From Akkermansia muciniphila (GTDB lineage: Bacteria > Verrucomicrobiota > Verrucomicrobiia > Opitutales > Opitutaceae), in contig CAMCZZ010000024.1 in NCBI GenBank assembly GCA_945888375.1, positions 1 through 39,888 of the forward strand: 39,888 bases of DNA, in the 5' to 3' direction. This document shows positions 1 to 39,888 of the stretch, one piece after another (the stretch's first letter is position 1; each line of letters begins with the position of its first letter). The notes under the pieces are model-generated. The model ran no database searches. It saw only the letters and a program-made list of their open reading frames with translations, and was not told the DNA's origin. Made by a program: the position numbers and the translations under genes.

Positions 1-84
1 CTCAATCCACGATCGCGTTAAATCCTTAGTATCGACCGGTCCCTGTCCTTTGTCTCCGAAGCGGAAAGTATAATATAAAACCAT
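1..84 (-). CDS. Partial ORF at left edge, possible fourth cassette gene
   Basis: On the minus strand an ATG at 84-82 opens a frame of 28 codons that runs to the window edge without a stop; it begins MVLYYTFRFGDKGQGPVD. A purine-rich AAGGG lies a few bases upstream, closer to the ATG than usual. It starts 56 bp beyond the end of the leftmost attC, so it could be the gene of a fourth cassette or the first chromosomal gene beyond the array. No family is recognised. It is real only if the frame continues to the left of the window. Confidence 0.35.
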   Translation of the reverse strand, partial: MVLYYTFRFGDKGQGPVDTKDLTRSWIE

Positions 85-139
85 AACCCTTAATAAAAAG
101 GGCGGGCGAAGCTTTTTCCGGCTTGTATATCCGCAGCTA

Positions 140-238
140 GATCAACGTCAAAGATGAGGTGCGGCTATGACTGGCGCGACACATGCGTTAGCATGGGGCG
201 TGACAGGCATAGGCGTTACCTCCATCGCTTTGTTAGGC
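140..238 (-). repeat. attC site of cassette 3 (leftmost attC)
   Basis: The site ends with GTTAGGC at 232-238 and begins with GATCAAC at 140-146, a degenerate partner box where the other two sites have GCCTAAC. Between them are two imperfectly complementary arms: gaggtgcggctatgactg near 157-174 faces caggcataggcgttacctc near 204-222. The inner motifs tggcgc and gtgacag are shared with the other two attC sites. The stop codon of the cassette 3 ORF lies just outside the GTTAGGC box. The divergent box suggests either a differently terminated next cassette or the relic attI half at the array end. Confidence 0.75.
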
Positions 239-242
239 TCAT

Positions 243-572
243 TTATGGTTTTGGAAGGATTAAGAGTTCTCGGGGGCAGACCTCCGCTTCCAGACGTATC
301 GGATGAAATTTCAGAGATTTTATATCTAGCCCCATCTTCGTCGTTTCGTGGTGCCAAATACGCTCGAATTGCGTATCAATCACTAAGACCCCATCTTTTT
401 CCGATAGGAATACGTATGGCTCACCTATGCTATCTAATTTTGTCTTGTGCGCCGTTTTGGCTAGTGGGTGATCCATCTCAGCCCAGGGTAACCAGACGAT
501 TAGTAAATCTAGCTCTGCGGCTGTTTTCCAGCGTGATGCCAGTATATCGTATTTCTTTAGGGAAGGCTTCAT
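243..572 (-). CDS. Integron cassette 3: orphan 109-aa protein
   Basis: This minus-strand ORF fills cassette 3. Its start lies 17 bp past the attC box of cassette 2 and its stop lies 5 bp before the attC box of its own cassette, the expected geometry for a cassette gene. The protein is soluble and has no signal peptide or membrane segment. It is rich in aromatic and charged residues, with segments such as LDLLIVWLPWAEMDHP, ERIWHHETTKMGLDI and a proline-containing C-terminus LLILPKP. I do not recognise a family. The A+T-rich codon use differs from the flanking chromosome, consistent with lateral origin. Confidence 0.7.
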   Translation of the reverse strand: MKPSLKKYDILASRWKTAAELDLLIVWLPWAEMDHPLAKTAHKTKLDSIGEPYVFLSEKDGVLVIDTQFERIWHHETTKMGLDIKSLKFHPIRLEAEVCPRELLILPKP

Positions 573-588
573 ATTCTTGGTCTGATCT

Positions 589-685
589 GCCTAACGTCGT
601 GATGAGCGAGCCGGTTGCTTGGCGCAGAGGCAGCTCCGCTGCATCTGTGACAAGCAATCGGCTTCGCTCCATCTACTGGTTAGGC
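589..685 (-). repeat. attC site of cassette 2
   Basis: GCCTAAC at 589-595 pairs with GTTAGGC at 679-685. The internal arms gcgagccggttgcttg and caagcaatcggcttcgct are imperfectly complementary with a few unpaired bases, as attC sites need for folding as single strands. The motifs tggcgca and tgtgaca at the inner ends are shared with the other two attC sites. The variable centre contains a smaller stem, gcagctccgctgc. Confidence 0.85.
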
Positions 686-699
686 TCAGTTTTTTCATT

Positions 700-942
700 T
701 CATAGATTGGATTTTTTGGTTTTCTGGAATATCAAAATAATTCCTATTATGAAACAAATCCAGAGGGCGGGATTTGAATATGAAATGGAATAATCTGGAG
801 TATTCGACCAGCGACCCGATCCATTGATTGCCACCGCTGACTTATGCGCGGCCCAGGCAATATGGGCACATATTCGTTCGGCCGTGCAGATAAGTGCGGC
901 CAGTGCAATAAATGATAAACCGACTATTTGGGGTGTATTCAT
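700..942 (-). CDS. Integron cassette 2: small two-helix membrane protein
   Basis: This 80-aa minus-strand ORF fills cassette 2, with its ATG 14 bp beyond the GCCTAAC box of the preceding attC. Two hydrophobic stretches are visible: residues about 5-22 (IVGLSFIALAALICTAE) and about 58-74 (ALWICFIIGIILIF). A polar loop with NGSGRWSNTPDYS lies between them, and a lysine-rich tail (QKTKKSNL) ends the protein. That pattern fits a small inner-membrane protein with two helices. Small membrane peptides are common integron cassette cargo. No family is recognised and the function is unknown. Confidence 0.65.
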   Translation of the reverse strand: MNTPQIVGLSFIALAALICTAERICAHIAWAAHKSAVAINGSGRWSNTPDYSISYSNPALWICFIIGIILIFQKTKKSNL

Positions 943-955
943 ATTTTTTGTTTCT

Positions 956-1058
956 GCCTAACGCTCAAACTGAGCCGCGATCATGGCTGGCGCGGAGTGT
1001 GCTGCTCGGAGCACAATCCGTGACAGCCATGATCGTTGGCTCCAGTGCCTTGTTAGGC
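956..1058 (-). repeat. attC site of cassette 1
   Basis: This is the clearest attC in the array. GCCTAAC at 956-962 faces GTTAGGC at 1052-1058. The arms gagccgcgatcatggctg and cagccatgatcgttggctc are complementary except for a small bulge, which would leave extrahelical bases in the folded single strand. The inner motif tggcgcggagtg and the matching tgacag are shared with the other attC sites. The central loop carries its own stem (gtgctgctcggagcac). Confidence 0.9.
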
Positions 1059-1063
1059 TCAGT

Positions 1064-1612
1064 TTATTTGTATATTTGGTCTTGGTTTGACTGAGGAAGC
1101 TGATTGACGGCGAAGTCTGCGATGATGGCTTTTAGCTTTTCGGCGTTAGCCCGATCAAACGACAAGTCATATACGTCAGGCTCAATCGGCCCATCGCCTA
1201 ATATCTTACTCCTAACGCCCATGAGTAGATAGTGCTTACCGGCTGTAGCAGTATAAAGCCTGATCACATAATTTGCGCCGGCAAAGCTGACGCTGCCAAT
1301 CTTCTTCGAAACTTGGTCGCCTCGCTCGCTCGCTATCTCTTCCCACGCCAAAAACTTTTCAATGGCGGCACTAAACTCACCGGCCTTATCTCTGTGAACC
1401 ATGACCTGAGTTCGCTTGATGGGATGCGAAAACAATTTCACGTAAAGAATGTCGCCGCCAACTTCGACCGTGAGCGGAGTAGATACATCGGACTTCGTAA
1501 CCGGATTATATTCCGAATAGCTCAGGCTGGCATTGACCCGAGTTGCGTCCGGGTAAGTGACACAGCCCCCGAGGATCATTGCGAATAACGATATGAGGAT
1601 TGCTGGTTTCAT
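1064..1612 (-). CDS. Integron cassette 1: predicted lipoprotein
   Basis: This 182-aa protein is the first cassette gene next to the integrase. Its N-terminus is a lipoprotein signal: MKPAIL, a hydrophobic stretch, then the lipobox LGGC with Cys17 as the predicted lipidated residue. The mature part is soluble and mixed alpha/beta (segments VEVGGDILYVKLFSHP, NYVIRLYTATAGKHYLLMG) and ends in a short polar tail. The stop lies 5 bp outside the attC box and the ATG 12 bp inside the attI/cassette junction, so the gene fits the cassette exactly. Being first in the array it should be the best expressed. No family is recognised; exported and lipid-anchored cassette products are common. Confidence 0.8.
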   Translation of the reverse strand: MKPAILISLFAMILGGCVTYPDATRVNASLSYSEYNPVTKSDVSTPLTVEVGGDILYVKLFSHPIKRTQVMVHRDKAGEFSAAIEKFLAWEEIASERGDQVSKKIGSVSFAGANYVIRLYTATAGKHYLLMGVRSKILGDGPIEPDVYDLSFDRANAEKLKAIIADFAVNQLPQSNQDQIYK

Positions 1613-1623
1613 TGGTATTTTCT

Positions 1624-1690
1624 GCCTAACGTTGTTTAGTCGGAAAGTTGTCCGATTAGGTCAGGCTTAGCTTGGCCTAAACGTAATAAT
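1624..1690. other. Putative attI site and integrase/cassette intergenic region
   Basis: GCCTAAC at 1624-1630, read on the minus strand as GTTAGGC, is the junction where cassette 1 is joined. The 60 bp up to the integrase start contain an inverted repeat, TCGGAAAGTTGTCCGA (1640-1655), and two further core-like boxes, gattagg and ggcctaaacg, in the position where integrase-binding repeats of attI are expected. The promoters for the integrase and for the cassettes should also lie here or in the integrase 5' end. No LexA-type box was recognised. Confidence 0.55.
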
Positions 1691-3109
1691 GTGGACTTTT
1701 TAGGAATTAGAGCTTCTTCTAAGTTCATGGAGCAGACTGCGAGTGGAGAGCTTAAACCGAAGGAAGCGGTGCGCCGCATCATCATGGCGGCCGGGGTTGA
1801 GGTCCCAGATCGGGAGGCGTATTGGCTCGGCTTCCACATGGAGCGTTTTGTGAAGCATGCTCGGGAGCTTGGCGAGCTTTTAGATCTCCCTGTCTGCGCT
1901 GAGGCTTATAGAGCTTTCTGCCGCTCCGGGGGGATGCCGGATTGGCAGTTTGCCCAGCTGGAGCAGGCGTTGACGGTTTTCGCCCGCGGCACCGAGCGCT
2001 GGCAATGGGTGCGGCCCAAGGCGGACGCTGCCCCGGGGCAGGTTTCCCTGAGTCCGGGGGGCTGGCAGTTGCGCTACCGGATAAAGGCGAGCGGCCTGCA
2101 TGCCGCGGTGGTCTCCGCTGCTGGAATGGTGTCGGCCGGGGGGCCTCCTCCGGAGATGGAGGCCTGGATCGCCGCCCTGCGTCGCGCGATCCGGCTGAAT
2201 CACTATTCGGTGCGCACCGAGCAGACCTACCTGGAGCATGTTCGCCGGTTTTTGCTGTTTACGGGTCCGGTGGTGGCCGAGGAGTTGGGCGAGGAGCACG
2301 TGAAGCGGTATCTGGAGCATCTGGCGCTCCAGTTGCGGTTGTCGGCCTCTTCCCAGAACCAGTCGTTCTCGGCCTTGCTCTACTTTTTCACCCGGGTGCT
2401 GGGCCGGCGCCTGGGGAGCTTGGAGGACACGGTTCGCGCCCACCGCGGGCGGCGGTTGCCGGAGGTGCTGGGGCGCGAGGAGGTGCGGCGCTTCCTCGCT
2501 CTGACGGAGGGCACGAGCGGGCTGATGTTGCGCTTGATCTACGGGGCCGGCCTGCGGCTCATGGAGTGTCTGCGCCTGCGGGTGAAGGATATCGATTTCG
2601 AGCGCGGCCAGTTGATGATCCGGGACGGCAAGGGCGGGAAAGACCGGGCGGTGATGCTGCCGGAGGCGCTGCGCTCCGGCTTGCGCGACCACTTCGAGCG
2701 GCTCCGCGTGCTGTGGGAGCAGGACAGGCGGGCGGAGGCGGACGGAGTCTGGCTGCCGGACGCCTTGGAGAAAAAGTATCCCGGTGCGGGCAAGGAGTGG
2801 GGCTGGCAGTGGGTGTTCCCGGCCAAGGGGCTTTCGATCGATCCGCGCTCCGGCCGGGCGCGCCGGCACCACGTGCATGACAACACGCTGCACAAGGCGG
2901 TGAAGGTGGCGGCGCAGCGGGCGGGGATCGCCAAGCCGATGAGTTGCCATACGCTCCGGCACTCGTTTGCCACGCACCTGCTGGAGGGCGGGACAGATAT
3001 CCGCACGGTGCAGGATTTGCTCGGGCACAGCAGCGTGGAGACGACGCAGATCTACACGCACGTCATGCGGACGCCGGGGCTGGGCGTGCGTTCGCCGCTG
3101 GACGCGTGA
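1691..3109 (+). CDS. intI: Integron integrase (tyrosine recombinase) with N-terminal extension
   Basis: This site-specific recombinase inserts and excises gene cassettes at attI and attC. It has 472 aa with the GTG start at 1691; an in-frame ATG at 1727 is an alternative, and neither has a good ribosome-binding site. Residues about 157-250 form the core-binding SAM-like domain and 260-470 the catalytic domain. The visible catalytic set is Arg289 (GAGLRLMEC), a Lys in GKGGKD (314-317), His420 and Arg423 (HTLRHSF), His446 (LLGHSS) and Tyr455 (TQIYTHV). The integron-specific insert is present near 350-376 (LPDALEKKYPGAGKEWGW), as in IntI1, and the C-terminus GVRSPLDA also matches. The first 150 residues have no counterpart in the shorter class 1 integrase (about 337 aa) and carry an unassigned domain. 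Confidence 0.95.
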   Translation: MDFLGIRASSKFMEQTASGELKPKEAVRRIIMAAGVEVPDREAYWLGFHMERFVKHARELGELLDLPVCAEAYRAFCRSGGMPDWQFAQLEQALTVFARGTERWQWVRPKADAAPGQVSLSPGGWQLRYRIKASGLHAAVVSAAGMVSAGGPPPEMEAWIAALRRAIRLNHYSVRTEQTYLEHVRRFLLFTGPVVAEELGEEHVKRYLEHLALQLRLSASSQNQSFSALLYFFTRVLGRRLGSLEDTVRAHRGRRLPEVLGREEVRRFLALTEGTSGLMLRLIYGAGLRLMECLRLRVKDIDFERGQLMIRDGKGGKDRAVMLPEALRSGLRDHFERLRVLWEQDRRAEADGVWLPDALEKKYPGAGKEWGWQWVFPAKGLSIDPRSGRARRHHVHDNTLHKAVKVAAQRAGIAKPMSCHTLRHSFATHLLEGGTDIRTVQDLLGHSSVETTQIYTHVMRTPGLGVRSPLDA

Positions 3110-3174
3110 GGGCCGGCGGGGCTGGGGCGGGTCGAAGGGAGTGTCGAGGAGCGGGACCGAAACTCGGCTAATGG

Positions 3175-3624
3175 TCAGCCGCGACCGCCGAAGCTGCTGT
3201 AGTCGTCGAGGTCGAGCAGGTCGAAAAAGGTCGAGATGTCGTCGCGCTGCGGGGCGAGGGCCTGCCTGCGCTCGGCGAACCACTCGTGCATCTCGGCATC
3301 CGCTGGGCCACGCCGGGTGAGGGTGGCGGACCAGAGCTCAATCGCAGCGGAGGCTCGGGGGGCCTGGGCGCGCACCCAGGCGAGGATGGCCGAATCGGAA
3401 TCGGCGGTGCGGACGGCCTCGAGAAAAGCCTCGGGCGTGAGGCCGGTGAAGGTGAAGAAATGGGCGTCAATCGGGCAGTCGTAGGCGTAATCGCCGTTGG
3501 TTCCGGCGAGGTGGGCGCGGGCCTTGTCGATCAGGCGGGGTAGGTGGACGTAGCCGCCGAGGGTCACGCGCGGGCTGCGGGGCGGGTGGCGGCGGAGATC
3601 GGGGGCGGAGAGGGGGAGGGTCAT
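3175..3624 (-). CDS. DUF5069 domain protein
   Basis: This 149-aa protein matches the DUF5069 pattern: an N-terminal segment LRRHPPRSP followed by GGYVHLPRLIDKARAHLAG, then CPIDAHFFTFTG and a helical C-terminal half. The family is small and soluble, frequent in Verrucomicrobia and Planctomycetes, and has no known function. I chose the ATG at 3624 because it places the start 17 bp after the stop of the upstream dus gene and retains the family N-terminus; the longer frame from 3678 would overlap dus. It is the last gene of a minus-strand run lpxI, bifunctional nuclease, dus, DUF5069. Confidence 0.85.
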   Translation of the reverse strand: MTLPLSAPDLRRHPPRSPRVTLGGYVHLPRLIDKARAHLAGTNGDYAYDCPIDAHFFTFTGLTPEAFLEAVRTADSDSAILAWVRAQAPRASAAIELWSATLTRRGPADAEMHEWFAERRQALAPQRDDISTFFDLLDLDDYSSFGGRG

Positions 3625-3640
3625 GAGAAACGGGAGGGCC

Positions 3641-4756
3641 TCAGCCGGAGATGGTGGCGAGCGAGCAGCCATCGGCATCAGGCGTCTCGCAATTTGGCCG
3701 GGCGACGACGCCGGGGTAGGGCTCGTCGGCGAAGGGGTGGCCGGCGCGGTCGAGGAGGTGCTCGGCGCAGACCGCGAAGAGCTCGGCCTCGGTCATGGCG
3801 CGGCGCATGGCGTGCAAAAATGCGCCCTCGGGATCGACGGACTGGCCGACGAAGTTGAGAAACTTTTTCATGCGGGCCACATGGGCGCGCTCGACGGCGG
3901 AGGCATCGCCGATGGGGCGGTCGAGAAAGCCGGCCGCGGTGGCGCGGTAGAGGGCGTGGACGTAGGCATGCACATCGCCGAGGGTCGGGGCGAAGGGTGT
4001 CGAGCCGGCGAGGTGTTCGCGGATCTGGCGGAAAAGCCAGGGATTGCGGATGGCGTGGCGGCCGCACATCACGCCGGCGGCGCCGGTCTCGGCGAGCACC
4101 CGGGCGGCCACGCGGGCGCTAGTGACGTTGCCATTGGCCAGGACGGGGCAGGGAACGGTGCGAACGGCGCGGGCGATCTCGTCATAGTGCACGCCGCCGC
4201 GATACATCTCCTTCACGGTGCGGCCATGGACGGCGAGCAGGTCGACGCGGTGGCGGGCGACGGAGGCGAGGATGCGCTCGAAGTGGCGGGTATCCTCGAA
4301 GCCGATGCGCATTTTTACCGTGAAGAGACCCGGAGTGCAGGCGCGCAGGGCGGCGAGGATGGCGTCCACGTGCTCGGGGTCCCGGAGCAGGCCGCCGCCG
4401 ACGTTTTTTTTGTAAACCTTGGGCGCGGGGCAGCCGAGGTTCAGATCGATGCCGGCGACAGGATGGCGGAGCAGGAGGGCGACGGTGCGCTCGAGGTGGG
4501 GGATCTCTTCGCCGATCAGCTGGGCGAAGACGGGGCGGCCGGTGCGGTTCTCGTCGATCGAGCGGAGGATGTGCGGCTCGGGGCGGGACTGGCCGTGGAC
4601 CCGGAGAAACTCGGTGACGTAGTAATCGGGCGGGCCGTAGTCGGCGATCAGGCCCATGAACGCGAGGTCGGTCACGTCCTGCATCGGGGCGAGGACGGTC
4701 AACGGCTGGCCTGCGACCTGGGGTCTCGGCAAAGCCGGAGGACGCTCGGTGTTCAC
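3641..4756 (-). CDS. tRNA-dihydrouridine synthase (Dus family)
   Basis: Dus enzymes reduce uridine to dihydrouridine in the D-loop of tRNA using FMN and NADPH. Visible marks are the FMN-binding start VLAPMQDVTD (residues 21-30), the catalytic cysteine in DLNLGCPAPKV (Cys109), TVKMRIGFEDT, the HGRT motif, and VLANGNV followed by VMCGRHAIRNPWLF. The GTG at 4756 is chosen because it starts 11 bp after the stop of the upstream gene; the longest frame reaches 4810 and would overlap it. The subfamily (DusB- or DusC-like) cannot be fixed by eye. Confidence 0.9.
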   Translation of the reverse strand: MNTERPPALPRPQVAGQPLTVLAPMQDVTDLAFMGLIADYGPPDYYVTEFLRVHGQSRPEPHILRSIDENRTGRPVFAQLIGEEIPHLERTVALLLRHPVAGIDLNLGCPAPKVYKKNVGGGLLRDPEHVDAILAALRACTPGLFTVKMRIGFEDTRHFERILASVARHRVDLLAVHGRTVKEMYRGGVHYDEIARAVRTVPCPVLANGNVTSARVAARVLAETGAAGVMCGRHAIRNPWLFRQIREHLAGSTPFAPTLGDVHAYVHALYRATAAGFLDRPIGDASAVERAHVARMKKFLNFVGQSVDPEGAFLHAMRRAMTEAELFAVCAEHLLDRAGHPFADEPYPGVVARPNCETPDADGCSLATISG

Positions 4757-4766
4757 GGAGGGCGGA

Positions 4767-5285
4767 TCACTTTTTACCGTCGTCGGAATCGTCGTCGGCG
4801 GCCGTATCATCGTCGTCGTCGGAGGACTCGGCGGCGGCCTCGGACTGTTGTTTCATCACCCGTTCGAGGATCTCGGTCATGTCCTCGACCTGGTCATAGA
4901 CTTTTTTGGCGACGAGGATGGGGCGTTTATGGGAGAGGGCGAGGACGGTGCTATCGCTCGGGCGGGCGTCGAGCTCGACGATCTTTTGGCCGAGTTCATT
5001 TTTCATCTTTAACAGGATGCGGGCGTAGAAGGTGCCTTCGTGGACGTCGTTGATGACGACGTGTTCGAGGGTGGCGCCCAGGCCGCTCAGGATGTGATTG
5101 ATAAGATCGTGGGTGAGGGGGCGCTCCTTTTTCACCCCGTCGAGGGACATCTGGATGGCGTTTCCCACGGAGTGATCGACGTAGATCACGAAGGTCTTGG
5201 CGTCGTCGCCGAGGAAGATGGCGCAGCCGTTGGCGGTGGGCATCACGCCCTTGACGGTGACGGGGAGAACGGAGGGAGAGGCCAT
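4767..5285 (-). CDS. Bifunctional nuclease family protein (DUF151)
   Basis: This 172-aa protein carries the DUF151/BFN fold: VKGVMPTANGCAIFLGDD, then FVIYVDHSVGNAI, the LTHDLI segment, VVINDVHEGTFYARI and the ELDARPSDS motif characteristic of the family. Plant and bacterial members have been reported to act as nucleases or in stress responses; the role here is unproven. It ends with a strongly acidic tail, a run of Asp and Ser around residues 153-168 followed by GKK, which is unusual and probably disordered. The ATG at 5285 is preferred because the longer frame to 5324 only translates a tandem repeat in the spacer. Confidence 0.88.
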   Translation of the reverse strand: MASPSVLPVTVKGVMPTANGCAIFLGDDAKTFVIYVDHSVGNAIQMSLDGVKKERPLTHDLINHILSGLGATLEHVVINDVHEGTFYARILLKMKNELGQKIVELDARPSDSTVLALSHKRPILVAKKVYDQVEDMTEILERVMKQQSEAAAESSDDDDDTAADDDSDDGKK

Positions 5286-5299
5286 GATAGGGGGAATCT

Positions 5300-5334
5300 C
5301 CAATGACCGATGACCAATGTCCAATGACGAATTA
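5300..5334. repeat. Tandem heptamer repeat (CCAATGA-like)
   Basis: The spacer between lpxI and the bifunctional nuclease gene holds four head-to-tail heptamers: CCAATGA, CCGATGA, CCAATGT, CCAATGA (5300-5327), then a degenerate CGAATTA. On the coding strand they read TCATTGG. They sit directly upstream of the start codon at 5285. Confidence 0.85.
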
Positions 5335-5363
5335 CGAACAGCAATTTGCCCGGGTGGGGGGCG

Positions 5364-6215
5364 TCAGGCGGCGCCGTGAAGGGCGATCCCAAGCTGTTCC
5401 GCGCGGGCGAGGACGGCGGGTTTATCGATCAAGATCACCCGGCCGGCCTCGAGCACGGCGGAGCGGATCTGGGCGGCGTCGAGAACCTCCAGAGTTTTGA
5501 GGCCGAAACAAGGCACGTCGAAGCGGTAATCCTGACGGGACTTCACGGTTTTGACGTAGATGGCCTCGTCGGTCTTCAGCGTGCCGGCGCGGCGGATCAT
5601 CTCGTCGGTGCCCTCGTAGGCCTCCACGGCGAGGACGGTGCCTTTGCGCACGACGCAGCCCTGGCCGATATCGAGGCGGGCGCATTCACGGGCGATGTGC
5701 AGGCCGTGGTCCACGTAGTCGCGGTCGGCGGAGACTTTTTGCCGGGTCATCGGGCCGGGGGTGGCGAGGTGGGCATCGATGAAGGCGCGGGCGTCGAGCA
5801 GGTGCACGCCGAGGTCCTCGATCTCGCGAGCGATGGCGCCGAAGATGGTCTCGGCGTTGCGGCGTTTCAGGGTCGCGAGGAGAGCGAGGGCCTTCAGGTC
5901 GGGGTGCAGGCCCGAAAAGAGGCGGCGGGGGGAAACCTGGCCGGCCATGAAGGCGTAGCCGGCGTCGAAGCGTTTAAGGGCTTTAAGAAGAGCGCCGATC
6001 TGCCCGACCTTGATCAAGGCCCGCTCGGACTCGGGAAAGGTTGCCTGAAGCTCGGGCGAGGTCTCCTCGTCCATCGCCACGAGGCGCAGGGGCACTCCGG
6101 CGGCACGGATGCACTCGGCGACCAAGGCGGGGTAGCGTCCTTGCCCGGCGATGAGCGCAACCGGGCGCCGGGGATCGAAAGCCGGCGGGAGAAAGGCGGA
6201 GAGCGGGGCGGGCAT
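5364..6215 (-). CDS. lpxI: UDP-2,3-diacylglucosamine pyrophosphatase LpxI
   Basis: LpxI hydrolyses UDP-2,3-diacylglucosamine to lipid X and UMP in lipid A synthesis, replacing LpxH in many non-enterobacterial Gram-negatives. The protein has the LpxI/DUF1009 pattern: VALIAGQGRYPALVAE at the N-terminus, VGQIGALLKAL, AGQVSPRRLFSG, the middle segment RQKVSADRDYVDHG, DIGQGCVVRKGTVLAVEAYEGTD, and a C-terminal half with VKTVKSRQDYRFDVPCFG. The ATG at 6215 (283 aa) is chosen because family members start shortly before the IAGQGRYP motif; the frame is open to 6266. It heads a minus-strand gene run and implies an outer membrane with lipid A. Confidence 0.92.
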   Translation of the reverse strand: MPAPLSAFLPPAFDPRRPVALIAGQGRYPALVAECIRAAGVPLRLVAMDEETSPELQATFPESERALIKVGQIGALLKALKRFDAGYAFMAGQVSPRRLFSGLHPDLKALALLATLKRRNAETIFGAIAREIEDLGVHLLDARAFIDAHLATPGPMTRQKVSADRDYVDHGLHIARECARLDIGQGCVVRKGTVLAVEAYEGTDEMIRRAGTLKTDEAIYVKTVKSRQDYRFDVPCFGLKTLEVLDAAQIRSAVLEAGRVILIDKPAVLARAEQLGIALHGAA

Positions 6216-6373
6216 GTGGCGAGAAACCTTGGGTTTGAGCACGAACGACCTTCGCATCCGGGCCAAGGTTGAATCGCAGGCCGATGAGCGGAAAAATTTT
6301 ACCCATGGGACGCGTTGACCGTCTGGGCCGGCGCGCTTTGGCTGGCGCCCTGCGGTGAGGCTCGCCGCTCTGC

Positions 6374-8683
6374 ATGGCGCCCAACATGACCCCCTCTCTG
6401 CCCGGCCCAGCCCTCGTGCCCTTCATGCCGTCTGCGCGGCTGGAGAAGTTTCGCCTGCGCAAGACCCCGGGCGAGCGCTGGGCGCGGCTATCGCCCTTCG
6501 GCTTGGGCCATACCAAGCCCAAGCACATCCGCGATATGCTCAAGGTCCTCTGGCTCAATCGCGACAACCTCCCTCACGCCTGGCGGGTCTTGACCAAGGG
6601 CGTCTGCGACGGCTGTGCGCTCGGCGTGGCCGGCCTGCGGGACTGGACCATCTCCGGCCCCCACCTTTGCCTCACCCGCCTCAATCTCCTGCGCTTAAAC
6701 ACGGTATCCGAGTTTGCCCCGGCCCTCCTGGCCGACGTCGGCGAACTGGCGAACCGCGACAACGCCGCTCTGCGCGGGCTCGGCCGGCTGGCCTACCCGA
6801 TGGTGCGCCGGCACGGCGAGAAGGGCTTTACCCGCGTTGGCTGGGAGGAGGCCAACACCCGCCTCGGCGCGCGCCTGCGGGCCACAGATCCGCAAAGACT
6901 GGCGGTCTTCGTGACCGCGCGCGGTGTGACCAATGAGGTTTACTACGTGGCGCAGAAGGCGGCGCGTTTCCTCGGCACGCCCCACCTCGACAACGCCGCG
7001 CGGCTCTGTCACGCGCCCTCCACCTCGGCGATGAAGGAAATGACTGGCGTGGCGGCCTCGACCTGCACCTACGCGGACTGGTTCAAGACCGACCTCATTC
7101 TTCTCGTCGGCTCCAATCCCGCCAACGACCAGCCGGTCTCGACCAAATACCTCCTGCTGGCCAAGCAGCGCGGAGCCAGGATCGTGGTCATCAACCCTTA
7201 CCTGGAGCCGGGCCTGAAGCGCTACTGGATCCCCAGCACGCCGCTCAGCGCCCTCTTTGGCAGCGATCTGGCGGACTACTGGTTCCCGGTCACGCAGGGG
7301 GGCGACGTGCCCTTTTTCTACGGCGTGCTCAAGGTGCTCTTCGAACGCGGCGGCGTGGATGAGGCCTACTTGCGCGAGCATGTTGACGAGGGGACGGTCG
7401 AGGCGTTGCGGGCGGCCTGCGCGGCGACCGGGCTGGACGAGTTGGCCCGCCGCGCGGGGGTGAAAACCGAGGCTATCGAAGCTCTCGCCGAGTTAGTTGC
7501 CGGCGCGCGGCGCGGCGTGGTGGTGTGGAGCATGGGGCTCACCCAGGCGCCGACCGGAGCGGATGGCGTGCGCATGGTGCTCAACCTGGCGCTGGCGCGC
7601 GGCTGGATCGGACGCGAGGGCACGGGTGCGGTGCCGATCCGCGGGCACTCTTCGGTGCAGGGCGGCGGCGAGATGGGTTGCTACACCACGGCCTTGCCCG
7701 GAGCGGTCCCCATCACCCCGGAAAACGTTGCCCGGCTGGAGGCCCAGTATGGGTTCCCCATCCCCGGCACGAAGGGCTACACCACGCCGGAGATGCTGGA
7801 GGCGGCCCATCGGGGCCGGCTCGACGTGCTCTATGCGCTCGGTGGCAATTTCCTCCGCACCATGCCCGATCCGGACCACGTGCGCGCGGCGCTGGCGCGC
7901 ACTCCGGTGCGCATCCACCAGGACATTATCCTCACCGATCAGATGTTCATCGCGCCTCCTCCGGGCGGGGAAGTCTGGCTGCTGCCGGCGCAGACACGCT
8001 ACGAACAGGATGGCGGCGGGGTGGAGACCAGCACGGAACGGCGGGTCATGTTTTCGCCGCAGATTCCCCGGGTGGTCGGCGAAGCGCGGGCCGAGTGGCG
8101 CATCGTGCGCGACCTCGCCGCGGCGGCCTGGCCGGAGCGTGCCCACCTGCTCGGTTGCGAAAGCGGTCAGGCCATCCGCGAAGAGATCGCCCGCATAGTG
8201 CCCTTTTATGCCGGCATTGAGAAACTCGCGCGCACCGGCGACTCCTTCGTCTACGGCGGGGCCCACCTCTGCGCCGACGGGGTGTTTCCACTACCGGGCG
8301 GACGCGGCCGCATGACCGCTCCGCGCTTGCCGGGGCGCCGGCCGGAGGATGGGACCTTTTTTGTGAGCACGCGGCGCGGCAAACAGTTCAACACCCTCAT
8401 CTACGCCGAGGTGGACCCGCTCAACGGCGCCGCGCGTGACGCGGTGCTGATGAACGAGGAGGACGCCGCCGAGCGCGGCCTCATGCACGGGGATCCGGTG
8501 CTCTTGAAGAACAAACGCGGTGTCCTCGCCGGCCGCGTGCACCTCGCCCCGCTCACGCGCGGTGACCTCCAGATCCACTGGCCCGAGGGCAATCACTTGC
8601 TCGACCGCGACGCGCGCGACGCTTGGAGCGATACGCCGGATTACAACGCCCGGGTAACCTTGGAAAAGGCGGGCGGGATATGA
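6374..8683 (+). CDS. FdhF/YdeP family molybdopterin oxidoreductase
   Basis: This 769-aa protein is a single-subunit, formate-dehydrogenase-like molybdopterin enzyme of the YdeP type. Near the N-terminus it has KGVCDGCALG (Cys78, Cys81) and HLC (Cys99), not the complete four-cysteine set of FdhF. Cys212 in ARLCHAPS lies where FdhH has its selenocysteine and is the likely molybdenum ligand. The motifs LLVGSNPANDQP and GGNFLRTMPDPD, the C-terminal dinucleotide-binding part and the final NLLDRD-type motif (NHLLDRDARDAW) are all present. The substrate of YdeP proteins is not established; E. coli YdeP is linked to acid resistance. It is followed by fdhD, the maturation factor this enzyme class needs. 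No signal peptide is seen, so it is cytoplasmic. Confidence 0.92.
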   Translation: MAPNMTPSLPGPALVPFMPSARLEKFRLRKTPGERWARLSPFGLGHTKPKHIRDMLKVLWLNRDNLPHAWRVLTKGVCDGCALGVAGLRDWTISGPHLCLTRLNLLRLNTVSEFAPALLADVGELANRDNAALRGLGRLAYPMVRRHGEKGFTRVGWEEANTRLGARLRATDPQRLAVFVTARGVTNEVYYVAQKAARFLGTPHLDNAARLCHAPSTSAMKEMTGVAASTCTYADWFKTDLILLVGSNPANDQPVSTKYLLLAKQRGARIVVINPYLEPGLKRYWIPSTPLSALFGSDLADYWFPVTQGGDVPFFYGVLKVLFERGGVDEAYLREHVDEGTVEALRAACAATGLDELARRAGVKTEAIEALAELVAGARRGVVVWSMGLTQAPTGADGVRMVLNLALARGWIGREGTGAVPIRGHSSVQGGGEMGCYTTALPGAVPITPENVARLEAQYGFPIPGTKGYTTPEMLEAAHRGRLDVLYALGGNFLRTMPDPDHVRAALARTPVRIHQDIILTDQMFIAPPPGGEVWLLPAQTRYEQDGGGVETSTERRVMFSPQIPRVVGEARAEWRIVRDLAAAAWPERAHLLGCESGQAIREEIARIVPFYAGIEKLARTGDSFVYGGAHLCADGVFPLPGGRGRMTAPRLPGRRPEDGTFFVSTRRGKQFNTLIYAEVDPLNGAARDAVLMNEEDAAERGLMHGDPVLLKNKRGVLAGRVHLAPLTRGDLQIHWPEGNHLLDRDARDAWSDTPDYNARVTLEKAGGI

Positions 8684-8702
8684 GTTCAAGCTACCGAATT
8701 TT

Positions 8703-8771
8703 TAACCCCGGATGGCGCGTATGGGCGCGGATGATCGAGAAAAAATCCGCGTTTATCCGCGTAATCTGCGC
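8703..8771. repeat. Dispersed imperfect palindrome, copy 1
   Basis: The spacer between the ydeP-like gene and fdhD contains aaccccggatggcgcg, then gcgcggatgatcg, and facing them atccgcgtttatccgcgtaatctgcg. It folds as an imperfect hairpin around an A-rich centre. A 15-nt core (atccgcgtttatccg, 8745-8759) recurs exactly in the copy at 14026-14092. Confidence 0.75.
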
Positions 8772-8792
8772 CTAGTTTTCCGCCGTTTTTAA

Positions 8793-9653
8793 ATGAATTT
8801 GTCATCGATCAAAACCGTGTCCGTCACGGGCCTGGCAGGCGGTCCGGCGCGCGACGACGAGGTCGCGGTGGAGGAGCCGCTGGAGATCCGGGTGGGCGGT
8901 CGGGGGGTGGCTGTGACCATGCGCACCCCGGGGCATGACCGGGAGCTGGCGGCGGGGTTTTTGCTCACCGAAGGCGTGGTGCGGGCGGCGGCTGAGTTGC
9001 TCGATATCTACGCCTGCCGGAATCTCCCGCAGGGGCAGGAGGGCAACGTGGTCGAGGCGGTGCTTTCGGCATCGGCGCGGGAGCGTTTCGATCCGGCGCG
9101 GCTCACGCGGCATGTTTTCACCGCCTCCAGTTGCGGACTCTGCGGCAAGGCGACCATCGACGCGCTAACCTGTGTGCTGCCGCCCCTGCCGGCGGCGGGA
9201 GTGGTCGGGGAGGCGGGGCGGTTCTCGACGGCGGGTCTGGGTGCCTGGCCGGAGCGGTTGCGGGCGGCTCAACCCGGTTTTGAGGTGACAGGCGGGCTGC
9301 ATGCGGCGGCCCGGTTTTCCAGTTCCGGTGAGCTGGTGGCGGTGCGGGAGGACGTGGGCCGCCACAATGCCCTGGACAAGCTCCTCGGCGCGGCGCTCTG
9401 GGCGGGTGAGACTCCTTTGGCGGACGCGGGTGTGCTGGTCAGCGGTCGGCTGAGTTTCGAGCTGGTGCAGAAATGCTGGGCGGCGGGTGTGCCCTTGCTG
9501 GCGGGCATCGGCGCTCCGTCTAGCCTCGCGGTGGCAATGGCGCAGGCGGCAGGTATGACCCTGGTCGGCTTCCTGCGGGCCGACCGCGCCAACGTCTACG
9601 CTGGCGCGGAGCGGCTGGGCTGGGCGGCCGGGCTTACAAATACTTGTCCGTGA
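8793..9653 (+). CDS. fdhD: Formate dehydrogenase accessory sulfurtransferase FdhD
   Basis: FdhD passes sulfur from IscS to the molybdenum cofactor of formate-dehydrogenase-like enzymes, which activates them. The protein has 286 aa and shows the family marks EEPLEIRV, TPGHDRELAAGFLLTEG, the catalytic SSCGLCGK with Cys114 and Cys117, the ATGG-type segment VTGGLHAAA, and REDVGRHNALDKLLG. It lies 109 bp after the YdeP-type oxidoreductase on the same strand, its evident client. Its last 20 bp overlap the 3' end of the convergent ilvD gene. Confidence 0.95.
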   Translation: MNLSSIKTVSVTGLAGGPARDDEVAVEEPLEIRVGGRGVAVTMRTPGHDRELAAGFLLTEGVVRAAAELLDIYACRNLPQGQEGNVVEAVLSASARERFDPARLTRHVFTASSCGLCGKATIDALTCVLPPLPAAGVVGEAGRFSTAGLGAWPERLRAAQPGFEVTGGLHAAARFSSSGELVAVREDVGRHNALDKLLGAALWAGETPLADAGVLVSGRLSFELVQKCWAAGVPLLAGIGAPSSLAVAMAQAAGMTLVGFLRADRANVYAGAERLGWAAGLTNTCP

Positions 9654-11355
9654 CCGCGCCTTCGGAGGCGCTGGCGACGAGGCGGGCGTATTTGGCGAGC
9701 ACGCCGCGGGTCTCTTTCGGTGCGGGTGGCACGTAGGCGGCCAGGCGGGCGGCGTAGTCGGCTTCGGGGATGAGCAGGGAGAGAGTGTTCTTCACCGCAT
9801 CGATCTCGATCAGGTCGCCGTCGCGCACGATGCCGATCGGGCCGCCCTTGGCGGCCTCGGGGGTGATGTGGCCCACGTCGAAGCCGTGCGAGCCGCCGGA
9901 GAAACGGCCGTCGGTGATGAGCGCGACATCCTTGATCAAGCCGCGGCCGGCGATGGCGCTGGTGGGGGAGAGCATCTCGCGCATGCCGGGGCCGCCGACG
10001 GGGCCCTCGTTGCGGATAACCACGACGTCACCTTTGACCACGTCTCCGCGCAGCACGCCTTGAAGCGCGTCTTCCTCGCTCTCGTAAACCTTGGCGGGGC
10101 CTTTGAAATAGAGGCCTTCCTTGCCGGTGATTTTACCGACGGCGGCGCCGGGGGCGAGGTTGCCACGGAGGATGCGCAGGTGGGTGTCGGCCTTGATGGG
10201 CTGGTCGAAGGGGCGGATGACGTCCTGCTGGTCGGGGTAGGACGGGTAGGGCTGAACGTCCTTGAGCGACTCGGCGATGGTTTCGCCCGAGACGGTCAGG
10301 CACTCGCCGTGGAGCAGGCCGCGATCCAGCAGCATTTTCATCATCGGGCGGATGCCGCCGATGCGGATGAGGTGGGCCATGCCGTATTTGCCGAAGGGCT
10401 TTACGTCGGCGAGGAGCGGCACGCGCGCGCCGATGGTTTTGAAGTCGTCGATCACGAGCGGGACTTCGGCGGCGTGGGCGATGGCGAGGAGGTGGAGGAC
10501 GAGGTTGGTCGAGCCGCCGAGCGCGGTGCAGACGGTGATGCAGTTCTCAAACGCCTTCCGGGTGAGGATGTCGCGGGGTTTGATGCCCTTTTGCAGCATG
10601 GCCATGACGGCGGCGCCGGCGCGTTCGCAGTCCTCGCGTTTCTCTTTACCGACGGCGAGTTGGGCGGAGCTGTTGGGCAGGCTCATGCCGAGCGCCTCGA
10701 TGGCGGTGGCCATGGTGTTGGCGGTATACATGCCGCCGCAGGAGCCTGGACCGGGGATGGCGCTGGCCTCGACGTCGCGCAGGCCAGCGGCGTCGAGCTC
10801 GCCCTTCGCGTGTTTGCCGACGGCCTCGAAGACGGAAACGATGTCGAGGGGCTTTTGTTTATCGCAGTCGGTGGCGGCGAAACCGGGGAGGATGCTACCG
10901 CCGTAGATGAATACCGCCGGGCGGTTCAGGCGGGCGATGGCGATCAGACAGCCGGGCATGTTTTTATCGCAGCCTCCGATCGCGACCAGGCCGTCGAAAC
11001 CCTCGGCGGCCACGGCGGTCTCGATGGAGTCGGCGATGACGTCGCGCGACACGAGCGAGTAGCGCATGCCCTGCGTGCCCATGCTGATGCCGTCGGTCAC
11101 GGTGATGGTGTTAAAATACACCGCCTTGCCGCCGGCGGCGTTGATGCCCTTTTGCGCGTGCTCGCTCAGCTCGCCCAAGTGCACGTTGCAGGGCGTCATG
11201 TTGCTGGCGGACGCGGCCACGGCGATCTGGGGTTTTTGGAAATCCTCATCGGTAAAACCCACCGCGCGCAGCATGGAGCGGGCGGGGGCGCGATCGTTGC
11301 CGTCAACGACGACGGAGGAGTGCGGACGGGGCGTGGTGGGGAAGGTTTGGCACAT
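9634..11355 (-). CDS. ilvD: Dihydroxy-acid dehydratase
   Basis: IlvD dehydrates 2,3-dihydroxy-3-methyl acids to the 2-oxo acid precursors of valine and isoleucine, and needs an Fe-S cluster. The 573-aa length is typical. The conserved cysteines appear in MTPCNVH (Cys56), IGGCDKNMPGC (Cys129, Cys136) and PGSCGGMYTANTM. Further marks are DGISMGTQGMRYSL, the FENCITVCTALGGSTN segment, GPVGGPGMREML and DGRFSGGSHGFDVGHITPE. It stands alone between fdhD (convergent, 20-bp overlap) and maf (divergent). Confidence 0.97.
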   Translation of the reverse strand: MCQTFPTTPRPHSSVVVDGNDRAPARSMLRAVGFTDEDFQKPQIAVAASASNMTPCNVHLGELSEHAQKGINAAGGKAVYFNTITVTDGISMGTQGMRYSLVSRDVIADSIETAVAAEGFDGLVAIGGCDKNMPGCLIAIARLNRPAVFIYGGSILPGFAATDCDKQKPLDIVSVFEAVGKHAKGELDAAGLRDVEASAIPGPGSCGGMYTANTMATAIEALGMSLPNSSAQLAVGKEKREDCERAGAAVMAMLQKGIKPRDILTRKAFENCITVCTALGGSTNLVLHLLAIAHAAEVPLVIDDFKTIGARVPLLADVKPFGKYGMAHLIRIGGIRPMMKMLLDRGLLHGECLTVSGETIAESLKDVQPYPSYPDQQDVIRPFDQPIKADTHLRILRGNLAPGAAVGKITGKEGLYFKGPAKVYESEEDALQGVLRGDVVKGDVVVIRNEGPVGGPGMREMLSPTSAIAGRGLIKDVALITDGRFSGGSHGFDVGHITPEAAKGGPIGIVRDGDLIEIDAVKNTLSLLIPEADYAARLAAYVPPAPKETRGVLAKYARLVASASEGAVTDKYL

Positions 11356-11462
11356 GGCAGATAGAAGCTGCCAGCAAAACGCGCGCGCGGGGCGGTCCGC
11401 AAGCCCTCAGCTTGTCGAAGGGAACCCTTGAGCCCGGCGCAACGCCGTCTTGGAATACTGCT

Positions 11463-12044
11463 ATGACAGTGCCCGATCCGCTTATCCTCGCTTCCGCCTC
11501 GCCCCGCCGCCGCGAACTGCTGGCGGAAATCGGGGCGGTTTTTACAGTGGTGGTGGCAGGTGTGGTCGAGCACGAGGACCCTGCCCTGGACCCGCGGGTA
11601 ATGGTGGCGCGGAATTCGGCGCTGAAGGCGGATCACGTGGCGGCACTTCATCCGGACGCTTGGGTGCTGGGCGCGGATACGACGGTCTTTGTGGAAGGGC
11701 AGGCGTTGAACAAACCCGCGCACCTCGAGGCGGCGCGGGCGATGTTGCGCCGCCTTAGCGGCCGCGTGCACACGGTTTTTACCGGAATCGCCTTGCGGCA
11801 CTCCAAGCTTGGGGTGTGCGAGGACCTCGGGGTGGCGAGCGAAGTGGAGTTTCGCAGCCTGAGGGACACCGACATTGAGGACTACCTCCGGCTCGTGCAT
11901 GTGCTGGATAAGGCCGGGGCCTACGCGATCCAGGAGCACGGCGAGCGCCTGGTGGCGGCGCGGCGCGGCTCGCTGAGCAACATCATCGGCCTGCCTCAGG
12001 ATGAAGTGAGAGAACTTTTGACCCGGCGCGGCGTCTTACGCTGA
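11463..12044 (+). CDS. maf: Maf-like nucleotide pyrophosphatase
   Basis: Maf proteins hydrolyse non-canonical or selected nucleoside triphosphates to monophosphates. The signature LILASASPRRRELL is at residues 7-20, the catalytic acid is in GADTTV (Asp72), and NKP follows (Lys84). The DTTV/NKP pattern is closer to the dTTP/UTP pyrophosphatase (YhdE) type than to YceF. The C-terminal DKAGAYAIQEHGE and the final GLP motif (NIIGLPQDEV) are typical. The ATG at 11463 is chosen because it lies just before the signature; the frame is open to 11412. It leads a plus-strand run with the TonB-like gene and the pseudouridine synthase gene. Confidence 0.94.
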   Translation: MTVPDPLILASASPRRRELLAEIGAVFTVVVAGVVEHEDPALDPRVMVARNSALKADHVAALHPDAWVLGADTTVFVEGQALNKPAHLEAARAMLRRLSGRVHTVFTGIALRHSKLGVCEDLGVASEVEFRSLRDTDIEDYLRLVHVLDKAGAYAIQEHGERLVAARRGSLSNIIGLPQDEVRELLTRRGVLR

Positions 12045-12074
12045 GTGCCGTCCCCGCCCTGACTTTTCGCCTCG

Positions 12075-13229
12075 ATGTCCACTCTCGCTCCCGCGCCCAG
12101 ACTGCCCGCCTTACCGGTGCGTCGCGTGCACGTGCTGGACGAGCCAAAGGATCAGCGCCGGGTGGGCCTGATCGGCACTGTCGTCGCGCATCTTTTGTTG
12201 CTTGTGATTATTTTCCTGCTGCCAGACGACCTGCTGGAGGGCGACCGCGGCGCGACCGACCCGGCGGTGAAATCCAATTTCGAAATCGAACTCAGCCCGG
12301 AGCTGGTGCGTCCCGTCTCGCCGGCCCTCCCTCCGCAACGTTTCGTCGAGGTGAATCCAGCCGCGCCCGAGAATGCGCCTGACAACACCTCCCTCTACGG
12401 CGCACAGAACCAGCAGGTGGCCCAACCAGTGCCCGGCCCTAAAACCGATAGCGATACGCCCAGAGTGATGGGCGAAGGACAAAACGAAGCCACGGCCCTA
12501 GTCAGCGGTTTAGCCACTCCCGAGGAGCAAGCCTCGATCGCGAAAGTGCTCGCGGCGGCTTTTTCCCCGCCCGAGCCGCCTTCTCTCGTGCCGGAAAAAC
12601 CCGTGGCGGCGCAGGCTCCGGCCAAGGCGGTAAATCCTCTCGCCGGCGGCGAGCAAGTGCTGGGCGAGGCGGATGGCGGCATCGGCACCACCACCACCAC
12701 CTTACCACCCGTGGCCGGGGTGGAGGCCGGGGCGAATCCGGTGCCGGGCACGGCGACCGGACGCGCGGCGAGCGGGGGGTATTTTGAGGGAACCCCGGCC
12801 ATTGACCGTGACCGTCCGCAAGAACGCCCCCGGCTCTCGGCAGCGGCGGTGAATGCGCGTAAGACTTCCACGATCAAAAATGAATTTGGCTCCGAGAATA
12901 TCGGCGCAGTCGCCTACAACGCGAAATGGAGCGCATACGGGGAATACCTCCAGCGCCTGATTGATGCGGTGCAGGGCCAGTGGGAGCGGCTCATCCAGCG
13001 TAGTTCGTTTTACCCGACCTCCGGCTCCACCGTGCGGGTGGTTTTCAAAATCGACGCCTCCGGAATCATTTCTCAAGTCGTGCGGGTTGACGGCACCGGA
13101 GCCGAGCTCGCTCGGCGACTATGTGTCAGCGCGATCACCGAGCGCGCTCCTTATGGCGACTGGACGGACGACATGATTGCCGTCCTCGGCCGCGAGCAGG
13201 AAATCACCTTCACCTTTTTCTACCAATGA
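12075..13229 (+). CDS. TonB/TolA-like energy transducer, single N-terminal helix
   Basis: This 384-aa protein has a basic N-terminus, one transmembrane segment at about residues 31-49 (GLIGTVVAHLLLLVIIFLL), and a long Pro/Ala/Glu-rich periplasmic linker to about residue 280. It ends in a globular C-terminal domain with VRVVFKIDASGIISQVVRVDG and a terminal beta-strand ITFTFFYQ. That architecture is that of TonB/TolA-type proteins, which transmit inner-membrane energy to the outer membrane; the C-terminal domain resembles the TonB_C fold. No ExbB/ExbD genes are nearby. It starts 30 bp after maf and its stop overlaps the next start by 4 bp (ATGA), indicating translational coupling. Confidence 0.75.
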   Translation: MSTLAPAPRLPALPVRRVHVLDEPKDQRRVGLIGTVVAHLLLLVIIFLLPDDLLEGDRGATDPAVKSNFEIELSPELVRPVSPALPPQRFVEVNPAAPENAPDNTSLYGAQNQQVAQPVPGPKTDSDTPRVMGEGQNEATALVSGLATPEEQASIAKVLAAAFSPPEPPSLVPEKPVAAQAPAKAVNPLAGGEQVLGEADGGIGTTTTTLPPVAGVEAGANPVPGTATGRAASGGYFEGTPAIDRDRPQERPRLSAAAVNARKTSTIKNEFGSENIGAVAYNAKWSAYGEYLQRLIDAVQGQWERLIQRSSFYPTSGSTVRVVFKIDASGIISQVVRVDGTGAELARRLCVSAITERAPYGDWTDDMIAVLGREQEITFTFFYQ

Positions 13230-13984
13230 CCACCCCCTCCGCCACCGCCTTCGAACTGCCGCTGGGCCCAGGGATCGAGGTGCTCTCCCACGCGCCGGGC
13301 GGTCTTGTCGCTTTTGATAAACCCGCCGGCGTGCTTTCGCATCCAAACATGAAGAGCGAGCAACCGCGTGCGCTTTTGACCTGCGACTACTCGATCGAGG
13401 GTGAGTTTTACCACTGGGTTGATGCCGCCGGAGTCGCCCGTCATCTCTGGCTGCTCAACCGCCTCGATTCGCACACCTCGGGGGTGATCCTTGGCTGCGT
13501 CGAGGGTGAGCTGGCGAAGCGTATCCGGCTGCTCTTTCGCCAGAAGCACATCCACAAATCCTACCACGCCCTGGTTTTTGGAAAACCTTCGAAGTCGAGC
13601 GATGTCTGGCGCGACCGCCTCGCGATCGAGAAGCGCGGCGGGCAGGTGCGGGCCAAGGCGGGCGAAGGCATCCCGAGCGAATCCGAGGTCAAGGTCCTCC
13701 GGCAGCGTCGTGACGGCGCGACTGCCCTTGCCTTGATCGAGCTGACCCCGCGCACCGGTCGCAGCCACCAACTCCGCGTGCAATGCGCCCACCGCCGGCT
13801 GCCCATCGTGGGCGACGCGACTTATGGGGATTTTGGGGCCAACCGGGCCTTGGCCAAGGCCACCGGCATCAAGCGTCTCTGCCTGCACTCCCATGCCACC
13901 CGCTTCGACTACGAACATGAGGGCCGCGTCGTGCATTTCAGTGCGGTCGCGCCGACTCCGCCGGAGATGCTGGGGCTGGTTTGA
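13226..13984 (+). CDS. RluA-family RNA pseudouridine synthase
   Basis: This enzyme isomerises uridine to pseudouridine in rRNA or tRNA. The catalytic aspartate is Asp81 in LLNRLDSHTSG, and the other family motifs are GLVAFDKPAGVLSHP (residues 27-40), KSYHALVFG, and LTPRTGRSHQLRVQCAH followed by LPIVGDATYGD. It has no S4 domain, and at 252 aa it is a compact member. The ATG at 13226 overlaps the previous stop by 4 bp and gives the correct N-terminus; a longer frame to 13121 only overlaps the TonB-like gene. The target position in RNA cannot be inferred. Confidence 0.92.
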   Translation: MTTPSATAFELPLGPGIEVLSHAPGGLVAFDKPAGVLSHPNMKSEQPRALLTCDYSIEGEFYHWVDAAGVARHLWLLNRLDSHTSGVILGCVEGELAKRIRLLFRQKHIHKSYHALVFGKPSKSSDVWRDRLAIEKRGGQVRAKAGEGIPSESEVKVLRQRRDGATALALIELTPRTGRSHQLRVQCAHRRLPIVGDATYGDFGANRALAKATGIKRLCLHSHATRFDYEHEGRVVHFSAVAPTPPEMLGLV

Positions 13985-14025
13985 GGCCTGCCCAGCGCCA
14001 GGCTTGGGTTTGGGCCGGATTCTTA

Positions 14026-14092
14026 ACCGCGGATGACAAGGATTCTCGCGGGCATGAATCACTCATCCGCGTTTATCCGTGTCCTCCGCGGT
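14026..14092. repeat. Dispersed imperfect palindrome, copy 2
   Basis: Downstream of the pseudouridine synthase gene, accgcgg (14026-14032) faces ccgcggt (14086-14092). Further pairs lie inside (gcgggcatgaatc and catccgcg). It shares the 15-nt core atccgcgtttatccg (14065-14079) with copy 1 at 8745-8759 and has the same overall plan: cggat elements on the left, atccg elements on the right. Confidence 0.8.
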
Positions 14093-14198
14093 AAGCTGCG
14101 GCGAAACTCACCCGCTTTGGTCCGGGCGATGTTCCTCCCGTTCCTGCGAGAACGAGGTTGTTGTCCGTCTAGGGATGGGTTTTGGTGACCGCTTCACC

Positions 14199-15191
14199 AT
14201 GATGAAGGGACTCGTTGTTTTAGACCCACAGGCTTTTGAACTGATCTATGGCGCGGAATATCTGGCCGAGATCGCCCGGCGCGTGGACCTCTTGAGCGAA
14301 CCGTTGACTCAGGAGGTGCTGGTTGCCCGTCCAGATTTGCTCGCGCAAGTGGAGGTGATTTTCTCGGGCTGGGGCGCCCCTGTCCTCGATGCGGCTTTTT
14401 TGGAAGCCGCGCCCAAGCTGCGGGCGGTCTTTTACGGCGCGGGCACGATTCGTTATTTCACCACGGATGCGTTCTGGGCGAGGGGCATCACCGTCTCCAG
14501 TGCCTACGCGATGAACGCGGTGCCAGTGGCGGAGTTCACACTCGCGACTATTCTTCTGAGCCTTAAAAACTTCTGGCAATCCGCCGGCGGGGCGCGGGCC
14601 TTGGGGCGTTTCCCGGAACGTCCCCGCTGCGCCGGGGCTTTTGGCAGCAAGGTCGGTCTGATCTCGCTCGGCATGATCGGGCGGCTGGTGCGTGAACGCT
14701 TGCGGCCCTTTGACCTGGAAGTGCTCGCCTACGATCCGTTTATGACGGCGGAGCAGGCGACCGTGCTCGGCGTTGAAATGGTCTCCCTTGATGAAATCTT
14801 CCGCCAGTGCGATGTCGTCAGCCTGCATACGCCTTGGCTGAAATCGACCGAGGGCATGATCCAGGGGAGGCATTTCGAATTGATGAAGTCCCACGCCACT
14901 TTTCTCAATACGGCGCGCGGCGCAGTGGTGCGGGAGGACGAGATGATCGAGGTGCTGAGCCGCCGGACGGATCTCACCGCGCTGCTCGACGTTACTTCGC
15001 CGGAACCGCCGGTGCCGGATTCCCCGCTCTGGAAAATGCCCAACGTCGTGCTGACTCCGCACATCGCCGGTTCGCAGGACCGCGAATGCCGGCGTATGGG
15101 GCGCCTCATGCTGGATGAGTTTGATCGCTGGGTGCGCGGCGAAAACCTGAAGTGGGCCATCTCGAAGGAGAAGGCGGCGCTTTTAGCCTGA
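14199..15191 (+). CDS. D-isomer-specific 2-hydroxyacid dehydrogenase family protein
   Basis: This NAD-dependent dehydrogenase resembles phosphoglycerate dehydrogenase and hydroxypyruvate reductase. The nucleotide-binding segment is VGLISLGMIGR (residues 152-162), where the usual first glycine pattern is altered to SLGMIG. The catalytic set is visible: Arg in LNTARGAVV, Glu in LLDVTSPEPP, and His in LTPHIAGS. The substrate is unknown; absence of an ACT domain argues against a classical SerA. The ATG at 14199 gives 330 aa, the usual length. The frame is open upstream to 14079 but that part runs into the palindromic repeat. It stands alone with convergent rnc downstream. Confidence 0.88.
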   Translation: MMKGLVVLDPQAFELIYGAEYLAEIARRVDLLSEPLTQEVLVARPDLLAQVEVIFSGWGAPVLDAAFLEAAPKLRAVFYGAGTIRYFTTDAFWARGITVSSAYAMNAVPVAEFTLATILLSLKNFWQSAGGARALGRFPERPRCAGAFGSKVGLISLGMIGRLVRERLRPFDLEVLAYDPFMTAEQATVLGVEMVSLDEIFRQCDVVSLHTPWLKSTEGMIQGRHFELMKSHATFLNTARGAVVREDEMIEVLSRRTDLTALLDVTSPEPPVPDSPLWKMPNVVLTPHIAGSQDRECRRMGRLMLDEFDRWVRGENLKWAISKEKAALLA

Positions 15192-15274
15192 TAGTTTATT
15201 AACCCCCAAAAACCGCGATTGCTCGCCGCGATCCGCCGGAATCTCGAGGGCATCTGGCGCATTGTGGAACCACC

Positions 15275-15301
15275 TCGATGCACCTTCTGGTGCACCTCCG
15301 A
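15275..15301. terminator. Possible bidirectional hairpin between convergent genes
   Basis: TGCACC and GGTGCA form a perfect 6-bp stem around TTCT at 15279-15294, with an outer CTCG/CGAG pair. It lies in the 176-bp spacer between the convergent hydroxyacid dehydrogenase and rnc genes. There is no T-run on either side, so an intrinsic terminator function is only a possibility. Confidence 0.3.
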
Positions 15302-15367
15302 GTTCGCGCATCGTCATCTGCTCAAGGTTCTTACGGCAGCCCAACGACTCCGCTCACGATTTTCGGG

Positions 15368-16069
15368 TTAGATGCCGCCGGCGGAGAAGGTCTTCAAGGC
15401 CTCGCGGGCGGCGGCTTCTTCGGCGGATTTTTTCGAGGGCCCCAGGCCCGCGCCGAGCGGGCGACCGGCGAGAGTGAGCGTGGAAGCGTATTCCTTGGCA
15501 TGATCTGCGCCGCCGCACTGCACGGTTTCGTAGCGCAGCGCAGAGTTGCCGTGGAGGGGTTGCACCAATTCCTGCAGGCGGCCCTTGGGGTTGTCCACTT
15601 CCAGGCCCACCGCGAGGCGTTCCTCCAAGGGGCCGTAGATGGCGAGCACGCGGGCCCGCGTGGTTTCCAACCCGGCCTCCAGGTAGAGGGCGCCGACCAG
15701 GGCTTCGAAGGCGTCTTCGAGATTGGACGGGCGGGTGCGGCCCTCGGGGGTGTTTTCACTGCCGCCCAGCCGGAGGTTGGCGTCGAGCCCGAGGTCGAGG
15801 GCGAGTGAGGCCAGAGTGCGCCCGTTGTTCAGGACCGAGCGTCGGCGGCTCAAGGCGCCCTCCGTTTCGGTGGGGAAGGCGTGGAAAAGCTCGGTGGTGA
15901 GCACCTGCCCGAGCACGGCATCGCCGAGGAACTCCAGCCGCTGATTATGCGGACCGGCGCCGGGGTGCTCGTTTAGATAGCTCGGATGGGTAAGCGCCTC
16001 GAGCAGCAACGCCGGCTGGGTGAAAACGTAGCCCAACCGGGCTTGGAGGGCGGCGAGCGGATCGTTCAT
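15368..16069 (-). CDS. rnc: Ribonuclease III
   Basis: RNase III cleaves double-stranded RNA, including rRNA precursors. The signature NQRLEFLGDAVLG lies at residues 42-54 with Glu46 and Asp50, and the second acidic pair is in NLEDAFEALVGALYLEAG (Asp119, Glu122). The C-terminal third (about 160-230) is a double-stranded RNA-binding domain that ends in GPSKKSAEEAAAREAL. The 233-aa length is normal. Its start overlaps the stop of the upstream permease gene by 4 bp, suggesting coupling. Confidence 0.96.
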   Translation of the reverse strand: MNDPLAALQARLGYVFTQPALLLEALTHPSYLNEHPGAGPHNQRLEFLGDAVLGQVLTTELFHAFPTETEGALSRRRSVLNNGRTLASLALDLGLDANLRLGGSENTPEGRTRPSNLEDAFEALVGALYLEAGLETTRARVLAIYGPLEERLAVGLEVDNPKGRLQELVQPLHGNSALRYETVQCGGADHAKEYASTLTLAGRPLGAGLGPSKKSAEEAAAREALKTFSAGGI

Positions 16070-16860
16070 GACGAGGCGCTGGCGTAGCGGCGCAGGCCGG
16101 CGTTGAACACGGCGACAGCCACCGCCAGCCAGAATAGGGTCGCGCCGGCCAGCCAGGCGATCAAGCCCGGTTCGAAGCCATGGATTAAGAGGCGGGCGGG
16201 CACGTTGCTGACCACCACCACCGGCAGGGCGTAGACAAACACCACCCGGGCAACACCGCGCAGGGCTTCACGAGGCAGGCGGGAGAACTCCGTGAGGCCG
16301 AAGTAGCCACCCTCGATGCCCTTCGCGCTTTGCAGCCAGAAGACCATGGAAATGATCGCGAGCAGCGTCGCGTAGTGGAGCACGAGACCGCACAGGACCA
16401 GGCCGGCGTAAACCGCGATTTGTGCGGCGGAGGGGTCGAGCTGGAGCTGGTGCGCGGAGTAAACGACGATGGCGAGGGCCACCGGGACGTTGACCAGGCC
16501 GTCGAGGTCGAACTTGCGAGTCGAGACCATGAACAGCGGCCAGCCGGGCTGGGCGAGGAAGAAGTCGAAGGTGCCGCTGCGGACGTTGCGCCCGAGCTCG
16601 AACAGGTTGCTCCAGAAAAACGCCATGAGCAGGCGCTGCACGAGCAGGGTGGTGCCGACGAGCAGCAGCATCTCGTATTTCGACCAGCCGGCGATGGAGT
16701 CGGTGTGGTCGTAGATGACCCCCACGAGCAGCACATTCACGCTCATCCAAAACAACTCGACCAGCGCCCACATGATGAAGTCGCCCCGAAACATCATCGC
16801 CCGCACCAGCGAATAGCGGATGCTGGCGAGCCAGATGCGGAGGTGGCGGAGCAAATCCAT
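16066..16860 (-). CDS. ABC-2 family transporter permease (COG3694-like)
   Basis: This 264-aa membrane protein has about six hydrophobic segments and the features of the ABC-2 permease family often encoded in pairs with a COG4587 permease and a COG4586 ATPase: an N-terminal IRYSLVRAMMFRGDFIMW, the central LLLVGTTLLVQRLLMAFFWSNL, RSGTFDFFLAQPGWPLFMVS and a C-terminal hydrophobic hairpin. It should form a heteromeric export channel with the permease encoded upstream. No ATPase gene is seen in this region. The cargo is unknown. Confidence 0.85.
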   Translation of the reverse strand: MDLLRHLRIWLASIRYSLVRAMMFRGDFIMWALVELFWMSVNVLLVGVIYDHTDSIAGWSKYEMLLLVGTTLLVQRLLMAFFWSNLFELGRNVRSGTFDFFLAQPGWPLFMVSTRKFDLDGLVNVPVALAIVVYSAHQLQLDPSAAQIAVYAGLVLCGLVLHYATLLAIISMVFWLQSAKGIEGGYFGLTEFSRLPREALRGVARVVFVYALPVVVVSNVPARLLIHGFEPGLIAWLAGATLFWLAVAVAVFNAGLRRYASASS

Positions 16861-16880
16861 GTTTTGCAGTCTAGGTTCGG

Positions 16881-16966
16881 AAGGTCGCAGGTCGAAAAGT
16901 CGAATGCGGTCCCGCCTGGGTGGGATAGCCGGTGGCGACCTTTGACTTTGAGCCTTTGGACATTTG
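16881..16966. repeat. Degenerate heptad repeats between the two permease genes
   Basis: The left array reads AAGGTCG, CAGGTCG, AAAAGTCG, AATGCGG (16881-16909). The right array reads CCTTTGA, CTTTGAG, CCTTTGG, ACATTTG (16939-16966). The outermost AAGGTCGC (16881-16888) is an exact inverted match to GCGACCTT (16935-16942), so the two arrays face each other. Confidence 0.6.
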
Positions 16967-16980
16967 ACGGTAGCGGATTG

Positions 16981-17796
16981 TTACCCGCCGACGGCGGTGT
17001 GGCGGCGGAGACCGCGGGTCCAGAGAAAGCGCGCCAAAGCGAACAGGGCGAGCGCCCAACCGGCCTGGATGGCTAGGCCTTGCAAGGCGACGGAGAGGTC
17101 CGTGATACGACCGGTCAGCAGGGCGGTCGGGAAATACATTTGGTAGTAATAGGGCAGCCAGCTCGAGAGTTGATAGAGCCAGGGAGGCATCAAATCCAAG
17201 GGAAAGATCTGGCCGCCTAGCACCGCCTCAACGGCCAGCGAGAGGATGATGAAGGACTGAATCTCCAAAAACCAGAAGGTGAGCATGCCGAAGCAGTAGG
17301 CGATGGTGAACTGGATGAAGGCGGAAAGCAGCAGGGCAGGCGCGGCCACCGCATAGAGCGCGAGGTGTTCGCCGGCGGGCAGGGTGAGCTTGGGCCCGAG
17401 GAAGGGCAGGATGCAGAGGAACGGCACCAGGGAGAGGACTCCGGTGACCAAGCGGGCGGAAAAATAAAGGCTGAGGCGGTAGGCGAAGTAGTTCACCGGC
17501 TTGGTGAGGAACTGGTTGATCAGGCCGTTGCGGATCTCCTCGGAGATCTCGTAGTCGTCATTCGCCGCGCTCAGGAAAAACTGCAGGATCAGCAGGACGA
17601 CAAAATAGGTCAGGGTGGCGGCGAGCGGGAAGCCGCCGATCTCGCTCTGGCCGGCGTAGGCCGCGCCCCACAGGATGAAGATATAGACCAGGTGCAGCAG
17701 CGAAAAGGTCGCGCGGATGGCGAAGTTCCAGCGATAGACGAGGCTGGTCTGGATGCCGGTCAGGAAAACCTGGCGGTATTTGGCGACGACGGACAC
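16981..17796 (-). CDS. ABC-2 family transporter permease (COG4587-like)
   Basis: This 271-aa protein has about six membrane segments and the COG4587-type pattern: VYRWNFAIRATFSLLHLVY near the N-terminus, ISEEIRNGLINQFLTKPVNYFAYRLSLY in a cytoplasmic loop, and a C-terminal part LDLMPPWLYQLSSWLPYYYQMYFP. In well-known operons such a permease pairs with a COG3694 permease and an ATPase. Here the partner permease is downstream, separated by 120 bp of heptad repeats, while the gene 15 bp upstream encodes ParA and not the ATPase. Confidence 0.85.
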   Translation of the reverse strand: MSVVAKYRQVFLTGIQTSLVYRWNFAIRATFSLLHLVYIFILWGAAYAGQSEIGGFPLAATLTYFVVLLILQFFLSAANDDYEISEEIRNGLINQFLTKPVNYFAYRLSLYFSARLVTGVLSLVPFLCILPFLGPKLTLPAGEHLALYAVAAPALLLSAFIQFTIAYCFGMLTFWFLEIQSFIILSLAVEAVLGGQIFPLDLMPPWLYQLSSWLPYYYQMYFPTALLTGRITDLSVALQGLAIQAGWALALFALARFLWTRGLRRHTAVGG

Positions 17797-17811
17797 GACG
17801 GCGGGGCGCGT

Positions 17812-18594
17812 TTACTTTTTCGCGAGGCCGAAGCGCTCGATCACTTCGCGGGCGAGACCGCGATAGGCGGCGGCGCCGGGGGACGTGTTGTCGTAGGTAA
17901 AGATGGTCTGGCCAAAGCTGGGGGCCTCGCTCAGGCGCACGGTGCGGGGGATGACGGTTTTGAAAATCTGATCTGGCAGGTGGCTCTTCACCTCTTCGAC
18001 GACCTGGCGCGAAAGGTTGGTGCGCATGTCAAACATCGTCATGACCACGCCACCCAAGGAGAGTTCGGGATTCACGGCGGTCTTGATGCGTTCGAGGTTG
18101 CGCAGGATCTGGCCGAGGCCCTCGAGGGCCATGTATTCGCACTGCAGGGCGATGAGGAGGTGGTCGGCGGCGCTGAGGCTGTTCATCGAAAGCATGCCCA
18201 TGGAGGGGGGGCAATCGATGACGATGGCGCGAAACCGGCCCGAGGCGCGCACGGGTTGCAACACGGAGCGGAGGCGGCCCAGGTAGTTCTCCTTGCCGGC
18301 GAGTTCGATTTCCAGGGCGCCGAGGTCCTCCTCGCTGGGGATCAAGGAAAGGCGTTCGGTAGAGGTCGCCACGATCATCTCGGCGGCGGCGCCTTCGCCG
18401 CGCAACGGACCGTAAAGGGACCGCCCTTCCTGTTTCTCCACGCCGATGGCGGACGTGGCGTTGGCCTGGGGGTCGAGGTCGACCAGCAGGGTGGGGATCT
18501 TTTTCTCGGCGAGGGCGGCGGCGAGGTGGACGGCAGTGGTGGTCTTGCCGACGCCGCCCTTTTGGTTGGCGATGGTGAAAACGGTGGTGGACAT
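17812..18594 (-). CDS. parA: ParA/Soj-family chromosome-partitioning ATPase
   Basis: ParA proteins are deviant Walker ATPases that position chromosomes, plasmids or protein complexes. The Walker A motif KGGVGKTT is at residues 12-19 with the signature lysine, Walker A' is LLVDLDPQANAT, and Walker B is AIVIDCPPSMGMLSMN. The C-terminal part has VIPRTVRLSEAPSFGQ, a typical Soj segment. The ATG at 18594 gives 260 aa; the longer frame to 18720 adds a low-complexity Pro/Arg extension. There is no parB in the window, so it may be the chromosomal Soj with a distant parB, or an orphan. Confidence 0.93.
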   Translation of the reverse strand: MSTTVFTIANQKGGVGKTTTAVHLAAALAEKKIPTLLVDLDPQANATSAIGVEKQEGRSLYGPLRGEGAAAEMIVATSTERLSLIPSEEDLGALEIELAGKENYLGRLRSVLQPVRASGRFRAIVIDCPPSMGMLSMNSLSAADHLLIALQCEYMALEGLGQILRNLERIKTAVNPELSLGGVVMTMFDMRTNLSRQVVEEVKSHLPDQIFKTVIPRTVRLSEAPSFGQTIFTYDNTSPGAAAYRGLAREVIERFGLAKK

Positions 18595-18733
18595 CAGGGG
18601 GAAAGGCGGGGGGCCGGGCGGAATGACGCAGGCAGGAGAGGGAGGAGCAAGCGCGCGGTGGCGAACATTGCGTTTGGCGGGCTGGGAGGCAAGGTCGCCA
18701 CTTCGTCGCCCCCGGCGCAATCACGTTCCCCTC

Positions 18734-19831
18734 ATGTTTTTCACCCTGCTTCGCCGCCTCACCGCCGGTTCCTTCGCTTTTTTTCGCAGGGTTTTACGAT
18801 GGGGCGGGGCATGGGTGCAGGCTCGCCCGGCGCTGGCCGCTTGGGTTTACGGCGATCCGCAGGAGGCGGAACGGGTCAGCGAGGCCGAGCTGGCGGAGGA
18901 AAATTACCGGGACTTTAACCACCATTACTTCGCGGGTTTCGGGGAGCAGGAAAAGATGCTCGCGGATGGTCCGCGCATGGCCTTCTACGCGGCGGCGGTG
19001 GCGCGGCGGGTGCGGCCGGGGGACCGGGTGATCGACCTCGGCACGGGCACGGGCATCCTCTCGGCCTTTGCGGCAAACAGCGGCGCGGCCAGGGTCTATG
19101 CGCTCGATCATTCGGATATCCTCAAGCAGGCGAGGCGGCTGGCGGAGGCGAATGGGTTGGCCGGGGTGGAATTTATCGCGACGCATAGCCGGGACTTCAC
19201 CCTGCCAGAGCGAGTGGACGTGATCCTGCACGAGCAGATGGGAGACTACCTCTTTGACGAGGCGATGGTGCCTAATGTCATCGACTTGCGGGAGCGCCTC
19301 TTGCGGCCCGGCGGGGTGATCGTGCCAAGTTGTTTCGAGTTCTACTGCGAACCCGCGAAGGTGCGGGATGAGCGCCGTATTCCGTTTCTATGGGAGTTGA
19401 ACGTCCGCGGCTACGACTACGCTTGCTTGGAAGACGATCGTCCGGAGAACCCCAATTACTACCGGCACATCGGCTGCGATCCGGGGATGATCGAGCATTT
19501 TCTCGGTTTGGCTGCGCCGGCGCTCAAGATCGATCTCATGACGCTGCGCCCAGACGAAATGGGGAGGGAACTCAAGATCGTGCGGAAAGTGGTCAACCCG
19601 GGGCGGCTAGATGGTTTCGTGGTGTATTTTCGCGCTTTGGAGGGGGACGATCTGGCCTTGAGTTCCAGCCCGCTGGACGCCGGGCGGGCGCCGCATTGGG
19701 GCTTTCGGATTCTGCGCACGGAGGCGGCGGAGTTCACGGCGGGCGAGGAGATCACCCTCACCCTGCGGGTCGGTTCGTGGGCGGAGCCAGGCGGGTGGAG
19801 CTGGAGCTGGACGCGCTCGGCGGGTGGTTAA
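18734..19831 (+). CDS. PRMT-like class I methyltransferase
   Basis: This 365-aa SAM-dependent methyltransferase is close in layout to protein arginine methyltransferases. Before the SAM domain it has GEQEKMLADGPRMAFY, like the HEEMLKD..R segment of PRMT1. Motif I is VIDLGTGTGILSAFAANSGA (residues 99-118). The loop LHEQMGDYLFDEAM carries two glutamates, Glu167 and Glu176, spaced nine residues as in the PRMT double-E hairpin. The C-terminal beta-barrel part is present. The N-terminus has a short hydrophobic/basic segment (FFTLLRRLTAGSFAFFRRVL). Its substrate is unknown; a bacterial PRMT-like enzyme could act on arginine or on another group. It is divergent from parA and overlaps the NIF3 gene by 4 bp at the 3' end. 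Confidence 0.85.
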   Translation: MFFTLLRRLTAGSFAFFRRVLRWGGAWVQARPALAAWVYGDPQEAERVSEAELAEENYRDFNHHYFAGFGEQEKMLADGPRMAFYAAAVARRVRPGDRVIDLGTGTGILSAFAANSGAARVYALDHSDILKQARRLAEANGLAGVEFIATHSRDFTLPERVDVILHEQMGDYLFDEAMVPNVIDLRERLLRPGGVIVPSCFEFYCEPAKVRDERRIPFLWELNVRGYDYACLEDDRPENPNYYRHIGCDPGMIEHFLGLAAPALKIDLMTLRPDEMGRELKIVRKVVNPGRLDGFVVYFRALEGDDLALSSSPLDAGRAPHWGFRILRTEAAEFTAGEEITLTLRVGSWAEPGGWSWSWTRSAGG

Positions 19832-20583
19832 AGCGGGTTCTCGGTGGCGATGAACTCCCACGGCAGACCGAAGTGGCGCGCGGCCTCGGCGGCGAGGGCG
19901 CGCACGCCGTGCACCTCGGTGGCGTAGTGACCGCAGCAGTAGAGGTTCAAGCCGTGTTCCTCGGCATAATTATACCATTCCTCGCGCAGTTCACCCGTCA
20001 CGAGGGTGTCGATGCCGAGGGCGGGCAGCTCGGGCACGGCGCTGTTGCCGCTGCCGCTGCAAAAAGCCACGCGCGCCGGCCGGGAGGCGCCATGCTCGAT
20101 CGCGACGACCCGTCCGTAGTTTTTTTCCAACGCGGCCCGGAGGGCGGCGCGCTCGCCGGAGTAGGGCGCGGAGCAGGCGACGGGTTCGCTACCCGGCGGC
20201 GTGAGAAAGGTGGCGTCGGGGGTGAGGCCGAGCTGGCGGGCGAGGAGGGGGTTGTTGCCTAACTCGGGGTGGCCATCGAGCGGTAGGTGGCAACCGTAGA
20301 TGGCGAGGTTGGCATGTATGGCGGTGGCGAAGCGCGCGTAGTGGGCGCCGACGAGGGGCTGGGGCGAGGTCCAGTAGAGGCCGTGGTGAACGATCAGAAA
20401 ATCGATTCCGGCGGCGGCGGCGCGGGCGAAGGGCACGCGGCCGGCATCCACGGCGGCACCGAGGCGGGTGACGCGGCCTGCGTTTTCCAGTTGGAGGCCG
20501 TTCAGGGCGTTGGGGTGGTCTTTCCAGGCGTGGCGGCGGGTGCGTTCGTCGCAAAAACGCACAACTTCAGCGAGGGTAGGCAT
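19828..20583 (-). CDS. NIF3-family dinuclear metal-binding protein
   Basis: NIF3/YbgI proteins form hexameric toroids with a dinuclear metal site; family roles include GTP cyclohydrolase I type 2-like activity, but the biochemical function is poorly defined. Visible ligands are His66 and His67 in VHHGLYW, Asp103 in CHLPLDGHPELGNN, and His/Glu in GHYATEVHGV near the C-terminus. The 251-aa length is that of a short NIF3 without the inserted PII-like domain. The ATG at 20583 is chosen because MPTLAEVVRFCDE is the family-like N-terminus; an open extension to 20643 is not needed. Confidence 0.9.
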   Translation of the reverse strand: MPTLAEVVRFCDERTRRHAWKDHPNALNGLQLENAGRVTRLGAAVDAGRVPFARAAAAGIDFLIVHHGLYWTSPQPLVGAHYARFATAIHANLAIYGCHLPLDGHPELGNNPLLARQLGLTPDATFLTPPGSEPVACSAPYSGERAALRAALEKNYGRVVAIEHGASRPARVAFCSGSGNSAVPELPALGIDTLVTGELREEWYNYAEEHGLNLYCCGHYATEVHGVRALAAEAARHFGLPWEFIATENPL

Positions 20584-20666
20584 GGTCCTGAACGTGGGGC
20601 GGGCGGGTAACGGGGCGAGCCTGTTTTGGGTTGGCGTTTGCAAGGTCAGGGCCTTCGCTCGGAGGG

Positions 20667-21140
20667 ATGTCGCAAGTGCCCTCGCCCGTCGATCTGATCG
20701 CCGCCGCCACCGCCGGCTTTGACGGCCGTCCCTCGTGGGACGACTACTTCATGGCGACGGCGGTGCTGCTCTCCACCCGCAGCTCTTGCGAGCGCCTGCA
20801 CGTCGGCTGTGTCATCGTCAGCGCGGGCGAGCGCAAGAACCGGTTGATCGCGGCCGGCTACAACGGCTTTTTGCCCGGCACGCCGCATAACTCGCGGGTG
20901 CGGGAGGGGCACGAGCAGGCGACGGTCCATGCGGAGCAAAACGCGATCGCCGACGCGGCGCGGCGTGGCAGCTCGGTTGAGGGCTGCACCGCCTATGTAA
21001 CTCATTTCCCTTGTATCAACTGCGCCAAGATCCTGGCGGCGGCGGGTATCGCCGAAGTGCGGTATCGGGCGGACTACAAGAACGATCCGCTGGTCGAGCC
21101 CTTGCTGGCCGAGGCCGGTGTGCGCATGGTTAAACTCTAG
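20667..21140 (+). CDS. dCMP deaminase-like cytidine/deoxycytidylate deaminase
   Basis: This zinc-dependent deaminase is of the ComEB/dCMP deaminase type and should feed dUMP to thymidylate synthesis. It has the zinc site HAEQNAI (His88, catalytic Glu90) and PCINC (Cys116, Cys119). SWDDYFMATAVLLSTRSSCERLHVGC is the usual N-terminal block of the family, and GYNGFLPG follows. The ATG at 20667 has a GGAGGG directly in front, which supports this start over the upstream TTG. The gene is divergent from the NIF3 gene. Confidence 0.9.
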   Translation: MSQVPSPVDLIAAATAGFDGRPSWDDYFMATAVLLSTRSSCERLHVGCVIVSAGERKNRLIAAGYNGFLPGTPHNSRVREGHEQATVHAEQNAIADAARRGSSVEGCTAYVTHFPCINCAKILAAAGIAEVRYRADYKNDPLVEPLLAEAGVRMVKL

Positions 21141-21202
21141 CCTTCCTCGCTGCGACCCCGGATTGCCCGGGCAGGTGCGGCGACTACCCTTTTCACTTCC
21201 GC

Positions 21203-21784
21203 ATGCGTGAATCCCGCTCCAACTCCGCTTCTGACTCCGGCGAGCAATCCCTCGCCGGTTCGCTGCTACTAGCGCACCCGGTGCTGCGGGATCAGCATTT
21301 CCGCCGCACGGCGATTCTGATGTCAGCCCATGATGCCGAGGGGGCGATGGGCGTGGTCTTAAACCGTCCGCTCCATCGCAAGCTGGGGGAATTTGGCGCT
21401 GACTTCGCCTTGGGGCCGTTGGCGGGGGTGCCGGTTTTTGACGGAGGACCGGTGGAGAAGCGCCAGATCATCCTCTGCGCCTGGAGGCCGCATGGCGACG
21501 CGAACGAGGACGGTTTTCAACTGCTCTTCGGGCTGGATCGTGAACGTGCGAGCGATCTCGTCGGGCAGGAGGGGGTGCAAGTGCGGGCCTTCCTCGGCTA
21601 CGCGGGCTGGAGCAGTGGGCAACTCGAGGGCGAATTAAAGCGCGACACCTGGGTGGTGGCCGATTTGGAACCCGAGATCATCCGCCAGCCGGCGGACGAA
21701 AGCCTCTGGCGCAAGATCCTCGCCGGGCTGGATCCGCAATGGCGTCTGCTCGCCGGCGAGCCGGATGATCCGGAGCTGAACTGA
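21203..21784 (+). CDS. YqgE/AlgH family protein
   Basis: This 193-aa protein matches YqgE/AlgH (DUF179). The diagnostic pieces are AGSLLLAHPVLRDQHFRRTAILM near the N-terminus, GAMGVVLNRPL, the central FDGGPVEKRQIILC, and AFLGYAGWSSGQLEGELKRDTWVV. The family is conserved in Gram-negatives but its role is unsettled; AlgH was linked to alginate regulation in Pseudomonas. It follows the dCMP deaminase gene by 62 bp on the same strand. Confidence 0.93.
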   Translation: MRESRSNSASDSGEQSLAGSLLLAHPVLRDQHFRRTAILMSAHDAEGAMGVVLNRPLHRKLGEFGADFALGPLAGVPVFDGGPVEKRQIILCAWRPHGDANEDGFQLLFGLDRERASDLVGQEGVQVRAFLGYAGWSSGQLEGELKRDTWVVADLEPEIIRQPADESLWRKILAGLDPQWRLLAGEPDDPELN

Positions 21785-21812
21785 TCCTGAATCGTGCTGT
21801 TGCCCGGGTTGG

Positions 21813-21877
21813 TTCGAGCCGACTTGGTGGCGCCTTTCGGTGGGCCCTCGGCTCGAAAACGGCTCTAGTTTTTTTTC
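21813..21877 (+). terminator. Hairpin and T-run after yqgE
   Basis: TTCGAGCCGA (21813-21822) is a perfect inverted match to TCGGCTCGAA (21848-21857). The 25-nt loop is larger than in textbook terminators but can fold further. A run of eight T follows at about 21868-21877. It lies 29 bp after the yqgE stop and before the convergent Gfo/Idh/MocA gene. Confidence 0.5.
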
Positions 21878-21965
21878 GCTCCGTCCTTTACTATGTCCGT
21901 TCCGAAATACGCTCGCCATTCCTCCCGGCTGCTCCGCCCTTTAACGGCATGATCCCGGCTACGCG

Positions 21966-23369
21966 TCAAAGGGTGGGGACGCGGAGGGCGCCGTAGGGGG
22001 CGCGTTCGGGACGGGTGAGGAGGGCGTTGGCCTCGGGGTCGTTCAGGAAATGCTCGGCGACGGGGTCCCAGGTGAGGGGGCGGCCGAGTTTCATGGCGAT
22101 CCAGCTCACGATGCAGGCGGTGTTGGTGCGGTGGCCGGGGGCGGCGGGGGCGAGGGGGGCTTTGCCAGCGATGGCGCTTTCGAGCCAGTTTTGGTGGTGG
22201 TTCTTGCTGACCGGGAGCCGCACGGAGAGGCCGGCGGGGTCGAGCAGGCGTTCGTCGTTGGCGCGGAGGGGCGAGCCGGACATGGGCGAGGTGGGGTCGC
22301 TGGCCGAGGCGGGGGCGTCGCGCGTCACGAAGATCCAGCCGGCTTCGCCGATAAATTTGATGCCGTTGTCGAAGCGGTTGGAGACGTTTACGGCGATATC
22401 GCCGGGGTAGGTGAGGTTGACCTCGTAGGCGCCGTGGACGTTCCAGATGCGGGCGGGGTCGGGGAACTCGCCGCGTCCTTCGACGCGGGAGGGGCCGGTG
22501 TGTTCGAGGTCGAGCGCCCAGTGCATGGTATCGTAGTGGTGGGAGCCCCAGCCGGTGATCATGCCGAGGCAGTGGGCATCGCTACGCAGCCAGCCGGGGC
22601 GGCTGTAGTCATCTTGCGGATGCACGCGTTGCTCGGTGTAGAAGGCCTGCGGGGTGCAGCCGAGCCAGCGGTCGTAGTCGAGGGTGGCGGGGATGGGTTG
22701 CGCGGGCTCGTCGGGCTTGGTGGGGTCGGTGGGGAGGCCGATCTCGACGCGGTGGATCTTGCCGAGGCGGCCGGAGCGGACGAGCTCGGCGGCGCGGCGG
22801 AACTGCTCCCAGGAGCGCTGCTGGCTGCCGACCTGGAGGCAGACGCCGGAGCGCACGACCTCGTCGCGCAGGCGGACGCCCTCGGCATGGGTCATAGTGA
22901 AGGGTTTTTGGAGGTAGATAGCCTTGCCGGCGCGGGCGGCGACCAGGGCGGGCTCGGCGTGCCAGTGGTCGGGGGTGGAGATAACGACGGCGTCGAGGTT
23001 TTCGCGGGCGAGCATCTCGCGGAAGTCGCCGTAGGCGGTGATAGTGGGGGGCGTGCGGCCACCCTCGGACTGGCGTTGGGCGAGAAAGGCGACGCCGCGT
23101 TGGAGGCGTTTTTGGTCCAGGTCGCAGACGGCCACGATTTCGCCGAGGCCGGAGGACAGCACGCCGGGGCAATCATGGTCGCGGGCGATGCGACCGAAGC
23201 CGATCTGGCCGATGCGGAGGCGGGAGTTGGCGGCGGTGGAGGCACGCAGGCCGGAGGGCACGATGAAGGGCAGGGCAACGGCAGCTCCGCCGAGGGTGGC
23301 ACAGAAGTGGCGGCGGGAGACGCGGGCGGGGCGGGAGGTAAAGCTGTGGCCGGTCGAGACGAAGGACAT
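21966..23369 (-). CDS. Tat-exported Gfo/Idh/MocA oxidoreductase 1
   Basis: This 467-aa NAD(P)-dependent oxidoreductase is predicted to act outside the cytoplasm on a sugar or glycoside. A Tat signal is seen as SRRHFCATLGG with the twin arginines at residues 19-20 and a following hydrophobic stretch. The Rossmann motif is IGFGRIA (56-62), and the catalytic lysine is Lys155 in YLQKPF. TPDHWHAEP and GWGSHHYDTMHWAL are the usual GFO motifs. It is the last gene of the minus-strand block and is preceded by another Gfo/Idh/MocA gene, 62 bp away. Its substrate cannot be told from sequence; family members oxidise C3 hydroxyls of glucosides, inositols and amino sugars. Confidence 0.92.
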   Translation of the reverse strand: MSFVSTGHSFTSRPARVSRRHFCATLGGAAVALPFIVPSGLRASTAANSRLRIGQIGFGRIARDHDCPGVLSSGLGEIVAVCDLDQKRLQRGVAFLAQRQSEGGRTPPTITAYGDFREMLARENLDAVVISTPDHWHAEPALVAARAGKAIYLQKPFTMTHAEGVRLRDEVVRSGVCLQVGSQQRSWEQFRRAAELVRSGRLGKIHRVEIGLPTDPTKPDEPAQPIPATLDYDRWLGCTPQAFYTEQRVHPQDDYSRPGWLRSDAHCLGMITGWGSHHYDTMHWALDLEHTGPSRVEGRGEFPDPARIWNVHGAYEVNLTYPGDIAVNVSNRFDNGIKFIGEAGWIFVTRDAPASASDPTSPMSGSPLRANDERLLDPAGLSVRLPVSKNHHQNWLESAIAGKAPLAPAAPGHRTNTACIVSWIAMKLGRPLTWDPVAEHFLNDPEANALLTRPERAPYGALRVPTL

Positions 23370-23382
23370 GGCGGAAAGGGGG

Positions 23383-23414
23383 AAACGCGGAAATTTTGAA
23401 ATGCGGAAATGCTG
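23383..23414. repeat. Four octamer repeats upstream of Gfo/Idh/MocA gene 1
   Basis: AAACGCGG, AAATTTTG, AAATGCGG and AAATGCTG follow each other head to tail at 23383-23414, then AAACG. Each unit starts with three A and ends with G. The array sits 13 bp upstream of the start codon at 23369. Confidence 0.65.
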
Positions 23415-23431
23415 AAACGAGCGGCGGCGGC

Positions 23432-24601
23432 CTAGGTGATGCGGCGGGCGGCGGCCTGGGCTTTGAGGCAGAGTTCGGCGGCCTTGAAGGTGTGGGCCTG
23501 GGTCATGGCGTTTTCGGTGCGTTGGAGGCAGTCGAGCACGAGTTGTCCGAAGTAGGGGAAGCCGACTTTGCCGGCGACCTGGAGGTGTTGCTCACCTTTT
23601 TCATCCACGATGTAAACGTGGTCGCCGGAGCGGTCGCGGCCGACGTCGATGTATTTGCGCAGCTCGATGGTGCCTTTGGTGCCGAGGATCATGGTGCGGC
23701 CGTCGCCCCAGATGGGCAGGCCCTTGGGGGTGAACCAGTCCACGCGGACATAGTTGCTGGCGCCGTTGTTGCCCAAGAGGGAGGCCTCGCCGAAGTCCTC
23801 GAGTTCGGGGAAGTCGGGGTTGGCGTAGTTGGCGACGGCGGCCTGGGTGATGGTGGCGTCGGTGGCGCCGGAGAAAGTGAGAAACTGCTCGAACTGGTGG
23901 CTGCCGATATCGCAGAGGATGCCGCCGTATTTTTCGCGTTCGAAAAACCACTTGGGCCGCGAGGGGGCGTTGAGGCGGTGCGGGCCGAGGCCGATGACCT
24001 GGAGGACGCGACCGATGGCGCCGTCCTGGATGAGCTGGGTGGCGAACATGGCCGATTCGACGTGGAGGCGTTCGCTGTAATAGACGGCGTATTTGCGGCC
24101 GGTGCGGGCGACGACTTCGCGGGCCTGGGCGAGTTGGTCGAGGGTGGTGAAGGGGGCCTTGTCGGTGAAGTAGTCCTTTCCTGCCTCCATGACGCGGCAG
24201 CCGAGGGGGCCGCGGAGGTTGGTGACGGCGGCGGCGGCGACGAGGCGCACTTCGGGGTCGTTCAGGATCTCGTCGAGGGAGCGGGCAGCGCGGGTGCCGG
24301 GGAAGCTGGCGAGGAATTTTTCAACGCGTTTGGGGTCGGGATCGTAAACCCACTTGAGGGTGGCGCCGGCCTCGGTGAGGCCGTTGCACTGGCCATAGAT
24401 GTGGCCGTGGTCGAGGTGGGCGGCGGCGAAGACGAACTCGCCGGGTTTGACGACGGGGCGGGGTTTGCCCTTGGGGGCGTAGTTCATGCCGTCGGCGGCG
24501 GAGGCGGCGGGCGGGGTCTGGGCCCAGGCGGCCGGGGTGAGGAGGGCAGGCGCGGCGGCGGCGGCGAGGGCGGAGCGGGTGAGGAATTGGCGGCGTTTCA
24601 T
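23432..24601 (-). CDS. Tat-exported Gfo/Idh/MocA-like protein 2, divergent active site
   Basis: This 389-aa protein begins with a Tat-type signal (MKRRQFLTRS, then an Ala-rich stretch and AWA cleavage region). The overall plan is that of Gfo/Idh/MocA, with KWVYDPDPKRVEKF and DIGSHQFEQFLTF. Two hallmarks are changed: where the Rossmann GxGxxG is expected it has AAAHLDHGHIYG (residues 59-70), and the usual EKP is FTDKAPF (Lys148). It may bind the cofactor differently or have lost dehydrogenase activity in favour of another reaction. It is co-directional with oxidoreductase 1, 62 bp away, so the two could form a pair. Confidence 0.85.
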   Translation of the reverse strand: MKRRQFLTRSALAAAAAPALLTPAAWAQTPPAASAADGMNYAPKGKPRPVVKPGEFVFAAAHLDHGHIYGQCNGLTEAGATLKWVYDPDPKRVEKFLASFPGTRAARSLDEILNDPEVRLVAAAAVTNLRGPLGCRVMEAGKDYFTDKAPFTTLDQLAQAREVVARTGRKYAVYYSERLHVESAMFATQLIQDGAIGRVLQVIGLGPHRLNAPSRPKWFFEREKYGGILCDIGSHQFEQFLTFSGATDATITQAAVANYANPDFPELEDFGEASLLGNNGASNYVRVDWFTPKGLPIWGDGRTMILGTKGTIELRKYIDVGRDRSGDHVYIVDEKGEQHLQVAGKVGFPYFGQLVLDCLQRTENAMTQAHTFKAAELCLKAQAAARRIT

Positions 24602-24623
24602 GGGTAGGGTAGGGGGCGCCGGC

Positions 24624-24719
24624 TCAGTAGGTGTCGGCGAGGGAGCGCAGGCGGAGGCGTTTTTGCAGGGCGGCCGTCTAGCAGACAGAAGAGGATAGGT
24701 GTCCCCAAACTTGAGGACA
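24624..24719. other. Spacer with possible gene remnant and 20-bp imperfect palindrome
   Basis: On the minus strand 17 codons between a TAG and a TGA (24680-24624) read TAALQKRLRLRSLADTY, which looks like a protein C-terminus but has no start. Immediately upstream, at 24700-24719, lies TGTCCCCAAACTTGAGGACA, an imperfect palindrome. The palindrome could be an operator or an old mobile-element end. Nothing else is seen in the 190-bp spacer between oxidoreductase 2 and the MFS gene. Confidence 0.3.
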
Positions 24720-24791
24720 GGGGTGTGGCCGGTGTGTGGCTCGGGGTGCTGCGCCGGCGGCGCGGCTTTGCGCCGGGGGTAGCGGAATCGC

Positions 24792-26024
24792 TTAGGATTG
24801 CGCGGCTGGAGCGGGTTTGGCGGCGCGGCGGGAGACGAAGTAAAGGGCGGTAAAAATCACGGTGAGGACGACGGGCAGGATGGCGACCTTGCCGAGGGCC
24901 TCGAGGCCAGCGGCGGATTGGATGGCGGCGAGGGCGTCGGCGGCGGGGGCGGCGCCCTCGGGGGTGCGGGCGGCGATGCCTTGGTCATACCATTTCCCGA
25001 TGATGGGGAGGACGAAACTGACGGAGAGCATACCTGCGCCACCGATGATGGCCATGCCGAGGGCGCCGGTCTTGGGGTAGTTTTCCGCGACGTAGCCGAC
25101 CATGGTGGGCCAGAAGAAGCAGACGCCGAAGGCAAAGATGGTGGCGGCGGCGAAGAGCATGTTGCCGCTGGCGTGGCTCATGGCGTAGAGGCCGAGGGTG
25201 GAGAGCACGGCGCTCATAAGGAGCATGCCGGCGGGGGAGAGCTTGTGAACGAAGGGACCGGCGAACATGCGGCCGACGGCCATGATACCGTTGATCCAGA
25301 CAAGCACGAGGATGCCCGAGACGCCGGCATGGGAGAGGATGTTGGGAATCCACTGACCGGAGCCAAGCTCGGTGGCGGCGGTGAGCAGCATGCAGCAGAC
25401 CATCAGGAGGAAGCCGGGGGCGAGGCAGGCGGCGAACATGGAGCCAGTGGACTCACCGCGCTGAACACGCTCGGTCTTGGGCAGGGATTGGCCGAAAAAC
25501 AGGATGCCGTAGGCGATGGCAGGAAGAAGCATCGTGGCGAACTGGGCCTGCCAGCCGAGACCGAGTTTACCGAAAAGAAACGCGAGCAGGCCGCCGATCA
25601 CGATGCCGCCGGGGAACCAGACGTGGAAGTGGTTGAGCTTGGTGGTCTGGTCCTTCGGGTAGAGGGTGGTGACAAGGGGATTGCACGCGGCCTCCACGGA
25701 GCCGTTGGCGATGCCAAAAAGGAGGGTGCCGGTGAAAAGACTCCAGAAATCCCACGCGAAGATGGTGAGAAGAACGCCGGCGATGTGGCCGAAGAAGGCG
25801 ACGCCAAGAATGCGTTTGAAGCCGAGGCTGTCCACGAGGGGGCCGCCGAACATCATGGCGAGGGTGAAGCCCCAGAAGGCGGTGCCGTTGACCCAGCCCA
25901 CTTGTTCGTTGGAGAGGTTGAACTGGGCGGCCCAGTCGCCGGTGGCGCCGCCACGAAGGGCGAAGCTCATGGCGGTGACGATAAGGGCGAGGCAGCTGGC
26001 GCGGAAGAGGCGGGCGGGGTTCAT
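24792..26024 (-). CDS. MFS transporter, FucP-like sugar permease
   Basis: This 410-aa protein has twelve hydrophobic segments in the MFS pattern, with a long loop near the centre (GQSLPKTERVQRGESTG). The N-terminal half has GWVNGTAFWGFTLAMMFGGPLVDSLGFKRI, an MFS loop 2-3 motif with a changed arginine pattern. FGIANGSVEAACNPLVTTLYP resembles the fucose/glucose permease subgroup. It likely imports the sugar product of the surrounding secreted enzymes. The leader upstream of the start at 26024 carries an 11-G tract (an 11-C tract on the coding strand). Confidence 0.88.
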   Translation of the reverse strand: MNPARLFRASCLALIVTAMSFALRGGATGDWAAQFNLSNEQVGWVNGTAFWGFTLAMMFGGPLVDSLGFKRILGVAFFGHIAGVLLTIFAWDFWSLFTGTLLFGIANGSVEAACNPLVTTLYPKDQTTKLNHFHVWFPGGIVIGGLLAFLFGKLGLGWQAQFATMLLPAIAYGILFFGQSLPKTERVQRGESTGSMFAACLAPGFLLMVCCMLLTAATELGSGQWIPNILSHAGVSGILVLVWINGIMAVGRMFAGPFVHKLSPAGMLLMSAVLSTLGLYAMSHASGNMLFAAATIFAFGVCFFWPTMVGYVAENYPKTGALGMAIIGGAGMLSVSFVLPIIGKWYDQGIAARTPEGAAPAADALAAIQSAAGLEALGKVAILPVVLTVIFTALYFVSRRAAKPAPAAQS

Positions 26025-26033
26025 GTGGATAAC

Positions 26034-26055
26034 GGGGGGGGGGGCGGGGCGGGGG
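26034..26055. repeat. G11 homopolymer and G-rich run in the MFS leader
   Basis: The plus strand has eleven consecutive G (26034-26044), then C, GGGG, C, GGGGG. It lies 10 bp before the MFS start codon, so the coding strand carries C11 in the leader. Such tracts are slippage-prone, and the plus strand can form a G-quadruplex. Confidence 0.75.
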
Positions 26056-26139
26056 AGAAAAAGAAGAACGAAGTAGTGTTACGCGGATACGGTCGGTTTG
26101 GATAGTCCGAAATGAAGCGAAAAATGAGGACGCGGACAT

Positions 26140-26997
26140 TTACCGCCGTATGAGAATACCGTGAAAGGTAAGCGGTTTATCCAGAGCAGGGAGAAGGGCG
26201 AATCCGACCCCCGGGAGGCGGCCGGCGAGCTCAGCGAGCTCTTCAGGAGCAAGAAGGAAGGCGGCGGTGGAAAGGGCGTCGGCCGAGGCGGCATCGGGAG
26301 CCAAGGCCCAAGTGCGAAGTGGGCAGTCCCGAGCTGGATGTCCGTCGCGCGGGTCGAGGATGTGCGCGCCCTGGACGGCGAAGCCGGAGGCGCCGAGGCC
26401 GGCGCGGCGGAGGGGGAGGCAGGCGGTGTTTTCGGTGTCGCCCAGGCCGACGAGCCAAGGTTGGTCGGGCGCGGGGCCGTCGAGGGCGAGCAGGCTGCTG
26501 CCGCCGCCGGCCATCAGCAGGGCGGAAGGGATTTCCCACTCGTCGAGAAGCTCGCCCAGACGATCGAGAGCGTAGCCCTTGCCGATGGCGCCGAGGTCGA
26601 GCGAGACGGGGGCGTCCAGCACGCGGGCGAGGGGGCAGGCGGGGTCGAGGAGAAGGCGACCGCGGACAGGCGGCGCGGAAGGTTTGGAGGTGCCGCGACG
26701 GTGCTGGTCCAGGGCGGCGCCGAGGGTGGGGTCAAAGGCGCCGCCGGTCAGGGCGTGGAGGTCAAGGGCGAGGCGGAGGCAGGCGGCGGTGTCGGGCGCG
26801 AGGGCGAGGGTGTCGCCGGGGGCGAGGCGGGAGAGGGCGGAGATCTCGCTGGCGGGGTCGTGGCGGTTGAGAAGGGTCTCGAGGCGATCTAGGCGTTGCC
26901 AGCACTCGGCGGCGGCGCGGGCGGCGTAGCCGCCATCGGGGTGGACGAGGCGTAGCTCGAAGCTGGTGGCCATCGCGTTATGGGCAAAGAGATGCAT
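26140..26997 (-). CDS. apbE: ApbE-family FAD:protein FMN transferase
   Basis: ApbE attaches FMN to Ser/Thr of target proteins using FAD and Mg2+. The 285-aa protein has the family marks NRHDPASEISALS (residues 44-56), GGAFDPTLGAAL, LDLGAIGKGYALDRL (133-147), the AGGG segment MAGGGSS, HILDPRDGHPA (212-222), and the metal/active segment APDAASADALSTAAFLL (Asp240, Ser243/Thr244). It lacks a visible signal peptide or lipobox. The ATG at 26997 precedes the family start NAMATSFELRL and lies 13 bp after the preceding stop. Its flavoprotein target is not obvious in the window. Confidence 0.9.
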   Translation of the reverse strand: MHLFAHNAMATSFELRLVHPDGGYAARAAAECWQRLDRLETLLNRHDPASEISALSRLAPGDTLALAPDTAACLRLALDLHALTGGAFDPTLGAALDQHRRGTSKPSAPPVRGRLLLDPACPLARVLDAPVSLDLGAIGKGYALDRLGELLDEWEIPSALLMAGGGSSLLALDGPAPDQPWLVGLGDTENTACLPLRRAGLGASGFAVQGAHILDPRDGHPARDCPLRTWALAPDAASADALSTAAFLLAPEELAELAGRLPGVGFALLPALDKPLTFHGILIRR

Positions 26998-27010
26998 GGC
27001 GGTGGCAGTT

Positions 27011-28543
27011 TCAGGGACCGGGTAAGAGAATAACCACCGGGAATTCGGCGCGTAGGCCGAGAAAGTCGGCCCGCCATACGTGTGGTCCGGGAGGCGGAGG
27101 CAGGGCCGCCGGGTCATGGGCGCGGGCGGAGCCGGTGAGGAAGATGACGTCGGGCGCGGGGGCAGAGCGGGCTGCGGGTGGCGCGGGGTAATAACCGGTG
27201 CGAGGGTAGGTGCGTAGATACCAAGGGAGCGGCCAGTAATCTTCACCGTAAACGTGGATAACGGGGGCGTCGCGGCCGGCGAGGGCGGCGGCGAGGCGGT
27301 CGGGGAGTGCCTCGAGGTCGGGGGAGCTGGGGGAGTAGGCGAGCGGGTTGGCTGGGTCCACGGGGAAGCGGGCGACGAGAGCGCGGGTTTCGGCGAGTAG
27401 AGCGGCCGCAAGGGCCAAGGCGGCGATAGGGGCGAGGACGGGGTAGAGTCGGCGAGGGAGGGCGGCGGGGGCGAGCCCTGCGACGAGGGCGGCGGGGAGG
27501 AGAAACTGGAGCGCGAGCCAGGGGGTTTTATAAGGAATTAAAGCATACAGAAGGGCGAGGGCAGCGGCGTGGAGGGCGAGCCACCAAGCGAGGGGGCGGG
27601 CGGCGCGGGTGCGCCAAGCGAGCATGGCGCCGGTGGTGTAGGCGGCGGCGAGGGTCCAGCCGGTCCAAGGGAGGGTGCGGAGGTTGGTGCGGAGATACCA
27701 GTCGGCGTAGGCGAGGAAGGGTTTTTCGTGGCCCTGGCCAGTGGCGCGGTCGGTGGCGAGGAAGAGGGCGCGAAGGGCGTCGAGGGGACCGGAGGGGTTT
27801 TGGCCAAAACCGGAAAAGAGCAGGCCGGCGGTGACGAGGGAGACGGCGCAGGCGGGGAGGAGGTGGCGCGGGGCGAGGACGGAGCGGAGCGGGAAGGCGT
27901 CAGCGGCGGGGCGGGTGAGGAGGACGACGACGGTGGCGAAGGCGGCGGCGGCGAGGGTAAGGACGACGGTGGCTTTGGTGGCGAGGAGAAGGCCGAGGAG
28001 GACGCCGGCGAGCAGGGCGCGGGGGAGAGTCGGGGAGGCGAGGTGGCGGCGGGTGGCGAGCAGGAGAGCGAGGGAGAGGAGGAGGAAGAGGGACTCGTGG
28101 ATGAAGATGCCGCCGTAGTAAACGAAGGGGGCGGCGAGGGTGAGCCACAAGAGACTCCAGCCAAGGGCGGAGGCGGGGAGGGCGGGGGCGAGGAGGGGAA
28201 CAAGCAGGAGGAGCCCGGCGGAGGCGAGGGCGGGGAGAAGGCGCAGATGCCAGGCCTTGAGGTCGGCATGGGTGTCGATGCCGAGGGCGGCGACGAGGGG
28301 GCGGGCGGCGAACAGGAGGACGGGGCCGTGGCGGTCCACGGGGTCGTAGCGGTAGGGCTCGCCGGCGAGGAGGTCGCCGAGGAGGCGGGCGTTTACGGCT
28401 TCGTCGGTGTGGAGGGGGCGGGGTTCGGGGCCGGGGGAGAGGCGGAGGAAGAGGGCGATGGCGGCGAGCGCGAAGGCGAGCAGCCAGAGGGAGCGGCGGG
28501 AGCCGAGGCCGGAGAGTGGAGCGGAGGAGGACCGGGACGTCAC
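27011..28543 (-). CDS. Agl23-like (TIGR03663) multi-span membrane protein
   Basis: This 510-aa protein has a hydrophobic N-terminal segment, about ten further membrane segments and the loop HTDEAVNA (residues 45-52), which resembles the first-loop acidic motif of GT-C fold glycosyltransferases. FVYYGGIFIHESLF follows in the next loop. The pattern corresponds to the TIGR03663 family, named flippase activity-associated protein Agl23. Function is by analogy only: transfer or movement of lipid-linked sugar. A C-terminal soluble domain (VIHVYGEDYWPLPWYLRTYPRTGYYPA) follows the helices. It lies 13 bp upstream of apbE and is likely co-transcribed. Confidence 0.8.
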   Translation of the reverse strand: MTSRSSSAPLSGLGSRRSLWLLAFALAAIALFLRLSPGPEPRPLHTDEAVNARLLGDLLAGEPYRYDPVDRHGPVLLFAARPLVAALGIDTHADLKAWHLRLLPALASAGLLLLVPLLAPALPASALGWSLLWLTLAAPFVYYGGIFIHESLFLLLSLALLLATRRHLASPTLPRALLAGVLLGLLLATKATVVLTLAAAAFATVVVLLTRPAADAFPLRSVLAPRHLLPACAVSLVTAGLLFSGFGQNPSGPLDALRALFLATDRATGQGHEKPFLAYADWYLRTNLRTLPWTGWTLAAAYTTGAMLAWRTRAARPLAWWLALHAAALALLYALIPYKTPWLALQFLLPAALVAGLAPAALPRRLYPVLAPIAALALAAALLAETRALVARFPVDPANPLAYSPSSPDLEALPDRLAAALAGRDAPVIHVYGEDYWPLPWYLRTYPRTGYYPAPPAARSAPAPDVIFLTGSARAHDPAALPPPPGPHVWRADFLGLRAEFPVVILLPGP

Positions 28544-28612
28544 GCGGGGAGCGGGGCTGAGGAAAAAGGGAACCTAGGCGTGGCGAAGAGGCGAGGGGGT
28601 AAAGGCGGGGGG

Positions 28613-28647
28613 CCGAAAAGAGAAAGGCCCGACGCTTGGTCGGGCCT
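28613..28647 (-). terminator. Rho-independent terminator after the discoidin-domain gene
   Basis: AGGCCCGAC (28625-28633) and GTCGGGCCT (28639-28647) form a perfect 9-bp stem with a 5-nt loop. Read on the minus strand the stem is followed by a T-rich stretch (TTTCTCTTTT), fitting an intrinsic terminator for the gene ending at 28696. It separates that gene from the Agl23-like gene. Confidence 0.85.
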
Positions 28648-28695
28648 GAAATGGAGCGGGCCGGGTTTGGTGATTTCCCCGGGAAGATTTGGAGT

Positions 28696-29373
28696 TTACG
28701 GGGTCCCGTGGACTTCGACCTCGATGTAGTGGTTCATGGCGGAGGTGGTGTTACCGCCGCTGTAGAGGCGGACGTAGCGGGCGCTTTGGCCTTTGGCGTC
28801 GATGATGCGGCCTTCGTTGTTTTCTAAGTAGAGCGGGTCCTTGCCTTCGCCGAGGCCGAGCTCGTTGGCGGTGTCGCTGTTCCAGACGGTTTTGACGCCG
28901 GCAATAAAATCGGGGTCGTCGGAGAGTTGCACGACGACGTTTTTATAGACGCGACCTTGGGAATGGAAATGCCACACGGCGATGGCGTGGAGGGCGTGGG
29001 CGGCGCCGAGGTCGATCTGCACCCATTGTTTGCCGCGTCCGAGCTCCACGTAGGAACCCTCTTCGCCTTCTTTATCGCCGTCGGTGACGAGTTCGAGGTC
29101 GCCGAGCAGGGGCTCGTTATCGGACGAGGTGACGGGCTTGTTCAGGGCGAGGTTGACGGTGCCGGGGGGCACGTAGAAGGGGGCGCGGGGGCCGCTGCGA
29201 GTGGCTTCGAGGTTGGCGATTTTGATCGGCACGGGGGTGCCGACAAAGAGGGGGCGGGGGAGCTCGAGGCGGAGGGGGACTTTATCGGCGGGCGGGGCGT
29301 CGGCGGCGTGGGTCAAGGGGGCGACGGCGAGGGCGGCGGCGCTGGTGAGGGAGAGGAGACGAAAGAGGTGCAT
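28696..29373 (-). CDS. Secreted discoidin (F5/8 type C) domain protein
   Basis: This 225-aa protein has a Sec signal peptide (residues 1-23, ending THAAD). Residues about 70-222 form an F5/8 type C carbohydrate-binding domain: NLALNKPVTSSDNEPLLG, ELVTDGDKEGEEGSYVELG, WVQIDLGAAHALHAIAVWHFHS, then SARYVRLYSGGNTTSAMNHY and a terminal IEVEVHG. Such domains bind glycans or surfaces. It has no catalytic domain, so it may be a binding protein used with the enzymes around it. A terminator follows it. Confidence 0.88.
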   Translation of the reverse strand: MHLFRLLSLTSAAALAVAPLTHAADAPPADKVPLRLELPRPLFVGTPVPIKIANLEATRSGPRAPFYVPPGTVNLALNKPVTSSDNEPLLGDLELVTDGDKEGEEGSYVELGRGKQWVQIDLGAAHALHAIAVWHFHSQGRVYKNVVVQLSDDPDFIAGVKTVWNSDTANELGLGEGKDPLYLENNEGRIIDAKGQSARYVRLYSGGNTTSAMNHYIEVEVHGTP

Positions 29374-29513
29374 GGGAGAGAGGCTGTCGGGATGGATTAA
29401 AGCGCGAAGACGCTTAGGCGCTAAGGCCGGTAAAGTAGTTATCTTATCTTGGTCGGGGGCTTTGAGGCGTTGGGGTTTCGCGATTTGGTTTTAAGAAATG
29501 GCTCGAGCGTATT

Positions 29514-30845
29514 TTAGACTTCGAAGTCGGAGGGTTGGAAGGTGATGCGGGTGTTGGTCTCGACGGCTTCGATGGCGCGGTAGATGGTCATCTCGCTGCG
29601 GAGGGCTTCGTCGGCGGGGCAGTTGAGTTTGGCCTGGCCTTTCACTGCGGCGAAGAAGTTTTCGAGGTGGGGTTGGTGGATGGCTTTATTTAGAACGATG
29701 GGGATATCGTAGGCGGCCAAGGCGGCGGTCTCGCGGGCGTCCACTTGGGTGTTGGATGCGGGGGCCGGGGGCGGGGCGGCTTGGGCGGAAAGGAAGTTGC
29801 GGCGGACGAGGTCTTCCCAGGACGGCGCGGCGGCTTCGCGGTAAACGGCAGTGAGGCGGGGGTTTTCGGAGATTTTCAGGGTGCCTTGGTCGCCCATGAA
29901 GGTCTCGAAGTAGCCGCCGCCGGAGCTGGTGGTGGTCTGGACTTGGTAGAAAGCGCGAAGGGTGCCGGTGGGGAGCTTGTATTCGTAGATGAGCATGGCG
30001 TTGTCCATCCAGTCGCGGTCCTTGTAGTAATCGAGACCGCCGCTGCCGATGACGGTGGTGGGGAGGGCGTCGAGCATCCAGTTGAACATATCGATCTGAT
30101 GGGCGCCGAGGTCGGAGAGGGGGCCGCCGCCGTGCTTTTTGAACCAGCGCCAGTTGCGGAATTGGTGCATGGAGGGAAAGCCGTAGCGGGCGAGGGTCTC
30201 GGCGGGGATGACGTGTTTGGCGGGCCAGCCGAGGTCGGGGGCGACGGCGCGATTCCACTGGGCCTGGGCGCCGGTGACGCGGCCGAGGAGTTTGGCTTCT
30301 TGGAGGAGGCGGGAGCGGGCGAAGATGTAGCGGGGGTTGGATTTACGTTGGTGGCCGATTTGGAGGAGTTTGCCGGTCTCGCGCATGGTGCGAACCATAG
30401 AGCGGGCGCCCTCGACGGTGTTGGACATCATCTTCTCGCAGTAAACGTGTTTGCCGGCGCGGAGGGCGTCGTTGGTCACGGGGGCGTGCCAGTCGTCAGA
30501 CGTAGCGACGATGACGGCGTCGATGGTCGGGACCTTGGCGAGCATGTCCTGGTGGTTTTCGAAGGCCTGCACGTCGGGGTGGCCGGAGCGTTTGAGCAGG
30601 CGTTCGCCGTAAGTGCGGGCGTATTCCCAGATGTCGCAGACGGCGACGAAGCGGATGCCGGGGATCTTGAGCAGGGCCTCCATGAGGATACGGCCTTGGG
30701 CGCCTAGGCCGACGAGGGCGATGTTGAGGGTATCGCTCGGGGATTTTTGGGCGAGGAGAGCGCCGGGGCTGGAAAGGGCGAGGGAGAGGCCGGCGGCGGA
30801 GCTGGTTTGGAGGAAGCGGCGGCGGGTGAGAGAGGCGGGGGACAT
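29514..30845 (-). CDS. Tat-exported Gfo/Idh/MocA oxidoreductase 3
   Basis: This 443-aa oxidoreductase begins with a Tat signal (TRRRFLQTSSAAG, residues 7-19). The Rossmann motif is VGLGAQG (45-51), the catalytic lysine is Lys138 in YCEKMM, and SDLGAHQIDMFNWML is the histidine-bearing motif. SSGGGYFETFMGDQGTLKISENPR is a glycine-rich segment in the C-terminal sheet. It is the largest of the group with an extra loop around residues 370-390. Substrate unknown; it lies near the DoxX-like gene, 46 bp downstream of it. Confidence 0.92.
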   Translation of the reverse strand: MSPASLTRRRFLQTSSAAGLSLALSSPGALLAQKSPSDTLNIALVGLGAQGRILMEALLKIPGIRFVAVCDIWEYARTYGERLLKRSGHPDVQAFENHQDMLAKVPTIDAVIVATSDDWHAPVTNDALRAGKHVYCEKMMSNTVEGARSMVRTMRETGKLLQIGHQRKSNPRYIFARSRLLQEAKLLGRVTGAQAQWNRAVAPDLGWPAKHVIPAETLARYGFPSMHQFRNWRWFKKHGGGPLSDLGAHQIDMFNWMLDALPTTVIGSGGLDYYKDRDWMDNAMLIYEYKLPTGTLRAFYQVQTTTSSGGGYFETFMGDQGTLKISENPRLTAVYREAAAPSWEDLVRRNFLSAQAAPPPAPASNTQVDARETAALAAYDIPIVLNKAIHQPHLENFFAAVKGQAKLNCPADEALRSEMTIYRAIEAVETNTRITFQPSDFEV

Positions 30846-30891
30846 GGGAGCGAAGAGCGAAGGATTCAGGGGGGATGATCGCCAGAGGCGC

Positions 30892-31437
30892 TCAGGTGCG
30901 GGTGAGGGTGAAGCGGTTGTGGGGGCGGAGAACGAGGGCGAGAGCGCAGAGGCCGACGTGGATGGCGAGCCAGGCGATGCCGGAGTCTTGTTTAATGAGA
31001 ATCAGCCCGACGGTGAGGGAGGTGTAGAGCAGGCCCATGGCGAGCAGAGTCCAGCGGGTGCAAACCCCAAGGAGGAGCAGCAGGCCGAGGAGTAGGAGGG
31101 CTGGGCCAAGGATGGAATAGAAGGGGGTGGTGAGGAAGGCGGGGAGGAGGGGCTCGCTGGAGAACTGGGTTTTGAGAGTCTCCGGCAGGGCTTGATAGTA
31201 GTCAGCCGCATACACTTTTTGTTTCACTTCAATCATGGCGCCGGAGATGTCGGGCTGGCCATCAGCGTCGAGGAGGGGTTCCTGGGTGACGCGGGTGCCG
31301 GCGTATTTTTCGAGGCCGGCGACGAGGGCCCGCCCGGCCAGCCAGACGCGGAGGAGGAGGAAGGCGAAGGTGCGATCCCAGTCGGTGGCGGGGCGGGCGG
31401 AGGAGGACGGGGCGGTGGAGGCGGCGGGTTGGCTCAT
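30892..31437 (-). CDS. DoxX-like membrane protein
   Basis: This 181-aa protein has about four hydrophobic segments. After a disordered N-terminus, FAFLLLRVWLAGRALVAGLEKY matches the DoxX/DoxD first helix, and a long periplasmic or cytoplasmic loop follows. The C-terminal half contains PFYSILGPALLLLGLLLLLGVCTRW and SLTVGLILIKQ, as in DoxX-type four-helix proteins. DoxD/DoxX in archaea form thiosulfate:quinone oxidoreductase; the role here is not known, but a quinone link is possible. It overlaps none of its neighbours and sits 1 bp after the fusion enzyme gene. Confidence 0.8.
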   Translation of the reverse strand: MSQPAASTAPSSSARPATDWDRTFAFLLLRVWLAGRALVAGLEKYAGTRVTQEPLLDADGQPDISGAMIEVKQKVYAADYYQALPETLKTQFSSEPLLPAFLTTPFYSILGPALLLLGLLLLLGVCTRWTLLAMGLLYTSLTVGLILIKQDSGIAWLAIHVGLCALALVLRPHNRFTLTRT

Positions 31438-31438
31438 G

Positions 31439-32962
31439 TTATTCGATGACGAGGTTACGGAAGGACACGGGGGCTCCGTGGTCTTGGAAGCCGAGGCGGC
31501 CGGTCTGGGGGAGGGTGGCGATGGCTTTTTTGAATTTGTTGGGGGTGCCGTCGGGGTTTAGGCCGGGGGTGGTCCACTCTTCGAGCTTGGCGGAGACGAC
31601 GCGTTCGCGGTCGATCCAGACTTCGATGTAGGTGCCGATGGTGCGCACGGTGAGCTGGTGCCAGGCATCGGGTTGGATGGTGCGCTGGCGGGTGGGCGGA
31701 AGGAGGTCAAAGAGGGCGCCGACGACGTGGGCGGGGTTGGGGGCCTCGCCTTGGAGTAGCTGGACCTCGAGTGAGTTTTGCACGGGGTCGGCGAGGTCGG
31801 AGGTGCGGAGGAAGACACCGCTATTGCCGCCGGCGGGGAGGCGAAATTCACAGTTCAGGGTGAAGTCGCCGTGGAGGGCGCGGGTGAAGAGGTAGCCGCC
31901 CTTGCCGGAGGAGGAGAGGACGCCGTCGGTGTAGGACCAGTTGGCGCGGTCGAACTCGGCGTTGGCGAGGTCGGGTGCGAGGAGAGGGCGCGGGGCGGGC
32001 CAGTTGGGGGCGGGGGAGGCGGGGGCGGGGAGGGAGGCGGGGGATGGGTCGAGGGTAAAGCCGGGGGGGGCGACTCGGCCGGCGAGGAGGTCGGGGAGGG
32101 GGGCGGCGAGGGCGGCGCGGAAGTAAGCGACGCAAGCGGAGAGTTCTTTTTCGAGCTGAGGGGTGTCGTGTTCGTATTCGAGGAAGGCGACGCCGGAGAA
32201 GCCCGCCTGGCGGAGGACGGCGAGCTGGCCGGCGAGGTCGCCGGCGCCGGTTCCGAAGGGGCGGTCGCGGCCTTTTTTGGCGGGTTCGTCCACGTCTTTG
32301 AGGTGGAGCTCGAGGACGCGGGGGGCGACGGCGCGGAGGGAGGCGACGGGGTCGAGGCCGTTGCGCAGCCAGTGGCCGGTGTCGGCGCAGAGGCCAATGT
32401 GGGGGCCGAAGGATTTGACGGTTTCGAGGGCGAAGGCGGGGTCAGCGTAGCGGGAGGGGGAGGGGTGGTTATGGAGCGCTACGCGGATGCCGGCGGCCGC
32501 GGCGAAGGGGGCGATCTGGGCGAGGGTGGCGGGGTCGATCTCGGTGGCGACGGTGCGGATGCCGAGGGTGCGGGCGAAGGCGAAGAGGCGTTGCCACTCG
32601 TCCACCGAGCCGGGGGAGAGCACGCCGTAGCTGACGGCGAGCAGGTCGCGCTCGGCGAGCCAGCCTTTGACGGTGGCGAGGGTGGCAGGGTCGAGGTCGT
32701 GGCCGAAGGAGCCTTGGAGGCCGCCGCCGAGGGTTTGCCCCTTGTAAACCTGAAGGTGGCGGAGGCCGAGGGCGCGGGCCTTGTCGAGGGTTTCGAGGAA
32801 GGTGAAACGGCGTAAGGTCCAGTGCTGGAGACCGAGCTCGATCTGCGCGGCGGGCGCCGGCTCAGACGCGGCGGAAGTGGGGGCCGCGGTGGCTGCGTGG
32901 CTGATCGATAGAACGGGAAGAAAGAGACCGCAGAGGGAAAAGATAAGGGCGGGAAGGCGCAT
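31439..32962 (-). CDS. Secreted TIM-barrel sugar isomerase/epimerase fused to DUF1080
   Basis: This 507-aa protein has a signal peptide (about residues 1-24). Residues 40-285 are an AP-endonuclease-2-type TIM barrel as in sugar phosphate isomerases/epimerases: GLQHWTLRRFTF, VALHNHP, LCADTGH (Asp194, His196), ELHLKDVD (His220) and LEYEHD (Glu262) are the apparent metal ligands. A Pro/Ala-rich linker (300-330) leads to a DUF1080 domain (3-keto-disaccharide hydrolase, jelly-roll): GDFTLNCEFRLPAGGNSGVFLR, then GRLGFQDHGAPVSFRNLVIE at the C-terminus. The two domains are usually separate proteins in glycoside clusters. The ATG at 32962 gives the signal peptide; the longer frame to 33106 is spurious. 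Confidence 0.85.
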   Translation of the reverse strand: MRLPALIFSLCGLFLPVLSISHAATAAPTSAASEPAPAAQIELGLQHWTLRRFTFLETLDKARALGLRHLQVYKGQTLGGGLQGSFGHDLDPATLATVKGWLAERDLLAVSYGVLSPGSVDEWQRLFAFARTLGIRTVATEIDPATLAQIAPFAAAAGIRVALHNHPSPSRYADPAFALETVKSFGPHIGLCADTGHWLRNGLDPVASLRAVAPRVLELHLKDVDEPAKKGRDRPFGTGAGDLAGQLAVLRQAGFSGVAFLEYEHDTPQLEKELSACVAYFRAALAAPLPDLLAGRVAPPGFTLDPSPASLPAPASPAPNWPAPRPLLAPDLANAEFDRANWSYTDGVLSSSGKGGYLFTRALHGDFTLNCEFRLPAGGNSGVFLRTSDLADPVQNSLEVQLLQGEAPNPAHVVGALFDLLPPTRQRTIQPDAWHQLTVRTIGTYIEVWIDRERVVSAKLEEWTTPGLNPDGTPNKFKKAIATLPQTGRLGFQDHGAPVSFRNLVIE

Positions 32963-33023
32963 GGTCGTGAGTTGCAATGGCGGAAAAGCGGGTATGGCAA
33001 AAAACCGGCGAACGCGTGGTCTT

Positions 33024-34361
33024 TTAGAACACGCGGTAGGATTTGTGAATGAGGCGGGCGGCGTCGGGCTGGCCGACGCAGGCGACGGCGGCGGGGTCCC
33101 ATTCAAAGGGACGGCCTAGACGGATCGCGAGGTTGCCCAAAAGGGTGAACTCGGTGAGGTCGGCGGAGTGGTCCACAATGTTGGAGCCGGGGGCGGGGCC
33201 GCCCTTGATAGCCCGCAGCCATTCAAGGTAGGGGCTGCCCTTGGGGATGCGGGGGATGGAGCGCGCAGGACGTTTAAAAGAATCCATGCGGGACTCGGGC
33301 AGAAGGCGGGGGGAATCACTGTAATCTCCAGGAGAATACAAGATGCCGGCGTCGCCGACATAGTAGGTGCCGCTGCCGGGGAGTTTTTCCTCGGGGTCGA
33401 GGCCGGGTGGGCGGGCGGGGCGCCGGCCGCCGTCGGACCAGGTGAGCAGGACGGGGGCGAGGGCGCCGCGGGAGGGGAACTCCATGATGACGTGGGAGGA
33501 CTTGGGCGCGCAGATGGCGGTATTGCCCTCGCTCTCGGCGCGGACTTTGACAGGGCCGCGGAGGTTTAAGGCCCAGAAGGGGGCGTCGAGCACGTGGCAG
33601 CCCATGTCGCCCATGGCACCGCAGCCGTAGTCCCAGAAGCCGCGCCACTTGAAGGGGGCGACCTCGTTGACGAAGGGGCGGTAGGGGGCGACGCCGAGCC
33701 AGAGATTCCAATCGAGGGTATCGGGCGGGCGGATGTCAGGGGTGGGCCAGGCGACGCCTTGGGGCCAGACGGGGCGGTTGGTCCAGCAGTGGACCTCGCG
33801 GACCTGGCCGATGGCACCGGCTTCGATCCACTCCTTGATGAGTCGGCAGCCCTCGAAGGCGTGGCCCTGGTTGCCCATCTGGGTGACGACGCCGGCCTTG
33901 GCGGCGGCGGCTTTGAGGAGGCGGGCCTCGCCGATGGTCTGGGTGAGGGGTTTTTGAACGTAGACGTGTTTGCCGCGCTCCATCGCGGCGAGGGCGATGG
34001 GGGCGTGCATGTGGTCGGGGGTTGAGATGGTGACGGCGTCGATGCGGTCGTGGAGCTGGTCCAGCATGACGCGGTAATCGCGGAATCGTGGAACGTTCGG
34101 GAAAAGCTGAAAGGTTTGGGCGCCGCGGGCGAAATCGACGTCGCAGAGGCCGACGAGCTCCTCGCCGGAGCAGTTCATGGTGTCCTCGTGGCCCTTGCCG
34201 CCGACGCCTACGCAGGCGACGCGGACCTTCCGGCCGCGAACGAGGTTGCGGTAGGGGCTGTCGGGGAGGGTGTCGGCGCGTAGCCAGGGAGCGGTGACAA
34301 GGGCGGCGGTGGCGAGGCCGGCAGTGTGGAGAAAACGGCGGCGGGTGGGGCGAGAGGGCAT
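33024..34361 (-). CDS. Tat-exported Gfo/Idh/MocA oxidoreductase 4
   Basis: This 445-aa oxidoreductase starts with a Tat motif (TRRRFLHTAG, residues 6-15). The Rossmann motif is VGVGGKG (51-57), the catalytic lysine is Lys137 in YVQKPL, and GDMGCHVLDAPFWAL carries the conserved histidine. PDHMHAP matches the PDHxHA motif. The TTG at 34367 is rejected in favour of the ATG at 34361. It is 61 bp upstream of the isomerase-DUF1080 fusion gene and reads in the same direction, so the two are likely co-transcribed and may act in sequence. Confidence 0.92.
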   Translation of the reverse strand: MPSRPTRRRFLHTAGLATAALVTAPWLRADTLPDSPYRNLVRGRKVRVACVGVGGKGHEDTMNCSGEELVGLCDVDFARGAQTFQLFPNVPRFRDYRVMLDQLHDRIDAVTISTPDHMHAPIALAAMERGKHVYVQKPLTQTIGEARLLKAAAAKAGVVTQMGNQGHAFEGCRLIKEWIEAGAIGQVREVHCWTNRPVWPQGVAWPTPDIRPPDTLDWNLWLGVAPYRPFVNEVAPFKWRGFWDYGCGAMGDMGCHVLDAPFWALNLRGPVKVRAESEGNTAICAPKSSHVIMEFPSRGALAPVLLTWSDGGRRPARPPGLDPEEKLPGSGTYYVGDAGILYSPGDYSDSPRLLPESRMDSFKRPARSIPRIPKGSPYLEWLRAIKGGPAPGSNIVDHSADLTEFTLLGNLAIRLGRPFEWDPAAVACVGQPDAARLIHKSYRVF

Positions 34362-34389
34362 GAGCAACTAGGTGGAAAAATTGAAAAAT

Positions 34390-34424
34390 GGAAACCGGTG
34401 AAAAGGGCGGGTTATTTGGCGGGG
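34390..34424. repeat. 35-bp repeat, copy A (3' end of ThuA-HEAT gene)
   Basis: This 35-bp segment matches 38531-38565 with two mismatches. It spans the stop codon and the last codons of the ThuA-HEAT gene and the first bases of the spacer. In both copies the gene ends in Pro-Ala-Lys. Confidence 0.75.
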
Positions 34425-37126
34425 CCGGAGGCGACGCTGGCGAGGAGGTCGCGGGCTTTGTCCGACCAAAGCATTTTGCGGAGGGCGGCCAGGATGGCCT
34501 GACGCTCTTCGTCGCGCTGGAGGTGGGGCCAGAGGGCTTTGTAGTCGGAGACTTTGGCGTCGGCGGGGATACTCACGGCTTCACGGAGAAGGTCGAGGAG
34601 CGCTCCCTGGGCTAGGATGCGCTCGGCAGGAACTTCGAGGCGGGTAGTGGCGGCTTCTCGCAGGATGGCGCGAGTGGCGGGGTTGCGGGCGGAGGCGAGG
34701 GCACGCAGGACCTCGCGGCGGCGAGTAGAGTCGGGGTCGAGCAGTTCGGTCTCGACCGCGGCGAGGGCGGCAGGGGTGTCCATCGAGGCCAGGATGGCCA
34801 TGAGGGCTGCTCGGGGGGCGGCGGAGGAGCGGGGCAATCGCTCCACGACGAGGGTGGCGGCCGCAGTGGCGTCCGGCGTGGCGGCGAAAGTGGCGGAGAG
34901 CGCACGTTGGAGGGCTCGGCGCTCGGCGGGTTTTTCGGCGGAGAGTAGGAGATCGAGCAGGGCGGGCAGATCGGCTGGGCTGGCGAGGCTGCCGGCGGCG
35001 GAGAGGGCGGCGGAGCGCACGGTGGGTTCTTCGGCGCGGGTGAGTTCGAGCGCGATGGGGAAGGAGGGAAGGTGGCGGCGGCGGGCGAGGACGTCGAGCA
35101 GGGCGGCGCGGGCGGGGGGGGCTTGGGCGGGGTCGCGTAGCAGAGCGAGCAGGGCAGCATCAGCGGCGGGGTCGGACAGGGCGGCAAGGGCGTCACGGGC
35201 GGCCTCGGCGATGGGGGCGGAAGCGGTCAGACGGGTGGCGATGGCGGGGATGGCGGCGACGGTGCCAAGGCGGCCAAGGGCGGCGAGGGCGGCGGTAGCG
35301 AGGGCCTCGTCTTCGGCGGAGGCGGCGGTGGCGAGGAGTTTGCTGGAGACCGGGCTGAGGGGCGCGGGGAGGGCGTCTAGGAAGGCGGCGCGGGCCTCGG
35401 GGCTGGCGGCTGAGAGGGTGGTCCAAGCCTGGGTGAGAAATTTAGTGTCAGGGTGGGCGGCGGCAAGTTGGGCGGCCTGGAGGGCGGTGGCGGGGTCGGC
35501 TAACAAGGCTAGCAGGGTGGCGCGGGCGGCGGCGGGTTTGCTTTGCAGCTGGACGCGGGCCTGGGCGAGGTGGTGGTGGGAGGGGGCGTCGGCAGTGAGT
35601 TTTGGGGAAAGTTCGGCAAGGGCGAGGGCGGTCTCTGGTTCGGAAGGGCGGGCCTTGCGCAGGGCGGCGAGGGACTCGGGTGAATCGATGACGGCGAGGG
35701 CGCGGGCGGCGGCGGCGGTGACGGCGGGGTCGGCCTTGGTTTCGCGAGCGAGGCGGGCGAGGGCGGTGACGGCGGCGGGGGCGGCGCGTCGGCCGAGCGT
35801 ATCAATGATACTTATACGGACGGAGGGGGCGGTGGTTTTGGCCAGCGCGTCGAGCAGGACTTGGTCGGCGGCAGGCGTGAGGTGTTCCAAAAGCAGGACC
35901 AGCGCGAAGGGGGCGGTGTCAGGCTCGGCGAGGAGGGGGGCGAGCCGGGGCAGGTCGGCGTCGGTGAGGAGGCCGGGGAGAAGCCGGGCGGCGGCGGCGC
36001 GGGCGGCGGGGGTGGCGGAGGTGTCGAGGACGAGGGCCAGCAAGGGCTCGCGCAGGGTGGGGGCGGCGAGGGCGGCGCCGTGTTGGCGGAGGTAGGTTTC
36101 CAGGGTGATGTAGGCGGCGCGATCCTGGCCGTGGTTGTAAGTGCGGAGTTGGGTGGCGGCGGCGCGGGCGGCGTCGGGGTTGACGCGATTTTGCAGGGGG
36201 AGAGGGGTGGCGGGGGCCAGGGCGGGCTCAGGGTTGGGGGAGAGGCGGGCGGAGGGGACTGCGTCGAGGAGGAGGTCACCGAGGGCGTATTGGAGGCCGG
36301 CGAGGAAGTGGGCGAGGACCTCGGGTTGGTAATAGACGTCGGAATTATGGCCGAGGGAGGAGTAGAAGACGCGGCCGCCGGCGGGCTCTTGTTTTATCCA
36401 AGAGATGGGAAAGTCGTTGTCTTTGCGGTGGATTTTGTCGGCGGGGCGGGCGTTTTCGGGTTTGGTCATGTCGAGGCTGAGCACGACGCGGTGGGTGGCG
36501 CGGGAATAGGGGCCGCCGATCTGGTAAATCTCATCGCGGATCCAGAAGCCTTGGTTGCGGAAAGGGGCCACGAGGGGGTGGGCTGGGTCGTCCAGTTTTA
36601 TGGCGACGGTGTCGCCGCCGTTCCAAGGGTGGCCGTGAAAGACGCCGCCGATGAGGGCCTGGGCTTCGGGCCAAGTGGGGAAGTTGTCGGAGCCGGCGTG
36701 GATGCCGGCGATGCCGCCGCCGCGGGCGACGAGGGCGAGGAGGGCGGCGCGGTGGGCGGGGTTATCGAATTTGAGCTGGGTGGTGTTGTTGAAGACGACG
36801 GCGTCGAAACGGGCGAGGTTGGCGGGCTCGAAGGCGGCCATGTCTTCGGAGAGCTCGGCGGTGTAGGCACCGGTGGCGGCGCCGAGGCGGAGGAGGGCCT
36901 GGTTGCCGTGGGGGATGGAGTCGTGGACGAAGCCCTCGGTGCGGTAGAACACGAGCAGGCGACGGGGGCGGGCGGGGGTGGTGGGTGCGGCGGAGGGGAG
37001 GGCGGCCTCGATGCGGGCCTGTTCGCCGGGGTTGAGGGGTTTGAGGACTTTTTTGGCTGGTGCGGCGGAGAGGGGAGCGGCGGCGGCGAGCAGGAGGGCG
37101 GAGAGGAGGAGGGAAAGGGGGCGCAT
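34412..37126 (-). CDS. Secreted ThuA domain protein with HEAT-like repeats
   Basis: This 904-aa protein has a signal peptide (residues 1-22). A ThuA domain at about 56-284 is shown by LLVFYRTEGFVHDSI, FNNTTQLKF, GGGIAGIHAGSDNFPTWPE, FHGHPW and GRVFYSSLGH. ThuA belongs to the glutamine amidotransferase-like superfamily and is linked to trehalose and glycoside catabolism. Residues about 320-890 are a long Ala/Leu-rich array of HEAT-like helical repeats (many LAALA-type segments), probably a scaffold or binding surface. This ThuA-HEAT layout is often seen in Verrucomicrobia and Planctomycetes. It may process or tether a product of the neighbouring oxidoreductases; its reaction is unknown. Confidence 0.85.
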   Translation of the reverse strand: MRPLSLLLSALLLAAAAPLSAAPAKKVLKPLNPGEQARIEAALPSAAPTTPARPRRLLVFYRTEGFVHDSIPHGNQALLRLGAATGAYTAELSEDMAAFEPANLARFDAVVFNNTTQLKFDNPAHRAALLALVARGGGIAGIHAGSDNFPTWPEAQALIGGVFHGHPWNGGDTVAIKLDDPAHPLVAPFRNQGFWIRDEIYQIGGPYSRATHRVVLSLDMTKPENARPADKIHRKDNDFPISWIKQEPAGGRVFYSSLGHNSDVYYQPEVLAHFLAGLQYALGDLLLDAVPSARLSPNPEPALAPATPLPLQNRVNPDAARAAATQLRTYNHGQDRAAYITLETYLRQHGAALAAPTLREPLLALVLDTSATPAARAAAARLLPGLLTDADLPRLAPLLAEPDTAPFALVLLLEHLTPAADQVLLDALAKTTAPSVRISIIDTLGRRAAPAAVTALARLARETKADPAVTAAAARALAVIDSPESLAALRKARPSEPETALALAELSPKLTADAPSHHHLAQARVQLQSKPAAARATLLALLADPATALQAAQLAAAHPDTKFLTQAWTTLSAASPEARAAFLDALPAPLSPVSSKLLATAASAEDEALATAALAALGRLGTVAAIPAIATRLTASAPIAEAARDALAALSDPAADAALLALLRDPAQAPPARAALLDVLARRRHLPSFPIALELTRAEEPTVRSAALSAAGSLASPADLPALLDLLLSAEKPAERRALQRALSATFAATPDATAAATLVVERLPRSSAAPRAALMAILASMDTPAALAAVETELLDPDSTRRREVLRALASARNPATRAILREAATTRLEVPAERILAQGALLDLLREAVSIPADAKVSDYKALWPHLQRDEERQAILAALRKMLWSDKARDLLASVASGPAK

Positions 37127-37180
37127 GGCGGGAGCGTGAAAGGGGAACGGGGAGCGTGAAGCGGAGGGGAATGCGGAGGG

Positions 37181-38485
37181 TTAGACGAGGGTCCAGGGGC
37201 CGCGGTAGGCCCGGCAGAGGCGGGCGGAGGCGTCGGGGGCATCGAGGATGGTCTCGGTGGCCGGGTCCCAGCGCAGGGTGGAGCGGCCGGTGCGGAAGGC
37301 GATATTGGCGAGGTGGGCGACGGCGGCGGCGCGGTGGGAAGTTTCGGGGGGGCAGATGACGGGGCGGCCGAGGAGGATGCCGTCGATGAAGTTGCCGGTG
37401 TGCCGGGTGTTGCGGCGGTCGATGACGAAGCCTTGGGAGGGGATGGGGGCGCGGCGTAGGCGGGCGTCGCTGAATTCGGAGACGCCGCGATCGACGTGGG
37501 CCCAGCCCTGGTCGCCCTCGATGCGGAGGCCGCTGCGGAAGGCGCTGGACACCTGAATGACCTGGCCGCCGGCGTAGTGGGCGGCGAAGGCGTATTTATC
37601 GACGGTGTCGTAGAGCGGGTCTTCGTGGAAGGTGGCGGCGGCGTTGTGCAGGGCAACGGGCCCGGTGTGGTCCACCCCGAGGGCCCAAGAGGCGATGTCG
37701 TAGTGGTGGCCGATCCAATCGGAGAGTTGTCCGCCGGAATAGTCGCTGATCCAGCGGAAGTGGAAGTGGCAGCGCTCGTTGTAGTAGGGGGCATCGGGGG
37801 CGGGGCCGAGCCACATGTCGTAGTCGAGCTCCGCGGGGATGGTCTGGGGCGCGAGGGGGGCGGTCATCTTGGGGCGGTCGCCCTTGCCGCCGGGGAGGCC
37901 AACCTCGACTTTGCTGATGCGGCCGAAGAAGCCGTTGCGGGCGAGCTCGACCACGCGTTGGAACTCGGAGGAGGAGCGTTGCTGGCTGCCGACCTGGCAG
38001 ACGATGCCGGCCTGCTCGATGGCGCGGACCATGGCGCGGCCTTCGGGGATGGTGAGAGCGAAGGGTTTTTCGAGATAGATGTGAAGGCCGCGGCGGGCGG
38101 CGGAAATGACGGGGATGGCGTGCCAGTGGTCGGGCGTGGCGATAACGACGGCGTCGAGATCGCGGGCGAGGAGGTCGCGGAAATCGGTGGTTTGGTAAGC
38201 GGGGCCGGCGGACGAGGCGGAGGCGTAGTGTTTGTCCACGCGTTCGGCGGATTGGCGGAGATGCTTGCGGTCCACGTCGCACAGGGCGGTGACGCGGACT
38301 CGGGGGTGGTCGAGGAAACCGCCGAGCACGCCGCGGCCCTGACCACCGAGTCCTATAACCCCGACTTGAAGGAGGCCGGAGGGAGCGGGAGCGGAGACGT
38401 CGCGGCCGAGCACGCGGGAGGGAAGGATGAGGGGGGCGACTGCGGCGGCGGCGAGGGATTTTTGGAGAAAGGTGCGGCGGAGCAT
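37181..38485 (-). CDS. Tat-exported Gfo/Idh/MocA oxidoreductase 5
   Basis: This 434-aa oxidoreductase has a short Tat signal (MLRRTFLQKSLAAAA, twin arginines at 3-4). The Rossmann motif is IGLGGQG (44-50), the EKP catalytic motif is complete (YLEKPF, Lys140), and SDWIGHHYDIASWAL is the His-bearing motif. TPDHWHA matches the family. Its closest relative in the window is oxidoreductase 1, which shares VGSQQRS and the DYD.WLG segment. It lies 67 bp downstream of the DUF1080 gene and 54 bp upstream of the ThuA-HEAT gene, so this trio looks like one transcript. Confidence 0.92.
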   Translation of the reverse strand: MLRRTFLQKSLAAAAVAPLILPSRVLGRDVSAPAPSGLLQVGVIGLGGQGRGVLGGFLDHPRVRVTALCDVDRKHLRQSAERVDKHYASASSAGPAYQTTDFRDLLARDLDAVVIATPDHWHAIPVISAARRGLHIYLEKPFALTIPEGRAMVRAIEQAGIVCQVGSQQRSSSEFQRVVELARNGFFGRISKVEVGLPGGKGDRPKMTAPLAPQTIPAELDYDMWLGPAPDAPYYNERCHFHFRWISDYSGGQLSDWIGHHYDIASWALGVDHTGPVALHNAAATFHEDPLYDTVDKYAFAAHYAGGQVIQVSSAFRSGLRIEGDQGWAHVDRGVSEFSDARLRRAPIPSQGFVIDRRNTRHTGNFIDGILLGRPVICPPETSHRAAAVAHLANIAFRTGRSTLRWDPATETILDAPDASARLCRAYRGPWTLV

Positions 38486-38530
38486 GGTAGTTTTTGGGGG
38501 GACGCAGGGATTTTAAAAAAACGGGGAAGG

Positions 38531-38565
38531 GGAAAGCGGTGAAAAGGACGGGTTATTTGGCGGGG
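38531..38565. repeat. 35-bp repeat, copy B (3' end of DUF1080 gene)
   Basis: This is the second copy of the segment at 34390-34424, with 33 of 35 positions identical. It covers the stop codon and last codons of the DUF1080 gene. Confidence 0.75.
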
Positions 38566-39368
38566 AGTTCAGGAGTGGGAACAACCCAGATATTGCGGAA
38601 ACGGACGCGGTCGCCGTGGTCTTGGAGGCGAAGGGGGGCGGCGGGGGGATGCGCGGAGTAAACGGCGACTTTTTTCCAGGTGCTGAGGCCGTAGAACTCG
38701 GCGTTGTTTTGCACCACGACTCCATTCAGCACGACGGTGACGGCGGCGGGCTCGCGGAGTTTGCCCTCGGCGGAAAAGAGCGGGGCGTGGAAAAAGATGT
38801 CATAGGTGTTCCACTCGCCCGGAGGGCGCACGGCGTTGGCTAGCGGGGGGTGTTGCCCGTAGACGGCGCCCACATAGCCGTCGGCGTAGGTGGGGTTGTC
38901 GTGGTTGTCGAGAATCTGGATCTCGTAGCGATCCATGAGGAAGACACCGCTGTTGCCGCGACCCTGGCCGGAGCCTTTGACGGGAAGGGGGGCGCTCCAT
39001 TCGAGATGGAGATGGCAGGAGCCGAAGGACTGGCGGGTGATGAGGTTGCCGGCCTTGGGGGTGACTTCGAAGGTGCCATCGCGGACGAGCCAGGCGGGGT
39101 TTTGCCATGCGGACAGATCGGTGCCGTCGAAAAGGATGACGGCGCCGGTGGGCGGGATGGAGGCGGGAGCGAGGGCCTCGGCGGGCCGCGGCGTGGCGAG
39201 GGGCGGGACGGGGCGGGCGGGATCATGAACAGGCCAGCCGTCGGGGTTGATCGCTGGGGAAGGGGGCGTGGCTGGGGCGGGCTCGGCGGCGGAGGCGATA
39301 GGGGCGAGCCATGAAGCCAGGGCAAGGAGACTGGCGAGGGTGGCGAGATGGGAGAGGGGAATGCGCAT
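38553..39368 (-). CDS. Secreted DUF1080 (3-keto-disaccharide hydrolase) domain protein
   Basis: This 271-aa protein has a signal peptide (about residues 1-27). Residues about 75-265 form a DUF1080 jelly-roll: GAVILFDGTDLSAWQN (75-90), SFGSCHLHLEWSAP, RGNSGVFLMDRYEIQILDNHDN (137-158), PGEWNTYDIFFHAP and the terminal DHGDRVRFRNIWV. In the characterised route of gut Bacteroides (locus around BT2156-BT2160), DUF1080 proteins cleave 3-keto-glycosides made by Gfo/Idh/MocA enzymes. It leads the block of the oxidoreductase 5 and ThuA-HEAT genes, so it is probably the hydrolase for that set. Confidence 0.9.
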   Translation of the reverse strand: MRIPLSHLATLASLLALASWLAPIASAAEPAPATPPSPAINPDGWPVHDPARPVPPLATPRPAEALAPASIPPTGAVILFDGTDLSAWQNPAWLVRDGTFEVTPKAGNLITRQSFGSCHLHLEWSAPLPVKGSGQGRGNSGVFLMDRYEIQILDNHDNPTYADGYVGAVYGQHPPLANAVRPPGEWNTYDIFFHAPLFSAEGKLREPAAVTVVLNGVVVQNNAEFYGLSTWKKVAVYSAHPPAAPLRLQDHGDRVRFRNIWVVPTPELPAK

Positions 39369-39751
39369 GGTGTGGGCTGTTTTGGGAGTGGCGGTGGGGG
39401 AGACTGAAGCGCGGTGCGGGGTAGCGCCAGCATGAGAATTGATGGTTCCTGCCTTTTACCAAGGGGTTTAATGGAGCTTTATGACCTAAAAAAGCATGAC
39501 TCCCGATTGGGTGACAAAACAATTAACCCGGATACCTGGTTTAAGCGGGATTTTGGCGCGTCAGGGTCTCTTTAGCATTTAAAGATCAACGCTTTCCACC
39601 TGAGAAGGCTGCCCGCCGTGGGCGATCTGGGGCTGGGCTGATAAGCGCTAAGCCCACCATGCAATCGGAAGGGGCGGTTCGAGGTGCTTAGCGGCCTTTT
39701 GGCGCTCGCTCCACCACTCCGCTACTCCGCTCCGATTGCATGGGTTACGGT
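39369..39751. other. 383-bp spacer with AT-rich promoter region and inverted repeat
   Basis: No gene is seen here. The left part (about 39440-39600) is A+T-rich and probably holds the promoter of the DUF1080 gene and any following transcript. Farther right, CCATGCAATCGGA (39657-39669) is a perfect 13-bp inverted repeat of TCCGATTGCATGG (39731-39743), with a 61-bp G+C-rich interior. TGGGCT/AGCCCA (about 39633-39655) forms a smaller hairpin just left of it. Confidence 0.6.
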
Positions 39752-39888
39752 TTAACGGCGGCGGAGGATGACGGCAGCGTGGCGGGCGACGAGTGGCGTG
39801 GCCAGGGCGTAGTCGCCGCCGGGATGATCGACATCGGTGGCGGGGGCAGGCACGCCGGCGAAGCTATCCCACCACTCGACACTCCAGC
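39752..39888 (-). CDS. 3' end of a minus-strand gene, possible glycoside hydrolase
   Basis: The last 44 codons of a minus-strand gene are present, beginning WSVEWWDSFAGVP and ending LATPLVARHAAVILRRR before TAA. The rest is beyond the window. The C-terminus resembles the beta-sandwich end of GH13 alpha-glucan enzymes (an aromatic-rich strand followed by VAR.AAVILRR), but 44 residues are too few to be sure. Confidence 0.5.
   Translation of the reverse strand, partial: WSVEWWDSFAGVPAPATDVDHPGGDYALATPLVARHAAVILRRR

Follow-up and report, generated by a model that had tools for sequence, protein, structure and literature searches.

A secreted protein joining an AP-endonuclease-2-like barrel to a DUF1080 domain, probably two successive enzymes of oxidation-based sugar cleavage, recurs in several bacterial phyla

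Both domain families considered here, and the pathway in which we place them, are already known. For Agrobacterium tumefaciens, the section of PMC10628242 that deals with phlorizin proposes oxidation, elimination, hydration and reduction in that order, and the same source describes AtOGE (PDB 8bvk) as a Mn-dependent O-glycoside beta-eliminase of this organism, with His132, Asp163 and His189 as Mn ligands and His134 as the catalytic residue; in the mutants that it reports, H134A is devoid of activity and H189A retains <0.1% of wild type. The DUF1080 family (PF06439), now named 3-keto-disaccharide hydrolase in Pfam, is tied to 3-keto-glycoside cleavage by genetics in the part of PMC9007349 concerned. 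The family is not uniform, since one characterised member is described as an endo-xanthanase in the corresponding part of PMC10881899. A DUF1080 enzyme of B. theta both eliminates and hydrates (PMC13273386; title of 8rr2), and its H275N variant is deficient in hydration (PMC13273386). Proteins with two DUF1080 domains are noted in a passage of PMC5352709 and DUF1080 domains on kinases in a passage of PMC11032199, neither passage mentioning a barrel. As far as we have seen, the oxidation-elimination-hydration-reduction route is known from separate enzymes, and among the open-licence literature matches listed (titles and abstract starts) we found no description of a fusion; InterPro may well list the pairing.

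We analysed a window, by which we mean the whole stretch of 39,888 nucleotides, that carries such a fusion (Table 1). An earlier note had described a single secreted polypeptide made of an AP-endonuclease-2-like barrel and a C-terminal DUF1080 domain. Its coordinates are exact: the minus-strand frame encodes 507 residues and has zero internal stops. Nor did the two domains go unrecognised, as that note had allowed they might, both profiles scoring far above the Pfam cut-offs (AP_endonuc_2, PF01261, residues 60-272, 79.2 bits with a cut-off of 31.1; 3keto-disac_hyd, PF06439, residues 339-506, 105.1 bits with a cut-off of 26.8). Judged by eye, the N-terminus, MRLPALIFSLCGLFLPVLSISHA..., resembles a Sec signal peptide, in agreement with secretion, and most of the 47 fusion rows discussed below show, again by eye, a signal or lipoprotein leader. 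The AlphaFold model of the whole fusion has a mean pLDDT of 82.5 (11-row alignment), and that of the barrel alone 97.5 (73-row alignment). In the fusion model pLDDT falls below 50 at residues 1-37 and 305-321 only; the low values at 305-321, within the linker, fit a loose tethering of the halves. The observation of one two-domain secreted protein is thus confirmed, and we regard the fusion as probably bifunctional, with two enzymes acting in succession in oxidation-based sugar cutting.

Table 1. Coordinates of the fused gene, its parts and the neighbouring genes in the window.
Feature	Position	Strand	Evidence or remark
Separate DUF1080 protein, another subfamily	38553-39368	minus	142.1 bits; DUF tree (a quick tree with long-branch warnings)
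Third Gfo/Idh oxidoreductase	37181-38485	minus	Tat-like leader by eye
ThuA + HEAT-repeat protein	34412-37126	minus	Pfam
Gfo/Idh oxidoreductase directly 5' of fusion, BT_2158-like, Tat-type leader	33024-34361	minus	NF058561, TIGR01409
Fused gene	31439-32962	minus	507 aa; stop codon 31439-31441
N-terminal signal peptide, ~residues 1-23	32894-32962	minus	Read by eye
Barrel domain, residues 40-289	32096-32845	minus	Pfam, structure comparison, alignment
Pro/Ala-rich linker, ~residues 290-324	31991-32095	minus	Low pLDDT; spacing between profile matches
DUF1080 domain, residues 325-507, with NSG, E399xQ401, Q493-D-H495-G	31442-31990	minus	Pfam, structure comparison, alignment
DoxX/MauE-like membrane protein	30892-31437	minus	Both Pfam matches below cut-off
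Second Gfo/Idh oxidoreductase, 3' of fusion, candidate 3-keto-sugar reductase	29514-30845	minus	Tat-type leader
F5/8 type C (discoidin-like) protein	28696-29373	minus	Pfam; recurring locus member
Frame without Pfam match	27011-28543	minus	Pfam
ApbE family (FMN transferase) protein	26140-27411	minus	Recurring locus member
MFS transporter	24792-26024	minus	Pfam; recurring locus member
Two further Gfo/Idh genes	23432-24601 and 21966-23369	minus	After MFS transporter

Full-length, stop-free homologues in a single ORF are present in at least 9 of 140 other related genomes (42-53% identity; up to 10 candidates per genome were scored and misses are possible), one of which has two. Some fused homologues lie on contigs of several megabases, and fused loci also occur under record titles without a MAG label (Opitutaceae bacterium EW11, L044; Ereboglobus sp. 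PH5-10, L073). The frameshift or misassembly of two genes that the earlier note had named as fatal to its reading is so improbable on this evidence as to be negligible, and we reject it. A scan of species genomes with the single fusion protein as query found no relative. Run with an alignment instead, with patterns derived from fusions, the scan gave 79 distinct loci from the best 80 of 158 matches, and in 44 of these 79 one ORF carries both domains. With patterns taken from fusions and just the best 80 matches kept, this proportion should not be read as a natural frequency. Adding the window and the loci of G059, G064 and G143 brings the fused frames to 48; residue counts below refer to 47, leaving aside L111, of whose barrel a contig edge leaves just the final 24 residues. 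By title, the hosts belong to Verrucomicrobiota, Planctomycetota, Calditrichota, Sumerlaeota and Lentisphaerota, with one Caldisericaceae-labelled MAG and one unassigned MAG. A wider phylum search, in which up to 5 candidates per genome were scored and misses are again possible, adds same-frame pairings in G195, G315, G180 and G240, recognised by our own profiles and, for three of the four, by Pfam. The homologues in related and species genomes also reject the idea that the fusion is peculiar to the window genome: it is real and common to several bacterial phyla.

In structure the barrel matches 3p6l (Foldseek E 1.5e-22; VIA-align Z 35.1, the VIA-align matches covering mostly the barrel half). 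The nearest PDB entries of both halves, 3p6l, 4kw2, 3imm and 3s5q, bear putative titles only, and we found no assigned activity for the fusion's barrel subfamily or for the shorter DUF1080 subfamily. A profile of 73 barrels aligns with AtOGE, and counting along the printed 8bvk alignment brings its His132, Asp163 and His189 onto His164, Asp194 and His220 of the fusion, and its catalytic His134 onto His166; AtOGE Glu233 lies outside the aligned range, and E262 is the presumptive fourth ligand. On this alignment the barrel's metal set consists of His164, Asp194 and His220, with Glu262 a probable further member. The ligand list of the earlier note agrees at Asp194, His220 and Glu262 but not at His196, residue 196 being Gly and the His residue 197. 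Across the fusions H164, H166, D194, H197, H220 and E262 are each kept in 47/47 and E141 in 46/47, and both His of the H-N-H motif are present in all 73 aligned barrels. Because the Mn ligands and catalytic His of AtOGE are present, we prefer to see in the barrel a beta-eliminase, that is, a lyase, rather than the sugar isomerase proposed in the earlier note. We hold it quite unlikely that the barrel epimerises or isomerises a 3-keto-sugar freed by a DUF1080 hydrolase or lyase, the scheme which that note implied: the Pfam family is broad and D-tagatose and D-psicose 3-epimerases are among the barrel's neighbours in fold (Z ~25), yet the three metal ligands and the catalytic His of AtOGE are conserved, and NCBIfam epimerase models match far below cut-off only.

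For contrast we took AtOGE-like proteins from three plasmid operons together with two AtHYD-like proteins from two of these operons, the latter being sugar phosphate isomerases beside Gfo/Idh that were assigned by operon position and length. The barrel profile scores 55.5, 54.1 and 48.8 bits with the three AtOGE-like proteins and 38.5 (partial sequence) and 29.4 bits with the two AtHYD-like ones. H-N-H occurs in the fusions and in the three AtOGE-like proteins, E-x-H at the same place in the two AtHYD-like proteins, and E-x-H may be a hydratase mark, to judge from these two sequences. Since C-glycoside eliminases too carry Glu at the His132 position, in the comparison given in PMC10628242, the contrast between E-x-H and H-N-H alone is no proof of a lyase.

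The C-terminal domain matches 3s5q and 3imm in structure (Foldseek/VIA-align), and also 8v31 and 8tda, titled 3-keto-2-hydroxy-glucal hydratase, and 8rr2/9fbe, an eliminase/hydratase. Where the title of a solved DUF1080 relative names an activity, it is that of a 2-hydroxy-3-keto-glucal hydratase or of an eliminase/hydratase. 3osd (BT2157) scores almost equal to 8tda and is probably the same protein. PDB entries 8tcd, 8tcr and 8tcs, which we take to be 3-keto-beta-glucopyranoside 1,2-lyases, carry no weight in our argument. Conservation in the fusions is high at S381 (46/47), G382 (47/47), R386 (47/47), E399 (45/47) and Q401 (42/47), and His495 of the QDHG motif is kept in 38/47. The Alistipes enzyme AL2 (8v31) carries the same QDHG, aligned with His495, and construct offsets suggest that this His corresponds to His275 of the B. 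theta enzyme. We think it very unlikely that DUF1080 is mainly a carbohydrate-binding or anchoring module by which the fusion brings one lyase to a polymer. The domain does resemble CBM66 (4b1m, E 1.8e-9), and no His is aligned at 495 in 9/47 fusions; against this stand the retention of R386, E399 and S381, the fact that the characterised relatives are enzymes, and a barrel-less relative that keeps the domain beside dehydrogenases.

The main rival to the barrel as lyase reverses the roles: DUF1080 would be the eliminase and the barrel a 2-hydroxy-3-keto-glucal hydratase like AtHYD and LgdB2, the fusion remaining a lyase-hydratase. Barrel hydratases are indeed known (AtHYD, 8ro4, and LgdB2), the DUF1080 eliminase/hydratase of B. 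theta is used on a 3-keto-alpha-glucoside (PMC13273386), and a same-genus relative with a DUF1080 domain, no barrel and a similar locus fits a DUF1080 domain that cleaves unaided. We nevertheless judge this reversal unlikely, given that the fusion barrel has H-N-H and the catalytic His of AtOGE and scores higher with AtOGE-like than with AtHYD-like proteins.

In the window the genes of the cluster all lie on the minus strand, with Gfo/Idh oxidoreductases on both sides of the fusion, and one base separates the fusion's stop codon from the ATG of the DoxX/MauE-like gene. A same-strand Gfo/Idh homologue lies within 6 kb in 46 of the 48 fusion loci, the window included; it is missing from L126, where the locus hardly extends beyond the fusion, and from L117, whose flank amounts to 7.2 kb on a single side. 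With 24 Gfo/Idh domains in 3.22 Mb of the window genome, about 0.1 would be expected by chance per such stretch. Within the same distance and on the same strand we found another DUF1080 gene in 19/48 loci and homologues of the F5/8C protein in 13/48, of ApbE in 7/48 and of the MFS transporter in 5/48, the window's own being counted for the last three. The F5/8C homologues near the fusion span several phyla, and the ApbE gene recurs beside the fusion along with the DoxX-like membrane protein. A tandem DUF1080-DUF1080 gene directly follows the fusion in planctomycete loci (L064:5156-6619, L071, L072, L074, L078). ThuA is fused to DUF1080 in Phycisphaerales/Phycisphaerae (L092:6825-8519, L094:7134-8615, L105:2-1597), which, together with the ThuA gene of the window cluster, suggests that ThuA takes part in the same chemistry as the fusion.

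The gene directly 5' of the fusion encodes a relative of the BT_2158 glycoside 3-dehydrogenase that is not a member by the NF058561 cut-off (394.6 bits over residues 6-422; cut-off 750), and its homologue stands directly 5' in 39/47 fusions. By a loose pattern that gives an upper figure, at most 38 of these 39 have a Tat-like leader. In the window the Tat signal model TIGR01409 (cut-off 16.7) passes for both flanking Gfo/Idh products, with 17.4 bits for the 5' gene and 23.8 bits for the 3' gene, which, along with the fusion leaders seen by eye, suggests that the pathway is active outside the cytoplasm.

One protein, two domains, a conserved AtOGE site, a gene cluster and a spread over several phyla are what we observe; what we infer is that each half is active, in which order the steps run, which class of substrate and which compartment are concerned, and whether tethering or channelling brings any gain. 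With moderate confidence we assign the fusion as a periplasmic lyase-hydratase for oxidised glycosides, in which the barrel would eliminate and DUF1080 hydrate. A Gfo/Idh enzyme of the operon, probably that encoded directly 5', would oxidise a glycoside at C3 of its glycosyl unit. In the barrel a divalent metal bound by His164, Asp194, His220 and Glu262, probably Mn2+, would then hold the 3-keto group, while His166 takes the C2 proton and the aglycone leaves by beta-elimination. The species passed between the sites would be 2-hydroxy-3-keto-glucal, because the barrel is read as a beta-eliminase; the tethered DUF1080 domain would hydrate it to the 3-keto-sugar, with His495 the likely acid/base, and a second Gfo/Idh enzyme, probably the one encoded 3', would reduce the 3-keto-sugar to free sugar. 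The net result of the fusion would be conversion of a 3-keto-glycoside to aglycone and 3-keto-sugar, the operon supplying oxidation and reduction. The split of labour between the halves may differ, given that in B. theta a single DUF1080 enzyme performs elimination as well as hydration (PMC13273386), and the lyase-hydratase pair is not obligatory, since relatives with one half exist.

The order of the domains varies among the 48 fused frames. It is barrel-DUF in 44, among them L086, which has an F5/8C domain in between; DUF-barrel in L091 and L117, which contig ends cut at the N-terminal and C-terminal sides, respectively; DUF-barrel-DUF in L069; and barrel-DUF-DUF in L126. L155, from the phylum search, has the order HEAT-barrel-DUF; Pfam checks covered L086 and the rarer orders. 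The linkers of the 44 barrel-DUF frames fall into two classes, with 44-51 residues between the two profile matches in 22 and 13-15 in 21, besides 220 in one. The window fusion, with 44, is in the first class, whose 22 frames are Verrucomicrobiota by title, by kinship or by being the window. The barrel tree requires 11 changes, at least 5 of them forced by well-supported branches, to accommodate the 50 fused rows; three long-branch rows, one of them fused, had been dropped beforehand (L106, the second copy of L017 and L080), and the L153 group sits on a long branch that joins the tree at the outgroup. AU tests of groups examined after an earlier tree had been seen reject one clade of fused rows, with p 1.06e-60 when 50 fused rows are set against 37 and p 5.7e-5 when a core set of 41 rows is set against 34, and with it a single fusion origin without later change.

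Loss accounts for part of this pattern: in G011, a species of the same genus as the window, the Gfo/Idh gene is followed by one that lacks a barrel but encodes a signal-like start, the linker of the fusion (AGRVPPAGFSTDV...GRGKDSARWP) and a DUF1080 domain. This gene, L158:7005-7793 and also L012, has a neighbourhood in L158 that resembles the window's and offers a natural single-domain control. By eye, L015 (G014, same genus) resembles it, and in L013, L083 and L084 what is left of the linker is shorter; L077:7758-8990, with a barrel and a linker remnant and no DUF1080 domain, looks by eye like the reciprocal loss. Both gain and loss of domains are likely, and the varied orders, the two linker classes and the rejection of one clade point to repeated fusion and domain loss. 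The fusion seems to have arisen more than once; because loss explains some of the single-domain relatives, the changes on the tree do not fix the number of fusion events. L117, L126 and the L153 group make the strongest case for separate events, L117 and L126 being single instances. Since relatives with one half keep the linker, the halves may be able to work apart.

It is reasonable that a barrel and DUF1080 should be joined if they handle a 3-keto-sugar one after the other, and the occurrence of the two middle steps in one natural chain provides independent evidence of successive action. A larger idea, which we offer tentatively and with more doubt than belief, is that evolution has repeatedly joined the middle enzymes of an oxidative (non-Koshland) pathway, so that one secreted chain would carry out net hydrolysis of 3-keto-glycosides and pass the reactive 2-hydroxy-3-keto-glucal between its sites before it escapes or reacts. 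For subfamilies of Verrucomicrobiota and Planctomycetota that so far lack an assignment the fusion suggests a function, and relatives that are fused, barrel-only or DUF1080-only lend themselves to asking whether tethering speeds the handover of an unstable intermediate. If the assignment is true, it would provide a one-protein tool to cleave 3-keto-glycosides.

The interpretation in the earlier note was borne out in part: it had both domains right and expected them as separate neighbouring genes elsewhere, whereas its isomerase reading gives way to that of a probable lyase, and the fusion is not peculiar to this gene. Genes for an AtOGE-like barrel and for DUF1080 lie at most 4 kb apart on Paracoccus and Palleronia plasmids, whose operons have an AtOGE-like lyase, DUF1080, a GMC dehydrogenase and more barrel proteins as separate genes (L151:5548-7266, L152:5575-10517). 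Of the described systems, AtOGE shares with the fusion a TIM barrel with matching Mn ligands and catalytic His and, in the operon as presented in PMC10628242, the company of a dehydrogenase and a Gfo oxidoreductase; it is, however, a separate protein of low sequence similarity to the fusion barrel, and its operon, in the same account, has two barrels (the eliminase and a putative hydratase) and the flavoenzyme GlycDH for the first step. The 5' gene of the fusion is like the BT_2158 glycoside 3-dehydrogenase family over residues 6-422, with a score under the family cut-off. The DUF1080 hydratases BT2 (8tda) and AL2, and 8rr2/9fbe, share the PF06439 fold, and AL2 the aligned QDHG, but they are separate, longer proteins, and 3imm and 3s5q, shorter entries whose titles assign no activity, lie nearer to the fused domain. 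The levoglucosan pathway of Bacillus smithii, LgdA-LgdB1-LgdB2-LgdC, shows the same order of oxidation, elimination, hydration and reduction, and in the portion of PMC7676230 that describes it the middle steps belong to LgdB1 and LgdB2, separate sugar-phosphate-isomerase-like proteins; there four enzymes act without a fusion and the bond cleaved is intramolecular, whereas in the window's protein the two middle steps would reside in a single chain.
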